From Ectothiorhodosinus mongolicus (GTDB lineage Bacteria; Pseudomonadota; Gammaproteobacteria; Ectothiorhodospirales; Ectothiorhodospiraceae): DNA of 64,000 nt. How positions within the stretch are numbered: position 1 is the stretch's first letter; each line of letters opens with the position of its first letter. Of this stretch, positions 1-64,000 are shown piece by piece. The stretch is from assembly GCF_022406875.1 (NCBI RefSeq), contig NZ_CP023018.1:655575-719574 (forward strand), written 5' to 3'. A program made the translations under genes and the position numbers. The notes below the pieces were generated by a model. It saw nothing but the letters and a program-made list of their open reading frames with translations. It made no database searches and was not told where the DNA came from.

Positions 1-2
1 TA

Positions 3-863
3 GTGATGGTTTGGCAGGAATGGTTAGGTGCGCTAACAGGATATATCGGCAGCAATCGAAACCCGGGAGCATTGCTCTCGCATTTTTCCCCGATATATTT
101 TGAAGCTCTATATCGAGCTTCACTGAGACTGCGAAACCGAGTTCCGTGGCTCCTGGCAATCCCCTACTTACTGGTAATACTTTTAGCTGGCAACCGCACC
201 AGCTGGATGATTGTGAGCCTTGTGATCGTCATTTTCCTCGTGAGATTACTGGTGCTTCGGCACTTCTCCATACGGGCAGCGATTGCATCATTCTTTGTCG
301 TGGGATTAACGCTGTTTCTCACCATGCAGTACTTCCCACATTTTGAACAACGACTAATGCGCAGCCTGCAAGCTTTTCAGGGGAATATTGAAAGTATTAA
401 CTATGCAGGTTCCTCTCGAGTTGAGATTTGGCAAGGAGGGATGAGCCTTGCCAAGGACAGTCTACTAACGGGCAAAGGAACATATGCGTTTGGCCTGTTG
501 AATTACGAACGAGGTTACGTGCGCAACAACTGGGGCCACGCGCATTTATATTGGTTAGAAGTCTTGGTGGCCACAGGGTTATTAGGCCTTCTCTTGTATT
601 TGGCCGTATTCACATACCTAGTCAATCGGCTTTTTTGGCACATTCCCTGGAGCAGTTCTGCCTTTTCTGTGATGCTGACCGCCGTGGCAATGATCCTCCC
701 CTTTAATCCGAATTGGGACTTTTATTCCTCTAGGGTAGCCTCCCTAATATGTTTCACCCTGATTCTGGGTTTTGCATTTATGTATGGAACACAGTCCTCT
801 CGATCCCAGCACAACACTAAGCCTTCCTGTCACAAACCCAGCGATCAGGAGTCGCTGCAATGA
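3..863 (+). CDS. O-antigen ligase/polymerase family membrane protein (5' end outside window)
   Basis: C-terminal part of a multi-spanning inner-membrane protein of the O-antigen ligase/Wzy_C superfamily, which joins finished polysaccharide to lipid A-core or polymerises repeat units on the periplasmic face. The reading frame is open to the window edge, so the true start lies to the left. Several hydrophobic helices are visible, with the family-like AGNRTSW segment near residue 63, a periplasmic loop, then GKGTYAF and HAHLYWLEVLVATGLLGLLL, which resembles the usual G-G-F ... HNxYL ... GLxG pattern. The stop overlaps the next start (ATGA), so it is translationally coupled to the GT4 gene. Ligase and polymerase cannot be separated by sequence inspection. 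Confidence 0.8.
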   Translation: MMVWQEWLGALTGYIGSNRNPGALLSHFSPIYFEALYRASLRLRNRVPWLLAIPYLLVILLAGNRTSWMIVSLVIVIFLVRLLVLRHFSIRAAIASFFVVGLTLFLTMQYFPHFEQRLMRSLQAFQGNIESINYAGSSRVEIWQGGMSLAKDSLLTGKGTYAFGLLNYERGYVRNNWGHAHLYWLEVLVATGLLGLLLYLAVFTYLVNRLFWHIPWSSSAFSVMLTAVAMILPFNPNWDFYSSRVASLICFTLILGFAFMYGTQSSRSQHNTKPSCHKPSDQESLQ

Positions 864-1912
864 AGATCCTAATGCTCCTTCCCGAACTAGATGAGGGCGG
901 AGTGGAGCGCCATGTCATCATGCTCTCTGACGCTATGCAGCAAGCAGGGCATTCTGTGGATATTGCATCTTGGGGAGGGAAGCTTGAAAAACAACTACCC
1001 CGAGGAATCCAACACTACAAAGTCAGAGTACATAGCAAAAATCTCCTTACCTTGTATTGGACTGCGCGAGAAATATCGCGTCTTGTTAGAAAAAATGGGT
1101 ATGACGTCATCCATGCCCATGCGCGTGCACCCGCATGGGCCGCTATGTGGGTGTCGAGAGCCACTAAAACACCCTTGGTTGTAAGCGCCCACTGCAGCTA
1201 TGGCAACAAATCTAAATGGATCTATAAGCCCCACCGCAGCGCGTCAGCTGTAATTTGCGTCAGCGAATCGGTACGCCAAGATATGACCACATGCTTTTCC
1301 GACAACGCGATTGTGATAAGAAACGGGCTTCCACCTGCGCCATCATGGGAAACGCCAATCAAAGCGGAAGCAACAAAACTTTTGTTTATAGGACGACTCG
1401 CGTCAGTTAAGGGTCTTCAGGATGCGTTACATGCACTAGCGCAAGTTCGGTCAGAAAAGCTTTGGACCCTAGATGTCGTTGGGGATGGCCCGATGGAACA
1501 AGACCTCAAAAATTTGACAAAAGAACTGGGTTTAAAAGATAAAGTTCATTTCCATGGGTTTCGTGATGACACGGACCAATGGATGCTAAACAGCGATTGC
1601 CTACTCTTCCCAAGCTATCGTGAGGGTCTGTCTCTCACCTTAGCACGGGCAATCCAAATGGGGATGCCTGTATTGGCATCCAATATCCCATCCGTAAAAG
1701 AGCTCAGCGCTGGAGAAGCCTACTACCCAGAGCCCGGGGATATTCCAGCATGGAGCACTGCTTTAACCTCCTTGGTAGAGGGGCAAATGCCCCAGAGTGA
1801 CTTTATTCCTAAAAAAATACCCACTGTGACACAAATGGCTGCCAATACCCTGGGAGTCTATGCTGGTGTTTTAAACAGGAGTGACGCAAAGGCGAATGGT
1901 GAGCTCTCGTGA
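860..1912 (+). CDS. GT4-type glycosyltransferase
   Basis: 350 aa, cytoplasmic GT-B retaining glycosyltransferase that would add one sugar to the lipid-linked unit. The N-terminus (ILMLLPELDEGGVERHV) is the classic GT4 acceptor-domain start with the GGVE glycine turn. The C-terminal donor domain has LLFIGRLASVKGLQDAL near residue 175 and the donor-binding E-x7-E region FPSYREGLSLTLARAIQMGMPV. It overlaps the upstream ligase gene by 4 bp and the next GT by 4 bp, so the three form one + strand operon. The sugar donor cannot be told from sequence. Confidence 0.9.
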   Translation: MKILMLLPELDEGGVERHVIMLSDAMQQAGHSVDIASWGGKLEKQLPRGIQHYKVRVHSKNLLTLYWTAREISRLVRKNGYDVIHAHARAPAWAAMWVSRATKTPLVVSAHCSYGNKSKWIYKPHRSASAVICVSESVRQDMTTCFSDNAIVIRNGLPPAPSWETPIKAEATKLLFIGRLASVKGLQDALHALAQVRSEKLWTLDVVGDGPMEQDLKNLTKELGLKDKVHFHGFRDDTDQWMLNSDCLLFPSYREGLSLTLARAIQMGMPVLASNIPSVKELSAGEAYYPEPGDIPAWSTALTSLVEGQMPQSDFIPKKIPTVTQMAANTLGVYAGVLNRSDAKANGELS

Positions 1913-3003
1913 AGATCTTGCATTACGTTGATGACAAAAACCTATCATGGGGCAAACCTTGGATCGATCTGCTACTAGCCATGGGGGAAATGAACCCGTC
2001 ATTGGACCAGCATGCCGTTTGCCGACCCGACGGCACTCTAAAAGAGCTTTTAATCGAAAATGGGATTTCATGTTCGACCTATAAGCCTGCAACCCCTTGG
2101 GCCCCGGCATTGTGCACGAATTTCAAAAAACTGGTTCAAGAAATTGGTCCAGACCTAATCCATACACGACTCTCTTCTGCGGCAGCAATTGCTGGTTATT
2201 GGGCCCCCCGGATGGGGATTCCAGTCATTTCCACAATTGACAAATATCCGAAAAAAAAATACTACGCTCGTTCTGATTTGATAATTGCAAGCTCCAGCGG
2301 GTCCGCCCGACATATGATCGAGCAAGGAACATCGACTGAAAAAATTACCGTTGTAACCAATGCAATCGATACAGAACACTACAAGCTCAATCCTGATGTT
2401 CGAGAAGCATTCAGACTTTCTGAGGGCGTCGGTGATGATGAAATAATTATTCTGGCGATGGGTCGGTTTGTAGCCTGGAAGGGGTTTGACCTACTCATCA
2501 AGGCTTTAGGACGGTTGCCTGATTTATCAAAAGTCAGGTTCTGGCTCGTGGGAAGCGGTGAGCTAGAATCACAGCTGAAAAGACTGGCTGAAAAAGAACT
2601 TTGTTCTTGGAAACTTCAATATAAGTTTTTTCCTTTCGATCTGGATATTCGAAGGTTCCTGTGGTCAGCAGATATCTTTGTTCAACCCTCTTATCATGTC
2701 CCCGGGTCTGGCGGCCCGGAAACCTTCAGCCTAGCGTTGCTTGAGGCGATGGCGGCTGGCGAAGCAGTGATAGCGTTTGATTGCGGCGGAGCACCTGACG
2801 TCATCAAGCATGACTTCAATGGCTGGCTCACTCCACCCGGAGACATAGCGCAATTAACTTCAGCCCTGAAACACGCGATATTGCAACACCCGAGTATCGA
2901 AATAAGAGAACAAGCAAAAGAAACAGCTCTGCATAATGACGCTGTTGTCGCGGCACAAAAGCACTTGAACATCTATAAGGATATATTTACAAAGAATAGC
3001 TGA
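1909..3003 (+). CDS. GT4-type glycosyltransferase
   Basis: 364 aa GT-B glycosyltransferase, last gene of the + strand operon. It begins with a GTG that overlaps the stop of the upstream GT by 4 bp. The Rossmann-like N-terminal half contains LIHTRLSSAAAIAGYWAP. The donor domain has ILAMGRFVAWKGFDLLIKAL near residue 185 and the acidic donor motif GPETFSLALLEAMAAGEAVI, a typical GT4 E-x7-E. It faces the convergent TylF-like gene across 55 bp of A+T-rich DNA in which no strong terminator was found. Substrate unknown. Confidence 0.9.
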   Translation: MKILHYVDDKNLSWGKPWIDLLLAMGEMNPSLDQHAVCRPDGTLKELLIENGISCSTYKPATPWAPALCTNFKKLVQEIGPDLIHTRLSSAAAIAGYWAPRMGIPVISTIDKYPKKKYYARSDLIIASSSGSARHMIEQGTSTEKITVVTNAIDTEHYKLNPDVREAFRLSEGVGDDEIIILAMGRFVAWKGFDLLIKALGRLPDLSKVRFWLVGSGELESQLKRLAEKELCSWKLQYKFFPFDLDIRRFLWSADIFVQPSYHVPGSGGPETFSLALLEAMAAGEAVIAFDCGGAPDVIKHDFNGWLTPPGDIAQLTSALKHAILQHPSIEIREQAKETALHNDAVVAAQKHLNIYKDIFTKNS

Positions 3004-3058
3004 AATTTTTATTAAAAATCGGGATGCTTTTCCCAAAACTTCGATTCAAATATAAAAC

Positions 3059-3832
3059 CTACTTATTTTGAGAAAATTTTACTCCCATCCTCCCATCTGA
3101 ATCCACGTATTGGAGAAACGGACGATTACCCATCTCTTCAAAATACTCATCGGTGGCTCGTTTAGACCCTGCCCAGTAACCGTAATCGTCGATGATAATT
3201 ATCCCGCCGTGAACCAATCGAGGATATAAGACTTCTAGCTCCTTTCGGGTGGATTCATACCAGTCAGTATCCAATCGAAGGAGGGAAATTGTGTCCGGAA
3301 GGTTATAATTATCACCCAATGTCTTTATCACGTCACCGGGGACGAATCTAATATTTTCTCCCAAAAGGCCGCAGTGATCGAAATTTTCGCGAACTGCATC
3401 CAAAGACGCATAACACCAATCGTTGTAGTCCCCCCTTGCTCGCGATTCATAAGTCTTTAATGCGAGCTTGCCTGTAGTCAGACGAGTGTCAGCTTGGGAT
3501 GGCTTGGTCATTCCCAAGAAGGTATCAAAGAGCCAAATTTTTTTAGTTGGCGCATATTGCCCGAAGACCCATGCTGCGATCAGCGCATTACCTCCCCTCC
3601 AGACCCCGCACTCAACGAAATCTCCCGGGATATCATTCTGCGCCACATACTTGCATGCCATCATCGTGGCATAGAGCCTCTGATCCGAAACCATCGACCA
3701 CTTCTTTCTTTTGACCATGGCGATGAATTCTAGATCGGTTTGCGCAAGCTCAACTGGCGCATCTTCCAGTTCTGGCTTTTTCAACTTGCGAGCAAAGAAA
3801 CCGGATATATTTTTTATCATTTCACTTTCCAA
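3059..3832 (-). CDS. TylF/MycF-family sugar O-methyltransferase
   Basis: 257 aa SAM-dependent methyltransferase of the macrocin O-methyltransferase (TylF) family, members of which methylate sugar hydroxyls. Visible landmarks are the SAM-binding GDFVECGVWRGG near residue 72, then WLFDTFLGMT, the metal and substrate region LLRLDTDWYESTRKEL, and GGIIIIDDYGYW with the paired aspartates. Length fits the family. It is the most downstream gene of the long - strand block that starts with galE. A second Met four codons in (3820) is an alternative start. Likely role: O-methylation of a residue in the surface glycan. Confidence 0.85.
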   Translation of the reverse strand: MESEMIKNISGFFARKLKKPELEDAPVELAQTDLEFIAMVKRKKWSMVSDQRLYATMMACKYVAQNDIPGDFVECGVWRGGNALIAAWVFGQYAPTKKIWLFDTFLGMTKPSQADTRLTTGKLALKTYESRARGDYNDWCYASLDAVRENFDHCGLLGENIRFVPGDVIKTLGDNYNLPDTISLLRLDTDWYESTRKELEVLYPRLVHGGIIIIDDYGYWAGSKRATDEYFEEMGNRPFLQYVDSDGRMGVKFSQNK

Positions 3833-3901
3833 AAGAGCCTTTCAGATCTAAAAGAAATCGCTGCTAAGGCCAAAATGTTGTGTTGTTTACCGGCCGCAAA
3901 C

Positions 3902-4810
3902 TCATTGCATTAGGAGTGATCTACAAATCAAATCAGCCACGCGCCGAGACTCCCAAAGTTGTGCGAAGCTTAGGTTGGACATTTTTGCATAAGAATTGTC
4001 AATAGTCTGCACCCAAGCATCATCCACCAAGCGCTGCATCTCGGTGACAATGCGGCAGCGGCGCTTGTGCGCTTTGGGGTCTAAGCGCAGCAAACCCACT
4101 AGGGTGCCCGAGGTCAGCGCTTCAAACACCATCGACACGCTGTCCTCGCTGGCCCAAACCTCGCCGGCCTTGGCCAGCTGCTCGGGCAGCCAGTTGCCGT
4201 CGACCTCGTGTGGCTGTATCAAAGGCACCCTGGCGAAGCGACTAGCGAGCTCGTTGAGCAATGCCTCATCGGTGCGCCGTGACGTGGCTATGCGCCAGTG
4301 TATCCCGGGTCTCGTTAGCACTTGCTCGATCTGATTCACGATGCGCGCGCGGTCCCAAATATAGTTCTCGCAGGGCCCGCCAATGAGGATCAGCCCCTGA
4401 GTCGCGTCATGCGAATCGGAGGGGATGACACGGTTCAAAACGCCAATGGTTTCGATCACGTTGTGGCGCGGGCTGACGCGGTCATGCCTAGGGACCACGC
4501 AGAGGTCGAAAAGCCCAATGGGGATCCCCGGCTTCATCAAGATGATGCTTTTGGCTTGCGCTCTGCGCGCGGCGTAAACCACCGCCAACTGCGTGGCACT
4601 GCCGGCCCCCATGACCCAATCAGGCTTGGGCAGCTGGGCGAAGCTACCGCGCACCGCTGACAACGACTGCCAGCGGCTTTTCACCTCAATCCAGTGCACT
4701 TCGACGGAGATTTGCTGCTCGAGCGCCGCCACCAAGCCCTTGAGCTGGTTCAAATGCCCGATGATCCCATCCGTAATCACCCAAATGGGGACAGATTTAT
4801 TTTCCCGCAT
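3902..4810 (-). CDS. ELM1/DUF1022 family protein
   Basis: About 302 aa. The N-terminal VWVITDGIIGHLNQLKGL-type sequence and the internal VMGAGSATQLAVVYAARRAQAKSIILMKPG, LILIGGPC and WASEDSVSMVFEALTSGTLVG identify the mitochondrial fission ELM1-like family, a GT-B-like family of unproven biochemistry common near LPS genes in proteobacteria. The Met at 4810 is preferred; an upstream Met at 4825 is possible. The first residues after it (ENKSVP) are encoded by a dispersed GGGGACAGATTTATTTT repeat read in reverse, so the native start has apparently been replaced or extended by the repeat. Confidence 0.8.
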   Translation of the reverse strand: MRENKSVPIWVITDGIIGHLNQLKGLVAALEQQISVEVHWIEVKSRWQSLSAVRGSFAQLPKPDWVMGAGSATQLAVVYAARRAQAKSIILMKPGIPIGLFDLCVVPRHDRVSPRHNVIETIGVLNRVIPSDSHDATQGLILIGGPCENYIWDRARIVNQIEQVLTRPGIHWRIATSRRTDEALLNELASRFARVPLIQPHEVDGNWLPEQLAKAGEVWASEDSVSMVFEALTSGTLVGLLRLDPKAHKRRCRIVTEMQRLVDDAWVQTIDNSYAKMSNLSFAQLWESRRVADLICRSLLMQ

Positions 4811-4953
4811 CACGCCGCTTACCAAAAAGGGGACGGATTTATTTTCTCACACCGAGGCGGTCGCCGCAGCCCTCACCACTCAGAGCGAGTTGCCGGCTAA
4901 ATCTTCGTGTCGCGCGACGCGTCACCGACATCGGAAAAAATAAATCTGTCCCC
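4787..4953. repeat. GGGGACAGATTTATTTT repeats, three copies
   Basis: Copies lie at 4787-4803, 4829-4845 (GGGGACGG variant) and inverted at 4937-4953. The second and third form a roughly 125 bp inverted-repeat element. The first lies inside the start of the ELM1-like gene and the third inside the 3' end of the WbpM-like gene, so most of this small gap is repeat DNA with coding capacity at both edges. Confidence 0.9.
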
Positions 4954-6843
4954 TTTTTTGGTGGTGAGGTGGTCGACGAGCGGATACGCGGTGGTATAGC
5001 CGTGCACGGCCTCGCTGAGCAGGGTGCGCAGCTGCTCGGCGTCGTGGGTGCGCACCGCTGTGTCGAAGGCGTTGATGAAGCGCGCGAGGGTGGCCGGGTC
5101 CAGGCTCGACTCTAGTGCGCGCATGATCTTGGCATGCTGCGTCGGCTGCACCTCATCGCCAATCAAAAGCTCTTCATAGAGCTTTTCGCCGGGTCGAAGG
5201 CCCGTGTATTCAATGGCGATCTCACCATCGGGCTCATCGATCGAGCGCACACTCAAGCCCATCAAGCGGATCATGCGACGCGCCAGATCGAGAATCTTCA
5301 CCGGCTCGCCCATGTCCAACACGAATACATCACCGCCATGCCCCATCGCACCTGCCTGGATCACCAGCTGCGCGGCCTCGGGGATCGTCATGAAAAAGCG
5401 CGTGATCTCAGGGTGCGTCAGTGTGACCGGACCACCGCTGCGGATCTGCGACCGAAATAACGGCACCACAGAGCCCGAGGAGCCCAAAACATTGCCGAAG
5501 CGCACCATGGTGAAGCAAGTGTCCGGCGACTGGCTGGCTATCGCCTGCAAAATCAGTTCAGCAAAGCGTTTGGTGGCGCCCATCACATTCGTGGGACGCA
5601 CGGCTTTATCCGTCGATACCAGCACAAAATGCCCCACTCCGGCCTCCAAAGCCGCCTGCGCCGGCGCGTAGGTACCGAAGATATTGTTGCGCACGCCCTC
5701 GATGACGTTATGCTCAACCAGTGGCACATGCTTATACGCGGCCGCATGATAAATCGTGTCCACGCCATAGCGCTGCATGATGCGCCGCATATAATCCTGA
5801 TCCTGCACATTGCCCAACAACCCGATGATGCCCTCGGAACCCTCCTGCGCCTCTCCAGCCAGGAGCTCGGTCTCGATCTCAAACAACGCGAACTCGGAGG
5901 CATCCACGAGCAGCAGCTGCCGCGGTCCCAACTGCAGAATCTGACGACACAACTCAGAACCAATGCTGCCGCCAGCACCCGTCACCATCACGACCTTATC
6001 GGCAATGCAAGCGCTGAGCAGAGACTCAATAGGTGGCACAGGGTCGCGCCCCAGCAAGTCCTCAAGCTCAACCTCGCGAATATCATCGAGGCGAGCGCGA
6101 CCCGAGGTGATGTCCTCGAGGGTCGGCACGGTGTAGACACGAAGCGCGTGCGGCTCCAAACCATCCATGATTTGTTTGCGCTGCGGCCGAGTGATGTTCG
6201 GCAGCGCTAAAAGTACATCCGTCAACTGATATGAGCGGATGAGACCATCCAGCTCGCTGGGGCTGAACACAGGCAGCCCATTGACACGCGCGCCCTGCAA
6301 TGTCGGCTCATCATCCAGAAAACACACCACATTCAGTTCAGGGTGTTTTTCCAAAAGTAAAGAAAGCTGGAACCCAGCCGCGCCGGCCCCATAGATAGCG
6401 GCCTTCTTTGATTTTCTCTGGCTGTGGCCGCCACCGGAGAGATAGTCACGAGCAATCCACCGGCTCAGCGTAATTGCCAAGGCCAGAAACAGCGGATACA
6501 AAAAGACAACGGTGCGGGGAAGTCGGTTTTCCGAAAGAAACATTAACGCAGTGAGTAACAAAGTAGAGACCACGACCACCTGCAGGGTCATGCTCACCAG
6601 TTCCTTGCCCATGTAGCGAGTGATCGATCGGTACAGCCCCACCCAGTGGGCCGTAACCAGCGTCAGAACCAACAGCAGAACCACCCACTGCGCGCCGCCA
6701 ATTTGGGCTAACAGATTGGGCGTCCAAGTCTCATACCGCCATGCCAACGCCGCCCAAAGCGCCACCACCATAGCAATAGCGTCGAAGCCCAACATCAGAG
6801 CTTGCTTGGACCAGCGCGGCAGATTTATCAGCTTTTGACGCAT
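4897..6843 (-). CDS. WbpM/CapD-type UDP-GlcNAc 4,6-dehydratase
   Basis: 648 aa membrane-bound SDR. Four N-terminal transmembrane helices (about residues 12-120) are followed by a first nucleotide-binding domain (AAIYGAGAAGFQ near 150) and a second, catalytic SDR domain with VTGAGGSIGSELCRQI near 290. The WbpM/FlaA1-type signature STDKAVRPTNVMGATKR is present, with TDK and Met-x3-Lys in place of the classical Tyr-x3-Lys. It makes UDP-4-keto-6-deoxy-HexNAc, the first step to QuiNAc, FucNAc or bacillosamine-type sugars. The last ~20 residues (TTKKGDRFIFSDV onward) are encoded by a dispersed repeat, so the native stop has been lost or moved. Confidence 0.92.
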   Translation of the reverse strand: MRQKLINLPRWSKQALMLGFDAIAMVVALWAALAWRYETWTPNLLAQIGGAQWVVLLLVLTLVTAHWVGLYRSITRYMGKELVSMTLQVVVVSTLLLTALMFLSENRLPRTVVFLYPLFLALAITLSRWIARDYLSGGGHSQRKSKKAAIYGAGAAGFQLSLLLEKHPELNVVCFLDDEPTLQGARVNGLPVFSPSELDGLIRSYQLTDVLLALPNITRPQRKQIMDGLEPHALRVYTVPTLEDITSGRARLDDIREVELEDLLGRDPVPPIESLLSACIADKVVMVTGAGGSIGSELCRQILQLGPRQLLLVDASEFALFEIETELLAGEAQEGSEGIIGLLGNVQDQDYMRRIMQRYGVDTIYHAAAYKHVPLVEHNVIEGVRNNIFGTYAPAQAALEAGVGHFVLVSTDKAVRPTNVMGATKRFAELILQAIASQSPDTCFTMVRFGNVLGSSGSVVPLFRSQIRSGGPVTLTHPEITRFFMTIPEAAQLVIQAGAMGHGGDVFVLDMGEPVKILDLARRMIRLMGLSVRSIDEPDGEIAIEYTGLRPGEKLYEELLIGDEVQPTQHAKIMRALESSLDPATLARFINAFDTAVRTHDAEQLRTLLSEAVHGYTTAYPLVDHLTTKKGDRFIFSDVGDASRDTKI

Positions 6844-6851
6844 ACAAAAAT

Positions 6852-6947
6852 GGGGACAGATTTATTTTTTTATAAATGGGGACGGATTTATTTTCTCACA
6901 TCGCGGAAGTAACCGCATCTGCCGCCGCCGGAAAATAAATCTGTCCC
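6852..6947. repeat. Inverted-repeat element of the GGGGACAGATTTATTTT family
   Basis: Copies at 6852-6868 and 6878-6894, and an inverted copy at 6932-6947. The ~70 bp unit from 6878 (arm, centre CTCACATCGCGGAAGTAACC, inverted arm) recurs almost identically at 7777-7846 on the other side of wzz. The two arms could pair into a long hairpin. Confidence 0.9.
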
Positions 6948-6952
6948 GGGTT

Positions 6953-7768
6953 TTACCTCGCTTTTCGTGCGTTGGCGAAAAACTGTGTCACGAAAACTAG
7001 GAAGATACCCAGCATCACCCCAAGCACGGCCGCCAAAGCTATGATGAGCCGAGGTTGCGTCCCGACGGGCCCGCTGCGCAACGCCAAGTAGTCTAACTCT
7101 GTATCTCGAGATGCCTCATTAAGAAACTGGTTTATCGATTGCTCAACGCCCTGCACCGACTGCCTCAAGCTAATCAATTGTTGGTCAATAAGGGAGACTC
7201 TCTGCAGAGCCAGCATGGCGAAGGCGTCTTGACGCTCATCCATAATCCGCAATTGTTGCCGACGCTCTGCTTCAAGAGCTTGGATATTCTCGCTAAGGAG
7301 TGCTCCGCGCGCCTGCTTCTCACTGAGACGAGCATTTACCCGTGCAGTAAATGTGGGGAGGTAATAATCCGCAATCTCGTTGACTGCTGACTGATGCAAA
7401 TCCCGCACTTGCTCAGCTTGATCGAGTTGCGCTGTTGTTTTCAAAACGAGGCGATTGTCACCTTGTCTTTGGATCGAAACCCCAAGATCGACACCAGAGA
7501 GTTTTTCCGGAAATACAACCTCAGAAAAATGAAACACCGCATCAGCGGGTGGCCGCACCGGATCGGGCGCCTGCGCGACAGTAATAATTGTCTGATACTC
7601 ATACAGCGTCGGCTGGGTCAGCGCATAGCCAATCCCACTCAGAAATATCACCAAGGCAGTGCCAATCGCCGTCCACTTGCGGGAGACCAACATCTCCCAT
7701 AGCTCATAGAGGTCAATCTCATCGTCATAAGTAGCAGGAGGCGTATTCTGTGCGGACATATTTTGCAT
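6953..7768 (-). CDS. Wzz-type chain length determinant protein
   Basis: 271 aa polysaccharide co-polymerase that sets O-antigen chain length in the periplasm. Topology fits: a short cytoplasmic N-terminus with DEIDLYELWEMLVSRKW, a first TM helix at about residues 35-52, a long periplasmic region with coiled-coil character (ARLSEKQARGALLSENIQAL), and a second TM helix near 245-265. Two in-frame Met codons at the start (MQNM) leave four residues of ambiguity. No kinase domain is present, so it is the short Wzz class. The gene is bracketed by matching inverted-repeat elements. Confidence 0.88.
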   Translation of the reverse strand: MQNMSAQNTPPATYDDEIDLYELWEMLVSRKWTAIGTALVIFLSGIGYALTQPTLYEYQTIITVAQAPDPVRPPADAVFHFSEVVFPEKLSGVDLGVSIQRQGDNRLVLKTTAQLDQAEQVRDLHQSAVNEIADYYLPTFTARVNARLSEKQARGALLSENIQALEAERRQQLRIMDERQDAFAMLALQRVSLIDQQLISLRQSVQGVEQSINQFLNEASRDTELDYLALRSGPVGTQPRLIIALAAVLGVMLGIFLVFVTQFFANARKAR

Positions 7769-7776
7769 TCAAAAAT

Positions 7777-7884
7777 GGGGACAGATTTATTTTCTCACAT
7801 TGCGGAGGTGACCGCATCTGGCGCCGCCGGAAAATAAATCTGTCCCGGGTTTTCGGGAACTTCGCTGGAAAATAAATCTGTCCC
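7777..7884. repeat. Inverted-repeat element of the GGGGACAGATTTATTTT family
   Basis: Direct arm at 7777-7793, inverted arms at 7831-7846 and 7869-7884. The centre (CTCACATTGCGGAGGTGACC) matches the element downstream of wzz, so wzz sits between two near-identical elements. Confidence 0.9.
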
Positions 7885-7889
7885 GGGTT

Positions 7890-8969
7890 TTATTCGTGGT
7901 AGTCCTTGGGGGTGTAGCCGTGGCGCTTGATAAGCTCGTCGCGCTCAGCGGCTTTGAGGTCCTCTTGGACCATCTCGGCGACCAGCTCTTCGAAGGTGAT
8001 GCCCGGGGTCCAGCCGAGCTTTTCTTTGGCTTTGGTGGGGTCGCCTAGCAGGGTTTCCACCTCGGTTGGGCGGAAATAGCGCGGGTCGACTTTGACGATG
8101 TCTTTGCCGTTAAAGCTGCCAACCTCATCGATGTCGGCACCGCGCCAGCTGATATCCATGCCGAGCTCTTTGGCGGCGGCATTCACAAAATCCCGAACCG
8201 AAAACTGGATGCCGGTGGCGATGACGAAGTCCTCGGGGGCGTCTTGTTGCAGCATGCGCCACTGCATCTCGACGTAGTCTCTGGCGTGGCCCCAATCGCG
8301 CTTGGCGTTGAGGTTGCCGAGGTAGAGACAGTCCTGCAGGCCGAGCTTGATGCGGGCCAGAGCGCGGGTGATTTTGCGCGTGACAAAAGTTTCGCCGCGG
8401 ATCGGCGATTCGTGGTTAAACAAAATGCCATTGCAGGCGTAGATGCCGTAGGCCTCGCGGTAGTTGATGGTGATCCAGTAAGCGTAGAGCTTAGCCACAG
8501 CGTAGGGGCTACGCGGGTAAAACGGCGTGGTCTCTTTTTGCGGGATTTCTTGGACGAGGCCGTAGAGCTCAGACGTACTGGCTTGATAGAAACGCGTCTT
8601 TTTCTCCAGCCCCAGAATACGAATCGCTTCAAGAATTCTTAGCGCGCCCAGGGCATCGGAGTTGGCGGTGTATTCGGGTTCTTCGAACGAAACCGCCACG
8701 TGGCTTTGCGCCGCGAGGTTATAGATCTCATCCGGCTGCACTTTTTGGATGATGTGCAACAGGCTCAGGCTGTCGGTCATGTCCCCGTGGTGCAAAAAGA
8801 GCTTGGCGCCGGGGGTATGCGGGTCCTGGTAGAGGTGATCAATGCGGTCGGTGTTGAACAAGCTGGTGCGGCGCTTAATACCGTGAACCTCATAGCCTTT
8901 CTCCAGCAGGAGCTCGGCGAGGTAGGCGCCGTCTTGGCCGGTAATGCCTGTGATGAGTGCTTTTTTCAT
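7890..8969 (-). CDS. gmd: GDP-mannose 4,6-dehydratase
   Basis: 359 aa from the Met at 8969. Converts GDP-D-mannose to GDP-4-keto-6-deoxymannose in the cytoplasm, the precursor of GDP-fucose, GDP-rhamnose and GDP-perosamine. The NADP-binding motif [23 protein letters not shown] is at the N-terminus. The catalytic [10 protein letters not shown] (Tyr-x3-Lys) is near residue 160, and GDP-Man-binding [17 protein letters not shown] follows. A longer frame to 8999 exists, but 8969 matches the family start (MKKALITG). No reductase partner (fcl, rmd) is in the window. A 43 bp fragment of this gene's 5' end is duplicated at 43808-43850. Confidence 0.96.
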
Positions 8970-8984
8970 AGTCTTTTCACTGAT

Positions 8985-8997
8985 GGGGTACGACCCC
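8985..8997 (-). promoter_or_regulatory. GGGGTCGTACCCC palindrome upstream of gmd
   Basis: A GGGGT/ACCCC inverted repeat about 16 bp before the gmd start. The same palindrome with the same flank (CCCATCAGTGAAAA / CCCATCAGTAAAAA) lies before manC at 10480-10492. It could be an operator, a 5'-UTR hairpin, or another REP-like repeat; sequence alone does not decide. Confidence 0.4.
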
Positions 8998-9017
8998 AAT
9001 GAAGGTTATCAATGTGA

Positions 9018-9033
9018 AAAATAAATCTGTCCC
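9018..9033. repeat. AAAATAAATCTGTCCC repeat, single copy
   Basis: One inverted-orientation copy in the gmd-manC gap, just downstream of the manC stop. Confidence 0.85.
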
Positions 9034-9038
9034 GGGTT

Positions 9039-10457
9039 TTACTCATGGCGGCCGTAGGTGTCGTCGAAGCGTTCAATGTCGTCTTCGCCGAGGTAGCTGC
9101 CGGATTGGACCTCGATCATCTCAAGCGGGATAGTGCCGGGATTTTCTAAGCGATGCATGGTCCCCAGCGGGATGTAAGTGGACTGGTTCTCACTGAGCAA
9201 AAAGCTTTCCTCGCCGCAGGTCACACGCGCCGTGCCCTTGACCACAATCCAATGCTCGGCGCGGTGGTGGTGGCGCTGCAAACTCAGGCTCGCGCCCGGT
9301 TTCACCGTGATGCGCTTGACCTTAAAACGCTGGCCCTCGTCGATGCAATCATACTCGCCCCAAGGGCGGGCGGCGTGGCGATGTTCGGTCGCCTGAGGGA
9401 TCTTGGCTTTTTCCAGATCGGCTACCACGGTCTTCACATCTTCGGCGTGCGATTGGGCCGCCACCAACACGGCGTCGGGCGTGTCGATGATCAGCAGATT
9501 CTCGGTACCCAGCGCCACAACCGGGCGATGCGGAGCATGGATGTAGGTGGATTTGGCCTGGTGCGCAGTGCCATGGCCAATGACGCGATTATCGTTGGCA
9601 TCAGCGCTGGCCAGATCCGCCACAGCGTTCCAGCTACCGACATCCGACCAGGCGCCGCTGAACGGTACCATGACAATGTTCGCGTGTTTTTCCAGCACCG
9701 CATAATCGATGGATTCCGAGCGACAGCCGGCAAAGGCGGCCTCATCCAAGTGCAGGAAATCGCCGTCGGCATGCTGAGCTTGAACGGCCTTGCTGACCGC
9801 TTCAAGGATGTCCGACGCGTGTTGTTCCAGCGCCTCAATCAAGGTCTTGGCCTTGACCAAGAAAATGCCCGCGTTCCAAAAGTAGCTGCCCTCAGCCAGA
9901 TAGCTCATCGCAGTCGCGGCATCGGGCTTTTCCACGAAGCGGATGACTGGTTTGGCCTTCTCTTCTGATGAGGGCTGGATTTGGATATAGCCATAGCCGG
10001 TGTGCGGCTGGCTGGGGGTGATGCCGAATGTGACGATCGCGCCTTGTTTGGCAGCTTCAGCGCCTTCGGTCACCGTCTGACAAAAGTGCGCGGCATCTGG
10101 GACATGATGATCGGCGGGCAGGAAGAGCAGGAGCTGCTCGGGGTCGGCATTCAAGGCTGCCGCCGCCATCGCCGCCGCCGTGTTGCGTCCCACCGGCTCA
10201 AGAATACTGCGCACTTTGGTACCGGCAGCCTCGGCACAATCGCGCACCAAAAACCGATGCTCACTGTTGGCGACAGTCCAGACGGTGCCGCCCGGCGCCA
10301 GGCCCGCGACTCGCTCGAATGTGGCCTGCAGCAGGCTTTTCCCGGCGATCAGCGGCACGAACTGCTTCGGCAGGCTCTGCCGGCTTAGCGGCCATAGCCT
10401 TGTGCCTGAACCTCCGCAAAGCACCACCGCTTGAATTTGTGCCACTTCCGACTGCAT
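9039..10457 (-). CDS. manC: Bifunctional mannose-1-phosphate guanylyltransferase/mannose-6-phosphate isomerase
   Basis: 472 aa, the usual length for type II PMI-GMP enzymes. The N-terminal nucleotidyltransferase domain starts with VVLCGGSGTRLWPLSRQ and has FVEKPDAATA near residue 170. The C-terminal cupin isomerase domain contains RPWGEYDCIDEG and the metal-binding LQRHHHRAEHWIVVKGTA. It produces GDP-mannose from mannose-1-phosphate, and with gmd forms the GDP-sugar branch. A GGGGTACGACCCC palindrome precedes the start, as in gmd. Confidence 0.96.
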   Translation of the reverse strand: MQSEVAQIQAVVLCGGSGTRLWPLSRQSLPKQFVPLIAGKSLLQATFERVAGLAPGGTVWTVANSEHRFLVRDCAEAAGTKVRSILEPVGRNTAAAMAAAALNADPEQLLLFLPADHHVPDAAHFCQTVTEGAEAAKQGAIVTFGITPSQPHTGYGYIQIQPSSEEKAKPVIRFVEKPDAATAMSYLAEGSYFWNAGIFLVKAKTLIEALEQHASDILEAVSKAVQAQHADGDFLHLDEAAFAGCRSESIDYAVLEKHANIVMVPFSGAWSDVGSWNAVADLASADANDNRVIGHGTAHQAKSTYIHAPHRPVVALGTENLLIIDTPDAVLVAAQSHAEDVKTVVADLEKAKIPQATEHRHAARPWGEYDCIDEGQRFKVKRITVKPGASLSLQRHHHRAEHWIVVKGTARVTCGEESFLLSENQSTYIPLGTMHRLENPGTIPLEMIEVQSGSYLGEDDIERFDDTYGRHE

Positions 10458-10479
10458 GAATCATTGCCTTTTTACTGAT

Positions 10480-10531
10480 GGGGTACGACCCCGAGTAGAA
10501 TCACACCCCGATTTTACCTGGGGTCGACCCC
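10480..10531. promoter_or_regulatory. Two GGGGT-ACCCC palindromes between manC and galE
   Basis: GGGGTACGACCCC at 10480-10492 matches the element before gmd. A perfect palindrome GGGGTCGACCCC at 10520-10531 overlaps the 3' end of galE and supplies its last codons (GVDPR). One may serve manC; the other may be a REP-like copy. Confidence 0.4.
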
Positions 10532-11533
10532 CATTTTTTGGTTTTGCTGGAAATGCCAAGTGCTCGCGCACATATCCTCAAGCGTACGCTGCGCCGTCCA
10601 GCCCAGTAAGGCACGCGCCTTATCGGCCTGAGCAAAGCAGCTAGCCACATCCCCAGGTCGCCGCGCTGCTATTTTATAGGAAATCGACTGACCTGAAGCC
10701 GCTTTGAAGGCGGCAATCATTTGTAAAACGCTAAAACCCTGACCTGTGCCCAGATTAATCGCATGCCAACCGCGCTCCTGAGCTAAAAATTGTAAAGCGG
10801 CCTGATGCCCCGCCGCTAAATCCATGACATGGATGTAATCGCGCACGCCGGTGCCATCGACCGTGTCGTAGTCACCGCCAAAGACCTGCAGCTCAGGCAG
10901 CTGGCCGGCCGCCACTCGAGCGATGAACGGCATAAGATTGTTCGGCGTGTCATTGGGATCCTCGCCGATCAAGCCGCTGGGATGAGCGCCCACCGGGTTG
11001 AAATATCGCAGGCAAGCAATGCGCCACTGTGGATCGCTGAAGCTCAGATCCTTCAGCATCTCCTCAATGTGCAGCTTGCTGCGCCCGTAGGGGTTGGTCG
11101 CGCTGGTCGGATGCGCCTCGTCTAGCGGCAGGTATTGCGGCTCGCCATACACCGTGGCGCTGCTGCTGAACACTAGGGTTTGGGTGACCGCAGCGGCCTG
11201 CATCGCCTTGAGCAGGCTGATGGTGCCGGTGACGTTATTGTCGTAGTAGTCGACCGGCTTGGCCACAGACTCGCCCACGGCCTTGAGGCCCGCGAAGTGC
11301 ACGACCGCCTCGATGGCGTGGTGCTTTAACGTGTGAGTCAGCTGCTCGGTGTCGCGCACATCGGTCTCGATAAACACGATCGGTTTCTGCGCGATCGACT
11401 CGAGACGATCTTTGACCTCGACTTTGGCGTTCACCAGATTGTCGACGATCACCAGCTCATGACCGCCAGCCAGCAGCACGGCCGCCGTGTGCGAGCCGAT
11501 GTAACCCAAACCGCCAGTCAGCAAAATCTTCAT
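10514..11533 (-). CDS. galE: UDP-glucose 4-epimerase
   Basis: 339 aa extended SDR interconverting UDP-Glc and UDP-Gal. The NAD motif TGGLGYIGSHTAAVLL is at the N-terminus. SSSATVYGEP is near 125, and the catalytic Tyr-x3-Lys is in NPYGRSKLHIEEML near 150. Family blocks RYFNPVGAHPSGLIGEDP and GDYDTVDGTGVRDYIHVMDLA are intact. The last residues are encoded by a GGGGTCGACCCC palindrome. It is the first nucleotide-sugar gene of the - strand block, downstream of the DUF218 gene. Confidence 0.95.
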   Translation of the reverse strand: MKILLTGGLGYIGSHTAAVLLAGGHELVIVDNLVNAKVEVKDRLESIAQKPIVFIETDVRDTEQLTHTLKHHAIEAVVHFAGLKAVGESVAKPVDYYDNNVTGTISLLKAMQAAAVTQTLVFSSSATVYGEPQYLPLDEAHPTSATNPYGRSKLHIEEMLKDLSFSDPQWRIACLRYFNPVGAHPSGLIGEDPNDTPNNLMPFIARVAAGQLPELQVFGGDYDTVDGTGVRDYIHVMDLAAGHQAALQFLAQERGWHAINLGTGQGFSVLQMIAAFKAASGQSISYKIAARRPGDVASCFAQADKARALLGWTAQRTLEDMCASTWHFQQNQKMGVDPR

Positions 11534-11537
11534 AATT

Positions 11538-11620
11538 GGGGACAGATTTATTTTTCCACTTATTGGGGACAGATTTATTTTTCAACCACATCCACTCTAC
11601 CAGAAAATAAATCCGTCCCC
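11538..11620. repeat. GGGGACAGATTTATTTT element
   Basis: Direct copies at 11538-11554 and 11565-11581 and an inverted copy at 11604-11620. The inverted copy lies inside the 3' end of the DUF218 gene and the direct copies upstream of galE, so the inter-gene DNA is entirely repeat. Confidence 0.9.
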
Positions 11621-12387
11621 ATTTCGAGATGGTCGAGGCGCCAAGCCAGCAGGCCGAGGGACTCATAGATGGCCCGCTCGGTCTTCTTCAGGTGCTGCGC
11701 AGAGGGCACCCAATAATGCAGCGGGTTGGCATAAGTCCGCCCGGTCAAGAAATGCGCCGGCGCCGGCACGGGTTCAAGCCCGACCGCCTGAAAATGCCGA
11801 ACCGCACGCGGCATATGCGATGCTGATGTCACCAGGAAAAACCGCCGCCCATCGAGCAACTCCGGCAGATGCGCGCGCACTGCATAGGCCTCCTGCGCGG
11901 TATCCACCGGCGTTCCCAACACCCAAAGCCGCGGCACTAAAACCCCAAGCTCTTGCAAAGCCAACTCGTAGCCCCGCGCACTGCCCTGATCCGCATGCCG
12001 ACTGCCGCCAGAAACCACCAGCTGCGCCTCGGGAAAAGCCGCGAACAAGCGCAGACCCTCGGTCAAACGCTGGCTTGATGACTCGCCCAGCCGGGTCGTC
12101 GCCGGCCACGCCGCCTCGGGATCCCAACCCCCGCCGAGCACCACAATCGCCGCCACCTCAGCACCCGCAAAATCGGCCATAGCGACGGGCGAATAGCGAT
12201 GCTCCAGCGGCGCCAACAAGCGATCCGCCACAGGCGCCCAAGCGGCCAGCAGCGGCAAAACCAGCGCCATCGCCAGCGCATATCGCGCCAGCCGGCGCCG
12301 CCCCACAAACCACAGCAGCAACCCCACCGCAGCCAACGCAAGCGCGGCCGGCAAAGGCATAGCCAAAGCAGCAACCAAACTCTTCAT
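11575..12387 (-). CDS. YdcF/ElyC-like DUF218 membrane protein
   Basis: 270 aa. Two N-terminal hydrophobic segments (about residues 5-27 and 33-52) precede a periplasmic DUF218 domain with AAIVVLGGGWDP, LVVSGGSRHAD, DTAQEAYAVRAHL and FLVTSASHMPRAVRHFQAVGLEPVPAP, the typical blocks of the ElyC/SanA/YdcF family linked to envelope or undecaprenyl-phosphate metabolism. The family length ends around HLEMG; the last ~15 residues are encoded by a dispersed repeat, as for the WbpM-like gene. Confidence 0.85.
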   Translation of the reverse strand: MKSLVAALAMPLPAALALAAVGLLLWFVGRRRLARYALAMALVLPLLAAWAPVADRLLAPLEHRYSPVAMADFAGAEVAAIVVLGGGWDPEAAWPATTRLGESSSQRLTEGLRLFAAFPEAQLVVSGGSRHADQGSARGYELALQELGVLVPRLWVLGTPVDTAQEAYAVRAHLPELLDGRRFFLVTSASHMPRAVRHFQAVGLEPVPAPAHFLTGRTYANPLHYWVPSAQHLKKTERAIYESLGLLAWRLDHLEMGTDLFSGRVDVVEK

Positions 12388-12392
12388 TAATT

Positions 12393-12448
12393 GGGGACAG
12401 ATTTATTTTTCAACGCCGCCCACTTTAGCAGAAAATAAATCCGTCCCC
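12393..12448. repeat. GGGGACAGATTTATTTT inverted pair
   Basis: Direct arm 12393-12409 and inverted arm 12432-12448 around a short centre, just upstream of the DUF218 gene and just downstream of a toxin gene. Confidence 0.9.
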
Positions 12449-12451
12449 TTT

Positions 12452-12796
12452 TCAGCCGCCACCCAACAGGCGACGAGCAAGCACGGTTTGCATGTGACGG
12501 CGCCCGTCCGCAATCAGGTAAATGATGACTTTGGTGTCAGCGACACGACAAATCACGCGGTAAGGTTTGAAGAAGCTCTGCCGGTAGTCTTTGATACCAA
12601 GGCCGACCAGCTCCTTCGGATAGCTACCGCGTTCGGGAAATTCCGACAGGCTTTCCACAACATCTATTAGCGCATCTAGCACATCGTTGGCGCTGACCAC
12701 GCAGTCGAATTCGCAGATGCAGTCGTAGATGGCCTCTAAGTCTTGCTCTGCACCCTCGGTGAGTAATACTTCAAACTTGGCAGATTGGCCTGCCAT
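12452..12796 (-). CDS. RelE/ParE-superfamily toxin
   Basis: 114 aa. The fold signature is visible: FEVLLTEGAEQDLEAIYDCI at the N-terminus, SLSEFPERGSYPKELVGLGIKDYRQSFFKPYRVICRV in the core, and VIIYLIADGRRHMQTVLARRLL at the end. Proteins of this family cleave ribosome-bound mRNA or inhibit gyrase. It lies 5 bp downstream of a Phd/YefM-type antitoxin gene, the normal order, so this is toxin-antitoxin module 1 of the window. Confidence 0.85.
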   Translation of the reverse strand: MAGQSAKFEVLLTEGAEQDLEAIYDCICEFDCVVSANDVLDALIDVVESLSEFPERGSYPKELVGLGIKDYRQSFFKPYRVICRVADTKVIIYLIADGRRHMQTVLARRLLGGG

Positions 12797-12801
12797 GAGA
12801 A

Positions 12802-13071
12802 TTAGCTTCGTTTGGCGCGCAGGCGGGCAACAACGTCGGCCGCAGGCTTAACCTTGCCTGCCGCCACTTCCTGATTACCCAGCGCAAGGATTTTTAACAT
12901 CGCCAGTGTTTCTTGTGTCTCTTCGAACGAGGCGACATCCTGAAGGACAGCCTTGACTTCGCCATTTTGCGTGATGACCAGCGGCTCGCGCTGCTCCGCG
13001 AGATGCGACAGAACTTCCGCGGCATTGACTTTAAGGTAACTTATGGGTTTGACTTGTGATGAGTAGCGCAT
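12802..13071 (-). CDS. Phd/YefM-family antitoxin
   Basis: 89 aa. Sequence pattern PISYLKVNAAEVLSHLAEQREPLVITQNGEVKAVLQDVASFEE is the Phd/YefM DNA-binding domain. The C-terminal tail would neutralise the adjacent ParE-like toxin. It is first in the two-gene operon, with autoregulation expected. The 140 bp upstream hold A+T-rich promoter-like sequence and one dispersed repeat at 13177-13193. Confidence 0.85.
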   Translation of the reverse strand: MRYSSQVKPISYLKVNAAEVLSHLAEQREPLVITQNGEVKAVLQDVASFEETQETLAMLKILALGNQEVAAGKVKPAADVVARLRAKRS

Positions 13072-13176
13072 GACCGTGCTCCAGACTTGAGTAGGTCTTA
13101 ATTTAGTCTTTTTATGGTCTTTCTACAAGATGGGCAACTCATTCTTTACCGTCTCTGCGACGATTTCGCGGGAGGA

Positions 13177-13193
13177 AAAATAAATCCGTCCCC
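13177..13193. repeat. AAAATAAATCCGTCCCC repeat
   Basis: Single inverted-orientation copy just downstream of the VapC gene stop. Confidence 0.85.
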
Positions 13194-13208
13194 TTTTTGG
13201 CCAAGCCG

Positions 13209-13649
13209 TTAAAAACGAGCCACCTTAAAGCCTATGCTCGTTGCGGCATTGGCCATCACTGCGTCGGCAGTGGCCAGTTCAGTCACACCAACGTGTGAGG
13301 CAATGGTTAAATGCAGCGCATCCAGTGTGCGCAACGGATGCTCGGGGTAGCGCGTGATCAGACGAGCTGTTTCATCAAAGCGCGAATCGTCGATGCGATA
13401 GCGTTGTAACCAGCCGCGATCAATGTCCTCGAGAAACGCTGAAAACAGAACGGACTCCAATTCAGCCGTCAGCTCCCCCATGCGCTGGCGCCGCCTGAGC
13501 AACGAGCGCATTTCCGTCACCGTCAGGCTGCTGATCACCGCCACATCCAGCGTCTGAAGATAGTCCACAAAGGCGTCTGAGCCAGACTCGTTGAGATACC
13601 ACTTGGCCAGCGCACTGGTATCGATATACACGCGACGCTCAGCGCTCAT
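13209..13649 (-). CDS. VapC-like PIN-domain toxin
   Basis: 146 aa PIN-domain ribonuclease. The first acidic residue is in VYIDTSALAKWYLNE, the second in SSLTVTEMRSLLRR, and the third and fourth in LRTLDALHLTIA and ELATADAVM; together they form the metal-binding acidic cluster. It lies 5 bp downstream of a Phd-type antitoxin (module 2). Length and order fit a complete, probably active module. Confidence 0.85.
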   Translation of the reverse strand: MSAERRVYIDTSALAKWYLNESGSDAFVDYLQTLDVAVISSLTVTEMRSLLRRRQRMGELTAELESVLFSAFLEDIDRGWLQRYRIDDSRFDETARLITRYPEHPLRTLDALHLTIASHVGVTELATADAVMANAATSIGFKVARF

Positions 13650-13654
13650 CGCAC

Positions 13655-13882
13655 TCAGCGCTCGTCTCGTTCCGCACGAATCAGTTCCGCCGAAGGGGTC
13701 TGCAACCGCGCCATCCGCAGGCGCAGATCGGCATGGTCGGGGAATTGACGGTGCGCCGCCATCGGCAAAATTCGGGCAATGGGTTGGCCACGACGACTGA
13801 TCACCAATTCGCCTTCTTCGGCCACCAACTCATCTAAGCGACCAATGTTGGCGCGCATCTCACGGATATTCAGCTCTTTCAT
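13655..13882 (-). CDS. Phd-like antitoxin
   Basis: 75 aa from the Met at 13882 (MKELNIREMRANIGRLDELV). A longer frame to 13966 runs through the promoter and is rejected. ELVISRRGQPIARILPM is the Phd/YefM core; the charged C-terminus (LIRAERDER) is the likely toxin-binding tail. A long palindrome lies just upstream. The first part of this gene and its promoter are duplicated at 44998-45178. Confidence 0.85.
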   Translation of the reverse strand: MKELNIREMRANIGRLDELVAEEGELVISRRGQPIARILPMAAHRQFPDHADLRLRMARLQTPSAELIRAERDER

Positions 13883-13898
13883 GGGGCTCTCTGTGTAT

Positions 13899-13927
13899 TG
13901 TGCTGCAAATGAGAAATTTGTAGCACA
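13899..13927 (-). promoter_or_regulatory. Palindromic operator of the Phd/VapC module
   Basis: TGTGCTGCAAAT, 5 bp spacer, ATTTGTAGCACA: 11 of 12 positions pair. It sits 17 bp before the antitoxin start, where these complexes usually bind to repress their own operon. The palindrome is also kept in the duplicate at 45097-45124. Confidence 0.6.
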
Positions 13928-14041
13928 TCTACCTGTGGCCGTCAAAGCGATACAACACGGATTCACGCCGTTTTCAGCCGATCACATCGGTAATCCTCAA
14001 AGGCATGTTTGCTGACACTGGGGGCAGGCCTGTTAGGGCAA

Positions 14042-14083
14042 AAAATAAATCTGCCCCCTTTCACCGAAAATAAATCTGTCCCC
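14042..14083. repeat. Two AAAATAAATCTGTCCCC copies
   Basis: Tandem copies at 14042-14058 (CTGCCCCC variant) and 14067-14083, downstream of the sugar transferase gene. Confidence 0.85.
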
Positions 14084-14097
14084 GTTTAAACTCCGTT

Positions 14098-14649
14098 TTA
14101 ACTCCGCACGCGATCACCGGCCCCTTTGCCAAGAACCGTCATAAAAATAAACCGGAAATAATCCCAAAGGCCCAAGGAAGACAGCATCTCGGCATCGGTC
14201 TTCGCCAAGAGCGCCGGCGTCGACATGTCAATGCCCTGCACTTGCGCCAAGCCAGTAATCCCCGGCCGCGCGGAAAACACACCCAACGCGGCACGCTCGG
14301 CAATCAGCTCTGCTTGATTGAACAAGCACGGGCGCGGGCCCACCAGGCTCATCTCGCCGCGCAGCACATTCCAAAGCTGCGGCAACTCATCCAACTTCGT
14401 GCGCCGCAAAAAACGCCCAAAGGGCGTAACGGCCGAGGCATCCGCCAAATGCGTGGCCACCGACGCGGTATCCGGGCGCATGGTACGAAACTTCACCAGG
14501 ACAAAGGGCTGTTGATGCTGCCCCACCCGCTCCTGCAAAAACAACGGCGATCGGTTATCAAACCACCCAATCACCCACAGCAGCAGCAATACTGGTGATA
14601 ACACCACCAGACCGAAAAAAGCAAAACACAAATCAAATAGGCGTGTCAT
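14098..14649 (-). CDS. PglC-type initiating sugar-phosphate transferase
   Basis: 183 aa bacterial sugar transferase (small monotopic phosphoglycosyl transferase). It has one N-terminal hydrophobic re-entrant helix (LCFAFFGLVVLSPVLLLLWV), then RSPLFLQERVGQ, KFRTM and the catalytic block RTKLDELPQLWNVLRGEMSLVGPRP. It transfers a sugar phosphate to undecaprenyl phosphate and starts the repeat unit. The short form without extra N-terminal membrane helices is typical for enzymes that use WbpM/PglF-derived amino sugars, consistent with the WbpM-like gene in the same block. Confidence 0.9.
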   Translation of the reverse strand: MTRLFDLCFAFFGLVVLSPVLLLLWVIGWFDNRSPLFLQERVGQHQQPFVLVKFRTMRPDTASVATHLADASAVTPFGRFLRRTKLDELPQLWNVLRGEMSLVGPRPCLFNQAELIAERAALGVFSARPGITGLAQVQGIDMSTPALLAKTDAEMLSSLGLWDYFRFIFMTVLGKGAGDRVRS

Positions 14650-14657
14650 GGATCTAG

Positions 14658-14706
14658 CCCGCTTCGCGGTGGATCGCCGCGCGACTCCGTCGCTCGCGAT
14701 GAAGTG
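14658..14706. repeat. Palindromic repeat, TCATTGCGAGG...GTGGCAATCC family
   Basis: GCTTCGCGGTGGATCGCC ... GTCGCTCGCGATGAAG resembles the second repeat family of the window, which also occurs at 16476-16560, 31472-31507, 32181-32259 and inside rfbB. Confidence 0.6.
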
Positions 14707-14739
14707 TTTTTTGCATATGCTACCGCCATCAACAACAGG

Positions 14740-15132
14740 CTAGCGCGTGCCGATTGGATCGAGGCATCGAACACCCGATGAAAGAATCGCCTCATCGTGC
14801 GTGACCAGAATCAAGCCCTCGGCTTGCGCTTGGGCAATCAACATGCGATCAAACGGGTCTTTGTGCGCCAAAGGCAACCGTCCCGCTTGCTCTGCATGAA
14901 AGGAAGACATCGAAAGCGCCGCAAACCCCGACTGCTCAATCAAATCCAGAAGATCATCCGGCGCTTCCAACTTACCCAAGCTTTGCTTGATCGCAATCTC
15001 CCAAACGCTCGCCGCGCTGACGAACACCTCGTTTCTTGCATCCTTCAGCAGAACAACAATCGAGTCTTTGAAACGATCACTACCCTGAAGCCACCACAAC
15101 ACCACATGGGTATCGAGCAAAAGCCGCTTCAT
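14740..15132 (-). CDS. VapC-like PIN-domain toxin
   Basis: 130 aa. LLLDTHVVLWWLQGSD carries the first PIN aspartate, VSAASVWEIAIKQSLGKLEAP the second acidic residue, and HKDPFDRMLIAQAQAEGLILVTHDEAI the last two. This DTH...W / HxDPFDR pattern is the common PIN subfamily of VapC toxins. It overlaps its antitoxin by 4 bp (module 3). Confidence 0.9.
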   Translation of the reverse strand: MKRLLLDTHVVLWWLQGSDRFKDSIVVLLKDARNEVFVSAASVWEIAIKQSLGKLEAPDDLLDLIEQSGFAALSMSSFHAEQAGRLPLAHKDPFDRMLIAQAQAEGLILVTHDEAILSSGVRCLDPIGTR

Positions 15133-15362
15133 TCAGCCATCCCAAACAGTTTGGCGATTTCAGCATCCGCCGCATCAAAGTCGTCGTGAATCACGATCTT
15201 TCCTTTTGCCAAACCCATCACGCGTTCCGTGGCGCCCTCTTTGTGCGGTACCAAATCCAAATACGGCTTGCCCGCTTTGGCGATCACAACGGACTCGCCT
15301 TGCCATGCCAGCTCGCCGAGCTTCGAAAGCTGGGACTTGGCTTCATGCATATTCACCTTCAT
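15129..15362 (-). CDS. Phd/YefM-family antitoxin paired with VapC
   Basis: 77 aa, MKVNMHEAKSQLSKLGELAW at the start and ESVVIAKAGKPYLDLVPH in the core, a standard antitoxin of the Phd/YefM fold that accompanies PIN toxins. The 4 bp overlap with vapC implies coupled translation. A clear palindrome lies upstream. Confidence 0.9.
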   Translation of the reverse strand: MKVNMHEAKSQLSKLGELAWQGESVVIAKAGKPYLDLVPHKEGATERVMGLAKGKIVIHDDFDAADAEIAKLFGMAE

Positions 15363-15379
15363 CTCTTTCTCCGAAAAAA

Positions 15380-15407
15380 CTAGCCAGACTTAGCTAAGTT
15401 TGGCTAG
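15380..15407 (-). promoter_or_regulatory. Palindromic operator of the VapC module
   Basis: CTAGCCA-gac-TTAGCTAA-gtt-TGGCTAG: two nested perfect inverted repeats just before the antitoxin start, a likely autoregulatory site. Confidence 0.6.
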
Positions 15408-15464
15408 AAATTGGATATTTTTCAATGGCTGCGGCCAAGGGTAGCAAGGCGGCGGGACGTGGCA

Positions 15465-15731
15465 ATCCATAACCCAAGTTCTGCGCCAGTGGCACAGGGC
15501 GAAAATCGCCCCATAACGGCACTGAATACTCCGCCTTGCGACGGCCGGGAAGCACCGAAGCAATCAGCCGAACCGCCTCGGGAATCCTACCTGCCAGGCC
15601 AGCGCCGTTCCAAATGAGATGAAAGAGCCAGGCTGCAGATGCTGCGCGACCACAAAGCCATGGACTTTGGTGCCACTCACGGTGGGATGAAGCAGATAAC
15701 AACCGCGCTTGAGCCGAACCAATTCACCGGA
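15465..15731 (-). pseudogene. AbiEi-like antitoxin gene fragment (duplicate)
   Basis: About 265 bp closely matching 17206-17471 inside the intact AbiEi-like gene. The counterpart of the central block HGFVVAQHLQPGSF...PEAVRLMASVVPGRRKAEYS is split over frames, and both ends are missing. It is a decayed partial duplicate, probably left by recombination between copies. No function is expected. Confidence 0.75.
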
Positions 15732-15866
15732 ATCTGTTATCTCGGAACTGGACGAGAACCAAAGTGGCTTAAGGCCAATTTCGGGTCACCCGGGCGCCAA
15801 GTGGCTGTCCGGCCACGGCTTGCTGTGGCGAACATCATTGATTTGGTATGGCTTTCCCGCTAAGAT

Positions 15867-15883
15867 GTACGTGATTTCCGTAC
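15867..15883 (+). promoter_or_regulatory. Candidate YefM-YoeB operator
   Basis: Perfect inverted repeat GTACG-tgatttc-CGTAC, 16 bp upstream of the yefM-like ATG. YefM/YoeB complexes are known to bind TGTACA-like palindromes, and TGTAC is present on one arm. A GAGGTAAG ribosome-binding site follows. Confidence 0.55.
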
Positions 15884-15899
15884 GTTTGAGGTAAGCCAT

Positions 15900-16172
15900 A
15901 TGGACTCTGTGAGTGTAAACCGGTTCAGAGATAAGCTAAAATCCTATGTAGAACAGGCAGTTAACAATCATACCCCGCTGAAAGTAACTCGGCGCTCCGG
16001 CGAAGCGTTCGTGGTGATGAGCGCCGACGACTGGGAGCGCGAGCAAGAAACTCTGTATGTGCTTCAGAATAGCAGTCTGATGCGTCAATTGGCAGAGTCT
16101 GCCACAACCCATATCCAGGGCGCCGGATATATCCCCAAGGAAGAGGAAATCAATGAGATCACTCGTCTTTGA
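15900..16172 (+). CDS. yefM: YefM-like antitoxin
   Basis: 90 aa. VNRFRDKLKSYVEQAVNNHTPLKVTRRSGEAFVVMSADDWE is the YefM signature, followed by the YoeB-binding tail (QETLYVLQNSSLMRQLAES). It is one of very few + strand genes here, overlaps yoeB by 20 bp and has its own operator-like palindrome. Module 4 appears intact. Confidence 0.9.
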   Translation: MDSVSVNRFRDKLKSYVEQAVNNHTPLKVTRRSGEAFVVMSADDWEREQETLYVLQNSSLMRQLAESATTHIQGAGYIPKEEEINEITRL

Positions 16173-16425
16173 AGGCAGCACTTGGGCTACGTATGAGCAG
16201 CTTCGTGAAAAGGACAAGAAGCTGCACAAAGCACTGTGCAAGCTGCTGAAAGAAATGCTCCGCGCCAACCCCGCAACAGGACTTGGGAAACCCGAGCAAC
16301 TAAAGCATAGCCTTTCAGGCTTTTGGTCCCGGCGAATATCCCAACAGGACCGTGTGATTTATAAGTTTGACGATCACTATGTCTATATTTTTGCCATTGG
16401 GGGCCATTACGATCAAAGGCCATAA
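16153..16425 (+). CDS. yoeB: YoeB/Txe-family mRNA interferase
   Basis: 90 aa. RANPATGLGKPEQLKHSLSGFWSRRISQQDRVIYKFDD ends in VYIFAIGGHY, matching YoeB: the Glu/Arg/His catalytic set falls in KPEQLK, SRRISQQDR and GGHY. It cleaves mRNA at the ribosomal A site. The start lies inside the end of yefM (20 bp overlap), so translation is coupled. Confidence 0.92.
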   Translation: MRSLVFEGSTWATYEQLREKDKKLHKALCKLLKEMLRANPATGLGKPEQLKHSLSGFWSRRISQQDRVIYKFDDHYVYIFAIGGHYDQRP

Positions 16426-16475
16426 CGTCCGCATCAGCCGCTTGGTGGGAGCGCAATAAGCCTTCAGCCGCAAGC

Positions 16476-16560
16476 GAAGCGTGGCGGGACTCGGCAATCC
16501 ATTTCCTTAACCGTCATTGCGGGGAGGCGTAGCCGACGTGGCAATCCATTCCTTTACCGT
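16476..16560. repeat. Two copies of the palindromic GTCATTGCGRGG...GTGGCAATCC repeat
   Basis: Copies around 16476-16502 and 16514-16552, with TGGCAATCCATT repeated. The 150 bp between yoeB and the AbiEii remnant hold nothing else recognisable. Confidence 0.7.
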
Positions 16561-16577
16561 CACTGCAATCACTGAGT

Positions 16578-16960
16578 TCATCTCGATACCCGCCCAAACA
16601 ACTGCTGCACTCGCTCGGTAAACAATGGCTCACCCCAGACCGTAAGACTGCGGCGCTCCATCGCACTCAAGAAAGGCTCCACATCGCGCACCGCTTCCTC
16701 CCAATCAAGCGATTGGATTTTTTCAAGCAATGCCAGCTGCAACCACTCCACGTTGACCTCAACTTGGCAGATCCTGCACCAACACCGAAAAATCGGTCGG
16801 AAAATCATGAAACCGCTGTTCCCACAGTGATCCCGCCGGCGGATTGGTGTCTAATGAGTGTCAGTTCCTGCAGCATCTCTTTCAGCGCCTGTTCCTGCTG
16901 TTCGGCGCCATCAATGGCGTACTGCGCCAGCCTTTGCTGCAAAAGCTCAATCATGGGCAT
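16578..16960 (-). pseudogene. AbiEii-like nucleotidyltransferase toxin, internally deleted
   Basis: Starts at an ATG (16960) that overlaps the AbiEi-like gene's stop, as in intact AbiE operons. The first ~35 codons read MPMIELLQQRLAQYAIDGAEQQEQALKEMLQELTL, the normal AbiEii start. The catalytic GGT-LR and DxD region is absent. After a frame break, only a C-terminal portion remains (VEWLQLALLEKIQSLDWEEAVRDVEPFL, near 16740-16580). The toxin is therefore dead while the antitoxin is intact. Confidence 0.7.
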
Positions 16961-17600
16961 ACTCGCTGGCGATGCAATCGATCACCTCAGTCATGCGTCT
17001 GTGTTGATACACCCGCCTAAGGCGAATCAGCGCATCAGATTGAACCGCTGATTGCCATTCCGGCTCCAGTCGCAAACCCTGCAAAAAACTCGGCACCCAC
17101 TCCGGTGCGATCTTGCGCCAACAGATCAAATCCAACAGTGCTCGCAGCGGATCCGCCACCAAACCAATACCGCTCGACAATTCAATGCGACCGACCCCAA
17201 CCAGGCCATAACCCTGGTTCTGTGCCAAAGGCACAAAGCGAAAGTCACCCCACACCGGCAAAGAATACTCCGCCTTGCGACGACCGGGGACCACCGAAGC
17301 CATCAGCCGAACCGCCTCGGGAATCCAACCGTGCCATGCCAGCGCCGTTTCGAATGAGATGAAAGAGCCAGGCTGCAGATGCTGCGCGACCACAAAGCCA
17401 TGGACTTTGGTGCCAGTCACGGTGGGATGAAGCACATAACAACCGCGCTTGAGCCGAACCAATTCGCCGGCCTTGAGAGCACGGTTCACCAGGTTGTAGC
17501 GACGCTGGGCCGAGCCTTCAAGCAAAATGGCAAGCTGCGCATCGTGCAGCACTTTGGTGCCGAAGCCGGCATGAATGACTGTCTGCGTGAGAGTTTGCAT
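16947..17600 (-). CDS. AbiEi-family type IV antitoxin/transcriptional regulator
   Basis: 217 aa. The N-terminal winged-helix part reads LLEGSAQRRYNLVNRALKAGELVRLKRGCYVLHP, and the C-terminal domain reads FISFETALAWHGWIPEAVRLMASVVPGRRKAEYS...FVPLAQNQGYGLVGVGRIELSSGIGLVADPLRALLDLI, as in AbiEi family antitoxins. AbiE is a phage-abortive type IV system in which AbiEi represses the operon. Its toxin partner downstream is deleted. A partial copy of this gene lies at 15465-15731. Confidence 0.8.
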   Translation of the reverse strand: MQTLTQTVIHAGFGTKVLHDAQLAILLEGSAQRRYNLVNRALKAGELVRLKRGCYVLHPTVTGTKVHGFVVAQHLQPGSFISFETALAWHGWIPEAVRLMASVVPGRRKAEYSLPVWGDFRFVPLAQNQGYGLVGVGRIELSSGIGLVADPLRALLDLICWRKIAPEWVPSFLQGLRLEPEWQSAVQSDALIRLRRVYQHRRMTEVIDCIASEYAHD

Positions 17601-17642
17601 AAATGCAGGATACTTTCATTAAATGAAAGTTTCTAGCATTAT

Positions 17643-19493
17643 TTAATAATACTTCGATCGCGCCACCTCTGCTTGATGACCACCGAAACCCCCAACAACC
17701 AACCGCAACACCCACCACCAGGCATAAAGGCTGTACACCGACCCGGCAACCTCATCATCAAGTAGGCCGTGGGCAACCATATTGCGCAGATTAGGACCAA
17801 CAGGCTCGCAGAACAGCGCTTTGAGCTCAAAAGCGCGGTCCTCGCCGAGTAGCTCTGCCGTTGCGCTGAAGGCCGCAAGCGACCCCAGCCCCTTCTCGCT
17901 CTGAACACCGTCATCACCGATTTTTTGAGTGTTATAGCCCGCAGTCTGCAGCGCTATACGCACCATGTGCTCAAGCTGCGGGACGAGGAGGTGAATCGCC
18001 GTCGCGTAGTCACCCTGATAGCCGGCGAGGAGGCCCCGTCCCACCTGTTCTTCCCGACCGTTCGGCACAAGCGGACAACGACGGGCGAGGTTGATGAAGT
18101 CACCAAGGCGAAGCCGATGTTCTCGCCGCAGAGTCTGCAGCGCCGGTAGCACCCGCATCTGGGTGATGATCCCGACCTCTGTCAAATAATCTTGAAGCAT
18201 GGCCACCCAGAGCGCGTTGTCATCGTCCTCGTCCAGACTGGCCGGTGCACGCTTCCCGACCACGCGCCCATCCATCGACAGATGCGTTGAGCCAAAGAGC
18301 CATTGCATCGGGAACTCGCGCATAAGCTGCCTAGCGCGCGACTCGATGTTGGCCTTCGACGGCGCCCGCGAAATGGCGGCCAGCTTGAATACGGCTTCGA
18401 CGGTACCGAGGCCACTCATCGCGGACTCAGCCTCTCGCATCGGCTCGGTGATATCGATGTCTTCGGTCTCGACGGTCACCATCTCTTGGACCGACGCCTG
18501 ATTCGCCGCAGCCAACCAGGACTCAATCTGCTTCAGCCGCTGCTCCAAACCGTGCCGCCCGCGATATTCCGTTGGCAGACGCCGCAGCCGCTGATATGCC
18601 TCCTCAAGGAAATGCGAAGCCGTGATAGCTGAGGGGCTCTCGCCATCGCCGGGTGGCCAATTGGCCTGGACGACGGAGAGCTCAGCCACCTTCACCGTCA
18701 TATCCTGGGACCGCTCCTCATCGCGATCCCCACGATAAATGGCTTCGGCCATGAGCAGGAGATCCTGCGCCAGCCGCGGATCACCCGCCGCCGCGTGCTC
18801 ATCCGCAAGTGCTGCAAGGTGCTCGGCGACTGCCGTCCGGTGATCGCGGAGGATAGACTGCCGATTCACCAGTTCGGCGATCCAGAGCGGGAGCCGGGCA
18901 TCATCGACACCAGTTGCAAAGAAAGCATCGCCCAACTCGCTTTCCATCTCACCGAGCACCGATTCACCCGCCTGCCCCAACATCAGGGCAAACTGTATCG
19001 CCCGAGCCCAGCACTCTCTGCCGTCCGCCAGCCAGCGATCCCAGGTAATCGGGATCTGGCGATAGGCATCAATGGCGGCGAGGGCGTAGTCCGAATGACG
19101 GGGCTTGGCGATGTGCCAAGCCAAGTCCGCCAACCGGGCGCGCAACACCGGATGAGTGATTTGCAAATACGCCTGCGCCAGGAATGCTCTCTCTTCATTC
19201 GACCAGTCATTCGGCAGCGCCGAGCGCCGCGCGCCGGGACCCGTCACTGGAATAAAGGGCTCTGCCCTGTCATCCGGTTTCAGCCGCATCGAACAAGCAT
19301 CCGCAAACAACCACAGGACAGCACCCTGGTCCGCATCACCGCGGTCGATGGCCGTCTTGGCCAGGTCTGATAGGGTCTGCCAAAGGCTCGTGTAGTCCGG
19401 GCGGCAGAAAGTGGCGGCTTCAACCGTCGCGCTGGCGGCAGTTAGGGCGGCTGTGGTTAAGTTGGCGTTAGTCGGATACTTCACAAGAACCAC
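17643..19493 (-). CDS. DUF4209-like HEPN-domain protein
   Basis: 616 aa, largely alpha-helical. The N-terminal ~450 residues are a helical array without a recognised motif. The C-terminal region (LVPQLEHMVRIALQTAGYN..., then PNLRNMVAHGLLDDEVAG) matches DUF4209-type domains. RNMVAH near residue 570 is an R-x4-H motif, the hallmark of HEPN ribonucleases, which are common effectors in antiviral systems. The gene is the last of a tight five-gene - strand run after the FRG and pentapeptide-like genes, with 65 bp between it and the preceding one. RNase activity is inferred, not shown. Confidence 0.7.
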   Translation of the reverse strand: MVLVKYPTNANLTTAALTAASATVEAATFCRPDYTSLWQTLSDLAKTAIDRGDADQGAVLWLFADACSMRLKPDDRAEPFIPVTGPGARRSALPNDWSNEERAFLAQAYLQITHPVLRARLADLAWHIAKPRHSDYALAAIDAYRQIPITWDRWLADGRECWARAIQFALMLGQAGESVLGEMESELGDAFFATGVDDARLPLWIAELVNRQSILRDHRTAVAEHLAALADEHAAAGDPRLAQDLLLMAEAIYRGDRDEERSQDMTVKVAELSVVQANWPPGDGESPSAITASHFLEEAYQRLRRLPTEYRGRHGLEQRLKQIESWLAAANQASVQEMVTVETEDIDITEPMREAESAMSGLGTVEAVFKLAAISRAPSKANIESRARQLMREFPMQWLFGSTHLSMDGRVVGKRAPASLDEDDDNALWVAMLQDYLTEVGIITQMRVLPALQTLRREHRLRLGDFINLARRCPLVPNGREEQVGRGLLAGYQGDYATAIHLLVPQLEHMVRIALQTAGYNTQKIGDDGVQSEKGLGSLAAFSATAELLGEDRAFELKALFCEPVGPNLRNMVAHGLLDDEVAGSVYSLYAWWWVLRLVVGGFGGHQAEVARSKYY

Positions 19494-19558
19494 ATCAGAT
19501 CACGCTGCTCGAGGCGACAGGCCGTATGTTGTGACAGAAACAGAGACCCAAAAACGAA

Positions 19559-21166
19559 TCACCGCTTACTATGCCTTCTCACTGCCACCAGCAGATGCCA
19601 CGTAAATACCGAGATCAGCACGGTTGCCAAGAGAATGAAGAATGCCAGGTTCTCTCGGCCGGCCATTAACCCTCTCAATGGCAAGAAGCCCATCGCTAGG
19701 GTGTTGGCTCCATCGGCCAGTAGCACCAATGACTCCGGAAGCATAGGTTCTTCAGCCGATCCAAATGTCGCAAACACTATCGCCGAGACAATAACAGTCG
19801 CCAGCAGCCAGCTTGCGGCCCGCATGTAATTCTGACCATGGTCCGAGACCACCGCATTGATCCAAAGCAGAATACGCTCCCGCCGGATGGGCCAGCTGCT
19901 TCGGTCGGGATGCGTTCTCAGCTCGCGGCGATACGCATTCATCTCATGCGCGAAATACCGGTTGGCTTCGATGTGGTTACCGACCGAATCAAACGAGTGC
20001 TTGATAATCCGAAACGCTTCACGATCCATCTGGTCGAGCGCGTCTTTGGAGAACGCCGTATCCAGAAAGTCGGGCTCCCTGGCACGGTCTGTGCCCCGCA
20101 TATCCAATGGGCAGTCAAACTGTGACTCCCTAAAGCTGATCGCTGATTCGAATGTTACGTTGTCAAACTTGAAAGATGCATCCGACTGATTTGACTGAAA
20201 CTTACACTCAATGAAAAGCACTTGATCCGAAAAGATACACTTTCTGGCAAATACATTCTCAAACTGCGACTGATGAAAACTCGCTAACCCCTCGAAGTTA
20301 ACACTCAACAAGCTGATGCGACCAATATTACATTTGTCTAGCGTGAACTTTTTGCGGAACACCGTCAACCGGCAATCTATTTCCTCTATGCTTTTGATGC
20401 TTGATGCTTTTAAGGGTGATTCAATACGACAGTTCGTTATCTTAATGGAACGGATGGCGGGGGCCATAGATCCGTCACTTTTGAAAAGCTCGATATCAAG
20501 CTTTGAATTCTCGAGGCATAGTTGATCTATGCTGGTACCCTCGAAAACCGAATCATAGCGATCGATTGGCGCATAGCCTGTCTCAGCCCCACCGATTATT
20601 ACACTCCGGCGAAAATCACACCCTTTGAACAGCGGCTTCGACTCGTCAAAACCGTGGCACTCGCTGACAGTCCAGTCGTTATGAAACACGCAGTTCTCGA
20701 AGTGGACACTCGCCAGCCGATCCTCGAATAATGACTCGCCATAGAATTCACATTCCACAAAGCGCAACTTATCGAACGGCTTGAGCAATGTCTGGTAATC
20801 ATGACTAAGGCCAGCATCAGCAGGCGGAAAATGAATGCCATGAACCGTCAACGGTGTCTGCGACAGCTGCTCGCGTGCTTCATACTGCTCCGCCTGCGAT
20901 TGCTGTTCCTGAGTGCGTTCATCGGCATATATCCAATCGTAGCCATCCTCACCCCCCGACCAGTCATCTCCGGCAAGGATCGATTGAATGACGACCGTCC
21001 TAAGGCCGTGCTGCTCCTTTATCTGGTCAACCAGGTGCTTAAAAAGTGCGTCATAGAAGCCTTTAGGACCGGTTTGGTCAGACGCGCTCGCCGCGGCGTG
21101 TGGAGGCTTAGCACTGATCAGTGGATCCGTTCGTCCTGTCGCCATCGGCCTATCACTGCTTGCCAT
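19559..21166 (-). CDS. Pentapeptide-like beta-helix protein with C-terminal membrane helices
   Basis: 535 aa, not a named family I can assign. Residues ~125-370 hold irregular repeats of the type FENCVF, FKGCDF, FEGTSI, KITNCRI, LSVNFEG, FIECKF, FDNVTF, consistent with a right-handed beta-helix of pentapeptide type. Two TM segments follow (WLLATVIVSAIVFATFG near 458 and LAFFILLATVLISVFTWHLL near 510). The start directly abuts the stop of the FRG gene. This sensor-plus-membrane architecture recalls membrane-acting abortive infection proteins, but that is inference. Confidence 0.65.
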   Translation of the reverse strand: MASSDRPMATGRTDPLISAKPPHAAASASDQTGPKGFYDALFKHLVDQIKEQHGLRTVVIQSILAGDDWSGGEDGYDWIYADERTQEQQSQAEQYEAREQLSQTPLTVHGIHFPPADAGLSHDYQTLLKPFDKLRFVECEFYGESLFEDRLASVHFENCVFHNDWTVSECHGFDESKPLFKGCDFRRSVIIGGAETGYAPIDRYDSVFEGTSIDQLCLENSKLDIELFKSDGSMAPAIRSIKITNCRIESPLKASSIKSIEEIDCRLTVFRKKFTLDKCNIGRISLLSVNFEGLASFHQSQFENVFARKCIFSDQVLFIECKFQSNQSDASFKFDNVTFESAISFRESQFDCPLDMRGTDRAREPDFLDTAFSKDALDQMDREAFRIIKHSFDSVGNHIEANRYFAHEMNAYRRELRTHPDRSSWPIRRERILLWINAVVSDHGQNYMRAASWLLATVIVSAIVFATFGSAEEPMLPESLVLLADGANTLAMGFLPLRGLMAGRENLAFFILLATVLISVFTWHLLVAVRRHSKR

Positions 21167-22189
21167 TCAGAAGGTCCACCGCGTTCGAGCACCAGCCAGC
21201 TCCCGCTTGAGCCGCGCGTGCAATGCCGCCTCGTCAGTCTCCAAATCGTACGCCGACCAATCCAGCAAAAGCCCCTCGATGATCTCGATCCCTGCGGCAT
21301 TCATCAGTGCCTTGCGGTCGGCCTCGTCCAAAGGCTGACCGTGCCAGATTTCATAGGCCTTAGCCGCTTGCGTGATCTGGACCATCGTAAAGCGTCTTAA
21401 CGTCCTGGCATTCGCAGCGACGGAGGCGGCTGCATCCACTGGGAACAATGCAGCCCCACCGTCAAATTGCTCAAGCAGGCGCTCCGCAATACGGCGATCA
21501 TGCCTGAAAGGCCATGCGGCAACCGAGGGTAATCCGGCGAAATCTTCATCCTTAAACAGATAAACCGCGCTCGCCCGCTGCTGCGCGGGTCGCTGTAGCG
21601 GCTGCCAACCAACGTCCAGATATCTGTCGTTGGAAACGAACGGAGGAGTTAGCGCAATCGGCGGAAAGGCATAGATCACGCCAGCCTCACCGCTCTCTGC
21701 CGGCCGCCAAACACCGTTGCCATCATTCGTGCAGGCCGCAAAGAACGCCGCCACATCGAAGTTGGTGGTCGTGTCCAGCATGTTCGTCGCCATGCCGTAA
21801 TGCTGCGCGATGCCCTGATAGTGAATCCTTAGCTGCGATCCGTTGAATGAGACACGCCGACAGTGTTCTACGTACGGATGCGCCAATAAAGCATCGACAA
21901 ACGCCACATTGCGACACCAGGCCAGAAATTGCTGTGAAAGCTCATCACAACGCGCAATCCCTGGCAGGCAGGGTAAGTGGATTGCTGTCTGTCCGCGAAA
22001 CGTCCACAGCGGAAACTCAACGCCAGACCGGAATACCAGCAACCCTTCCTGATCGGTCATTGCAAGAAGCTTTTCCTGATCATCCGCAATGATACCCGGC
22101 CGGCCGCTAGGGATGGTGAACTGCCGCCCGGTATTAACGCTTGGAATACTATGCTGATGCTTGAGCTGGTCTATTGTGGGCAGTGGCAT
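21167..22189 (-). CDS. FRG-domain protein
   Basis: 340 aa. The name-giving FRG motif is in FPLWTFRGQTAIHLPCLPGIAR (residues ~58-80), and the second conserved block is GIAQHYGMATNMLDTTTNFDVAAFFAA near 130, the usual QHxGxxTxLLDxTxxxxxAxxFA pattern. FRG domains are widespread in prokaryotic defence loci and are thought to be toxins or sensors; their reaction is not well established. It is directly followed by the pentapeptide-like gene with no gap, so the two probably work together. Confidence 0.82.
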   Translation of the reverse strand: MPLPTIDQLKHQHSIPSVNTGRQFTIPSGRPGIIADDQEKLLAMTDQEGLLVFRSGVEFPLWTFRGQTAIHLPCLPGIARCDELSQQFLAWCRNVAFVDALLAHPYVEHCRRVSFNGSQLRIHYQGIAQHYGMATNMLDTTTNFDVAAFFAACTNDGNGVWRPAESGEAGVIYAFPPIALTPPFVSNDRYLDVGWQPLQRPAQQRASAVYLFKDEDFAGLPSVAAWPFRHDRRIAERLLEQFDGGAALFPVDAAASVAANARTLRRFTMVQITQAAKAYEIWHGQPLDEADRKALMNAAGIEIIEGLLLDWSAYDLETDEAALHARLKRELAGARTRWTF

Positions 22190-22218
22190 TAGCCGTCCCT
22201 GAAAATTCTGCTATGCGC

Positions 22219-22509
22219 CTACTGATGACGGGCGCCGAGCCCACCCACGACCGCATCAATCTCATCGGGTCTCAGCGACCGGCCCAGACTCGCGGCCACC
22301 AGATCCGCCGACATAGCCATGAGCACCTCCCGAATCTCACCTAGCAGGGTCTTGTTGCTTAGGCTTTTGAGTAGCTTGCGGCTGTCGCGATTCCAAAAGC
22401 CATTGTGCATCAGGCTGAAGACCTTCGCTCCCCAAGGCGTCTCAAGGCCGTAGGCGTCACGAGCGGCGCCGACGGACAAATTGCCAGCAACAACGTGCAG
22501 TACGTTCAT
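22219..22509 (-). CDS. Small hypothetical protein
   Basis: 96 aa from the Met at 22509, which overlaps the upstream gene's stop as ATGA. Not recognised. Mixed alpha-helical with no signal peptide or TM segment; the core reads LETPWGAKVFSLMHNGFWNRDSRKLLKSLSNKTLLGEIREVL. It lies 29 bp before the FRG gene, so it looks like a member of the same operon. A longer frame to 22542 is possible but less likely given the coupling. Confidence 0.6.
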   Translation of the reverse strand: MNVLHVVAGNLSVGAARDAYGLETPWGAKVFSLMHNGFWNRDSRKLLKSLSNKTLLGEIREVLMAMSADLVAASLGRSLRPDEIDAVVGGLGARHQ

Positions 22510-22982
22510 GTTTTTGAACCATGCAAAAACTTTACCCACCACTCAAGAACCCGCTCAGCAAGTTCGACCACATTGATTGCAGAACAGCCCAGCTTAGCAC
22601 CCTCATCCGCTGAAAGCGTCACAATAATTGGACTTTCAAAATAACCATCTTCAACATAACCTTCCTCGACATAGCGCTGTTTCTCAATGCCGCTTACCGA
22701 CTTATGATGTTTTGCTTTTGCTTCAAAATGCTTAGCGCCGTTGGCAATATGCGAAGTAATCTTCAAGAGAACATTAGATTTACGCAAATCCCGTCTCTTC
22801 GCTTCTTCGCTATAACCTGGATGTAACCAATCCAGCATGTGCTCCGCCGTTATGAAGAAGTCAAATGCTGCATATTGATCGTTACTCACTGCCTTAAGAC
22901 GATCAAGGTCAAATTTCATCTTTTGAAGAAGATCATCAGGCGTTTGAAGTTCGGCCATCCCTGAAAATGTGGTTTCTTTCAT
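22506..22982 (-). CDS. Hypothetical helical protein
   Basis: 158 aa. Not firmly recognised. The central YAAFDFFITAEHMLDWLHPGY...LLKITSHIANGAKHFEAK recalls a small uncharacterised helical family often seen beside mobile or defence genes. No TM helix. It is the first gene of the compact run 22982-17643 and overlaps the next by 4 bp. The 57 bp upstream toward the metallo-beta-lactamase-fold gene could hold a promoter. Confidence 0.6.
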   Translation of the reverse strand: MKETTFSGMAELQTPDDLLQKMKFDLDRLKAVSNDQYAAFDFFITAEHMLDWLHPGYSEEAKRRDLRKSNVLLKITSHIANGAKHFEAKAKHHKSVSGIEKQRYVEEGYVEDGYFESPIIVTLSADEGAKLGCSAINVVELAERVLEWWVKFLHGSKT

Positions 22983-23039
22983 GTACCCCTTTTAACCTTC
23001 ACTGACACCTAAACTTGCCCATCAAAAGTCCACACCCTA

Positions 23040-24341
23040 TTAGGCCTCGCAATCGCAGTAATGCGACCTCACCCTCAACACAGGCCATAAACGATCTGAG
23101 AGCTGTACTTCGGCCAGATCTAGCGCTTTACCCTTCTGCGGGCAATGCGTGCAGGCGCGCAAGTGCGTTGGAATCTTCTTGAATGTAGCTCCGGGATGCT
23201 TCCTCGTACCACCAGACCTCAGCCACAAAAGATCCTGCCAGCAAGACCTGATATGGGTGTACGCCACCGCATTACTTTCCGACCCATGATGGGGTGCCGT
23301 CACGATGGCCAATCCCCTTTGCGTGCGCCGAGCGAGGAAAGACATCTTGTACCCGACACCATATCCCAGTGGTGAATCACCAGTAAACACAATATCAGTT
23401 GGACACAGGCCGGCAGCTTGAGTGGAGAGAAAAGCCAGAGATCGCTCGTTTACCGGTGTAAGCCGAACAAAGTATCTGAGATCGCTAGCTGGGGTAGGTG
23501 GCATGGGTATCTCGACGGCATTGAGGGGAGTCAGTAGATCTGCGACTCCGCCGACAGGGTGATACCCGTTTTGCACAAATCTGTCGAAATCGAACCAGCG
23601 AACTCTCACATTGCTCTCGATAGCCTGAAGTGCGATACCTCTAATAATTGCTGCTGCATGTATCGCTACGATCCAAATTTTCGCCCATATAGCGTCAAGC
23701 CTCCGTTTGGCTTGGCGGTAGCGAATTCGATTGATCCCGTTTTGGAAGATGTTTTCTGCTGCCTTTCGATTTTGGATATGACGTTCGTCTTGTAAATTAG
23801 CATCTTTTTGCTGAGTGTTACCCGCAATTTCCTGTAGCCATTGCAAACCTGATAAACCAGTTTCCTCGCCCTCCACAAATTGGACATCATGCTTATAATT
23901 TTTCATTCGCTTCTCGCGAAGGCTATTAATGATCGCATAAGCCTGACGCTCTACTTCATCACTATCACCCGAGTCGGCCGGCGAATCATTCAGCCTTGGG
24001 GGCTCAAACTCGCGAAACTCGTTCACCAGGGCATCAACCACGGCCTTTGGATCATTCAAGAGCTCCCGAAGCGAATCTCCCCATTCACCGGGTAGCCAGA
24101 TTTCACCAACGGAAACAGTTGAGTTCCCAAGCAGATTCTTAAGCCCACCAGCATGGTCACGATCAGCATGGGTACACACGACAATATCAAGCTGATTAAC
24201 ATCTACATTAGTTGCCTGCAGCGCTCTAATTAAACGGCTACTACTGAAGCCCCCGTCGACCAAGATATTCTTGCCATCCCGTTGCAAAAGGAATGATTCA
24301 CCGAGAACGGGTAGTGCGAGTAGTCGGTGTTGATTCATCAT
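23040..24341 (-). CDS. Metallo-beta-lactamase-fold hydrolase (ComEC-type metal motif)
   Basis: 433 aa. The N-terminal MBL core has FLLQRDGKNILVDGGFSSSRLIRAL and the metal-binding VVCTHADRDHAGGLKNLL (H-x-D-x-D-H as in ComEC/Rec2-type MBLs), and the distal GLAIVTAPHHGSESNAVAYTHI near residue 345. A long insert of about 150 residues with charged sequence splits the core. The C-terminus carries a Cys/His-rich tail (CTHCPQKGK ... HYCDCEA). Soluble, no signal peptide. MBL proteins of this kind occur in defence islands; the substrate here is unknown. Confidence 0.78.
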   Translation of the reverse strand: MMNQHRLLALPVLGESFLLQRDGKNILVDGGFSSSRLIRALQATNVDVNQLDIVVCTHADRDHAGGLKNLLGNSTVSVGEIWLPGEWGDSLRELLNDPKAVVDALVNEFREFEPPRLNDSPADSGDSDEVERQAYAIINSLREKRMKNYKHDVQFVEGEETGLSGLQWLQEIAGNTQQKDANLQDERHIQNRKAAENIFQNGINRIRYRQAKRRLDAIWAKIWIVAIHAAAIIRGIALQAIESNVRVRWFDFDRFVQNGYHPVGGVADLLTPLNAVEIPMPPTPASDLRYFVRLTPVNERSLAFLSTQAAGLCPTDIVFTGDSPLGYGVGYKMSFLARRTQRGLAIVTAPHHGSESNAVAYTHIRSCWQDLLWLRSGGTRKHPGATFKKIPTHLRACTHCPQKGKALDLAEVQLSDRLWPVLRVRSHYCDCEA

Positions 24342-24390
24342 TTAATTACGAACGACTTGATGATTGGCCAGCTTTTTTGCGTGGGCCCTT

Positions 24391-25527
24391 TTAGCACGGC
24401 CAGGCCGCTTTGAAGTCCAGCCTTTGTTTCAATTCATTGAATTGAGAAAACGGGATGATGCCTTCGTGCTGTAAGCGTCCCACCACAATCCCCGGGTGCA
24501 ATGACAACTTCTCGGCAAAAGCAACAATGTCGCGGCGCGCTTTCAAGGTGCTAAGCTCAGCTGCATACTCTTGGGGAATCAAATAGTCCGCAGCCCACTG
24601 GTTCGCCTCGTGCTCCTGGTCTCCCTCTGATCGTCCTGAATTGGGGTCATCAAGATAGATTGATTCCTTCGCTCCGCTGCCTTTGCCGTGCAACAAGATA
24701 TGGGCGGCCTCATGAAAAAAGGTAAACCAGAACTTGTCGTTGGTTTTCCCAAGCAGTGATAGCTGGATCAGGGGCTTGGTGAGGGCCAACCAACGCGCGA
24801 CGCCGCTTACATGGCTACGCGGCACGGCTGGCACAAACACCAGACGCACCCCTGCCTCCGCCAATAGCCGTCTCATCTCGCCGGAGAATTCATCGGCCGG
24901 CGAGCGAGTCAGCCCTCGCACCTCAGCTAATGCCCTTTCAAACCGGCGAGCATTGTATTTGGGAAGATCCCCAAGCCTCTCGGCGCCATGCTCTCCCATA
25001 CGAAGCCAGGCAGAAACCAGTCCGATGGGGTACTCCACCCGCTGGCTTCGGCGGAAAGACAGTTGCAGCTCAGCGTACTGGCTCTGCCATTCATCCGGCG
25101 TCGCCACTCGAAAAAACCGAAGCAGTTCATCGACAACGCCAGATTTGTTGTTTTGGGTGAGCCGGCACTCTTTGAGCATGCCGTGATCCATCAGAAACTT
25201 CACAGGAAACTGCTCAAGCCAGCCCACCCAATCATGACAGCGTGTCTGCGCTTCGATGCGCGCCTTATCCCGCTGATAATTCGCTTCCAGGTTAAGCCAG
25301 AAGTCAACACTCCCACCCAACACCCGCTCCAAGCGCTGAGCTGTATCGCGCGTAATCGTCGCATCGCCGTTGATGAGCAGGCTGAGGTGCTTTTCTGAGT
25401 ACCCAAGCCGGCCGGCTAGATCCCGCTGCGACCAACCAGCTTCTTCCATGATCTCCGCAATGGTATCGCCTGGCAGGGAGACCCAATCTGGCTCAAGCGG
25501 TTTTGCCTCATTAATCATGGTAATCAC
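24391..25527 (-). CDS. HigA-type antitoxin with ImmA/IrrE metallopeptidase domain
   Basis: 378 aa. The N-terminal XRE helix-turn-helix reads IAEIMEEAGWSQRDLAGRLGYSEKHLSLLINGDATITRDTAQRLERVLGGS (HigA type). The C-terminal ImmA/IrrE zinc peptidase domain has FTFFHEAAHILLHGKG with the HExxH motif and a following EHEANQWAADYLIP Glu helix. It overlaps the toxin gene by 17 bp. The HTH would bind the operon promoter and the protease could make the module inducible. Starts at 25527 or 25518 are both possible. Confidence 0.88.
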   Translation of the reverse strand: MITMINEAKPLEPDWVSLPGDTIAEIMEEAGWSQRDLAGRLGYSEKHLSLLINGDATITRDTAQRLERVLGGSVDFWLNLEANYQRDKARIEAQTRCHDWVGWLEQFPVKFLMDHGMLKECRLTQNNKSGVVDELLRFFRVATPDEWQSQYAELQLSFRRSQRVEYPIGLVSAWLRMGEHGAERLGDLPKYNARRFERALAEVRGLTRSPADEFSGEMRRLLAEAGVRLVFVPAVPRSHVSGVARWLALTKPLIQLSLLGKTNDKFWFTFFHEAAHILLHGKGSGAKESIYLDDPNSGRSEGDQEHEANQWAADYLIPQEYAAELSTLKARRDIVAFAEKLSLHPGIVVGRLQHEGIIPFSQFNELKQRLDFKAAWPC

Positions 25528-25840
25528 CTATCAATATAATCCTGATCTCTGTAACGCGAGCCCAATCAATCCCGCCATCCTCTTTGGTTGGCCAGATCTC
25601 ATGGGCAGGCTCAAATAAGAGCCGTCTGCCACCATCGAGGTCCACCGAATATTGACCGACACGATCACCCTTTAATGGATGAGGATCACCCGTGCGCAGA
25701 TCGGTCACCGATGTGGCTGCTACTAACTCACCCCTTCGAGTAGCCAATTTCTTGGCGGCTGCCTTACCGAGTTTTTGTACCGCTTGCGATTGCACCTCGA
25801 GCAACTTACGCAGCTTTGCGTTCTTGACATGGATTTCCAC
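25511..25840 (-). CDS. HigB-like RelE-superfamily toxin
   Basis: 109 aa, first gene of the pair as usual for higBA. Core features are KLGKAAAKKLATRRGELVAATSVTDLRT, PHPLKGDRVGQYSVDLDGGRRLLFEPA and VTEIRIILIGDYHD, the killer-protein pattern. It is followed by the HTH-ImmA antitoxin with 17 bp overlap (module 6). Confidence 0.85.
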   Translation of the reverse strand: MEIHVKNAKLRKLLEVQSQAVQKLGKAAAKKLATRRGELVAATSVTDLRTGDPHPLKGDRVGQYSVDLDGGRRLLFEPAHEIWPTKEDGGIDWARVTEIRIILIGDYHD

Positions 25841-25926
25841 GGGCGAAGGATTATATTTTAATTAACCACTTTGGTAAAGTTTTTTATCCCATCAGGTTCC
25901 GGCATTTTCAGTCAAGCTCCGGGGTT

Positions 25927-26400
25927 TCATGTGATCTTGCCCAACACCGGCCGCTCCCGCCCCACCCGCGGGAACTCGATCAGCAGGTAGTCATGCGGTA
26001 GCGCGGCAATCACCGCAAAGTCGGCGACCGCTTGGTGGGAGCGCAGCGAGGCGGCATTGTGGCGGCTGATGGTGGAGCGGGTGCGCATGCCTGCCAGCGA
26101 GGCTTGCCAATAGAGGTACGCCACAATAAAGCGCCCAATCCCTTTGCCGGTATGCGCGGGCCCGACCAGCAAACCGATGAACGCGCTGCCCGTGGGCGCC
26201 AACTTCAGCAGCGCATAGGCCGCCAGCGCATCCTCAACAAACAGTCCATAGGTCATGAAGCTGCGGGAGCGAAGCACGGCCGTGAGATCGGCTCGGCCAA
26301 ACCCATGGGGATGAAAGTACGCCAAGTGTGACTCGGGCATGGCCTCGATAAAACCCTGCGGTGCGTAGAGGTCGCCATGCCCCAATAGGCGCATGACCAA
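25927..26400 (-). CDS. GNAT-type acetyltransferase, copy 1 (probably 5'-truncated)
   Basis: 157 aa. The GNAT acetyl-CoA site is in FIGLLVGPAHTGKGIGRFIVAYLY (Q/R-x-x-G-x-G/A variant), followed by TISRHNAASLRSHQAVADFAVIA. The N-terminus is shorter than usual for the family and the start (MVMRLLGHGDLYAPQ) looks joined to foreign DNA. Near-identical fragments occur at 28596-29052 and 31262-31430. Function unknown; perhaps a carbohydrate N-acetyltransferase relic. Confidence 0.6.
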   Translation of the reverse strand: MVMRLLGHGDLYAPQGFIEAMPESHLAYFHPHGFGRADLTAVLRSRSFMTYGLFVEDALAAYALLKLAPTGSAFIGLLVGPAHTGKGIGRFIVAYLYWQASLAGMRTRSTISRHNAASLRSHQAVADFAVIAALPHDYLLIEFPRVGRERPVLGKIT

Positions 26401-26560
26401 ACGCTGCCTGCCACTTCATCGGCGCACGCACTTTCGTGGGCTGCGCATTCATGTTCCATCTGCAGTAATCGCCAGTCCACGCGGCTTGACAAAAATGTCG
26501 CATGGGATAGACTCCACTACGAGTTCACTGCCTATCGGCTTTGAACCTATCGAGGTTTCG

Positions 26561-26597
26561 GCCGCTGAACCCGCGTAGCGAATCAGCGGCTTTTTTG
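26561..26597 (+). terminator. Rho-independent terminator-like hairpin
   Basis: GCCGCTGA ... TCAGCGGC stem followed by TTTTTT. It lies on the + strand with no obvious + strand gene before it, so it may be a relic of lost DNA. The 520 bp between the GNAT gene and the next gene (26401-26917) otherwise hold only a weak 73-codon frame (26639-26860) that I do not regard as a gene. Confidence 0.55.
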
Positions 26598-26917
26598 TTG
26601 CCTGCCATCACCGTTCACCTCTGAGCAAACGGACACATTCAGCTCTTGACCACTGCGGGGAGCTCCTGATTTTCTTGATACTGTTGTCCGCCTGGTAACA
26701 GGTCACGAAGTTCGTTTTCAGTGAACCATCGGACTTCAATCGCATCGCAATCACAACGACAAAATCTTCGTAGACCACGGCCACGCGGCGCTTTGCGTCG
26801 TATTGGCGTGAGATCTGGACCCAACCAATGTCTAAAATCGCGTGACATCACTGGTTCCAACTAAGGTGACAGAGGGGCCGTTGACCCCACAGTAATTATT
26901 GGGTGTCGCTTCTCGGA

Positions 26918-27862
26918 TCATCGAAGCCACTCGTCTTCATCTTCATCATCGAAGTAAACGTCTGGGCTACCGATTACCTCAATCATGTGGAAGCGCTCAC
27001 CTTTTCCTTCCAGTTCCTCGTGAAGATGTTCTAACTCATTTACCACCAAGGCCTTGGCGGCGTCTGATTGAAAGCAATCCAAATAGTCACCAACAAGCGC
27101 CGGATCGAAATCAAGTGCGGGGATACCCCGCAGGAACTTCAAGTACCCCGATGTTGTTTTCGTATTCATGAAGAAGAGTAGAAGCTCTTTCCATAATACG
27201 TTCTCAGCTGGGGTATCAGCCTCTCCCAGAAAGATCGTCTCCGCCTTCGATCCGCGTCGCAGTTCGTATGTATATAAATTAAGCTCATCCGCTCGTGACC
27301 ATATAATTCTGTATAGCTCGCGGCAGATGGTCTGCACGACTTTTTGTAGGAGCTTCTTGTATCGAGCGTCATTAGGGGTTCCGATCAGTGAGCCTGGCTT
27401 CGGCAACTCCAAACCGAGTTGCTTCGAGAAGTATCTGCACAGTGCGTCCCGTTCTTTCTGTGGATCAGTGATCGACGAGATGGAGAAACGGTCGTACCGA
27501 TGGCTCTTATAAAAGGTCGCCAGCAACTTCAGAAATTCGTTGTGGGGTCCCGCTACGTTTATTGGGACGTGGCGTCTAACTCTATGAAGTAAATCCAGAT
27601 GATTGTGCGTAATTAGAGACTTTTCTAAGTCTTCCTGGTCTACGTCTTCAGCATGCTCCAGAAGCACGACTGCAATCTTCAATAAACGCTCTATGCCGAC
27701 GGCCAAGTTATAAATGACCTCGAATACTTCGTCAGGTTGATCAAGGTTACGAAGCTCGTAAAACCTGCGTAATCCGTTATAGGTGAACGCCCCAGAGATA
27801 CCGAGTTCTTCACCAAGCCTGAAGTTCTTCCAAAACTCCGCTGGATTCATACCGATCCTCAC
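26918..27862 (-). CDS. Hypothetical helical protein
   Basis: 314 aa (313 codons before stop). Not recognised. Predicted mostly helical and soluble; VIYNLAVGIERLLKIAVVLLEH followed by ITHNHLDLLHRVRRH near residue 85 recalls HEPN or similar helical bundles but lacks a clear R-x4-6-H. The C-terminus is very acidic (DVYFDDEDEDEW). Either Met at 27862 or 27850 could start it. It sits between the GNAT copy and a higBA module, within the accessory region. Confidence 0.55.
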   Translation of the reverse strand: MRIGMNPAEFWKNFRLGEELGISGAFTYNGLRRFYELRNLDQPDEVFEVIYNLAVGIERLLKIAVVLLEHAEDVDQEDLEKSLITHNHLDLLHRVRRHVPINVAGPHNEFLKLLATFYKSHRYDRFSISSITDPQKERDALCRYFSKQLGLELPKPGSLIGTPNDARYKKLLQKVVQTICRELYRIIWSRADELNLYTYELRRGSKAETIFLGEADTPAENVLWKELLLFFMNTKTTSGYLKFLRGIPALDFDPALVGDYLDCFQSDAAKALVVNELEHLHEELEGKGERFHMIEVIGSPDVYFDDEDEDEWLR

Positions 27863-27940
27863 GCCAACCCCATCAACGCTTCACAACAGCTGCGGCTCCG
27901 AAGGAACCGTCAGACTGCTTGTGATGGTTAGTGGGTATGA

Positions 27941-28234
27941 CTACGCTGCCGTTTCAAACTTAATTTGCAACCCCAATGCTTTTGCAATTTTGGCAACGGT
28001 AGAGAAACTGGGGTTGCCTTCTTCTGAAAGAGCTTTATAAAGCCCCTCTCTGGAAAGCCCCGCGTCTCTGGCAAGCTGGCTCATATTCTTGGCGCGGGCA
28101 ATGACCCCAAGCGCATGCACGACATAGGCTGGATCGTCACCACCTTCCTCGAGAATCGCTTCTAGATATTCTTGGATATCGGCGTCAGTTTTCAGATATT
28201 CCGCTGAATCCCAACGACTCAGTTTAACGCTCAT
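27941..28234 (-). CDS. HigA-like antitoxin, HI1420 family
   Basis: 97 aa. EYLEAILEEGGDDPAYVVHALGVIARAKNMSQLARDAGLSREGLYKALSEEGNPSFSTVAKIAKALGL is the typical HI1420-type addiction antidote with an XRE-like HTH. It starts 2 bp after the toxin stop, the reversed toxin-first order of higBA modules. Confidence 0.9.
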   Translation of the reverse strand: MSVKLSRWDSAEYLKTDADIQEYLEAILEEGGDDPAYVVHALGVIARAKNMSQLARDAGLSREGLYKALSEEGNPSFSTVAKIAKALGLQIKFETAA

Positions 28235-28236
28235 TT

Positions 28237-28533
28237 CTATACCTCCAGTTGCTGGGCCAACGCTTTGGCTTTCGCAACATCTTTACTCTGAGAACCTTTG
28301 TCACCCCCAGTTAGAAGAATGACAATCACTGAAGAGCGCCTGGTGAAATAAATTCTATAACCGGGGCCGTAGAATAGCCGCAATTCGCTGACCCCATCGC
28401 CGACCGACTCAACATCACCGAAATGACCCTGTTCCAATCGGTCAATTCGAGCCTGGATGCGTGCCTTTGCCTTTCGGTCACGAAGCCTCGTAAACCAGCG
28501 TGCGAATTCTTCAGTTTTGAAGACTTCCAGCAT
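28237..28533 (-). CDS. HigB-like toxin, HI1419 family
   Basis: 98 aa. FARWFTRLRDRKAKARIQARIDRLEQGHFGDVESVGDGVSELRLFYGPGYRIYFTRR then VILLTGGDKGSQSKDVAKA is the standard HI1419/PhdB-like RelE-fold toxin. It is first in the operon (module 7). GTTAAC half-sites flank its promoter at 28546-28551 and 28574-28579. Confidence 0.92.
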   Translation of the reverse strand: MLEVFKTEEFARWFTRLRDRKAKARIQARIDRLEQGHFGDVESVGDGVSELRLFYGPGYRIYFTRRSSVIVILLTGGDKGSQSKDVAKAKALAQQLEV

Positions 28534-28545
28534 ATGCGCACTCTA

Positions 28546-28579
28546 GTTAACAATTGCCAACATGTCAACCGTGGTTAAC
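28546..28579 (-). promoter_or_regulatory. Candidate higBA operator
   Basis: Two GTTAAC palindromes 28 bp apart, with TTGCCAACATGTCAA between them, directly upstream of the toxin start. Position fits repression by the HigA-like antitoxin. Confidence 0.4.
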
Positions 28580-28595
28580 ACTGATGCAAACCCCC

Positions 28596-29052
28596 TCACA
28601 ACCCCAACACCGGCCTGCCCCGCCCCACCCTCGGGAACTCGATCATCAAATAGTCACCCGGCAGCTCGGCAATCACCACAAAGTCGGCGACGGCTTGGTG
28701 GGAGCGTAGCGAGGCGGCATTGTGGAGGCTGATGGTGGAGCGGGTGCGCAAGCCTGCCAGCGAGGCCTGCCAATAGAGGTACGCCACAATAAAGCGCCCA
28801 AGCCCTTTGCCGGTATGCTCAGGCCCGACCAGCAATCCGATGAACGCGCTGCCCGTGGGCGCCAACTTCAGCAGCGCATAGGCCGCCAGCGCATCCTCAA
28901 CGAACAGTCCATAGGTCATGAAGCTGCGCGAGCGAAGCACGGCCGTGAGATCGGCTCGGTCAAACCCATGGGGATGGAAATACGCCAGGTGCGACTCGGG
29001 CATGGCCTCGATAAAACCCTGCAGCGCGTCGAGGTCGCCAAGGCCCGCCTAG
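28596..29052 (-). pseudogene. GNAT-type acetyltransferase fragment, copy 2
   Basis: 135 codons from 29003 are open and nearly identical to copy 1 (FIGLLVGPEHTGKGLGRFIVAYLYWQ). The shared frame continues upstream to 29052, where a TAG cuts it. The 5' part of the gene is therefore missing, as in copy 1, but the breakpoints differ. Confidence 0.6.
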
Positions 29053-29234
29053 ACGCATCATTCGGTTTAAGGCCCTAGTCAGCCGCATTGACCATCGTTA
29101 TTCATCTAATTTACGATCCGAAGCGTCGACCCCGGATCCGCCTCTGCTTGCGCATGCGCCCGGGGTTCAGTTTTTCACGACGAGCCATTCAGCCTCGCGT
29201 GTCGGGCGCGATTGGTCCTATTGCAGATCGAGCA

Positions 29235-29252
29235 GAAAATAATTACGTCCCC
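29235..29252. repeat. Degenerate AAAATAATTACGTCCCC repeat
   Basis: A diverged member of the GGGGACAGATTTATTTT family. The surrounding 29053-29283 gap holds no gene that I can support. Confidence 0.5.
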
Positions 29253-29283
29253 TTTTCAGCCTATAGACCAAGCTTGCTAATGC

Positions 29284-29634
29284 TCAGGCAACAATCTTGA
29301 ACTGCGTCGCTTTGGCTACCGGCTTCAGGCAACGACGCCCGGCAGGTTTGAGCTCGACCAGGCCATAGTGGGACATGGTTTTGAGCGTCCTGGACAAATT
29401 GCTTTGCTTGCGCCCGGTTCGTTCGGCGAGTTCGCGGATCGACGGAGGCTGCTCTGCAGCAATAACCTTCAACAGCAACCTATTTTCATCACTCAGCACC
29501 TCTGCCAATGAGCGCATGGAGGGAAACCATACCTTCGGATCGCCGGGCTTGGGCTTCAAGTCGCCTTTGGCAATCTTGATCACCCGCTCCCGCATCTTAT
29601 CCTGGGGCAAAATCCCGATAGTTAACCTTTTCAT
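29284..29634 (-). CDS. Winged-helix regulator/antitoxin-like protein
   Basis: 116 aa. The C-terminal half is a MarR/ArsR-like winged helix: LSDENRLLLKVIAAEQPPSIRELAERTGRKQSNLSRTLKTMSHYGLVELKP. The N-terminal part (ERVIKIAKGDLKPKPGDPKVWFPSMRSLAEVL) is typical of small regulators paired with DUF6516-like proteins. It overlaps that gene by 4 bp. Together they resemble a toxin-antitoxin pair (module 8) with this protein as the DNA-binding part. Confidence 0.8.
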   Translation of the reverse strand: MKRLTIGILPQDKMRERVIKIAKGDLKPKPGDPKVWFPSMRSLAEVLSDENRLLLKVIAAEQPPSIRELAERTGRKQSNLSRTLKTMSHYGLVELKPAGRRCLKPVAKATQFKIVA

Positions 29635-29990
29635 CGCTTTTTCAGCTCCCTCAAAACCTCGTCGACTTCAGCGAAAAAGTGCCTAAGCAATTCTTCCGGA
29701 CACGAAAATGCATAAATCACCGGCTCGCGCTTCTCGAACGGATGGCGGTGATCAAAGGGCACTTTTTGCGCCTCATGCCTTTTCCCAGTCTGCTTCAGAC
29801 CATGAGCGTTGTCATAACCCATCAGGCGTTTTCCATCGCGCGCATGAAGGGTCAAGGAATACTTGATCCCGTGGGGTCTCTGCTCAGTCTCCTCAGCTCG
29901 CCGCGCCTCGATTTTGATCCACGAACCATCCTCCTGCACCAGAATTTGACCGTGTAGGTCAAGAAGAATCTCCAAACCACAATAAATCAT
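29631..29990 (-). CDS. DUF6516-like protein, putative toxin partner
   Basis: 119 aa. SWIKIEARRAEETEQRPHGIKYSLTLHARDGKRLMGYDNAHGL...DHRHPFEKREPVIYAFSCPEELLRHFFAEVDEVL resembles DUF6516 proteins, small partners of winged-helix regulators. Mechanism not established. Its promoter region is shortened by the IS3 copy that starts 36 bp upstream. Confidence 0.7.
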   Translation of the reverse strand: MIYCGLEILLDLHGQILVQEDGSWIKIEARRAEETEQRPHGIKYSLTLHARDGKRLMGYDNAHGLKQTGKRHEAQKVPFDHRHPFEKREPVIYAFSCPEELLRHFFAEVDEVLRELKKR

Positions 29991-30096
29991 ATCATCAGTT
30001 GATATCTTATTTCACAGGCGATTGGGGTAATCCCCCCGAAAAACAATCGAGGTAATAAGTGGAATTTTGTACCCTGATGAAGACAGGAGATTCCAC

Positions 30097-30363
30097 ATGC
30101 GACAATCACGTTTCACTGACAGCCAGATCATGGCGATACTCAAGCAGGCTGAGGCTGGCCTATCGGTTCCCGAACTCTGCCGCGAGCATGGCATCAGCAA
30201 CGCAACCTTCTACAAGTGGCGCTCCAAGTATGGCGGCATGGACACATCCATGATGAAACGCCTGAAAGAGCTTGAGGACGAGAACCGGCGCTTGAAGAAG
30301 ATGTACGCCGAGGAGCGGCTAAAGTCCGAGTTACGCAAGGAAGCCCTCGAGGGAAAGTGGTAA
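30097..30363 (+). CDS. IS3-family transposase OrfA
   Basis: 88 aa HTH protein, [44 protein letters not shown] then a leucine-zipper-like helix ([25 protein letters not shown]). Nearly identical to OrfA at 53803-54069. Start at the ATG matching the other copy. It cannot mobilise this element alone because OrfB is broken. Confidence 0.9.
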   Translation: MRQSRFTDSQIMAILKQAEAGLSVPELCREHGISNATFYKWRSKYGGMDTSMMKRLKELEDENRRLKKMYAEERLKSELRKEALEGKW

Positions 30364-30388
30364 GGCCGTCTCATCGCCGTGAGATGAC

Positions 30389-30829
30389 CAGCTGGCTGAT
30401 GGCAGAACATACCGCTTGTTCAACGTCATTGATGACTACAACCGAGAGGGACTGATCATTGATGCTGACTTCTCATTGCCGGCCGAGCGGGTGATCCGCT
30501 CATTAACCCAACTGATTGAATGGCGTGGCAAACCCAAGGCGATTCGCTGCGACAACGGTCCAGAACTCGTCAGTCATAAGCTGGTTGAGTGGGCGAAAAG
30601 CCAAGGCATCGAACTGCGTTATATACAACCTGGGAAGCCCCAACAGAATGCCTATGTCGAGCGTTACAACCGAACCATTCGCTATGACTGGCTGAGCCAC
30701 TATCTGTTCGACTCAATCGGTGAGGTTCAATACTTTGCCACCCGTTGGCTCTGGACATACAACCACGAACGACCGAATATGGCTTTGGGCGGCTTTACCC
30801 CCAAGCAAAAGATGGCGATGGCTGCCTAA
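30389..30829 (+). pseudogene. IS3-family transposase OrfB, 3' part only
   Basis: Open from the codons of [30 protein letters not shown] to the end ([16 protein letters not shown]). The catalytic rve (DDE) core from the second Asp ([14 protein letters not shown]) to the Glu ([17 protein letters not shown]) is present, but the N-terminal half and first Asp (SMDFMHDQ) are lost and the frame to the upstream codons is shifted. Confidence 0.85.
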
Positions 30830-30871
30830 GGAGCTCTACTTATCGCCTCGGTTATAAATGGGGGGATTACC

Positions 30872-30945
30872 GTTTCACACTGTTCGTAATAATCAATTGC
30901 GAGTCGAAACTCTTCCCGAGCCTCTGGATGGAACGCATACTTCAC
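30872..30945 (-). pseudogene. ParE-like toxin truncated by an IS element
   Basis: A GTG at 30945 sharing its first base with the antitoxin's stop begins VKYAFHPEAREEFRLAIDYYEQCE, the usual ParE/RelE start. After 24 codons the frame enters the IS end at 30871. The rest is not found on the far side, so it was lost. The antitoxin remains without a toxin. Confidence 0.75.
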
Positions 30946-31166
30946 TATGAAAACCGCTTCGAGATCTCGGCAAACACCTCTTCACCTGATACTGGCTTGG
31001 CTGAGCCTGATTGAATCTCATCCAACCGTCGCTTCGCGACTCCCGCCCACTGTTTGTCAATGTCTAAGTTCGGTGCATTTAAGCCCTTGAGCACCAGGTC
31101 AGCTATCTTCGCGCGCTCATCCACAGGAAGTGATTCGATTTCTCGCAGCAGGTCTTCTGTTTTCAT
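30945..31166 (-). CDS. Addiction-module antitoxin (orphaned)
   Basis: 73 aa from the Met at 31166. EDLLREIESLPVDERAKIADLVLKGLNAPNLDIDKQWAGVAKRRLDEIQSGSAKPVSGEEVFAEI is the addiction module component family usually coupled to a ParE/RelE toxin. The coupled toxin has been cut off by the IS, so this is an orphan antitoxin. Confidence 0.8.
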   Translation of the reverse strand: MKTEDLLREIESLPVDERAKIADLVLKGLNAPNLDIDKQWAGVAKRRLDEIQSGSAKPVSGEEVFAEISKRFS

Positions 31167-31261
31167 CACGACGCGTCCTCCACACTGATTCAACACCCAG
31201 CAAGCTTAATGCATACGGCCCTTAATCCCCAATTCACTTCCCGGCTTCGAGTATGCCCCCA

Positions 31262-31430
31262 CTATCACAACCCCAACACCGGCCTTTCCCGCCCCACCCT
31301 CGGAAACCCGATCAGCAGGTAATCATTCGGCAGCTCGGCAATCACCACAAAGTCGGCGACGGCTTGGTGGGAGCGCAGCGAGGCGGCATTGTGGCGGCTG
31401 ATGGTGGAGCGGGTGCGCAAGCCTGCCAGG
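31262..31430 (-). pseudogene. GNAT acetyltransferase fragment, copy 3
   Basis: About 170 bp matching the last third of copies 1 and 2 (the region of HNAASLRSHQAVADFVVIAELP and the C-terminus). It ends abruptly at 31430, immediately followed by an AAAATAAATCCGTCCCC repeat at 31435. Confidence 0.7.
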
Positions 31431-31434
31431 ACAG

Positions 31435-31507
31435 AAAATAAATCCGTCCCCTTTTCGCTCCTTTTCGGCCCTCATTGCGAGGCTTCGCAGAAGCCGTGGC
31501 AATCCAT
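31435..31507. repeat. Two different repeat families side by side
   Basis: AAAATAAATCCGTCCCC at 31435-31451 is followed by a CTCATTGCGAGGCTTCGCAG-type palindrome at 31472-31507. Both families of the window meet here, at the edge of the GNAT fragment. Confidence 0.85.
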
Positions 31508-31510
31508 ATA

Positions 31511-31801
31511 TCAGAACCCAACCTCTTTTTGATGCCGCACTGCCAAAACCGTGACAGATTGGTGGTCAACTCGGTAGCGCACCACGTAACCGCTGTCGCC
31601 AAAGTCAATTAACCAGTCGCGGAATTCGTCATCCATCTCTTCGACAGGGCGGCCCACACCCGGTTGCGCCTCCAGCACCTTCACTCCTTGGCGAATGGAC
31701 TTCACGGCGCGTTTCGCCGCGTCCAGATTCTTGGGCTTGAGAAAATCATAGAGTCGCTTGACATCGGCCAGCGCGGCCGGAGACCAAATCAATCGAGACA
31801 T
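31511..31801 (-). CDS. ParE/RelE-superfamily toxin
   Basis: 96 aa. LIWSPAALADVKRLYDFLKPKNLDAAKRAVKSIRQGVKVLEAQPGVGRPVEEMDDEFRDWLIDFGDSGYVVRYRVD ends in VTVLAVRHQKEVGF, a canonical ParE pattern. The adjacent RHH antitoxin ends directly before its start, with no gap (module 10). Confidence 0.92.
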   Translation of the reverse strand: MSRLIWSPAALADVKRLYDFLKPKNLDAAKRAVKSIRQGVKVLEAQPGVGRPVEEMDDEFRDWLIDFGDSGYVVRYRVDHQSVTVLAVRHQKEVGF

Positions 31802-32092
31802 TTAAACGTGCGCATCGGGTGGTTCAAGGTCATGGCCCTGTTCGAGCTGAGCCATCCAGGCGTCGGCCTCATCGGCAGTCACGTGTAATCCGTTTTCACG
31901 AAAAGCTTCCCAAGCATTGAGTGTTTCCCGACGGAACGCCTCTCGCTTCTCTTCGCGATCGACATACTGCGTAATCGCCTCGCGCATCAACCAATGTGAC
32001 GAGCGTTGCCGCGCATCGGCCAAGCGCTTCAAACGGGCTTTGATGTCCTCATCAATCTTGATCGCAACCGGGCGGACAGCAGAAGAAGTCAT
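31802..32092 (-). CDS. Ribbon-helix-helix antitoxin
   Basis: 96 aa. VRPVAIKIDEDIKARLKRLADARQRSSHWLMREAITQYVDREEKRE is a CopG/ParD-type RHH domain; the C-terminal extension (VTADEADAWMAQLEQGHDLEPP) would bind the toxin. Immediately upstream of and abutting the ParE-like gene. Confidence 0.9.
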   Translation of the reverse strand: MTSSAVRPVAIKIDEDIKARLKRLADARQRSSHWLMREAITQYVDREEKREAFRRETLNAWEAFRENGLHVTADEADAWMAQLEQGHDLEPPDAHV

Positions 32093-32180
32093 GTGACTTA
32101 CCCCTCGAGAGTAGTTGGAAGTATTACCTTACTATACCCTCTCCACCTTGGCCACAGCATGTTGATGCCGCCCACCTGCG

Positions 32181-32259
32181 CTGGATCGCCACGCGACTAC
32201 GTCGCTCGCGATGACGAGAAAAGTCATTGCGAGGCTTCGCAGAAGCCGTGGCAATCCAT
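32181..32259. repeat. Two palindromic TCATTGCGAGG / GGATCGCC repeats
   Basis: A CTGGATCGCCACGCGACTAC...CGCGATGAC unit (32181-32215) and a TCATTGCGAGG...GTGGCAATCC unit (32223-32259) in the gap between the RHH antitoxin and the epimerase. They form the same kind of hairpin as the units inserted in rfbB. Confidence 0.8.
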
Positions 32260-32263
32260 TCCA

Positions 32264-33208
32264 TCACGCCCCCTGCACCATCCTTCGAATGCCCTCGGCT
32301 AGGCTCACTGGCGGCGTCCAGTCCAGCAGCTCGCGGGTGTGGCGGCTATCGATCTGTAACGACCCCACCAGGCGATCAACTTCCGCCTGCTTACCCAAAG
32401 CCCGCCCCGCTAGGCGCAGCAGCGGCACAGGTACGGGTACTAAGCGCGCGCTGCGCCCCAACCCCGCCGCCATGTGGCGCAGCAGATCGGGCGTGGAGAC
32501 ATCCTCGCCATCCGACACCAACAACGTCTGCCCCGCCGCCGCGGGATGATCGACACAACGAATCAACAGATCCACCAAATTATCCAGCCCAATCAACGAG
32601 CGCTGATTGTGCACCGCGCCCAAGGGCAAGGGCACGCCCGAGCGCACCAGCTTCAGCAAGCGCGCCAAATTGCCCTTGGCACCCGGGCCATAGACCAGCG
32701 GCGGGCGCACCACCACCACCTCCAGGCCCGTGTTCGCCGCCACCGCCCACAACGCCTGCTCGGCCTCCCATTTGGAGACGGCGTAGTCCTCAACGGGGTT
32801 GGACGCATCAGAAACAAAAAACGGCCCGCGGCCGTTTGTGTGAATCCCCAATACCCCAATCGAACTCAGATACACCAACCGCCGCACCCCCGCAGCGGCC
32901 GCCTGCTCCGCCAAGTGCCGCGACCCATCCACATTCACCGAGCGATACGCCGCCAGCGCATCCGCCTCGGTCTCGTGCATCACATGCGCCCGGGCCGCGC
33001 AGTGAATCACGCAATCCACCCCCGCCAATGCGGAAGACCAATCCGTAGCGGCATCCAGATTGCCGACTGCGACAGGCTCAATGCCGGAAGCCAATGAAAA
33101 AGAAGAATGCAACGACCGAACAGCGCCGCGCACGGCAAAACCACGTGCGTCTAATTCACGGCAAAGCGCTGCACCGACAAACCCGGAAGCACCCGTGACC
33201 AAAATCAC
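32264..33208 (-). CDS. NAD-dependent sugar epimerase/reductase (SDR)
   Basis: 314 aa extended SDR of the WbpV/GalE-like type. ILVTGASGFVGAALCRELDARG is the NAD motif, SSIGVLGIHTNGRGPF is near 125, and the catalytic YAVSKWEAEQAL (Tyr-x3-Lys) near 150. RPPLVYGPGAKGNLARLLKLV follows. Family members act on UDP-4-keto-6-deoxy sugars (for example in FucNAc formation), consistent with the WbpM-like gene and PglC-type transferase in the window. Overlaps the upstream GT4 gene by 4 bp. Confidence 0.85.
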   Translation of the reverse strand: MILVTGASGFVGAALCRELDARGFAVRGAVRSLHSSFSLASGIEPVAVGNLDAATDWSSALAGVDCVIHCAARAHVMHETEADALAAYRSVNVDGSRHLAEQAAAAGVRRLVYLSSIGVLGIHTNGRGPFFVSDASNPVEDYAVSKWEAEQALWAVAANTGLEVVVVRPPLVYGPGAKGNLARLLKLVRSGVPLPLGAVHNQRSLIGLDNLVDLLIRCVDHPAAAGQTLLVSDGEDVSTPDLLRHMAAGLGRSARLVPVPVPLLRLAGRALGKQAEVDRLVGSLQIDSRHTRELLDWTPPVSLAEGIRRMVQGA

Positions 33209-34338
33209 GGCACAGACTCCAGCAATTCTTGATAAATCTCCAGATGCCCTTGCACGATTTTCTCGATGGCAAATTCACGCTCTGTCAGCAACCGTCCGGC
33301 CTTACCCATCGCCACACGCTCAGCCGGATGTTCAATCAACCACTGCAAGGCATCGGCTAATTTTTCAGGGGATTTCACGGGCACCAATAAACCGGATTCG
33401 TTTGGAACGATGGCATCCCTACAACCCGGAACATCGGTTGTGACCACCGCGCGGCTGGCTGAAGCGGCCTCAACAAGTGCTTTCGGTAAACCCTCACGAT
33501 AAGACGGTAAGCAGACGATATGCGCCTTTGCATACAACGCCGGAATGTCTTTTTGATACCCCAGCACCTCGACCACACCCTCATCCCGCAAAGACTGCAG
33601 TTCGGATTCAGTCAAACCCGTTGGGTTCTTGGTATCGGCATCACCCGCCAGCCAAAAACGCGCTTCTATTCCACGCTCCCTCAGCAACCGCGCAGCCGCT
33701 ACAAAATCATACACGCCTTTATCGCGTAACAGGCGCGCAGCAAAACACACCGTCGGCACACCGTCCGGCTCATCTAATTGCGTGAATGCAGTCAGATCGA
33801 CCCCAGAACCCCGCAGTAGCCGAATTTTCTGAGAGTCCAGCACACCCCAATTGATCAAAACACTCGCATCATCCTGATTTTGCACAATCACACGCTGGTT
33901 AGGATGACCAAACGCCATTCGATAAATGGGATAAAGAAGCGCCCGAAACGCACGGCTTCTCAGGTCTGAGCGAATAAATACACTCCCCAAACCAGCGACT
34001 GCAGAAACCACGCCTCGGACCCTTGCCAAGCGAGCAACCAACCCACCGTAGAGGTATGGCTTGATGGTGACCAAATGCACCAAGTCTGGCCGCAGCAATC
34101 GATACAAACGCCAGACTGAATACAACGACCGCAACTCTTGCAAGGGATTCGTGCCACCACGCTGCATCGGCACAAAGTAGGTTGGAAAACCAAGCTGCGC
34201 AACCAGTTCAGGCGAAACGCCGCCTAATTCCCCGTGGCCAACACTGACTTCATAACCTTCTGCCGTGGCAGCTTGGGCAATCGGCAAACGATGCGACAGG
34301 AAATAGCTCAGATCATTAACAAGGATTAGCAGCTTGAT
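33205..34338 (-). CDS. GT4-type glycosyltransferase with non-ATG start
   Basis: About 377 aa. Typical GT4: VSAVAGLGSVF, VCFAARLLRDKGVYDFVAAARLL near residue 205, and CLPSYREGLPKALVEAASASRAVVTTDVPGCRD with the donor Glu pair. The conserved N-terminus KLLILVNDLSYFLSHRLPIAQAA is in frame upstream of the first TTG (34287), but no ATG, GTG or TTG starts it. A good AGGTGGA ribosome site precedes ATT (34341) and ATC (34338). The start is therefore probably a non-canonical codon, or an ATG lost by mutation or base error. Confidence 0.85.
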   Translation of the reverse strand: MKLLILVNDLSYFLSHRLPIAQAATAEGYEVSVGHGELGGVSPELVAQLGFPTYFVPMQRGGTNPLQELRSLYSVWRLYRLLRPDLVHLVTIKPYLYGGLVARLARVRGVVSAVAGLGSVFIRSDLRSRAFRALLYPIYRMAFGHPNQRVIVQNQDDASVLINWGVLDSQKIRLLRGSGVDLTAFTQLDEPDGVPTVCFAARLLRDKGVYDFVAAARLLRERGIEARFWLAGDADTKNPTGLTESELQSLRDEGVVEVLGYQKDIPALYAKAHIVCLPSYREGLPKALVEAASASRAVVTTDVPGCRDAIVPNESGLLVPVKSPEKLADALQWLIEHPAERVAMGKAGRLLTEREFAIEKIVQGHLEIYQELLESVP

Positions 34339-34364
34339 AATTCCACCTAATTCAAAAATGGAAT

Positions 34365-35639
34365 CTACAACCGCAAATCCGCCGCATCCGACGGCAGCAA
34401 ATATTTCAAGTCATAGATCACAGAATCCGCTTTACCAAAAGCTCGAATACGCTCAGGCCCAAGGTCTTTGAACTCCGCATGAGCAACCGCAAGAATCATC
34501 GCGTCATAGGCGCCAGCGCTGGGGTGCGGGATTGGCGTAATGCCGTATTCGTGTTCTGCTTCTGCCACGCTGACCCACGGGTCATACACATCGACCGCAA
34601 TGTTGTATTGCTTTAACTCACTGACAATATCCACCACGCGAGTGTTGCGCAGATCCGGGCAGTTCTCTTTGAAGGTCAGGCCCATCACCAACACTCTGGC
34701 GCCTTCAATTTGGATCGACTTTTTGATCATCGCTTTGATTAATTGCGACACCACATAGGCGCCCATACCGTCATTTAATCGCCGACCTGCCAAGATAATT
34801 TCAGGGTGATAGCCAATGGCCTCGGCTTTATAGGTCAAATAATATGGGTCCACGCCGATACAGTGCCCGCCGACCAGACCCGGGCGAAACGGCAGGAAGT
34901 TCCATTTGCTGCCCGCGGCTTCGAGCACCGCCTGCGTATCAATGCCCATCTTATTAAAGATCATCGCCAACTCGTTAATCAGGGCGATATTTAAATCGCG
35001 CTGGGTGTTCTCAATCACTTTGGCGGCTTCGGCGACCCGGATGCTGGGCGCTTTATGCGTGCCGGCAGTGATGATGTCCCGATAGAGTGCATCCACGACC
35101 TCGGCGATCTCGGGCATAGACCCAGAGGTCACCTTCTTGATCGTGGTGACGCGGTGCTCCTTATCGCCCGGGTTGATGCGCTCCGGGCTGTAGCCGCAGA
35201 AGAAGTCCTGGTTAAAGGACAGGCCCGACTCGCGCTCCAGAACCGGCACGCAGTCATCCTCGGTGCAACCCGGATACACGGTGGATTCATAGATCACAAT
35301 GTCGCCGGCCTTCAGCACCTTACCCACCGTTTCGCTGGCCTTGAGCAAAGGCCCCAGGTCGGGGCGCTTGTGCGCATCAATCGGCGTCGGCACAGTGACG
35401 ATATAACAGTTAACCGAGTGCAGATCAGCCAGATCTGTGGAAAAACGCAAATGGGAAGCCGCACGCAGTTCGTCTTCTGTGGTTTCCAGTGTTACATCCG
35501 TACCCTCTTGCAACTCGGCGATACGCTTGCGGTTAATGTCAAAACCGAGTACTGGCCGGTGCTTGCCGAACTCCACCGCCAGTGGCAGGCCCACATAGCC
35601 CAAGCCGATGATGGCGAGTTTCAAATGATTCAATTCCAT
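34365..35639 (-). CDS. tviB: UDP-HexNAc 6-dehydrogenase, TviB/WbpO-like
   Basis: 424 aa nucleotide-sugar dehydrogenase. The NAD motif [18 protein letters not shown] is at the N-terminus. The catalytic Cys is in [27 protein letters not shown] near 255, and [24 protein letters not shown] near 320. Length and the adjacent TviC-like epimerase match the Vi-type pair that yields UDP-GalNAcA. The 424-residue length with [19 protein letters not shown] separates it from simple UDP-Glc dehydrogenases. Symbol by resemblance, not proven. Confidence 0.9.
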
Positions 35640-35672
35640 GGGGTTACTCTTTTAAGACGAAATAGACCGCGA

Positions 35673-36653
35673 TCAGGCGTTCTGGCTATACCAATCGACC
35701 GCTTCGGTCAGCCCTTCGCGCAAGCGGTGCGTGGGCGCATAGCCCAGAAAATTCGCTGCCTTGCTGATGTCGGCCAGACTATGGCGCACATCGCCTGGGC
35801 GAAAATCGCGGTAAGTGGGTCTAGCATCCTCCAAGTGCGGATAACGCGAAAGAAGTTGCTGCTGAATTTCGCCATACAACTCATTCAGCGTAGTGCGATC
35901 GCCTACAGCCACGTTATAGACCTGATTGACTGCGTCTGGATTGTTCGTGGTGGCTGCCAGCAAGTTGGCTTGCACTGCGTTATCGATATAGCAGAAGTCG
36001 CGGCTGGTTTCGCCATCGCCATTGATATAGACCGGTTCACCTTTGATCAGGGCCGCCGTCCACTTGGGAATCACTGCCGCATAGGCACCATCCGGGTCTT
36101 GCCGACGACCAAACACATTGAAGTAACGCAGCCCGATACATTCCATGCCATAGGTCTTGGCAAACACATCGGCATAGAGTTCATTCACCACCTTGGTGAC
36201 CGCATAGGGTGACAGCGGCCGGCCAATCTTATCTTCCTCCTTCGGCAGATCGGGATGATCGCCATAGGTGGAGCTGCTCGCGGCATACACAAATCGCTTG
36301 ACCTTCGCATCGCGCGCGGCGACCAGCATGTTCAGAAAGCCATCAATGTTATTCGCATTGGCGGTGATGGGGTCTTCAATCGAACGCGGCACCGAACCCA
36401 GCGCCGCCTGGTGCAGAACAACATCAACGCCGTCACACGCCTGTTTACACGCAGCCAGATCGCGAATATCTCCTTTGATAAAGCGAAAGCGTTGCCATTG
36501 CTCGGCAGTGACTAATGATTGCACTTCAACCAGATTCTTCTGGTGTCCCGTGGAGAAGTTATCCAACCCAACAACGGTTTGGTTCTGCTTCAGCAAGGTT
36601 TCTAAAAGATTGGAGCCGATGAAGCCGGCGACGCCGGTGATGAGATATTTCAT
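35673..36653 (-). CDS. tviC: UDP-GlcNAc(A) C4 epimerase, TviC/WbpP-like
   Basis: 326 aa from the Met at 36653. [31 protein letters not shown], then [16 protein letters not shown] (the WbpP/TviC-type substrate motif), [13 protein letters not shown] and the catalytic [22 protein letters not shown]. Typical UDP-HexNAc 4-epimerase. With TviB-like 34365 it supplies UDP-GalNAc/GalNAcA. A longer frame adds seven residues upstream. Confidence 0.92.
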
Positions 36654-36753
36654 TTGTTGATGGCCTCGTTCCATGCAGCGTAATCACAACTGCCCGCGCT
36701 ATCGGAATTAAAGTGAATCTGACATCGACACTCAAAAGCAGTATTGACCGAGT

Positions 36754-37848
36754 TCAATTATTTTGCTCCGCCAAAACGTCACGATATGTAGCCAGATACT
36801 GATCAGCCATTTTTTCTAAAGTAAACTTTTCCGATTGCTTGCGGGAAGTAGTGGCCATGCTTTTAAAACCTTTATCATGTATATTTTCCACCGAAGCACG
36901 GATGCCACTAACCCATTCATCCACAGATTCAGGTGAATCTACCAAAATTACTGAAGGATTATCCTCGTCCAACACCTCGCGCAGACCGTCCACATTGGAG
37001 GCTACCACGGGTAAACCCGTAGACATTCCCTCTACTGCCACCAGACCAAATCCTTCCCAAAGCGATGGAATTAGCTGAATATCTGCCGCATGCAGGTGGG
37101 CCTCGATGTCATCGGACCAACCTAACAACTTAACCTTATCTCCTAATTTCAAGTCTTCGATTAATCTTTCAAGGCGTGGACGCTCAGAACCTTCACCAAT
37201 GATTGTGTATGATTCGACTTCATCTCTTAATTGAGCAATAGCAATGATCGCCGTAGCAAAATTCTTTCTGGAGGAAAGAGAACCAATCGAAATCAACCGA
37301 GCAGTTCGCCCTTCAAGCGTTGAGCGTTCAATGACAGAATAAACGCGAGAACCATTGGGAATGGTAACCAACCGCTGAGCGATTTTTGGTCCCACCCAAT
37401 TTTCGAGCGATTTCTTCACACCGTCACTGATACAAATAATGCGTTCGTATCGCGAATATAGAAGACGCTCCAACAACCAAATAATAGGGATATTACGACG
37501 TTTATTAGTTGTGTTGTGTTCGGTGTATATCAGCTTGACATTATTCAACCCAAGGCTTGCCAGACTGGCATAGAAAAAAGGCCAGGTAAGGTGAACATGA
37601 ACAATTAAATCACTATTTTCACTACGGGCAAGGCTTTTCAGGGCTTTACGGATTTTGAAAATGTTAAATGGACTACGAGGATTTACTCCGAATACAGTTT
37701 CGTTTTGACTTTGAGTATGTTTATCTGCAACAGAATAAATAACGTGCGAATCTAATTTCTGACTCAGATAGATTCTATGTAGCTCCCGAACAAGCAACTC
37801 TGCGCCTCCACCTATTGGTGATGAGATTATATTTATTGCAATCATCAA
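36754..37848 (-). CDS. GT4-type glycosyltransferase
   Basis: 364 aa. The N-terminus IISSPIGGGAELLVRELHRI carries the GT4 glycine turn; ARLISIGSLSSRKNFATAIIAI near 190; donor block PSLWEGFGLVAVEGMSTGLPVVASNVDGLREVL. It overlaps the Wzy-like gene by 4 bp. Base composition here drops (A+T-rich), as in the next two genes, a usual feature of serotype-specific, transferred polysaccharide genes. Confidence 0.92.
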   Translation of the reverse strand: MMIAINIISSPIGGGAELLVRELHRIYLSQKLDSHVIYSVADKHTQSQNETVFGVNPRSPFNIFKIRKALKSLARSENSDLIVHVHLTWPFFYASLASLGLNNVKLIYTEHNTTNKRRNIPIIWLLERLLYSRYERIICISDGVKKSLENWVGPKIAQRLVTIPNGSRVYSVIERSTLEGRTARLISIGSLSSRKNFATAIIAIAQLRDEVESYTIIGEGSERPRLERLIEDLKLGDKVKLLGWSDDIEAHLHAADIQLIPSLWEGFGLVAVEGMSTGLPVVASNVDGLREVLDEDNPSVILVDSPESVDEWVSGIRASVENIHDKGFKSMATTSRKQSEKFTLEKMADQYLATYRDVLAEQNN

Positions 37849-38969
37849 TAAGATATGTTTCTGTATACTTGGCCGTAAAAAATAGATAGCGAAAACAGAA
37901 ATGCCAAGAAATAAGCGGAAAAAAAAGACGGTATAAAATTAAATCCTAATAAAGCTATTACGATCGAATAAAAGATAAATTTGTTTTTTGAGAAAATAAT
38001 GTGGTACGCAGAGAATAACCAAAGAAAAAAAAGACTGCTAAATACTAAACCTCCCATGACAAGAGAATAGGTAAGTATATGGTGCGGTATTGTACCAGAA
38101 TCATATCTAACTGGATCCATCCAACTGCCAAATAATGGAAATGCCATCCAGTAATGAATGGCCTGCATGACACTCTCAACCCTTCCAGTGGATGCAAGCG
38201 TTACTTGCCTTACGCCTATAGCTGATAAAACAAAAACAAGAAAACCAACTATAATAAAGATACTTATACCAAGAAAAATAGAATTTTTACTTAACGTACC
38301 AGTTACGGTAGACCGAAATAGTGCATAGATCAGATAAAAGAAACAAAACAAGATCAACGCAGCGATTCCAGTTCTTGCAGACGTTAACACAGAAGCTACC
38401 AAAAGCAATACAGAGACGAAAATAGAAATCCATCTAGAAAAAATAATAAACACGAGAGGGATTGCACTAACAAAATAGAGCGATAGGAAACTAAAGTCTT
38501 TCCATAAAAAACTGAAGGCTATACGCCCACCCCCAAAAAGAGCAACCCGAAAAACTTCATTCCCAAGAATAAAAAAAGAATAAACCTGAAATAACACCCC
38601 TACAGCACAAAATATTACACCAATAACATAAATTTTAATTATATGATTGTAGTTTTTGTAATTAAAATCTTTTTTTCTCAGAAGAAACGGCCATAGCAAA
38701 AACGTCAAAAATAATAAGTAAGAAGTAATAAACTGAGCATTACCAGAGACAGCGAGTGAAATAATTGCAAACATTAAAATAATATAAGAACACGATAAGA
38801 TATATCGATTTCTATACACTAAAAAACTACTGAACCGAGAACAAAATATTTGGTATAAAAAAAGAAAAACATAGACTAATAGAACACCAAACGGAGCAAC
38901 ACGTAATCCATGATGCGAATAATATGAAAAAGGCACTAAGGCCGCGAGAGATATTGGTATGATATTCAT
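37845..38969 (-). CDS. O-antigen polymerase, Wzy-like
   Basis: 374 aa, very hydrophobic, about ten TM helices, notably A+T-rich and without the strong conservation of other genes. A large periplasmic loop (FGGGRIAFSFLWKDFSF; later GRVESVMQAIHYWMAFPLFGSWMDPV) resembles Wzy-type polymerases, which join lipid-linked units in the periplasm. Identity is by topology, a few motif-like residues and context between two GTs. It could instead be a flippase-unlike membrane protein of the ligase superfamily. Confidence 0.75.
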   Translation of the reverse strand: MNIIPISLAALVPFSYYSHHGLRVAPFGVLLVYVFLFLYQIFCSRFSSFLVYRNRYILSCSYIILMFAIISLAVSGNAQFITSYLLFLTFLLWPFLLRKKDFNYKNYNHIIKIYVIGVIFCAVGVLFQVYSFFILGNEVFRVALFGGGRIAFSFLWKDFSFLSLYFVSAIPLVFIIFSRWISIFVSVLLLVASVLTSARTGIAALILFCFFYLIYALFRSTVTGTLSKNSIFLGISIFIIVGFLVFVLSAIGVRQVTLASTGRVESVMQAIHYWMAFPLFGSWMDPVRYDSGTIPHHILTYSLVMGGLVFSSLFFLWLFSAYHIIFSKNKFIFYSIVIALLGFNFIPSFFSAYFLAFLFSLSIFYGQVYRNISY

Positions 38970-39052
38970 GGACTTTAATTTTGAAATAAATTTATAAATA
39001 AATCAGAATAAAAAATAAAATATTTCCCAATACTATTATTGTATTAACACTT

Positions 39053-40057
39053 TTAATACAAGTTTCGTTTAGATTTTTTATTGAATTTTTTTAATTTCTT
39101 AAATAAAAAATCAGGGAGGGTGCGTGCCGCTATCATTTTGGCAATAGATGATATGAACCCATATTCTATTTCTAGCCGTGGTCGACCATAAGCAGATAAA
39201 AGCTCGCGGGTTTCGAGCCACGTTTGAAGACCACCGCTTAAGCCTCCTGAACGGAAAAAGCCAACGGGTTGGTCCATGCATGCATACTTTATGTGTGCCA
39301 GAAGTAGTCGAAGTAAATAGTCATAGTCCGCACTAAGAGCATACTTCTCATTAAATAAACCTAAATTTTTATATATATTTATTCTTACATAAACGCCTTG
39401 GTGGGGACTTGGCATTTCATTCCACATACGCTCATAAATTTCATAATTAGCCAATGGCTTCACAATACCAAATACTTTTCCATCTAAATATGCTAACTCG
39501 ACCGGAGCCATTGTGAATCCGGCATTGTGTTCTGCTAGAAGTGCCTCAGCAATATTCTCGACCGTATGCAAGTAGATAACATCATCTGCATTTACTAAAC
39601 CTATGATATCTCCGAGCGCCAACCGAATTCCTTTGTTCATTGCATAATAGATACCATCATCGCTCTCACTCAACCAGTAATCAATCGCATGTTCATATTT
39701 TCGAATAATATCAAGTGTCCCATCCGAAGAGCCGCCATCGATGATGATATATTCGACATTGTCATAGGCCTGTTTGATGACGCTGAGGATGGTTTCTTCG
39801 AGATATTGTTCTCCGTTAAAAACAACGGTGATTACTGTAATCAACGGTTTTTCTTCGCTGCTTTTTTTGAAGTATCCCTTTGTGCGCAACCCGCCTACAG
39901 CTCTACAGCCTTCACCTTCGGGTTGGAAGATGATGGTTTCAAATTGATCTTCAGGTTTGTGTGCAGCTTTCAGCTCCGATTCAACTACCTCAGGCGCCAC
40001 TTTGCGCACAAGGCGCGTTGTGCTATACGCAGGATCCAATTCAATCCAATCGGTCAT
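39053..40057 (-). CDS. GT2-type glycosyltransferase with N-terminal extension
   Basis: 334 aa. After ~70 residues without a recognised domain (WIELDPAYSTTRLVRKVAPEVVE...), a GT-A domain starts with PLITVITVVFNGEQYLEETILSVIKQ. YIIIDGGSSDGTLDIIRKY and VNADDVIYLHT (the DxD) follow, typical inverting GT2. Cytoplasmic, peripheral. A+T-rich like its neighbours. It is the first gene of the block that runs down to 32264; a 100 bp gap separates it from the IS3 element. Confidence 0.9.
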   Translation of the reverse strand: MTDWIELDPAYSTTRLVRKVAPEVVESELKAAHKPEDQFETIIFQPEGEGCRAVGGLRTKGYFKKSSEEKPLITVITVVFNGEQYLEETILSVIKQAYDNVEYIIIDGGSSDGTLDIIRKYEHAIDYWLSESDDGIYYAMNKGIRLALGDIIGLVNADDVIYLHTVENIAEALLAEHNAGFTMAPVELAYLDGKVFGIVKPLANYEIYERMWNEMPSPHQGVYVRINIYKNLGLFNEKYALSADYDYLLRLLLAHIKYACMDQPVGFFRSGGLSGGLQTWLETRELLSAYGRPRLEIEYGFISSIAKMIAARTLPDFLFKKLKKFNKKSKRNLY

Positions 40058-40209
40058 CTGATTCCCTGTTGTTCAAAAATTCTGCCGCCGTGCCCTGCCC
40101 CCCCCGCCGGTACGAGTAGATTCAGCACAAGTACATTCTTTGCTAAACCACCTAGTCATTGACCTTTCCCCAAAGTCTGCGCCATTAGCTCGATGAGATC
40201 TTGGTTATT

Positions 40210-40911
40210 TTATGCTGCACGTTTGGCAAACTCCAAAGGTGGCAGATAGCCCAGTGAGCTGTGGGGTCGAACCTGGTTGTAATGGTCCCGCCACTCATCG
40301 ACTGTATTTTTGGCTTCCTCAATGGATCTGAACCAGTGCTGATTCAGACATTCGTTCCTGAACTTGCCATTGAAGCTTTCGACAAAAGCATTCTGGGTGG
40401 GCTTGCCTGGCTGGATAAACCCAAGCTTTACCCCAGTATCTCGGGACCAGAAGTGTATAGCCTTGCTGGTGAATTCGCTGCCGTTGTCCATGGTGATCAT
40501 TCTCGGCAGTCCCCTTGAGGCAGCTAACTGGCCTAGATATCGAACGACCTGATGCCCGGAGAGCGAAAAGCCAATCAGCTGGCCGACCAGCTCTCGGGAG
40601 AAGTCATCCACAATGTTCAGTATCCGAAAGCGTCTGCCATTGCTGAGCTGATCTGCCACAAAGTCCATGGACCAGCGCTGGTTTGGGATCGTTGGGACTT
40701 CCATGGGAAGACGAGGGCGTTGCAGTTTCTTGCGCTTCTTGGTTCTCACTTGGAGGCCCTCCTCACAATAAAGACGATAAGTCCGCTTCTTGTTGATTAC
40801 CAGCCCCTCGCTTTTGAGCAGGCCATGCAGCAACAAGTAGCCGTAGCGCGCATTGGTGCTCGCCAGAGCCTTGAGACGGGCCCTCAGTGCATCATGACGG
40901 TGCCTCATCAC
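40210..40911 (-). pseudogene. IS3-family transposase OrfB, frame-disrupted
   Basis: 233 codons covering the rve catalytic core: [23 protein letters not shown] (first Asp), [18 protein letters not shown] (second Asp) and [19 protein letters not shown] (Glu). The N-terminal part (VSPAKRREVVKHLVGQFGIS...[14 protein letters not shown]) lies in a different frame between 40915 and 41040, so one base change near 40915-40925 splits the gene. A second programmed shift there is unlikely. Confidence 0.75.
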
Positions 40912-41034
40912 GACCCTCTCTTCGTTGATACCGGAGGGATGAGCGACTCACGCTCGCCAGCTCACAGGAACGGCGTTGACTGATCCCAAACTGCCCAACC
41001 AAATGCTTCACCACCTCTCGGCGCTTGGCTGGGC

Positions 41035-41298
41035 TCACCACTTTTTTGAGAGCACGTCCTTCATGGCCTCAACTTCAAGTAGCTTGTCAGCCAGGATGCG
41101 TTTGAGCTTGTGGTTCTCAGACTCTAGCGCCTTGAGACGCTTGGCGTCATTGACTTCGAGGCCAGCGTACTTGCTTCGCCAGTTGTAAAAAGTCCCTGCT
41201 GAAATGCCTAAATCACGGCATATCTCGTCAACTTTGACCCCGGCTTCATGACGCTTGATGGCTTTGATGATCTGTTCTTCGGTATATCGCTTCTTCAT
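41035..41298 (-). CDS. IS3-family transposase OrfA
   Basis: 87 aa. RYTEEQIIKAIKRHEAGVKVDEICRDLGISAGTFYNWRSKYAG is the HTH, then a leucine-zipper helix (LKALESENHKLKRILADKLLEVEAMKDVL). It ends SKKW just after an AAAAAAG slip site, allowing the OrfAB fusion by -1 frameshifting. Confidence 0.9.
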   Translation of the reverse strand: MKKRYTEEQIIKAIKRHEAGVKVDEICRDLGISAGTFYNWRSKYAGLEVNDAKRLKALESENHKLKRILADKLLEVEAMKDVLSKKW

Positions 41299-41349
41299 AT
41301 GAGATCTCCTCGTTACATCGTAATGGAAATCTCATCGAACTTTTGGCGC

Positions 41350-42087
41350 TTATTTTGGGGGAAAGGTCACCACCTTTAACGTATGAAAAAAACTCTCAAC
41401 CGGCGCATTATCGTAGCAGTTGCCTCGGCCGCTCATGCTGGCGATCAGTCCATGGCGGCGGATCAGAGCTCGGTGCTGCCAGCCACAGTAAACGCTGCCA
41501 CGGTTGGTGTGCATGATTACTCCGTGGGGCGGGCTGCGCCGGGCGATGGCTGCTTCGAGCGCGCCACAGGCGAGTTGCCCATCAATTCGTTGACTGCTCG
41601 CCCAGCCAATCACCTTGCGGGTGCAAAGATCGATGACCACTGCCAGGTACAGCCAGCCCTGCGTGGTGCGCAGGTAGGTGATGTCACCAGCCCACTTCTG
41701 ATCAGGGCGCTGCGCGCTGAAGTCCTGGTCAAGCAAGTTGGGTGCGACACCCAGCCGGTGGCTAGAATCGGTGGTGCACCTAAAGCGTCTCGCCGCTCTG
41801 GCACGCAGACCCAGCCGGCGCATGCTCTCGGCCACTGTCTTGCGGTTCATCGGCATGCCCTCGGCTTGCAACTCTTTGGCAAGGCGAGGCGCGCCATAAC
41901 GGCGCTTTCTCGCTTCAAAGAGCTCAACCACCTTAGCATCTCGTTCAGCCTTGGCCTGTTGACGCTGCAAAGCCATCTCAGCCCGACTCAGCCAGGCGTA
42001 GTAGCCACTACGCGAGACACCCAGAACAGCACATTGCCTGGCAATTCGGTGGCTGAGCCGATGCTGGTGGATGGCGGCGTACTTCAA
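41350..42087 (-). pseudogene. IS3-family transposase OrfB, 3'-truncated
   Basis: About 240 native residues: DQKWAGDITYLRTTQGWLYLAVVID (first Asp), HGVIMHTNRGSVYCGWQHRAL, where the usual D of the second motif (HSDRG) reads N, and GNCYDNAPVESFFHTLK (Glu). The frame then enters the neighbouring IS. Starts at a TTG overlapping orfA. Loss of the C-terminus plus the D-to-N change make it inactive. Confidence 0.8.
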
Positions 42088-42423
42088 TCCAGCTTCTTTG
42101 CAAAGTACGCCGCGGTTTTTCCCAGTATCTCGACCTCTTCGGTCTTCTCAGCCAGTTGGCGCTTGAGCCGGGCATTCTCCTCGCGTAGCTCACGCTCCCG
42201 ATCGCTCACACCTCGCTCGTGCGCTGCTTTCGATCGCCACTGATAGATCTGCGTGGCATAAAGCCCCAGTTCGCGGGCCGCTGCTGCAACGCCAATTCGC
42301 TCGGCCAGCGCGAGCGCCTCGGCTCGATACTCTGCACTGTAGCGAGCGCGTTTTTGTTCCGACATCACTTTCACCGTCGTTGCCATGGTTCACCTCCAGT
42401 TTACTAAGTTACTGTGGTGTCCA
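41370..42423 (-). mobile_element. IS3-family element, 3' end lost
   Basis: The 5' end at 42423 reads TGGACACCACAGTAACTTAG, a typical IS3-family terminus. The other end is missing: orfB runs into the inserted element at 41369, and its last codons are not found beyond 40160. This older element was inserted into a DUF433-type gene. Confidence 0.8.
42084..42365 (-). CDS. IS3-family transposase OrfA
   Basis: 93 aa from the Met at 42365. RARYSAEYRAEALALAERIGVAAAARELGLYATQIYQWRSK is the HTH, then RERELREENARLKRQLAEKTEEVEIL forms a coiled coil, and the end KTAAYFAKKLD is typical. It overlaps orfB by 4 bp. Confidence 0.88.
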   Translation of the reverse strand: MSEQKRARYSAEYRAEALALAERIGVAAAARELGLYATQIYQWRSKAAHERGVSDRERELREENARLKRQLAEKTEEVEILGKTAAYFAKKLD

Positions 42424-42816
42424 CTGCAAGTGGGTAAGATCGACACGCCTGCGCGAAACTGCTCAAAAACCTGCGCCAACGGTACGCGCGTTCCTATAAA
42501 CACTGGCTCGCCCGAACACACTTCGGCCTGTCGCTCAACCAAAGAGACGCCGCGCTTGGCAATGCGCAAGGCGCTCTGCGTGCTGCGCACAATCTTAGTC
42601 AGGTCTAGCGACACTGGCACATCCCCAGTGCGGGTTAGCTTCAGGCCTCTTCGCTCCCAGCTACCTGCCAAATGTTTTTTTGTACTTAACACCGCATACA
42701 CATCACGACGATCTGCCCGATTCAACTGCATGCCCTCGGCCTCCAGAGAGCCCTTGAGCCTGAAGTACACGACATCACGAAAACCCAGACGATGGCGCTT
42801 GCGACCATTGGCCTCA
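42424..42816 (-). pseudogene. DUF433-type antitoxin-like gene broken by an IS
   Basis: Frame GFRDVVYFRLKGSLEAEGMQLNRADR ... SGEPVFIGTRVPLAQVFEQFRAGVSILP matches DUF433 proteins, often antitoxins of PIN toxins. The 5' end is cut by a stop near 42830 and the 3' end by the IS3 terminus at 42423. No toxin partner remains nearby. Confidence 0.65.
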
Positions 42817-42827
42817 TGAACTGTACG

Positions 42828-43800
42828 TTATGTCGATTGGGCTGAAGAGATAATCTGCTCGTACACCGCCCGATACTGCGCCGCGACCACGGGGGCGGCA
42901 AATCGCGCCTCTGCCCGCTCCCGCGCTTGCTGGCCCAATAGCCCGCTGGATGGCCCTGTCGCCCCCTGCGCCAGCACCCAGGCGATGCCGTGGGCGAGGT
43001 CTTCGGTGTCGAAGGCCTTGGCGAGGTAGCCAGTGCGCTGGTGCTCGACGATGTCTGGCAGTCCGCCGGTGTGGAAGGCGATCACCGGGGTGGCGCAGGC
43101 GTGGGCTTCGACGCCGGTGTTGGGCAGATTGTCTTGGCGCGAGGGGATCACCATGGCATCGGCGGCGCTGTAGAGCGCGCGCAGGCTGAGGTCGTCGTGC
43201 AGATGACCGGTGTAGTGGATGGGGAAGCCGAGGTTGGGGGGGTGACTGCGGCGCTCGTTGGCCGAAGACAACGAGTTCCATGCCTTGAGCGCGGGGATCG
43301 TCGCGCAGGTGTTTCAATGCTTGCAGAAGCAGATCAAAACCCTTGTGGTGGGCGTTGTTCGCGCCATAGGAACCAAACAGCAACATCGGCACATGAGCTG
43401 GCAATCCCAACAACTCTCGTGCGAGCGATTGCTCCAACGGCTTCCAGCGCTCCGTATTGATGGGATTCGCCACTACCGATACCGGCCAATCGCGCATCAG
43501 CGCACTGTCGCGCACGCAGTCGGCCAGCCATTGGCTCGGCGTCACGATATGCATGGGTTGTTGCCAGTGCTTTCGTTTTCGCTGCCAAGTCCAGCGATTG
43601 AGATCAAAACCAGATTCGTACGAAGGGCGGTTATCGCGACGATATCCGTCTAGCCAGCGATGATTCTCGGTGTAGTGCTCCGCGCCGCAGAACGCCCACA
43701 TGTCATGCAGGGTCCAGACGATGGGCTTTTGGATGCGACCGATGTCGGCGATAGAGAGCATCTCGCCCTGCACCCAATGCGAAGGCAGAATCGCCGCCAA
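42828..43800 (-). pseudogene. GT4-type glycosyltransferase split at a G7 tract and 5'-truncated
   Basis: The upstream part (43800 to ~43243) reads RIQKPIVWTLHDMWAFCGAEHYTENHRWLDGY...HIVTPSQWLADCVRDS...LLFGSYGANNAHHKGFDLLLQAL, the WcaC-like GT4 acceptor domain and donor start. The downstream part (43240 to 42828) reads NLGFPIHYTGHLHDDLSLRALYSAADAMVIPSRQDNLPNTGVEAHACATPVIAFHTGGLPDIV in another frame. The join is a run of seven G at 43236-43242; six would restore one frame. The 5' end is fused to gmd-derived DNA, so the first ~80 residues are missing. Confidence 0.8.
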
Positions 43801-43807
43801 GTCGCTG

Positions 43808-43850
43808 CCGTCTTGGCCTGTAATGCCGGTGATGAGTGCTTTTTTAACTC
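43808..43850 (-). pseudogene. gmd 5'-end fragment fused to the glycosyltransferase
   Basis: Reads [17 protein letters not shown] in frame with the GT4 gene's AAILPSHW. It matches the first codons of gmd (about 8930-8967), with the ATG changed to GTT. The recombination joint lies at GGCAGCGACTTGGCG. Confidence 0.7.
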
Positions 43851-43864
43851 ATGGCCTCCAATGT

Positions 43865-44950
43865 TCAGAAAAACGCTTTCATGTCGCGCAACTGATAGGC
43901 TCGACCCAGCCAATTAAAAAACTCTGCTGGTGTTTTCATTGAATGCGAATAAGAATTTTTAGATAAGCTCGGTAAGGCTATCGCCAACAATAAAATGGCG
44001 AATCTAGTTCTCTTTGTGAGGCTGATATCAAGCCCGGACACTTCCAACAAAGGGACAACGACAGCGTCTAAATCACCATTCAAGAACCCCGCTAAAGTGG
44101 CCTTACTGTAAACCGACCATCCAGCAACCACACCCAAGGGATGGACGAAAGCCGCACGCTCAAGAACTGGAAATGTGTCTATAAAGTGGTAACCCGATTG
44201 GGTTATGACTGCATTGTGCGGGCTGTTATCACTACCTGATGGCACATAAGTCGTGTTAATCACATCTCTGATTTCCAGCAACTCACCTAAAAAACGCTTA
44301 AAGAAATCGTCTTCTACAGACTGTAGGAACCCCTTTCCCAATGCGTCATTCAAATCTACAGCTTGACATTTACAGTGGGAGCCCTCGTCCGCGCCCTGGT
44401 CTTGCATATGTTGAGCCAATCTCGTGTAATCTTGACAGATGGTGCCCACCACGGATTTGGCGTCACCCGCAGACAAATCACGAATATGCTTTCCTTCCAG
44501 CAACTGCTCCTCAATAAACTGCCGGCAGTGCGAGACAGTAAAACCCGGAGCGTTCACAAAAGTCTGCCACGTCCTTCTTTCACTTTCTTGCTCCGGAGTT
44601 ACCACTCCAAAGCCGTAATATCGGATAAGACTTCCTCGAATCTCGTCAAAAAATATCAGACCACCATCGGAAGGAATCACAATCATATCGGAGGAAAAAC
44701 GTGCGCGCTCAGTCATCTTCGCCTTGTGTTCACCAACCCTTACAACTCTGGTCTTTGGCAAAGACTTTAGGCTTCGTGCTATTTCGCGTAGACGGCCTCG
44801 CCCTTTTCCACCTTTAGCTATATCAACATGGAGTTCCTCTTGAAAGGTTCTCCAGTGTTTCCACAGGTACCCATTTTTGGAAATCCAGAACCCCGGACGC
44901 ATGCAAACTTGGGCCTCGAACGCGGCCCTCTGCAATCTCTCAGTTATCAT
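43865..44950 (-). CDS. Hypothetical protein in the polysaccharide locus
   Basis: 361 aa, not recognised. MRPGFWISKNGYLWKHWRTFQEELHVDIAKG at the start; the middle has IVIPSDGGLIFFDEIRGSLIRYYGFG and HCKCQAVDLNDALGKGFLQSVEDDFFKRFL; and the end GLDISLTKRTRFAILLLAIALPSLSKNS is hydrophobic. It recalls kinase-like or glycan-modifying proteins only loosely. It lies between two copies of the same GT fragment, so it may have arrived with a recombination event. Confidence 0.6.
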   Translation of the reverse strand: MITERLQRAAFEAQVCMRPGFWISKNGYLWKHWRTFQEELHVDIAKGGKGRGRLREIARSLKSLPKTRVVRVGEHKAKMTERARFSSDMIVIPSDGGLIFFDEIRGSLIRYYGFGVVTPEQESERRTWQTFVNAPGFTVSHCRQFIEEQLLEGKHIRDLSAGDAKSVVGTICQDYTRLAQHMQDQGADEGSHCKCQAVDLNDALGKGFLQSVEDDFFKRFLGELLEIRDVINTTYVPSGSDNSPHNAVITQSGYHFIDTFPVLERAAFVHPLGVVAGWSVYSKATLAGFLNGDLDAVVVPLLEVSGLDISLTKRTRFAILLLAIALPSLSKNSYSHSMKTPAEFFNWLGRAYQLRDMKAFF

Positions 44951-44997
44951 ACTTTCCTCACAAAAATCATTTCCTCATCTAGGCCCTGTCTAAAACT

Positions 44998-45178
44998 AAT
45001 CACCCATTCGCCTTCTTCGGCCACCAACTCGTCTAAGCAACCCATGTTGGCGCGCATTTCACGGATATTCAGCTCTTTCATGGGTGCTCTATGTATTGTG
45101 CTGCAAATGAGGATTTGCTAGCACGAACCCCTGTGGTCGTCAAACCAAGACAGTCCGGATTCACGCTGTTTTCAGGAC
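44998..45178 (-). pseudogene. Duplicate of a Phd antitoxin start and promoter
   Basis: Matches 13798-13980: the first ~28 codons of the antitoxin (MKELNIREMRANMGCLDELV...) and the upstream TGTGCTGCAAAT palindrome (45097-45124). Nothing of the toxin is present. The copy directly abuts the second GT fragment. Confidence 0.75.
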
Positions 45179-45571
45179 TCAGCAATGCTCGTACACCGCC
45201 CGATACTGCTCCGCCACCACCGGCGCGGCAAACCGCGCCTCTGCCCTCTCCCGCGCTTGCTGGCCCAATAGCCCGGCTGATGGCCCTGTCGTCCCCTGCG
45301 CCAGCACCCAGGCGATGCCGTGAGCGAGATCCTGGGTGTCGAAGGCCTTGGCGAGGTAGCCGGTGCGCTGGTGTTGGACGATGTCTGGCAGTCCGCCGGT
45401 GTGGAAGGCGATCACCGGGGTGGCGCAGGCGTGGGCTTCGACACCGGTGTTGGGCAGATTGTCCTGGCGCGAGGGGATTACCATGGCATCGGCGGCGCTG
45501 TAGAGCGCGCGCAGACTGAGGTCGTCGTGCAGGTGGCCGGTGTAGTGGATGGGGAAGCTGAGGTTTGGCAA
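45179..45571 (-). pseudogene. GT4 glycosyltransferase C-terminal fragment, copy 2
   Basis: 130 codons, nearly identical to the C-terminal part of 42828-43243 (HYTGHLHDDLSLRALYSAADAMVIPSRQDNLPNTGVEAH...). Differs by a handful of changes and by the end (YEHC against YEQIISSAQST). No start of its own; begins with a TTG-PNL at the joint with the next gene's DNA. Confidence 0.8.
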
Positions 45572-45590
45572 ATCAGGTTTAAACCTCTCA

Positions 45591-46526
45591 CTACTTCATA
45601 AAGCCAGATGGCGATAACCACTGATAAACCCGATACAACCGTCTTATTTTTCGAAATATGCGTCTCGGCAAACTCGCAATCGCTGCTTGTGGTTTCCAAC
45701 TAAATTGAATGGATTCCAGTTGCTTGATAGCCTCTTTGAGATCATCACAGTACGGCTTATAAACATACTGCTTCAAAGCTAACGGCAGCGAATATTGCCC
45801 AATCAACAATTGCTTCCGAGAAAGAATTCTCAGCCCATGAAAGTGATAAAAGACTGCACGAGCGTAGGGAAAACGCATAGCGTTCCATGGTGCCAACGCG
45901 CGTTCTTTGTCCTGCAATATATGCACGAGTGCTTCAAACCGCTCTGGCCAATCGTCAAGATATTTTTGATCACCGAACTTGCCGTCTTCAAAGCGCGCAT
46001 AGCACCATTCAACACAGCGCTCTTCCCACCACTTGCGAACCATCTCACCACCATCGCGCGTAAATGTCATAAATTGCACGCAAAACTGACCAGATGTTGC
46101 CGAATGATCATATTCGGGCGCATAGGCATGATCGGTAATAAGAACGTGTTTTCCTGATGCATCCAACTCATCAAAGAGTGGTTTTGGGTGCTTGCGAAAC
46201 CACAAATCTGCATCCAAGTAAGTCACACGCTCAACTGTTGCATCAGCCTCAAAGACAAAGCGCGGAGCAAATGGCGTTAATGTCCAGCAATATTCATTAA
46301 TCTTTCTTCCCGGCTTAACTGATAGCAGTTCCTCTGTTTCCAATGCGCTTAGTTTCAACAACCGAACATTCGGCAATACCAGTCTTCCGAGCACATCATA
46401 GGTTTCATCATCAACGCACAAAATCCATAGAACATAATCTCGCACATGCCTTTCCATTGATCGATGCAGTGCCAAGCCTTGAGGCAGGAACAGACTATTG
46501 AAGAGCGTTACGAAATGTTCCATCAA
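45591..46526 (-). CDS. GT-A type glycosyltransferase (GT8-like)
   Basis: 311 aa. The N-terminus MEHFVTLFNSLFLPQGLALHRSMERHVRDYVLWILCVD is typical of GT8-like enzymes. VTYLDADLWFRKHPKPLFDEL contains the DxD metal motif (near residue 103), HAYAPEYDHSATSGQFCVQFMTFTRD the acceptor region, and FGDQKYLDDWPERF the later acidic motif. The start overlaps the end of the aminotransferase by 4 bp. Confidence 0.82.
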   Translation of the reverse strand: MMEHFVTLFNSLFLPQGLALHRSMERHVRDYVLWILCVDDETYDVLGRLVLPNVRLLKLSALETEELLSVKPGRKINEYCWTLTPFAPRFVFEADATVERVTYLDADLWFRKHPKPLFDELDASGKHVLITDHAYAPEYDHSATSGQFCVQFMTFTRDGGEMVRKWWEERCVEWCYARFEDGKFGDQKYLDDWPERFEALVHILQDKERALAPWNAMRFPYARAVFYHFHGLRILSRKQLLIGQYSLPLALKQYVYKPYCDDLKEAIKQLESIQFSWKPQAAIASLPRRIFRKIRRLYRVYQWLSPSGFMK

Positions 46527-47617
46527 GCCACCCGAAAACGATTGACCGCATCAATCACCGTTTGCACATCGGTATCACTCATCTGCGGGTGACAAGGAAG
46601 CGACAGGCAAGTAGCCGCATGCTGTTCACTCACATGTAATCCATCTGGGTCACGTTGAATCGATAAACACGGCTCTTGGTGATGCACTGGCACCGGATAA
46701 TGAATCAGCGTTTGCACGCCTTCGTTCGCAAGGTGCGCCTGCAAGGCATCACGTTGAGCACAAGTCACGACAAACAGGTGATACACATGCGCATCTTTCG
46801 ACTCAGGAGCTGCAAGCAAGCGCACTGAAGGATTATTCATTTCATCACGAAACGCCTGCGCAATCGTCTGTCGCCGTGACGTGAATTCCTCAAGCCACTT
46901 CAAGCGCTCAGTAAGCATCGCTGCTTGAATTTCATCCAGACGGCTATTAAGCCCTAATTCCGGATGATGATAGCGAACACTTTGCCCATAATTCCGCAGG
47001 CGGCCAGCCTTTGCAGCGATATCAGCATCATTCGTCACCAACATCCCCGCATCGCCGGGCGCTCCAAGATTTTTCGTGGGGTAAAAACTGTACGCGCCTG
47101 CAACTCCATAACTTCCAGCAGCGCGTCCCTCACTCTTTGCTAAATGGGCTTGTGCACAATCTTCAATCAAATAAAAACCCCGTTGCTCACAAAACTGTTG
47201 AAAGGACGCAATGTTGCAAACTTGGCCATAAAGGTGCACCAAAAGAACCGCTTTCGTTTGTTGTGTCACGCATCGTTCAACACTATCCAGGGAAAGCAGT
47301 GCCGTGTCCGCTTCAATATCTGCCAGCACAGGAATGGCACCCGCACGATAAATTGCCAATACAGTGGCAAAAGCCGTCATTGGCGTTGTGATCACTTCAT
47401 CGCCCGGCCCAATATTCAGCGCGCGCAACGCAATTTCAATGGCATCTATCCCATTGCCAACCCCAATGGCATGTGAAACGCGACAAGTACCTGCCCAAGC
47501 TGCTTCGAAATGCTCCACTTCTTTACCCAGCACATACCAACCCGACTCCAGCACGCGTTGCGCCGCTGCCAGCATGTCTTCGCGCAACGCTGCCGGCTCG
47601 GATTTGAAGTTATTCAT
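46523..47617 (-). CDS. DegT/DnrJ/EryC1-family sugar aminotransferase
   Basis: 364 aa from the Met at 47617. PLP-dependent aminotransferase: GVGNGIDAIEIALRALNIGPGDEVITTP, VHLYGQVCNIASFQQFCEQRGFYLIEDCAQAHLAK, with the PLP lysine in AYSFYPTKNLGAPGDAGML and LNSRLDEIQAAML. It adds an amino group to a keto-sugar nucleotide. With rfbA and rfbB nearby and no rfbC/rfbD, the likely product is a dTDP-4-amino-4,6-dideoxy (or 3-amino) hexose. Confidence 0.9.
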   Translation of the reverse strand: MNNFKSEPAALREDMLAAAQRVLESGWYVLGKEVEHFEAAWAGTCRVSHAIGVGNGIDAIEIALRALNIGPGDEVITTPMTAFATVLAIYRAGAIPVLADIEADTALLSLDSVERCVTQQTKAVLLVHLYGQVCNIASFQQFCEQRGFYLIEDCAQAHLAKSEGRAAGSYGVAGAYSFYPTKNLGAPGDAGMLVTNDADIAAKAGRLRNYGQSVRYHHPELGLNSRLDEIQAAMLTERLKWLEEFTSRRQTIAQAFRDEMNNPSVRLLAAPESKDAHVYHLFVVTCAQRDALQAHLANEGVQTLIHYPVPVHHQEPCLSIQRDPDGLHVSEQHAATCLSLPCHPQMSDTDVQTVIDAVNRFRVA

Positions 47618-47653
47618 TAAAATCATTGAAACTACTCCAGAATTGCAGCCCGA

Positions 47654-48646
47654 TCAGTTGGCGAAATCCCAGTACTGTTCACTATGTGATTTGTAGTACT
47701 GGATTGTTTGGTCTAACCCGTCATCCAAATCAATCTTTGGTGACCAGCCAAGCTCGGAAGCGATCAATGAAAAATCGCTGTAGTAATCACCAATATCAAT
47801 GGCCTTGCGCTCTTCTGGGAAGGGCACCAATTCGTAATTGCCACCAAACCCAAGGCTTATCATTTTCTCGGCAAGATCTTTCAGGCTAATTACTTCAGTG
47901 CTTCCGAGATTATAGACCTTACCATTCGCTTGTTCGCTGGCGCCGGCAAGCAACAACGCATCCACGCAATCATCCACATAATTGAAATCGCGTAACTGTA
48001 GGCCATCACCAAACACTTTAATCGGCTTCCTCTCCAGTAAGAGACGTATCCAAATACCCAGAAACGTCTGTCGCGCATCCTTCACTCGCATCCCAGGGCC
48101 ATAGGTATTCGTCAGCCGTAAGGCACATGCGCGAATGCCGTAAACATTGTTGTAGAGCAGGTGATACCACTCTCCTGCAAGTTTGTTTATTCCGTTGACA
48201 TCGACGGGTCGAATGGGATGCGTTTCATCCACCGGCAAATAATCCGGCTTGCCGTACAGCTGTCGCGTACTGGCAAAAACAATCTTGATGTCGGGATTAA
48301 TCTTTCGGCATGCCTCAAGAATAGAGAGTTGCGCAGTCGCATTGATCGCTAGATCTGTCTGGGGATCACTCATCGAATCCATGTGACTCGTCTGTCCCGC
48401 AAGATTGAAGAGGTAATCCTGCCCTTTCAGTAAATATTCCATGGCATACGAGTCGCGTACATCGCAAATATTGACAGATACCTTGTCACGAATATCCGCG
48501 ATATTGAACGGATTCCCCCCATATTGCGGAGTAAGACTGTCCACCAGAGTGACCTCCGCTCCCTGATTGACAAGCGTTCGCGCCAAGTTAGAACCGATGA
48601 ATCCGATGCCGCCTGTGATCAGGATCTTTTTATTCGAATAGTCCAT
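47654..48646 (-). CDS. NAD-dependent SDR (sugar epimerase/dehydratase-like)
   Basis: 330 aa. ILITGGIGFIGSNLARTLVNQGAEVTLVDSL is the NAD site, FNLAGQTSHMDSMSDPQTDLAINATAQLSILEAC and SSTRQLYGKPDYLPVDETHP follow, then RLTNTYGPGMRVKDARQTFLG. At the Tyr-x3-Lys position the sequence reads VNGINKLAGEW, so the catalytic Tyr is apparently Asn. It may be a divergent 4-epimerase-like enzyme, as in some CDP- and dTDP-sugar families, or a catalytically altered one. Confidence 0.8.
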   Translation of the reverse strand: MDYSNKKILITGGIGFIGSNLARTLVNQGAEVTLVDSLTPQYGGNPFNIADIRDKVSVNICDVRDSYAMEYLLKGQDYLFNLAGQTSHMDSMSDPQTDLAINATAQLSILEACRKINPDIKIVFASTRQLYGKPDYLPVDETHPIRPVDVNGINKLAGEWYHLLYNNVYGIRACALRLTNTYGPGMRVKDARQTFLGIWIRLLLERKPIKVFGDGLQLRDFNYVDDCVDALLLAGASEQANGKVYNLGSTEVISLKDLAEKMISLGFGGNYELVPFPEERKAIDIGDYYSDFSLIASELGWSPKIDLDDGLDQTIQYYKSHSEQYWDFAN

Positions 48647-48648
48647 CT

Positions 48649-50358
48649 TTATTTAGCCTTAACAAAAAACATACCTTTCCAAGTTGATGTGGGATCAAGC
48701 CGGTCTAATGCATCAAACTCCGCTTTCGTTTCGTAACCATGCGAAATTGCCAACCGCACAAAATTCGATTTTTTAAAAAACCAAAGAGGATAAGCTGCTG
48801 AATAAATCGAGGATGGCGTGACCTGAACTTTAACCAAGTCATCTGCATCGCTATTCAGAAATGGAGTTCGGTCAATAATTAGCGAATCTGCGTCGATGTT
48901 GAGCAGCAATTCAAAAAAATCATACGGTTTTTCCAAATACTGCAAAACGCTGGATAGAAGCACGACATTTGGCTTTTCCGTCTTTACACATTCATCGATC
49001 GTTTCATAAAAGCGCAATCGCTCATCTTGAATGTATTGCTTACCCACTTTCACGAAGTGCGTCTGTTCAACGACCGACCAGCGCAGATCAGCAAGACCTT
49101 CTAGAAATTCACGGTTCTGGAAGTAGCTACTGCCCAGCGAACCGCCAAAGTCCAAGACGCTCAATCGGCCTCCGTTACGCGCGGCAGACCACATCAGACC
49201 CGCAGTCACTGGCCAAGCATATTGAATCTCATCAAAGAGAACTGAGTCACGCTCGTAGGCTGCTTCGCCATTTTTCACTTTAAGCGTTGCAGCTAGCACC
49301 TTATCGAGAATCTCCTGACTGTCGTAGCCACTGGACATGCGCACTGCTTCGTCCCATGTTGCAAAAGGCCCTTCAAAGGTAATCCCCCCCCCTAGGCGAG
49401 AAAGCCGACGCAACTGCCGCGCGAGCACAGGAGGCAGCCAGTCTTTGACCAAACCCGTCAATTTATGGCGCACATTCTCGGGCATGAAACGGCCCAAAAT
49501 ACGTTGCAACGGCGGGCGCTTCGCTCGTAAAAATTCTTCAATGACTGTCTTTGCTGCGGTAGATTCTTCAACGACAACATCATCCAAGCGAATCGGTGTC
49601 GTCGATAACTCAGCATCGAAAACCGCACTCGCACCACAATGTGTGCCTGTACTGTCGTTGCCAATGTTGTGCACCAAGCTGCGACCCGGATAGAGCGTAA
49701 GTTTATTGGCCAAAAATGCGGAGGCATGCCAGCGAACCGCCCATGAATCGTTTGTACCGTTGATCTGGCCCTGTAGCATCCCTGAATAGCTGTATGCACC
49801 GTTAAAATCAAACGCCTTGAGTAGTTTCTGTCGCTTCAATTCATCCAGCAGAAACTGTCCATCTGGATTGAAGAGTTTCCAACCTCGGCGCCAGGTCGCC
49901 CATCCCCAGCAATCGGCACCGCGCAGAAAAAATGCCTCCGGCAATGGTTTTTGTACTGGATAGATGTAGCCATGCACACTAATCACCCGGTCATCTTCTG
50001 CGTAACGCTCCAACGCCTCGTTCATGTAGCGCAAAAAGAATGGAGACGTCTCCAGATCATCTTCCATGACGATGACGTGATCATGCTCGGTGAGAACTTG
50101 GCTCACCCCTTCAATAATTGATTTCGAAAGCCCGTAATTTTCAGGACGATGATGAATCGTCAGCGAACGAAAGCCCTCAATACCAGCGACATATTCCCGT
50201 ACCTGACGAACCGCCTCTTCTTTATCCGAGGAGCGCGCAGCATCGGAAAAGACGATCAAATCGGAATTAGCGGCTTCCGAATTTCTGAGCAGTGATTCGA
50301 CGGTACGACGCACATGCTCAGGACGCGCATAGACAAAAAGTGCAATTGGCGCGCTCAT
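48649..50358 (-). CDS. Glycosyltransferase fused to a TIGR04325-type methyltransferase
   Basis: 569 aa, two domains. The N-terminal ~270 residues form a GT-A domain: [48 protein letters not shown] and [19 protein letters not shown]. The C-terminal half (from about [22 protein letters not shown] near 355) has [34 protein letters not shown] and [23 protein letters not shown], a SAM methyltransferase of the TIGR04325 family. It probably adds and then methylates a sugar. Overlaps rfbA by 4 bp. Confidence 0.88.
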
Positions 50359-51239
50359 CGATTCACTCGTGATCCAAAGCGCACCAGGTCATGAAGATAT
50401 TTCCCATAACTGCTCTTTCCAAGCGCCTGAGAAATACGTTCAAGGTCTTCGTCTTGCAGCCACCGATTTCGCCATGCAATTTCTTCTGGACAGGCAATCT
50501 TGAACCCCTGACGCTTTTCGATGGTCGCGATAAATAATGAAGCTTCGAGCAACGAATCTTGTGTTCCGGTATCGAGCCAAGCCATCCCCCTTCCAAAAGT
50601 CTCGACTTGCAGCATACCCCGCTTCAAGTAATGGTTATTAACCGAAGTGATTTCCAACTCCCCTCGCGCAGAAGGCTGGATCGATTTGGCAATGTCCACA
50701 ACTTGATTGTCGTAAAAATAAAGACCCGTAATCGCATATCGGGATTTGGGTTTTGCTGGCTTTTCCTCCACAGACAGGGCCCGGCCTGTCTCATCAAACT
50801 CAACAACTCCATAACGCTCAGGATCACTAACCGGATAGGCAAAAACCTGTGCCCCCTGCGCAATCTGGCTCGCTTTTTTTAAACAGCTGGTTAATTCATC
50901 GCCATAAAAAATGTTGTCGCCCAAAATCAAGCAGGAAGGCTCGCTCCCGACGAAATCCTCACCAATGAGGAAAGCTTGGGCGAGCCCATCCGGGCTGGGC
51001 TGCACAGCATACTGCAAGGAGATCCCCCACTGACTGCCATCACCTAAAAGCTGTTCAAAGCGTGGCGTGTCTTGCGGCGTCGAGATAATCAGTATGTCGC
51101 GGATTCCGGCCAGCATCAGCGTGCTCAGCGGGTAGTAGATCATCGGCTTGTCATAGACCGGCAGCAGCTGCTTGGAAATCGCCTGCGTCACAGGGTGCAG
51201 ACGCGTGCCGGAACCGCCCGCAAGGATGATGCCCTTCAT
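50355..51239 (-). CDS. rfbA: Glucose-1-phosphate thymidylyltransferase
   Basis: 294 aa. [48 protein letters not shown] is the RmlA signature; [44 protein letters not shown] and [15 protein letters not shown] are all intact. Makes dTDP-glucose. The 4 bp overlap with rfbB shows one operon. rfbC and rfbD are absent, so dTDP-rhamnose is not the end product here. Confidence 0.97.
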
Positions 51240-52432
51240 GTTGCAGTCCCTTTTTCATTCTCAATCACGCCCAGCCGCTGGCGCTGATAGCTGCCGTCTT
51301 GGACGTGCTGACACCAAGTAGCATTGTTCAGATACCACTCCACGGTTTTTCGGAGTCCCGTCTCAAAGGTTTCTGCCGGCACCCAGCCCAGATCCTTCTT
51401 GATCTTGCTCGCATCAATTGCGTAACGCTGGTCGTGGCCGGGGCGGTCTGCAACATAGGTGATGAGGTCTTTGTAACTATTCACGTCATCGCGAGCGACG
51501 AAGTCGCGCGGCGATCCACTCAGCGGGACAAGTTCATCCAAGATATCGCAGAGACGATGAACGACCTCAAGATTGGTCTTCTCGTTGTAACCACCAATAT
51601 TGTAGGTCTCACCTATCCGACCTTCAGTCACGACCTTGTAGAGCGCCCGAGCATGATCTTCGACATGCAGCCAATCCCGAATCTGTTGGCCATTGCCATA
51701 AACCGGCAAGGGCTTGCCCTCAAGGGCATTGAGGATCATGAGCGGAATGAGTTTTTCCGGGAATTGGTAGGGACCATAGTTATTCGAACAATTGGTGATC
51801 AACACCGGTAGGCCATAGGTCCGATGCCAGGCACGCACGAGATGATCGGAACTCGCTTTGGAAGCCGAGTATGGAGAGCTCGGGTCGTAGGCCGTTTCTT
51901 CGGTGAACAGCCCAGTATCGTCGAGACTGCCGTAGACCTCATCGGTAGAAATGTGGTGAAAACGGAAGGACTCTTTTGTTGCCCCCGACGTCATCGCGAG
52001 GGCCGAAGGCCCGTGGCGATCCATACCGTCGATGTGGATTGCTTCGTCGGCTTCGCCTCCTCGCAAAGACAATAATTGTTTCCAATATTCCAGCGCACAT
52101 TCGAGCATCACGGAAGTACCAACAATGTTGGTTTGAATGAATTCAGCCGGTCCGTCAATCGAACGATCGACATGCGACTCGGCAGCAAGATGCATCACGA
52201 CGTCGGGCTTGAAATCAGCAAAGAGTTTCGAAACGAGAGCGCGGTCGCAGACATCGCCCTGAACAAATTGATACCGAGGGTTACTCGAAACCGCAGCGAG
52301 AGATTCCAAGTTCCCGGCATACGTAAGCTTGTCAAGATTCAGAACCTGATGATCGGTTTCATTGATCAAAAAACGAATAACAGCAGAGCCAATGAAGCCA
52401 GCACCACCTGCGATAAAAAAATTCAACTTCAT
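51236..52432 (-). CDS. rfbB: dTDP-glucose 4,6-dehydratase with in-frame repeat insertions
   Basis: 398 aa against the usual ~350-360. Standard blocks are present: [71 protein letters not shown] and [15 protein letters not shown]. Two extra segments are encoded by palindromic repeats: about residues 121-149 ([20 protein letters not shown]...) just before the [10 protein letters not shown] motif, and 306-316 ([13 protein letters not shown]) before [16 protein letters not shown]. Both keep the frame. Whether the enzyme still folds is unknown. Confidence 0.95.
51485..51518. repeat. Palindromic repeat inside rfbB, unit 1
   Basis: GTCATCGCGAGCGACGAAGT...GGCGATCC, a member of the TCATTGCGAGG...GTGGCAATCC family, inserted in frame in rfbB near codons 306-316. 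Confidence 0.8.
51989..52072. repeat. Palindromic repeat pair inside rfbB, unit 2
   Basis: GTCATCGCGAGGGCCGAAGG...GGCGATCCA followed by an opposite-facing TGGATTGCTTCGTC...CTCGCAAAGACA. The two units lie head to head and add ~29 codons to rfbB near codons 121-149 without a stop or frameshift. Confidence 0.8.
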
Positions 52433-52639
52433 TTATGCCAAAAACAGCATCGCCGTTTGCAGCGGTGCTAGAGGGATAAAGGATGATGTCATTCTCTTGC
52501 CTCTGGGAACAATCCTGGCATCCATTGCCCGGCCAGCGTGGCGGGGAATACCAGTCGCAGTGGTGCCCCCAGTGTCAGCATAGTTGTCGCATCCATTTTT
52601 CAACATGAAACCTACTGAGGGGCGGTCTGTGAGACCCAA

Positions 52640-52939
52640 GTGCCACGATATAGTGAAGAGTTCAAAGAACAGGCGGTTAGTCGTTTGATTCCGCCCAATG
52701 CGCAGTCAGTAGCGCAGGTGAGTCGGGAGGTCGGCGTTCCTGCTGTCACCCTATACAATTGGCGTAACCAGTATCGAGATCGAGGTAACGCCGTGCCTGC
52801 AGACCCATCTAACCCAGAGAACTGGAGCGGTAAGAATAAGCTCGCTGTGGTGATTGAGACAGCGGCCTTGAATGAACAAGAGCTATCGGCGTATTGCCGT
52901 GAAAAAGGCCTGTATGTCGAACAGGTGCGCCGCTGGCGT
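52640..52939 (+). pseudogene. IS3-type transposase OrfA N-terminal part, interrupted
   Basis: From a GTG: PRYSEEFKEQAVSRLIPPNAQSVAQVSREVGVPAVTLYNWRNQYRDRG...ELSAYCREKGLYVEQVRRWRG, about 100 codons of an HTH transposase protein. It is cut at 52940 by a second IS. 52433-52639 upstream contains the left end of this outer element and no other gene. Confidence 0.8.
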
Positions 52940-52981
52940 GGTAATCCCCCCATTTATAACCGAGGCGATAAGTAGAGCTCA

Positions 52982-53809
52982 TTAGGCAGCCATCGCCATT
53001 TTCTGCTTGGGGGTAAAGCCGCCCAAAGCCATATTCGGTCGTTCGTGGTTGTATGTCCAGAGCCAACGGGTGGCAAAGTCTTGAACCTCAGCGATCGAGT
53101 CGAACAGATAGTGGCTCAGCCAGTCATAGCGAATGGTTCGGTTGTAACGCTCGACATGGGCATTCTGTTGGGGCTTGCCAGGTTGGATATAACGCAGTTC
53201 GATGCCTTGGCTTTTCGCCCACTCAACCAGCTTATGACTGACGAGTTCTGGACCGTTGTCGCAGCGAATCGCCTTGGGTTTGCCACGCCATTCAATGAGT
53301 TGGGTTAATGAGCGGATCACCCGCTCAGCCGGCAATGAGAAGTCAGCATCAATGATCAGCCCCTCTCGGTTGTAGTCATCAATGACGTTGAACAAGCGGT
53401 ATGTTCTGCCATCAGCCAGCTGGTCATGCATGAAGTCCATCGACCAACAGTCATTTATCGCCTGAGGCACTGCTAGGGGTTCTGGCTTTTCACGCACCAG
53501 GCGCTTTTTGGGTTTGATTCTCAGGTTCAGCTCCAACGCACGATAGATCCGATAGACACGCTTGTGATTCCACCGAAAGCCTTTGACGTTACGCAGGTAC
53601 AGAAAACACAAACCAAAGCCCCAGTTGCGCTGATTGTGTGTCAGGCGCACCAACCAATCCGCAATGCGGGCATTCTCTGAACCAAGCTTGGATTGGTAGC
53701 GGTAACAGGTCTGACTGATTGAGAACGCCTGGCACGCAAGGCTGATGCAACAACGCCCTGATGCCACCGCTTTTCTGGCCATCTCACGGCGATGAGACGG
53801 CCTTACCAC
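52982..53809 (-). CDS. IS3-family transposase OrfB
   Basis: 275 aa. [33 protein letters not shown] (first Asp), [22 protein letters not shown] (second Asp) and [19 protein letters not shown] (Glu) form the complete DDE core. It overlaps orfA by 7 bp at the AGGCCGT joint. Intact and probably active. Confidence 0.93.
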
Positions 53810-54069
53810 TTTCCCTCGAGGGCTTCCTTGCGTAATTCAGACTTCAGCCGCTCCTCGGCATACATCTTCTTCAAGCGCCGGTTCTCGTCCTCGAGCTCTT
53901 TAAGACGCTTCATCATGGATGTGTCCATGCCGCCATACTTGGAGCGCCACTTGTAGAAGGTTGCGCTGCTGATGCCATGCTCGCGGCAGAGTTCGGGAAC
54001 TGATAGGCCAGCCTCAGCCTGCTTGAGTATCGCCATGATCTGGCTGTCAGTGAAACGTGATTTACGCAT
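53803..54069 (-). CDS. IS3-family transposase OrfA
   Basis: 88 aa from the Met at 54069. [44 protein letters not shown] with a coiled-coil end; nearly identical to 30097-30363. Confidence 0.93.
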
Positions 54070-54140
54070 GTGGAATCTCCTGTCTTCATCAGGGTACAAA
54101 ATTCCACTTATCACCTCGATCATTTTTCGGGGGGATTACC

Positions 54141-54372
54141 CAACCATGAGCATCGGCACAGTGCTATCCAGTATGTCACGCCCGCTCAGCGACATGCCGG
54201 TGTTGATCAAGTGTTGCTTCAACAGCGCACAAAGCTCTATGAAGCAGCCAAAGCCGCGCAGCCGCGGCGCTGGTCAGGCCCCATCCGAAACTGGAGAAGA
54301 GCCGACAAAGTCTGGCTGAATCCACCAAAAGACTTGCAGGCTGATAAACCACCATCAGTTAAGGCTGCGTAA
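54141..54372 (+). pseudogene. Outer IS transposase C-terminal remnant
   Basis: HRHSAIQYVTPAQRHAGVDQVLLQQRTKLYEAAKAAQPRRWSGPIRNWRRADKVWLNP is the C-terminus of a transposase of the kind that starts at 52640. The middle of that element is missing, so more than the simple insertion occurred. Confidence 0.75.
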
Positions 54373-54475
54373 CTCAATGGACGCGACATCTTTGTTGACA
54401 AACACCGCGCTCGACTAACAGACATTGAGGCATTCTTGATCAGTTCCCGGGCCGCCCAACGACGGTCAGACGGCC

Positions 54476-54739
54476 TTAGAGTTTTCCCAGCAGATCCTTT
54501 AGCGCTTGGTTCTCCATCGCCATCTCTGCATACATCTTCTTCAACCGATTGTTCTCAGCCTGGATCTCCTTGAGACGTTTGAGATCCGAGGCCTCCAAAC
54601 CACCGTACTTGGACTTCCATTGGTAGTAACACGCTGAACTGATCCCGTATTCTCGGCAGATATCGCCAACCTTACGGCCTTGCTCGGCCTGCTTCAGAAT
54701 CGAAACAATCTGCGTCTCAGTAAATCGTGACTTCTTCAT
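54476..54739 (-). CDS. IS3-family transposase OrfA, solitary
   Basis: 87 aa from the Met at 54739. SRFTETQIVSILKQAEQGRKVGDICREYGISSACYYQWKSKYGG then [32 protein letters not shown]. Downstream orfB is absent, so this is a remnant of a third IS3-type element. Confidence 0.8.
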   Translation of the reverse strand: MKKSRFTETQIVSILKQAEQGRKVGDICREYGISSACYYQWKSKYGGLEASDLKRLKEIQAENNRLKKMYAEMAMENQALKDLLGKL

Positions 54740-54789
54740 CAACACTTCTCCCATCTCTTGGTCCTAATGATGGCAGAAATGTCTACTTA

Positions 54790-55245
54790 CTACCTGTGTC
54801 TCATATGGGTGAGCTTACGGTAGCACGAGCGCGAGCCAATCGGATTCACCTTGCACCAGTAGCTTTCTGGCTGCGGATGCGCTTCGGGGTGGCGATACAC
54901 CTCGCTGGTGGAGGCCGGGAAGATCTTCGCCTTAGTGCGCTTGGCCAGCCCCAGCATGTTGATCGCACCGTGCACCCTGCCCTTTGGTGGTTTGCAGCGG
55001 GTCGAACTGATGTGTGAGTGGGTGACACACGGTAGGCAGGTTGTAGATTTCGTCTACGTCGCCATAGAGCGGGAAGGTGACATCGTGGCACATCAGCTCA
55101 AAGTGCGGATGATCGAGAAGATAGGAGAGATTGTCCATGGTGCCGGTGAATAGGTTGTCCAGACAGATGATGTCGTGGCCGTCGTTAAGCAAGCGTTCAC
55201 ACAGATGCGAGCCGAGGAAGCCTGCGCCACCAGTGATCAGGGTGC
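54790..55245 (-). pseudogene. UDP-glucuronate decarboxylase (UDP-xylose synthase) fragment
   Basis: LITGGAGFLGSHLCERLLNDGHDIICLDNLFTGTMDNLSYLLDHPHFELMCHDV (55240-55080) is the Uxs start. The next block [40 protein letters not shown] (54975-54830) lies in another frame. It ends abruptly near 54795. One or more small deletions in the [10 protein letters not shown] region and loss of the 3' half inactivate it. Confidence 0.8.
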
Positions 55246-55992
55246 CGCACCGGTGGGAGTAGTTTTCCACTTCAATAACGAATCCTTGAAGAATACGGTG
55301 TTCATGCACTTCGCGTAAAGCATATAGTTTTGATCATGCATAAATTGGCCGATTTCGGTCTGCTCAATTTCATGCAAACTACTACCAAGAATTTCAGCAA
55401 GAACAAATTTGGGACGATATCTAGACCAGTCATTGGATTTCAACACATCAAAATCAAGCCCCTCAACATCGACCGACATGAAATCAATTTCCTGGCCGCT
55501 GCTGAGATGACAATCCAGCACCTGTGACAATGGCCGCACATCAACTTTGATCACTTCCCTGACTTGGTCAGTAGTATCGGCTTCATGCCTTTTTTCAGAT
55601 AGTTCTTTGGAAAATCCGTTTAATGCAGGCTCGTTAAAAACGTAGTAATCGAGGTTGCCAGCATTCGAACCAATACCCATTTCCAAATTTATATCTCGTG
55701 GCCTTGCATTGTCAAACAACTTCATTGAACCCGGCATGGCGTCAATGTTGATTCCATGCCAGCCCCTCTTGTAAAAAAGATAGGTGTTCGAAAAACGCTT
55801 TGGATGATGTGCACCGACATCAACATAAAATCCGACTTCTCGCCTTTTGAAGATTCTACGAAGGATCTGGTCTTCACCCTCTTGTGACCAAGACCTCTCA
55901 AACCAAGGGTCATAGGTTGCGCACGCATGGAGGTGCTTCAAAGGTGCTTTGACAACCTTGGGCATGATCTTTTTAATTTTTTCTATAATCAT
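55237..55992 (-). CDS. FkbM-family methyltransferase, C-terminus altered
   Basis: 251 aa SAM methyltransferase. EDQILRRIFKRREVGFYVDVGAHHPKRFSNTYLFYKRGWHGINIDAMPGSM, then the later IDFMSVDVEGLDFDVLKSNDWSRYRPKFVLAEI, both typical of FkbM O-methylation of sugars. The last few residues (KTTPTGAAP) are encoded by DNA that belongs to the adjacent Uxs fragment, so a recombination joint fixed its end. It overlaps the next gene by 4 bp. Confidence 0.88.
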   Translation of the reverse strand: MIIEKIKKIMPKVVKAPLKHLHACATYDPWFERSWSQEGEDQILRRIFKRREVGFYVDVGAHHPKRFSNTYLFYKRGWHGINIDAMPGSMKLFDNARPRDINLEMGIGSNAGNLDYYVFNEPALNGFSKELSEKRHEADTTDQVREVIKVDVRPLSQVLDCHLSSGQEIDFMSVDVEGLDFDVLKSNDWSRYRPKFVLAEILGSSLHEIEQTEIGQFMHDQNYMLYAKCMNTVFFKDSLLKWKTTPTGAAP

Positions 55993-57470
55993 AATAAACT
56001 TTTTTGCTTATTCACAAAGCTTTTGAGTGATCGGAAGGTTCGTTTCAAGAATCCTGAAGGCCGTAGAATGGGTTTTTGTGTACCTAGTTGTTCATTTCTA
56101 AGCCACCATCCAGAGCGCACTGACGTATTAATTCTGACATATTGAAACGGCTCACCGAAATTTCCCGCGTAAAATCCAAGCTTTAGAGCATCAGCTGGCT
56201 CTCTTGAGTTTTTATAGTCGCCAGTCAGCAGAAGCTTCAACACTTCATGGCTGTTTCTAACTGCAAAAACACTCTGCCCAAACATTACTGCTGCCGGCCC
56301 ATAAATAATTGTTGGCTTACCAACTGATGCCGCGTATTGAGCAACCGTGCTGTTGGTAGCAAATACTACCTCACTTTTATCGAGTAAATCATAGGTATCA
56401 ATCTTTGATGAAGGGTGGAAATGCCTAGCTGTGCCGTACTTATCAATCAATCTGTCGATACGTTCCCTAGTTTCTGTATTACTTCGCGAGTTAAATGGAT
56501 GCCAACGTACAATAACGTAAAACTTCCTGTAGAGCTCGTTGCAATCCAATATCTCTAAAAAACGACCATATGGATCGCTTCCATAGAACTCATCATACTG
56601 TAGCTGATGAACATGCTCTTTGGGGGTGGAGGTGACAATTAAAAGAATCGGAAGGTCGGTTTTCAAAACTGGCTTTACTGAGTTTACATCCGAGTCAAAA
56701 CGAAAACCTACCTGACGAACAGAGCCTTCTCTATACTGTTTGTAGTATGCTTTCGCTTCATCTTGGACTTGTCTCATTCCGTGGACTCGAGCGGCCTTCT
56801 CATAAACTTTCTTCAGTTGCACATGGCGCTCAGTAAAATCTTGAACAGACAAACTATTCTGGATGTTTATCAAATGAGGCCGCCCTCCCGAGATATAAGC
56901 GTAGTAAGCAACTGAATGTTTTCTCGCAGCCCATAATGCTGGTCCATCACTTTGCCTTCGGCCGTTCCAAGCATAAACTTCCGAGACATTCTTTTTAGTG
57001 ATCAGCTCGCAGGTCTGTCTATACAACGAAATCCCATTATTAAGTAATTTGGAAATTTTGGGCTTGAGCCGATCGATATCTAAATACTCACCTTTTTCAT
57101 CATCACAAATCTGTGAATATACGAGCTTACCGATTGGCATGTCCTCAAAAAATATCCCCATTAAGTCATCAACGGTTTGAATCGAATATGTCTCACCAAA
57201 ATTCATTTCATCGAACTCTAATGGTAACCAACTCACATTATCTGGTAGCAGGTTCTTTCTCGTATACTCACTCTGCTTTACGCATCTTCTGCATACATTC
57301 ATTTTTTTATGTGGATTTGCTGCGCAAGAATCTAAGGCGCCAATACATGTCACGAAGACCACATCTTTCTTCTCCGCGTGCAGCCTGTGAACAATTTCTA
57401 TTGCTTCAGCATGATGAGTTTCCCATAAGGGCGTCGTAGCAAGAACAATTGATTTTTGGCTTTCCGACAT
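55989..57470 (-). CDS. Capsule/glycan transferase-like protein
   Basis: 493 aa, soluble. KSIVLATTPLWETHHAEAIEIVHRLHAEKKDVVFVTCIG at the start, a Cys-rich part (NVCRRCVKQ) near 60, and a C-terminal GT-B-like half with YVIVRWHPFNSRSNTETRERIDRLI, TYDLLDKSEVVFATNSTVAQYAASVGKPTIIYGPA. The latter is the pattern of capsule-polysaccharide/CDP-glycerol-type transferases. Acceptor and donor unknown. It is followed by a ~200 bp gap, then a transposase relic. Confidence 0.7.
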   Translation of the reverse strand: MSESQKSIVLATTPLWETHHAEAIEIVHRLHAEKKDVVFVTCIGALDSCAANPHKKMNVCRRCVKQSEYTRKNLLPDNVSWLPLEFDEMNFGETYSIQTVDDLMGIFFEDMPIGKLVYSQICDDEKGEYLDIDRLKPKISKLLNNGISLYRQTCELITKKNVSEVYAWNGRRQSDGPALWAARKHSVAYYAYISGGRPHLINIQNSLSVQDFTERHVQLKKVYEKAARVHGMRQVQDEAKAYYKQYREGSVRQVGFRFDSDVNSVKPVLKTDLPILLIVTSTPKEHVHQLQYDEFYGSDPYGRFLEILDCNELYRKFYVIVRWHPFNSRSNTETRERIDRLIDKYGTARHFHPSSKIDTYDLLDKSEVVFATNSTVAQYAASVGKPTIIYGPAAVMFGQSVFAVRNSHEVLKLLLTGDYKNSREPADALKLGFYAGNFGEPFQYVRINTSVRSGWWLRNEQLGTQKPILRPSGFLKRTFRSLKSFVNKQKSLL

Positions 57471-57689
57471 GACTTGCTTATCCTGTAGTAGTTAGACCTT
57501 ACTGAAAATACGCCTTTCTCTAACCCCTGCTACAAACTTAGGGAAGTTGTGAATGAGTCCAGTTAAAGCGAAATTTTCCGCACCCTCAATTTTTGCTTAA
57601 GTAATAAAGGAGCCTAATGTCTAAACGGAATCCTTCCGAGTTTAAGGTATGTCCATTTCTTCAACTGCAGCGTAACAGCGCTGCCCTGT

Positions 57690-57890
57690 TGCTCTTGGAG
57701 TAAATTCTCCACGGAAGTTAGCGAAGCGGGGGTTCGCCCCGCGCCTTGCTGAAGTGGCGTGGGAGACTAGCACCGTCGCCTTGACTGCTGCAGTAGACCA
57801 CATGCGGTGTTTGGTAGCCCAGTGACTGATTCGGATGCTCACTATCGTAGAACGTGAAGCAGTTGCTTAGCCCTACATCTAGCTCCGCCT
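57690..57890 (-). pseudogene. IS3-family transposase C-terminal relic
   Basis: FTFYDSEHPNQSLGYQTPHVVYCSS is the familiar end of IS3-type OrfB proteins, in a frame without start. 57471-57689 upstream shows no gene. It marks the joint before the last operon, which differs in base composition. Confidence 0.65.
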
Positions 57891-57934
57891 ATCCGTGAGC
57901 AAACCTAGCGGTGCCCTTAGTTAGCGCGAAAAAT

Positions 57935-58927
57935 TCAGGCCAGCCCGTAACGTGTATCGAGATAGGCATGCTGAAACTGCATCAGCCGGTCGAAGATATC
58001 CGGGCGCACCGCCTCGCGGAATGCCGCGATCTTCATATCGAGGTCAGCCTGAATGATCTCGCGCGGGAGGCGCGCGTCACGCAGCGCCGGAGCAGTGAAC
58101 TCGGTTTTCTCTACATTCAGGAAATCGCAAATCCGCCCGACTTCGCGGTCGGGATCGATGCAGATATCCTCGAAAAAGAGCAGCAGAGTTCGGTCTTTTT
58201 CCGCCTTCAGCCTGTAACCCGCGATGCAGCGCTCGATCATGTCGCACGCTACTGCGATGCATTTCTCGGGTGCGTTCATCCCGAGGGTCTGCCTATGATA
58301 GCCAGCGACATACCAAGGATAAGCATTCCCTTCCGCATCTTCGATCAGCAAAGAGAAATTTGTGGAGTCGCGGTTGTTGAATCGGACGCCCCATCCGCGA
58401 CTCCACCAAGAATAGATGTTTTCGACCGGGTTGCGCCACAGCGAGAGTATGCGGAAATTTATCTCGAGATCCTGAATAAGGCTGATATTTGCCATCAAGT
58501 CGTGCGTCTGCATCGGCAGGTAGTGATCGCTTGCTCGGCATCGTTCGACATTCTCGGGGCCTTCCTCCAGGGTCAGCCGTTCCTGGTAGATTTCGGGATT
58601 CCTGTAATTGATCACCGCGGTCTGGTCGCCAGGGCGGAAATTCACGTTGCGCGAAATGTGAAGGTTGTAGCTCTTCTGGTTCAGATGCGATCTGAGGAAG
58701 GCCGCCGCATAATCCTTACGCAGCCCACCCAGCGACAGGCCCGACACGATCAGTTCCAGTTCTTCAGCGAACTGGATATGCTCCATCCGCGTAAGCGACG
58801 GCACCACCTTGCTGAGCGCCGACTTGCCGCAGCGGGTGATGCCGTCGATGAAAACCAGCGGCAGGCTGATATCGCACTGACGTGCGAACCTGAAGGCGGG
58901 CTCTTCGGTACGAGGGCTCTCGATCAT
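57935..58927 (-). CDS. Sulfotransferase-like protein, candidate phosphoramidoyl transferase
   Basis: 330 aa. FIDGITRCGKSALSKVVPSLTRMEHIQFAEE is a sulfotransferase-type P-loop (PSB-loop), and SLWRNPVENIYSWWSRGWG with FFEDICIDPDREVGRICDFLNV resembles the 3'-phosphate-binding and late motifs of the superfamily. It is the last gene of the operon whose first four genes make a 3'-phospho-CDP-phosphoramidate-like donor. PAPS-type sulfotransferase folds bind a 3'-phosphorylated nucleotide, so this is a reasonable transferase for that donor (inference). Ordinary sulfation is the alternative. Confidence 0.7.
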   Translation of the reverse strand: MIESPRTEEPAFRFARQCDISLPLVFIDGITRCGKSALSKVVPSLTRMEHIQFAEELELIVSGLSLGGLRKDYAAAFLRSHLNQKSYNLHISRNVNFRPGDQTAVINYRNPEIYQERLTLEEGPENVERCRASDHYLPMQTHDLMANISLIQDLEINFRILSLWRNPVENIYSWWSRGWGVRFNNRDSTNFSLLIEDAEGNAYPWYVAGYHRQTLGMNAPEKCIAVACDMIERCIAGYRLKAEKDRTLLLFFEDICIDPDREVGRICDFLNVEKTEFTAPALRDARLPREIIQADLDMKIAAFREAVRPDIFDRLMQFQHAYLDTRYGLA

Positions 58928-58961
58928 GCGGGACCTCTTGTCGGGGTGCGGCTCATCCGTC

Positions 58962-60299
58962 CTAGCCGGACAAGATCGCCAGATGTTTCAGCACCGGATG
59001 GATGATGTAATAGGTATCGCCCTCTTCCGCTTGCTGCGACAGGGGTTGGGGCAGCTCACCGGTCCGCGCCAGATGCGCCATCACCGACAAAAGCAGATCC
59101 GAGCGCAGCACCGCGTCATGCAGATAATCACTGTCCATACCGACGGGCGGCGGCGGGTATCTCTTACGACCCAGGATCTCGCCTTGGTCGATCTGAGCGC
59201 TCAGGAAGATCGCCGAGGCACCACAAGTGCCATCGCGCAGCCAACTGTAGAAGGTCGTCGTGCTTCCGCGATAATCGGGCAGCCAACCTGCATGCATGTG
59301 AAGCAGTGGAGCGGAATCGTCCAACAAATCGCGTCCGACCAATTCGCCGCCGAAGCCCGAATAGACTATAAAATCGAAGGCATCCGCAGGCAGGGCTGCG
59401 GTCACATCGGGGGCATTGACGGTGCCAGTCTCGAGAATCACGACATTGTCGGACAGCATCTTGCAGGTTTCTTGCAGCGGGATGGCCAGATCGGGGACGA
59501 AATACGCACCCAGCGACCCGTCAGAAGATGGCGCTGCTTGGCTCTGGCCCCAACGTTGCTCACCGCTAGGGACCTTGACGATGACTACCCGGCCCAACCA
59601 CGCCCCATGAGCGGCCAGAGCCTCAGCATAGCCACGTGAGCGCATCGTGTCGGCAGCCAAAAAGGCCACGCGCGGGAAGACGCCCAGATCGTGTCCGAGT
59701 CGCGCTGGCGGGTCGATGTCGGCAGCAACGCCGCTCCGGTGTCTGCGCGCAGCCTGAACCAACCGCATTTCGACCCCCAGCAGGCTGGCAAGACGCCCCT
59801 TCTGGGTAGCATTCAGCGTGTCGTGTAGACTGCACAGCGTATCGAGACATTTCAAGAGCGCGTTTAGCGCCGGCAGATGGCCGGTCTGCTGCGTCTTCCA
59901 CATCAGCACCTCAGCCAAACGCAGGTAAAGATCCATGTCGCGATACTCGCCATTGCCCTTCACCCGTCCGCCCAACAAAGCATAGGCGGAGTGTATCCGT
60001 TTTGAGACCTCGAACCGCTGGATCATCCAGCCCATCCAGCGCCGTGCGCCAGCCGCGTCCCCACTTGGGGCGGCGAGAAACTCCAACAGCGAGGCGGTAT
60101 CCACAATCGCGCCCTGTGGCGGTGTTACCTGCTCATCAGGTACTCGCGGCAGTCGGGGCGCCCCGAGGCTATCGCGGATTTCGGCGCGTGCGGCGCGCCA
60201 GGCCTCAAGAAACGGCGCACCCTGAAAAGCGGTGTAAGTGTATTTCAGGGGCGTCTCCAGCAGATCGCCTTGGCCGTATTCATAGAAAAGGGCGGTCAT
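58962..60299 (-). CDS. Formyltransferase-like protein with altered catalytic Asn
   Basis: 445 aa. The C-terminal third resembles formyltransferases: DSAPLLHMHAGWLPDYRGSTTTFYSWLRDGTCGASAIFLSAQIDQGEILGRKRYPPP. In the N-x-H-x-S-LLP motif the Asn is replaced by His (HMHAGWLP), while the later Asp (QIDQGEI) remains. The N-terminal ~180 residues are helical and unrecognised. It overlaps the kinase gene by 4 bp. A role in N-formylation or in group transfer to the glycan is possible; not established. Confidence 0.7.
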   Translation of the reverse strand: MTALFYEYGQGDLLETPLKYTYTAFQGAPFLEAWRAARAEIRDSLGAPRLPRVPDEQVTPPQGAIVDTASLLEFLAAPSGDAAGARRWMGWMIQRFEVSKRIHSAYALLGGRVKGNGEYRDMDLYLRLAEVLMWKTQQTGHLPALNALLKCLDTLCSLHDTLNATQKGRLASLLGVEMRLVQAARRHRSGVAADIDPPARLGHDLGVFPRVAFLAADTMRSRGYAEALAAHGAWLGRVVIVKVPSGEQRWGQSQAAPSSDGSLGAYFVPDLAIPLQETCKMLSDNVVILETGTVNAPDVTAALPADAFDFIVYSGFGGELVGRDLLDDSAPLLHMHAGWLPDYRGSTTTFYSWLRDGTCGASAIFLSAQIDQGEILGRKRYPPPPVGMDSDYLHDAVLRSDLLLSVMAHLARTGELPQPLSQQAEEGDTYYIIHPVLKHLAILSG

Positions 60300-60811
60300 T
60301 TTTCCTCCAGTACATGGGCCAGGATACGCTCGGCGATCGCTTCGACCCCGGGGCCTTGCGTGCCGGAATCGAAACTCATGTCCGGCGCATGAGGCGGGGT
60401 GAAAGGAATGTCCACCCCCACCACATTCGTCAGCCTCCCTTGGCGGGCCTCGCGGTAGAGGTGCCGGCGTTCAACGAGCTCGTCCTCGGGGGCCTCCAAA
60501 TAGACCTCCAGGTATTTGCTGTAGGTTTTGCGGTTCCAGTCCTGGCCGTCGCCGAAGATCGATAGGATGCAGCAGACTGCGTTGATCTGCTGACGGTCCA
60601 GCCAGGCGCAAAGCTGCGAGATCCGATCGGCATTCACCCGCCGACCCTCGACCGTATAGGCGTCAGCCCCCCTGTCATGCTTGAAGATCTCGCGAATCTC
60701 GTCGCCGTCGATCAGCACCGTCGCCGGATCCACCAGCTTCCATTTCTCGTAGACCACCCGTCCAACGGTCGATTTGCCGCTGCCCGAAAGCCCGATCACC
60801 CAGACGATCAT
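60296..60811 (-). CDS. APS-kinase-like nucleotide kinase (Cj1415-like)
   Basis: 171 aa. P-loop GLSGSGKSTVGRVVYEKW and VLIDGDEIREIFKHDRG, then LEVYLEAPEDELVERRHLYREARQG: the CysC/APS kinase fold. In C. jejuni the homologous Cj1415 phosphorylates the 3'-hydroxyl of cytidine diphosphoramidate. The gene order here (after a cytidylyltransferase and an amidotransferase) supports that role over sulfate assimilation; no CysND genes are present. Overlaps both neighbours by 4 bp. Confidence 0.85.
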   Translation of the reverse strand: MIVWVIGLSGSGKSTVGRVVYEKWKLVDPATVLIDGDEIREIFKHDRGADAYTVEGRRVNADRISQLCAWLDRQQINAVCCILSIFGDGQDWNRKTYSKYLEVYLEAPEDELVERRHLYREARQGRLTNVVGVDIPFTPPHAPDMSFDSGTQGPGVEAIAERILAHVLEEK

Positions 60812-61575
60812 TGTGCGCCTCCCTCGGCCCCCCGGCCCGTCAGCACCAGCCGCCCTTCGGCCACCAGCGCCTCAGCCACCTCCCAGTCGGCTAGATCGTC
60901 GATCTCACACCAACCGCCCGTCGCTGGAATACCGCGGATCGGCTTTCCTTCGGTGATCAGTGTTGAGAGCAGCGTCGTGGTGTCCATGCCGAGCCGTGCC
61001 TCGGGCCGGACGGCTAGCAGATTCTCGATCCACTTGCGACCCTCAAGCCCCAGTTTCATCAGTCCCATAAACTGGCCTTCGATATCTGCGACATTAACGG
61101 TCTTTCCGCCGATCTCGGCGATGTTGCCATCCGTCCCTAGACGGAAGGTCTCCGCATCCGACAGCGGATCATCGAAACGGCGTTGCCATAGCGACAGCCA
61201 GTCGCGGTCATAGGCGACAGCTAGCGGTGAGTCAGAGACAATCAGGTCACGCACCGTGGCGGGGTTGTAAAGGATATCGGCATAACTGACGATCAGCGGC
61301 CCCGAAAATGTTCTCAGCGCGCAGTCAAGGCTGGAAAGCATGTTTCCAAACGACCAGTCGTCGTTGATGATGGTACCGAAGCCGTAATCGGCGACCACCT
61401 CGCCGCGATAGCCGGTCACCACCGTCACCGCCTCGGCGCCGCCGGCCAGAAGCGCGCGCCGCTGCCAGTCGAGAATCGGCTTTCCTGCGACCTCGACCAT
61501 TCCCTTGGGGGCGGCGTCGGTCATCGACCCAAGGCGTGACCCCCGGCCGGCTGCGAGTATAACAGCTTGCATCAT
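60808..61575 (-). CDS. Nucleotidyltransferase, CTP:phosphoglutamine cytidylyltransferase-like
   Basis: 255 aa. QAVILAAGRGSRLGSMTDAAPKGMVEVAGKPILDWQRRALLAGG is a sugar-nucleotidyl transferase start; the LIVSYADILYNPATV block holds the metal Asp, and GDEAL-like acceptor residues follow. The family includes LicC-type cytidylyltransferases and Cj1416, which activates L-glutamine phosphate with CTP. Position between the C26 amidotransferase and the APS-kinase-like gene matches the Cj1415-Cj1418 order. Overlaps both neighbours by 4 bp. Confidence 0.85.
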   Translation of the reverse strand: MMQAVILAAGRGSRLGSMTDAAPKGMVEVAGKPILDWQRRALLAGGAEAVTVVTGYRGEVVADYGFGTIINDDWSFGNMLSSLDCALRTFSGPLIVSYADILYNPATVRDLIVSDSPLAVAYDRDWLSLWQRRFDDPLSDAETFRLGTDGNIAEIGGKTVNVADIEGQFMGLMKLGLEGRKWIENLLAVRPEARLGMDTTTLLSTLITEGKPIRGIPATGGWCEIDDLADWEVAEALVAEGRLVLTGRGAEGGAQ

Positions 61576-62246
61576 CTCTCCAGTTCAGGTTGTGACCAGA
61601 AGGCACCACGCTTCAGGAAGGCGCCGATTAGCGCCATATCAAAGTCATAGGGTGCACCAGGACGTTCGGGGTGCCACTGAATACCCAGAATGGCCTCAAC
61701 GGGGTGATAGAATCCCTCGACGACATCGCCATCCGACAACGCGAAAGGAACTAGCCCCGGCCCCAACCCAGAAATCGTCACACCCTGATCGTGATAGCTG
61801 TTGACTACTATATGCTCGCGACCAGCTAACTCCACGAATTGAGGGGAGCACAGTGTGACATCATGTCGCGTGCCACCGTGGTCCTGCCCCGATACGCTAG
61901 CGATATCGGTCTCGACTGTTCCACCTCGCAGCGCGTTGAGCACCTGCAAACCGCGGCACACCCCCAGCACCGGGCGACCACAAGTGCGGCACCAGTCCAC
62001 CAGTGCCCGCTCAGTTTCGTCGCGTGCAGTACATTCGCCCCAGTCGTTGCCATTGGACAGAATCGCAGCGTCAATCTCTAAGTCTGATGCCCACCGCGCG
62101 ACCCGGTCGGGTGCATTGAGCAGTGGCAGAAGCACGATTTCGGGAGAGATCACGTGAAGGTAGCGATACCAGTCCTCGCTCACCGCGTCGCGCGCCTCGC
62201 CATGTACGGGTTCTATCATCCGTCTTGTCGAGATGGCTATCCGCAT
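61572..62246 (-). CDS. C26-family amidotransferase, gamma-glutamyl-CDP-amidate hydrolase-like
   Basis: 224 aa class I glutamine amidotransferase-like hydrolase. The nucleophile is in RPVLGVCRGLQVLNALRGG near residue 102 and the His-Glu pair in AILGIQWHPERPGAPYDF near 197, so the triad looks intact. Family members include PuuD and Cj1417, which cleaves glutamate from gamma-glutamyl-CDP-amidate to release CDP-phosphoramidate. Context supports the latter. It lies 38 bp downstream of the PEP-utilising enzyme gene. Confidence 0.87.
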   Translation of the reverse strand: MRIAISTRRMIEPVHGEARDAVSEDWYRYLHVISPEIVLLPLLNAPDRVARWASDLEIDAAILSNGNDWGECTARDETERALVDWCRTCGRPVLGVCRGLQVLNALRGGTVETDIASVSGQDHGGTRHDVTLCSPQFVELAGREHIVVNSYHDQGVTISGLGPGLVPFALSDGDVVEGFYHPVEAILGIQWHPERPGAPYDFDMALIGAFLKRGAFWSQPELER

Positions 62247-62284
62247 GTTGGTCCGTCCATTACCGACTACACTCCGTGGTGTTA

Positions 62285-64000
62285 TCAGTGCTCCACCAGC
62301 TTGATGGTGCCTGCGGCACAGTCCAACTCGATCTGGTTGCTGCGCGTGACTCGCTCGAAGATCTGCTCACCGCAGCCGATGGCGGCAGGGATATTCAACT
62401 CCGCGCACCGGATCGCCATATGCGAATTCGCCCCCCCGAACTGCGTCACCAGCCCCAGAATGTTGCGGGTAAAGATCCAGTCGAAACCGGGATCGGCGCT
62501 TTCGATGGCAACGATCTTGCCGTCCAGCAAACCTGGGGCGATGTTGGTGCTGCTGACATGTAAGCAGACACCAGTCACCTGTTTGAGGGTTACGAAATTG
62601 GGCTGTTCAAGCAGCATCGGCACGACAAAGAGATCCGAGTGCCGTGTCAGCAGGAAGGGCAAGCGCACACCAGTCGTAACCTCGTGTTCTCGCCTTCCAG
62701 ACTCGGCGCGGACGCGCAAATGCTCCTCGAAGGAACGGCCATGCTGAACCACAGTGCAATCCATCAATTCGCGGATATCGAGATGCGACAGTTCGTCCCG
62801 GCTCAGGCGCTGGTCCTCACCCCAGGCGGCTAGCACTTCCAAGCAGGCGCTGATACTGCGTGTGAAGACCAGCTTAGCCCATTCGCGACCTCGGATCGCC
62901 TCGCGGCAATATTGCAGGAAGTCATTACAGGAGAGGGAAAAACCTGCGGCCGAGAGCCGCTTTTCGATCTCGGCGGATTTCGCTGGACTCAAAACGAAGG
63001 GTTCGGTTGCGGGAGGCGAGTCGCCCGAGATAGAAAACACCTCCTCGCCACGCTGGTCATAACGCAGCGACATAATGTCATAGGTGCCTGGGCGCAGATG
63101 CCCATAATCGCGCAGCAGATCCTCCAGTTTGATCTCGCCTTCCCGAAAGCGGTGAATATTGACGATGAATTCGGTGACAACGCTGGTGATGCTCTGGTTG
63201 AACGCATTGATGTCGTCGCCACTCAGCAAGCCCTCCTCGCGTAAAGATTGTAGCAGCGCCTTGGCGATGAACCCATGCCGCGCGAGAATCGAGAAGGGGA
63301 TAGTGCCCAGCTCGATGCAATTTTCTAGCAATTCCCTAGCCAGATCGATCGTAGGGGGGTGTTCTTGCTCACCTGCCAGCACCTCGTATCTCGCCTGCAA
63401 CTCATTCACAGCGATCACCTGCTGGGCAACAGAGGCCCGGCGTCCGTCAACTAGATCCACCGTCATTTCGCGATAAGCTTCGTGGATCAGGACCATCTCG
63501 TCTTGGGTGACATCCTCGGGGAGCATCTGCCGTGCGCGGGTGTCGAAATCGAAGGTCCAAGCTGTCAGGGCGATGCCGAATTCAACCTTGTCGTGTAGCA
63601 ACGGGTTATCGGCCAGTTTGTGCAGCCAGTACAACACCATGCGATTTGCCAGATCGTCTGGGATGGTTGCAGGAATGAAACTACGCAGGCTCTGGCGTAC
63701 GTCAATATACGGCTGGCCAGCGCAGGATACCATCAGCGGCTTGCCGCGCGGATGGAAATAGCCCATGCGCTCGCGGGCCACGCGCCAGACACTGTCGGTG
63801 ATGACATAGCGGTAGAGACTGAAGGCTAATCGCCGTGGCGCGTTACCGATGATCTCAGCCGGGTTCCAGTCCGGCATCTTGCCAAGGATAGTCGCGGTTT
63901 TTGAATCCCCACCCTCCAGAAGCAACCGTGGTGCGACGGATTTCTCCAGCCGCACCAGCGCATCGTCGATGCGCTGGCTCAGCCCACGGCTCCAGTTCGG
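62285..64000 (-). CDS. PEP-synthase-like enzyme, L-glutamine kinase (Cj1418)-like; 5' end outside window
   Basis: At least 571 codons, still open at the window end, so the start and probably an ATP-grasp domain lie beyond. The C-terminal swivelling phosphohistidine domain is clear: KIVAIESADPGFDWIFTRNILGLVTQFGGANSHMAIRCAELNIPAAIGCG, with the active His in NSH. In C. jejuni Cj1418, such an enzyme phosphorylates the amide nitrogen of L-glutamine. The order kinase, amidotransferase, cytidylyltransferase, APS kinase is the same. A frame from 63955 (GTG) is also open but is internal. Confidence 0.82.
   Translation of the reverse strand, partial: PNWSRGLSQRIDDALVRLEKSVAPRLLLEGGDSKTATILGKMPDWNPAEIIGNAPRRLAFSLYRYVITDSVWRVARERMGYFHPRGKPLMVSCAGQPYIDVRQSLRSFIPATIPDDLANRMVLYWLHKLADNPLLHDKVEFGIALTAWTFDFDTRARQMLPEDVTQDEMVLIHEAYREMTVDLVDGRRASVAQQVIAVNELQARYEVLAGEQEHPPTIDLARELLENCIELGTIPFSILARHGFIAKALLQSLREEGLLSGDDINAFNQSITSVVTEFIVNIHRFREGEIKLEDLLRDYGHLRPGTYDIMSLRYDQRGEEVFSISGDSPPATEPFVLSPAKSAEIEKRLSAAGFSLSCNDFLQYCREAIRGREWAKLVFTRSISACLEVLAAWGEDQRLSRDELSHLDIRELMDCTVVQHGRSFEEHLRVRAESGRREHEVTTGVRLPFLLTRHSDLFVVPMLLEQPNFVTLKQVTGVCLHVSSTNIAPGLLDGKIVAIESADPGFDWIFTRNILGLVTQFGGANSHMAIRCAELNIPAAIGCGEQIFERVTRSNQIELDCAAGTIKLVEH

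What the first reader, a model, noticed from the sequence alone, without database searches (positions are those of the whole stretch)
51236..52432. Two in-frame palindromic repeat insertions inside rfbB
The repeat family seen in gaps at 16514, 31472 and 32223 also occurs twice inside rfbB, adding ~29 codons near residue 121 and ~11 near 306 while leaving all catalytic motifs intact and the frame open. This resembles the in-frame palindromic elements of Rickettsia but in an unrelated setting.
Basis: seen in the sequence. Interest (0 to 1): 0.75.

Follow-up and report, generated by a model that had tools for sequence, protein, structure and literature searches.

The report
REP palindromes translated inside rfbB
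A sugar-making enzyme gene in this bacterium carries short palindromic repeats inserted at two places and translated as extra loops with the reading frame and catalytic motifs intact, a rare but already described kind of event that recurs here in sugar genes of related soda-lake bacteria.

Summary
rfbB (51236-52432, minus strand, 398 aa, a dTDP-glucose 4,6-dehydratase) contains three units of one palindromic repeat family in two insertions: a pair with CCA ends facing (51990-52070, residues 121-148) and a single unit (51485-51518, residues 305-316). None of the 102 homologues examined has the first insert; the second lies in a loop that already varies in length. Catalytic motifs and frame are intact, and both inserts map to loops of an RmlB model.

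The repeat resembles the CGTC-tagged REPs of Di Nocera et al. 2013. That paper equates Rickettsia RPE-4 and RPE-6 with CGTC REPs and lists intragenic REPs in many species, so this is a variant of a known kind, not Rickettsia-like in an unrelated setting.

Added here: the 8 copies found in the 2.0 Mb genome lie within 37.4 kb of a polysaccharide region, none in nine congeners, which suggests import (composition evidence is mixed). The same family sits in frame in gmd, a nucleotide-sugar dehydrogenase and a beta-CASP nuclease of two sister-genus genomes (one is Thioalkalivibrio paradoxus by exact genome length); two of these genes, compared between the genomes, are under purifying selection. Enzyme activity is not shown.

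The parts
51236..52432 (-). rfbB/rmlB, dTDP-glucose 4,6-dehydratase, 398 aa, carrying both insertions
   Evidence: TIGR01181 499 bits over a 365.1 cut-off; PDB 1bxk and 1g1a homologues with gaps at the inserts; model aligned to 1g1a, Z 46.5, rmsd 1.8, 340 residues
51990..52070 (.). Insertion 1 (residues 121-148): pair of REP units with CCA ends facing, 34+11+36 nt
   Evidence: regex scan, pair geometry, absent in 102 of 102 homologues examined
51990..52023 (+). REP unit a of insertion 1
   Evidence: CM 49.3 bits, E 4.6e-9
52035..52070 (-). REP unit b of insertion 1 (TGTC tag)
   Evidence: CM 35.5 bits, E 6.4e-6
51485..51518 (+). Insertion 2 (residues 305-316): single REP unit in a length-variable loop
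   Evidence: CM 46.1 bits, E 2.5e-8; loop variation in homologues
14670..14703 (-). REP unit, upstream of a sugar transferase gene
   Evidence: CM 40.6 bits; Pfam Bac_transf at 14098-14649
16513..16548 (+). REP unit outside the long ORFs
   Evidence: CM 40.6 bits; ORF list
31471..31506 (+). REP unit outside the long ORFs
   Evidence: CM 36.5 bits; ORF list
32182..32215 (-). REP unit, pair with GTC ends facing 32223-32258 (7-nt spacer)
   Evidence: CM 44.2 bits; geometry
32223..32258 (+). REP unit, partner of 32182-32215
   Evidence: CM 40.8 bits
50355..51239 (-). rfbA/rmlA, overlaps rfbB by 4 nt, complete (294 aa)
   Evidence: TIGR01207 514.8 bits over a 360.65 cut-off
46523..47626 (-). DegT/DnrJ/EryC1/StrS aminotransferase; that it uses the RmlB product is inference
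   Evidence: PF01041 353 bits

Best explanation
Two insertions of a non-autonomous, CGTC-like REP element landed inside an intact rmlB gene, once as a facing pair and once as a single unit, in lengths that kept the frame. Each is translated as an extra loop: about 28 residues, mostly predicted disordered, after the helix that ends at residue 122, and about 11 residues in a loop that varies in homologues. The enzyme most likely still works, because the core fold and nearly all conserved residues are kept. The repeats, with rfbB and parts of the polysaccharide region, probably came in by horizontal transfer from a repeat-rich relative of the kind now seen in Thioalkalivibrio. Shown: the repeat family, its place, the open frame, the loop positions, the confinement to one region, and parallel in-frame copies in sister-genus genes, two of them under purifying selection. 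Inferred: mobility of the element, direction of transfer, and retained RmlB activity.
For: The model finds 8 units in the window and counts 8 in the whole genome and 0 in 9 congeners (only 3 of the 8 own places were printed, but all 8 window hits pass that call's threshold; 150 of 1700 candidates of this genome were scored). All 6 strict or relaxed pattern hits of the genome lie in the window, none in 9 congeners. Bound for 8 random points within 37,401 of 1,995,095 bp: 6.5e-12. Insert 1 is absent from 102 of 102 homologues examined. rfbB deviates at 1 of 117 highly conserved columns, rank 26 of 98 rows. Residues 129-131 and 133-151 have pLDDT under 50 in a model of mean pLDDT 82.3, core Z 46.5 to 1g1a. 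Six congeners' rfbB fall in one clade (SH-aLRT 99, with one Halomonas row) that excludes the window's. The 5-kb piece with rfbB is further in tetranucleotide make-up from six genome stretches than any of 18 background pieces. The same family is in frame in gmd, ugd and a beta-CASP gene of G046 and in ugd and beta-CASP of G023; the window's own gmd and ugd lack the inserts; dN and dS of the gene bodies are 0.016 and 0.096 (ugd), 0.008 and 0.067 (beta-CASP).
Against: No enzyme activity, expression or structure was measured. No close relative with an empty site was found (best identity 73% over 357 columns), so junctions and target duplications cannot be read. No transposase could be tied to the element; the genome has one Y1 transposase hit, outside the window. 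T8A changes a residue of the glycine-rich NAD motif that is nearly invariant elsewhere. Against import: the three other 5-kb pieces that hold repeat units (10-15, 15-20 and 30-35 kb) have background-like tetranucleotide make-up; only 1 of 4 repeat-bearing pieces deviates. The rfbB tree is a quick one on 60 rows and the group around the window row is open (SH-aLRT 86). The repeats have about as many open frames as shuffled sequence, so they are not specially protein-adapted.
Confidence: 0.68

Rival explanations
1. The inserts have inactivated or weakened RmlB: the gene is an early pseudogene whose frame happens to be open.
For: T8A in the NAD-binding motif; rhamnose epimerase RmlC was not found in the genome, so the classical rhamnose pathway looks absent; IS3-type elements lie at 30 and 53 kb.
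Against: One deviation in 117 conserved columns, no stop or frameshift, intact adjoining rfbA, a possible alternative user in the neighbouring DegT aminotransferase (inference), and sister-genus genes with such inserts under purifying selection.
Confidence: 0.15
2. The repeats were not imported with the region but spread locally inside this polysaccharide region after its assembly.
For: In the sister-genus genomes many copies also cluster, as arrays around 1.19-1.25 Mb (G023) and 0.59-0.72 Mb (G046), so local multiplication occurs in this family; three of four repeat-bearing pieces of the window have ordinary composition for this genome.
Against: No copy in 9 congeners; most of the window's units differ from each other in their inner stems, unlike the near-identical arrays of G046; the rfbB piece's composition and the rfbB tree point outwards.
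Confidence: 0.25
3. The translated repeats are domesticated: they give the enzyme a useful new surface, for example a linker or a partner-binding loop, and are kept for that.
For: The ugd insert is shared by G023 and G046 with 0 synonymous and 2 non-synonymous changes (too few to test); nucleotide-sugar enzymes are hit in three cases (rfbB, gmd, ugd).
Against: The beta-CASP array changes length between the two genomes and evolves nearer to neutrality (dN 0.029, dS 0.039, few sites); most of insert 1 of RmlB is predicted disordered; the numbers are too small for a test.
Confidence: 0.07
4. Site 2 is an ordinary length variant of a loop and its likeness to the repeat is chance.
For: 6 of 102 homologues have 8-23 residues at site 2 (not checked for the repeat one by one, but the 80 named loci hold no convincing unit).
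Against: CM score 46.1 bits, E 2.5e-8 over the window; 95% complementary over 38 nt to the stretch 14669-14706.
Confidence: 0.03

Closest known systems
CGTC-tagged REPs (Di Nocera et al. 2013, PMC3733652)
   Same: Tag CGTC/TGTC/CCTC at one end, A/T start of the stem, CCA tail, dimers, some units inside genes
   Different: Outer stem of 5 bp, an internal loop and an inner hairpin with a 3-nt loop instead of one 8-9 bp stem with a 4-5 nt loop. Pairs with CCA ends facing outnumber pairs with GTC ends facing (53 to 22); the paper calls tail-to-tail dimers rare in CGTC families, but I did not verify its head/tail convention. The two Thioalkalivibrio genomes in that paper had GTAG families
Rickettsia palindromic elements RPE-4, RPE-6 (and RPE-1)
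   Same: Short palindromes in frame inside apparently functional genes; RPE-4 and RPE-6 are classed as CGTC REPs in PMC3733652
   Different: Sequence relation not tested here; RPEs as first reported are given as about 150 bp in a review (PMC10969869, passages), the units here are 28-39 nt
REP sequences with RAYT transposases / REPINs (PMC3116915, PMC2817692, search listing only)
   Same: Short palindromes in inverted pairs at regular spacing
   Different: No RAYT next to the units was established; tag is not GTAG
RmlB / RfbB dTDP-glucose 4,6-dehydratases (PDB 1bxk, 1g1a)
   Same: Fold, NAD motif, TDE and YxxxK motifs
   Different: Two REP-encoded loops

Membership tests
CGTC-tagged REP families (Di Nocera 2013) | Terminal CGTC motif, often TGTC or CCTC | tested here: met
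   6 of 8 window units; 203 of 222 units in fetched loci of four sister-genus genomes are CGTC or TGTC (GTC was in the search pattern, the first base was free)
CGTC-tagged REP families (Di Nocera 2013) | Complementary A-T at the first stem positions | tested here: met
   first pair A-U in 28 of 29 distinct rows, second pair U-A in 23 and C-G in 6 of 29
CGTC-tagged REP families (Di Nocera 2013) | CCA tail | tested here: met
   8 of 8 window units, 216 of 222 others (CCA was part of the pattern with one mismatch allowed)
CGTC-tagged REP families (Di Nocera 2013) | Stem of 8-9 bp with a loop of 4-5 nt | tested here: not met
   5-bp outer stem, internal loop, inner hairpin with 3-nt loop in most units folded; hence not filed as CGTC-1 to CGTC-4
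CGTC-tagged REP families (Di Nocera 2013) | No dedicated transposase | tested here: inconclusive
   one Y1_Tnp hit in the genome outside the window, partial and longer hits in G023 and G046
Rickettsia palindromic elements | In-frame insertion in genes that encode complete proteins | tested here: met
   rfbB, gmd, ugd, beta-CASP
Rickettsia palindromic elements | Sequence of RPE-4 or RPE-6 | not tested
   no RPE sequence was held; Genome Res 2002 paper not held
RAYT-mobilised REP / REPIN | Flanking RAYT gene and GTAG tag | tested here: inconclusive
   tag is CGTC-like; RAYT adjacency only looked at through PF01797 in 12 genomes
RmlB dTDP-glucose 4,6-dehydratase | TIGR01181 over cut-off and catalytic motifs | tested here: met
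   499.3 over 365.1 bits; GGAGFIG, T163-D164-E165 and Y188, K192 present (motif roles recalled)

The most novel reading that the evidence does not exclude
In this family of sulfur-oxidising and related gammaproteobacteria, a CGTC-like REP has become a recurrent source of new protein segments: arrays of it grow and shrink in frame inside nucleotide-sugar enzymes and other genes of polysaccharide islands, move between genera with those islands, and some of the resulting loops are kept by selection.
Probability: 0.2. Interest if true: 0.7.

Novelty: new variant of a known kind. Interest (0 to 1): 0.45.

Why it matters
Palindromic repeats that become protein are best known from Rickettsia and were catalogued as intragenic REPs in 2013. 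Here one well-understood enzyme carries two such insertions in loops, and sister genomes offer homologous genes with and without them and an array of different length. That makes it possible to measure what such insertions cost or give to an enzyme, with at least one free-living genus to work in.

Tried and rejected
Rfam found no family in the window at gathering scores. The idea that the repeat is specially stop-poor was tested and dropped: in 14 units, 4 to 6 of 6 frames are open, against shuffle means of about 3.9 to 5.3. RNA folding of the two rfbB inserts is weak evidence at best against shuffles (z -1.90 with 8 of 200 as low, and z 0.03). A dedicated transposase was sought by PF01797 and none could be tied to the element. 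The 80 named loci around rmlB hold no convincing unit (one hit, E 0.85).

Other repeat-bearing genomes of the class (G215, G161, G293, G179; 47 units in 20 fetched stretches): 11 ORFs of 150 aa or more held units away from their ends, 5 of them were scanned with Pfam, and none showed a unit in the interior of a Pfam-supported gene; the HemN and TatD ORFs carry units only on the N-terminal side of the domains. In the sister-genus genomes I scanned a selection of 29 ORFs over repeats, not every ORF, so the counts of units in genes are lower bounds; many of these ORFs had no Pfam family and were not counted as genes, and the MbnB, GIY-YIG, formyl transferase and second beta-CASP (L150) ORFs carry units on the N-terminal side and were also left out.

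Rows dropped before counts: the short relaxed match at L151 6463-6487 inside gmd (one search counts 4 units there, I count 3) is judged chance. In one search, 102 of 109 loci gave a protein at E 1e-60. In one search, 5 of 103 rows under 55% identity or with few columns were left out. The tree used 60 of 103 rows.

Literature searches listed no paper on REP insertions in rmlB; several lists were capped, and only PMC open-licence papers are searched. Supplements of PMC3733652 could not be read.

Full report
What is there. The gene at 51236-52432 (minus strand) is a complete 398-codon dTDP-glucose 4,6-dehydratase (TIGR01181, 499 bits, cut-off 365), overlapping a complete rfbA by 4 nt. A pattern scan of the window finds 8 units of one palindromic family, and a covariance model built from 30 units (these 8 included) finds the same 8 with filters off. 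Three are inside rfbB: 51990-52023 and 52035-52070 form a facing pair of 81 nt (residues 121-148), and 51485-51518 is a single unit (residues 305-316). The other five are outside the selected ORFs of about 100 aa or more.

More than chance. In 30 aligned units the outer stem (AYYGC with GCRRT) keeps 99.3% of cells paired with 19 double changes, against a mean of 6.3 in shuffles; the number of pairs with a double change, 2, is not above shuffles. The shuffle control does not keep relatedness, but slid partners give at most 79.3% paired and no double change. The read-backwards control pattern gives no hit in the genomes searched.

Absent from homologues. At residues 304-315, 96 of 102 have at most 6 residues and 6 have 8 to 23, so that loop tolerates length change. 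PDB homologues 1bxk and 1g1a align on both sides of the inserts.

State of the enzyme. In 117 columns that are at least 95% conserved in the other rows, the window protein differs at one, T8A in the NAD motif; it ranks 26th of 98 rows, the worst have 7. An AlphaFold2 model (mean pLDDT 82.3) gives pLDDT under 50 to residues 129-131 and 133-151, that is most of insert 1, after the helix that ends at residue 122; insert 2 is in a loop of about pLDDT 70. The rest aligns to Salmonella RmlB 1g1a with Z 46.5, rmsd 1.8 over 340 residues. I infer, and did not show, that the enzyme works. Whether the loops approach the dimer interface was not examined. RmlC (PF00908) was not found in the genome, while a DegT-family aminotransferase lies nearby, so the product may feed an amino sugar rather than rhamnose (inference).

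Where the repeats are. In the whole 1,995,095-bp genome the model counts 8 matches, and the window alone holds 8 that pass the same threshold (the genome search scored 150 of 1700 candidates and printed 3 of the 8 places, all in the window). The strict and the relaxed pattern each find 6, all in the window, and none in nine congeners. Eight random points would fall within 37.4 kb with probability below 6.5e-12. The rfbB of six congeners falls in one clade (SH-aLRT 99, with one Halomonas row) that excludes the window's (quick tree of 60 rows, group around the window row open). Eight of 13 window pieces, including that of rfbB, are further in tetranucleotide make-up from the genome's background than any of 18 background pieces; but of the four pieces that hold repeat units only rfbB's is among them. 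Together this suggests that rfbB and parts of the region were imported, while the composition evidence for the rest of the repeat-bearing stretches is neutral or against.

Relatives with the same repeat. The strict pattern hits 14 of 116 genomes of a relatives set and 20 of 370 genomes drawn from the class, this genome included in both. Two genomes of a sister genus are rich: G023 (58 strict, 105 by model) and G046 (74 strict, 135 by model; the model counts scored 150 candidates each and are lower bounds). G023 has 3,756,729 bp, exactly the length given for Thioalkalivibrio paradoxus ARh 1 (PMC4653848, abstract). G046 encodes a protein whose mature part equals PDB 2zo5, an eight-heme nitrite reductase; that this enzyme is from T. 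nitratireducens is recalled. The species of the window itself remains unnamed.

Parallel insertions. In G046 the family sits in frame in gmd (3 units), a nucleotide-sugar dehydrogenase (ugd, 1 unit) and a beta-CASP nuclease (5 units); in G023 in the last two (1 and 3 units), out of 124 and 88 units in the stretches fetched, with only a selection of ORFs checked. The window's own gmd and dehydrogenase lack the inserts. Between G046 and G023 the bodies of the dehydrogenase and beta-CASP genes have dN 0.016, dS 0.096 and dN 0.008, dS 0.067, and the beta-CASP array differs in length in frame. So these genes are kept as proteins there. Pairs with CCA ends facing number 53 and with GTC ends facing 22 among 159 units of the window and loci L146-L183; the spacers of the former are 7-11 or 26-27 nt.

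What is known. Di Nocera et al. 2013 (PMC3733652; outline, passages, and the sections on CGTC families, dimers, genome distribution and part 1 of 2 of the discussion) describe CGTC-tagged REPs, equate R. conorii RPE-6 and RPE-4 with CGTC-1 and CGTC-4, list intragenic REPs, some genes with two insertions, and report GTAG, not CGTC, families in two other Thioalkalivibrio genomes. They also note REP arrays beside exopolysaccharide genes in Thauera. The unit here shares tag, first stem pairs and CCA tail, but not the 8-9 bp stem and 4-5 nt loop, so I call it CGTC-like and not a member of those four families. The kind of event is known; the case, the enzyme and the spread among polysaccharide genes of this family are what is added, as far as the searches named under Tried and rejected show.

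How it works, most likely. A short non-autonomous palindrome copies itself, by an enzyme not identified here, into many sites; insertions that break genes are lost, and those that land in tolerant loops with lengths divisible by three remain (inference). The repeat needs no special coding property for this. Nothing here shows a function for the added loops.

Noticed in passing
window 30025-30871 and 52940-54141: Two copies of an IS3-type element in inverted orientation (96-98% alike), the first with an internal gap, flank the 31-53 kb segment that holds six of the eight repeat units.
   Followed up: partly
window 4775-14092 and 29231-31460: A second short repeat, GGGGACRGATTTATTTT and its complement, occurs many times.
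   Followed up: no
L153:1474-1678, L165:1412-1617, L176:4530-4724 and others: In G046 and G023 many repeat pairs sit inside a dispersed element of about 200 bp with a spacer of 26-27 nt but variable sequence, MITE-like.
   Followed up: partly
L172:1507-2026: In the fetched G023 stretches only the 3' end of gmd was matched, shortly after a repeat pair, as if a rearrangement had used the repeats.
   Followed up: no
L012 (G012 rmlB): Another RmlB of the same family has a long low-complexity segment at the site-2 loop, unrelated to this repeat by eye.
   Followed up: no
window 35001-40000: A stretch of low GC (0.439) and strongly deviant tetranucleotide make-up within the polysaccharide region.
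   Followed up: no
G023:C1:1228195-1228359 and G046:C1:665833-665997: Partial Y1 transposase matches lie about 0.5 kb from a repeat unit in both genomes; no intact transposase was recognised among the ORFs of the G023 stretch.
   Followed up: partly
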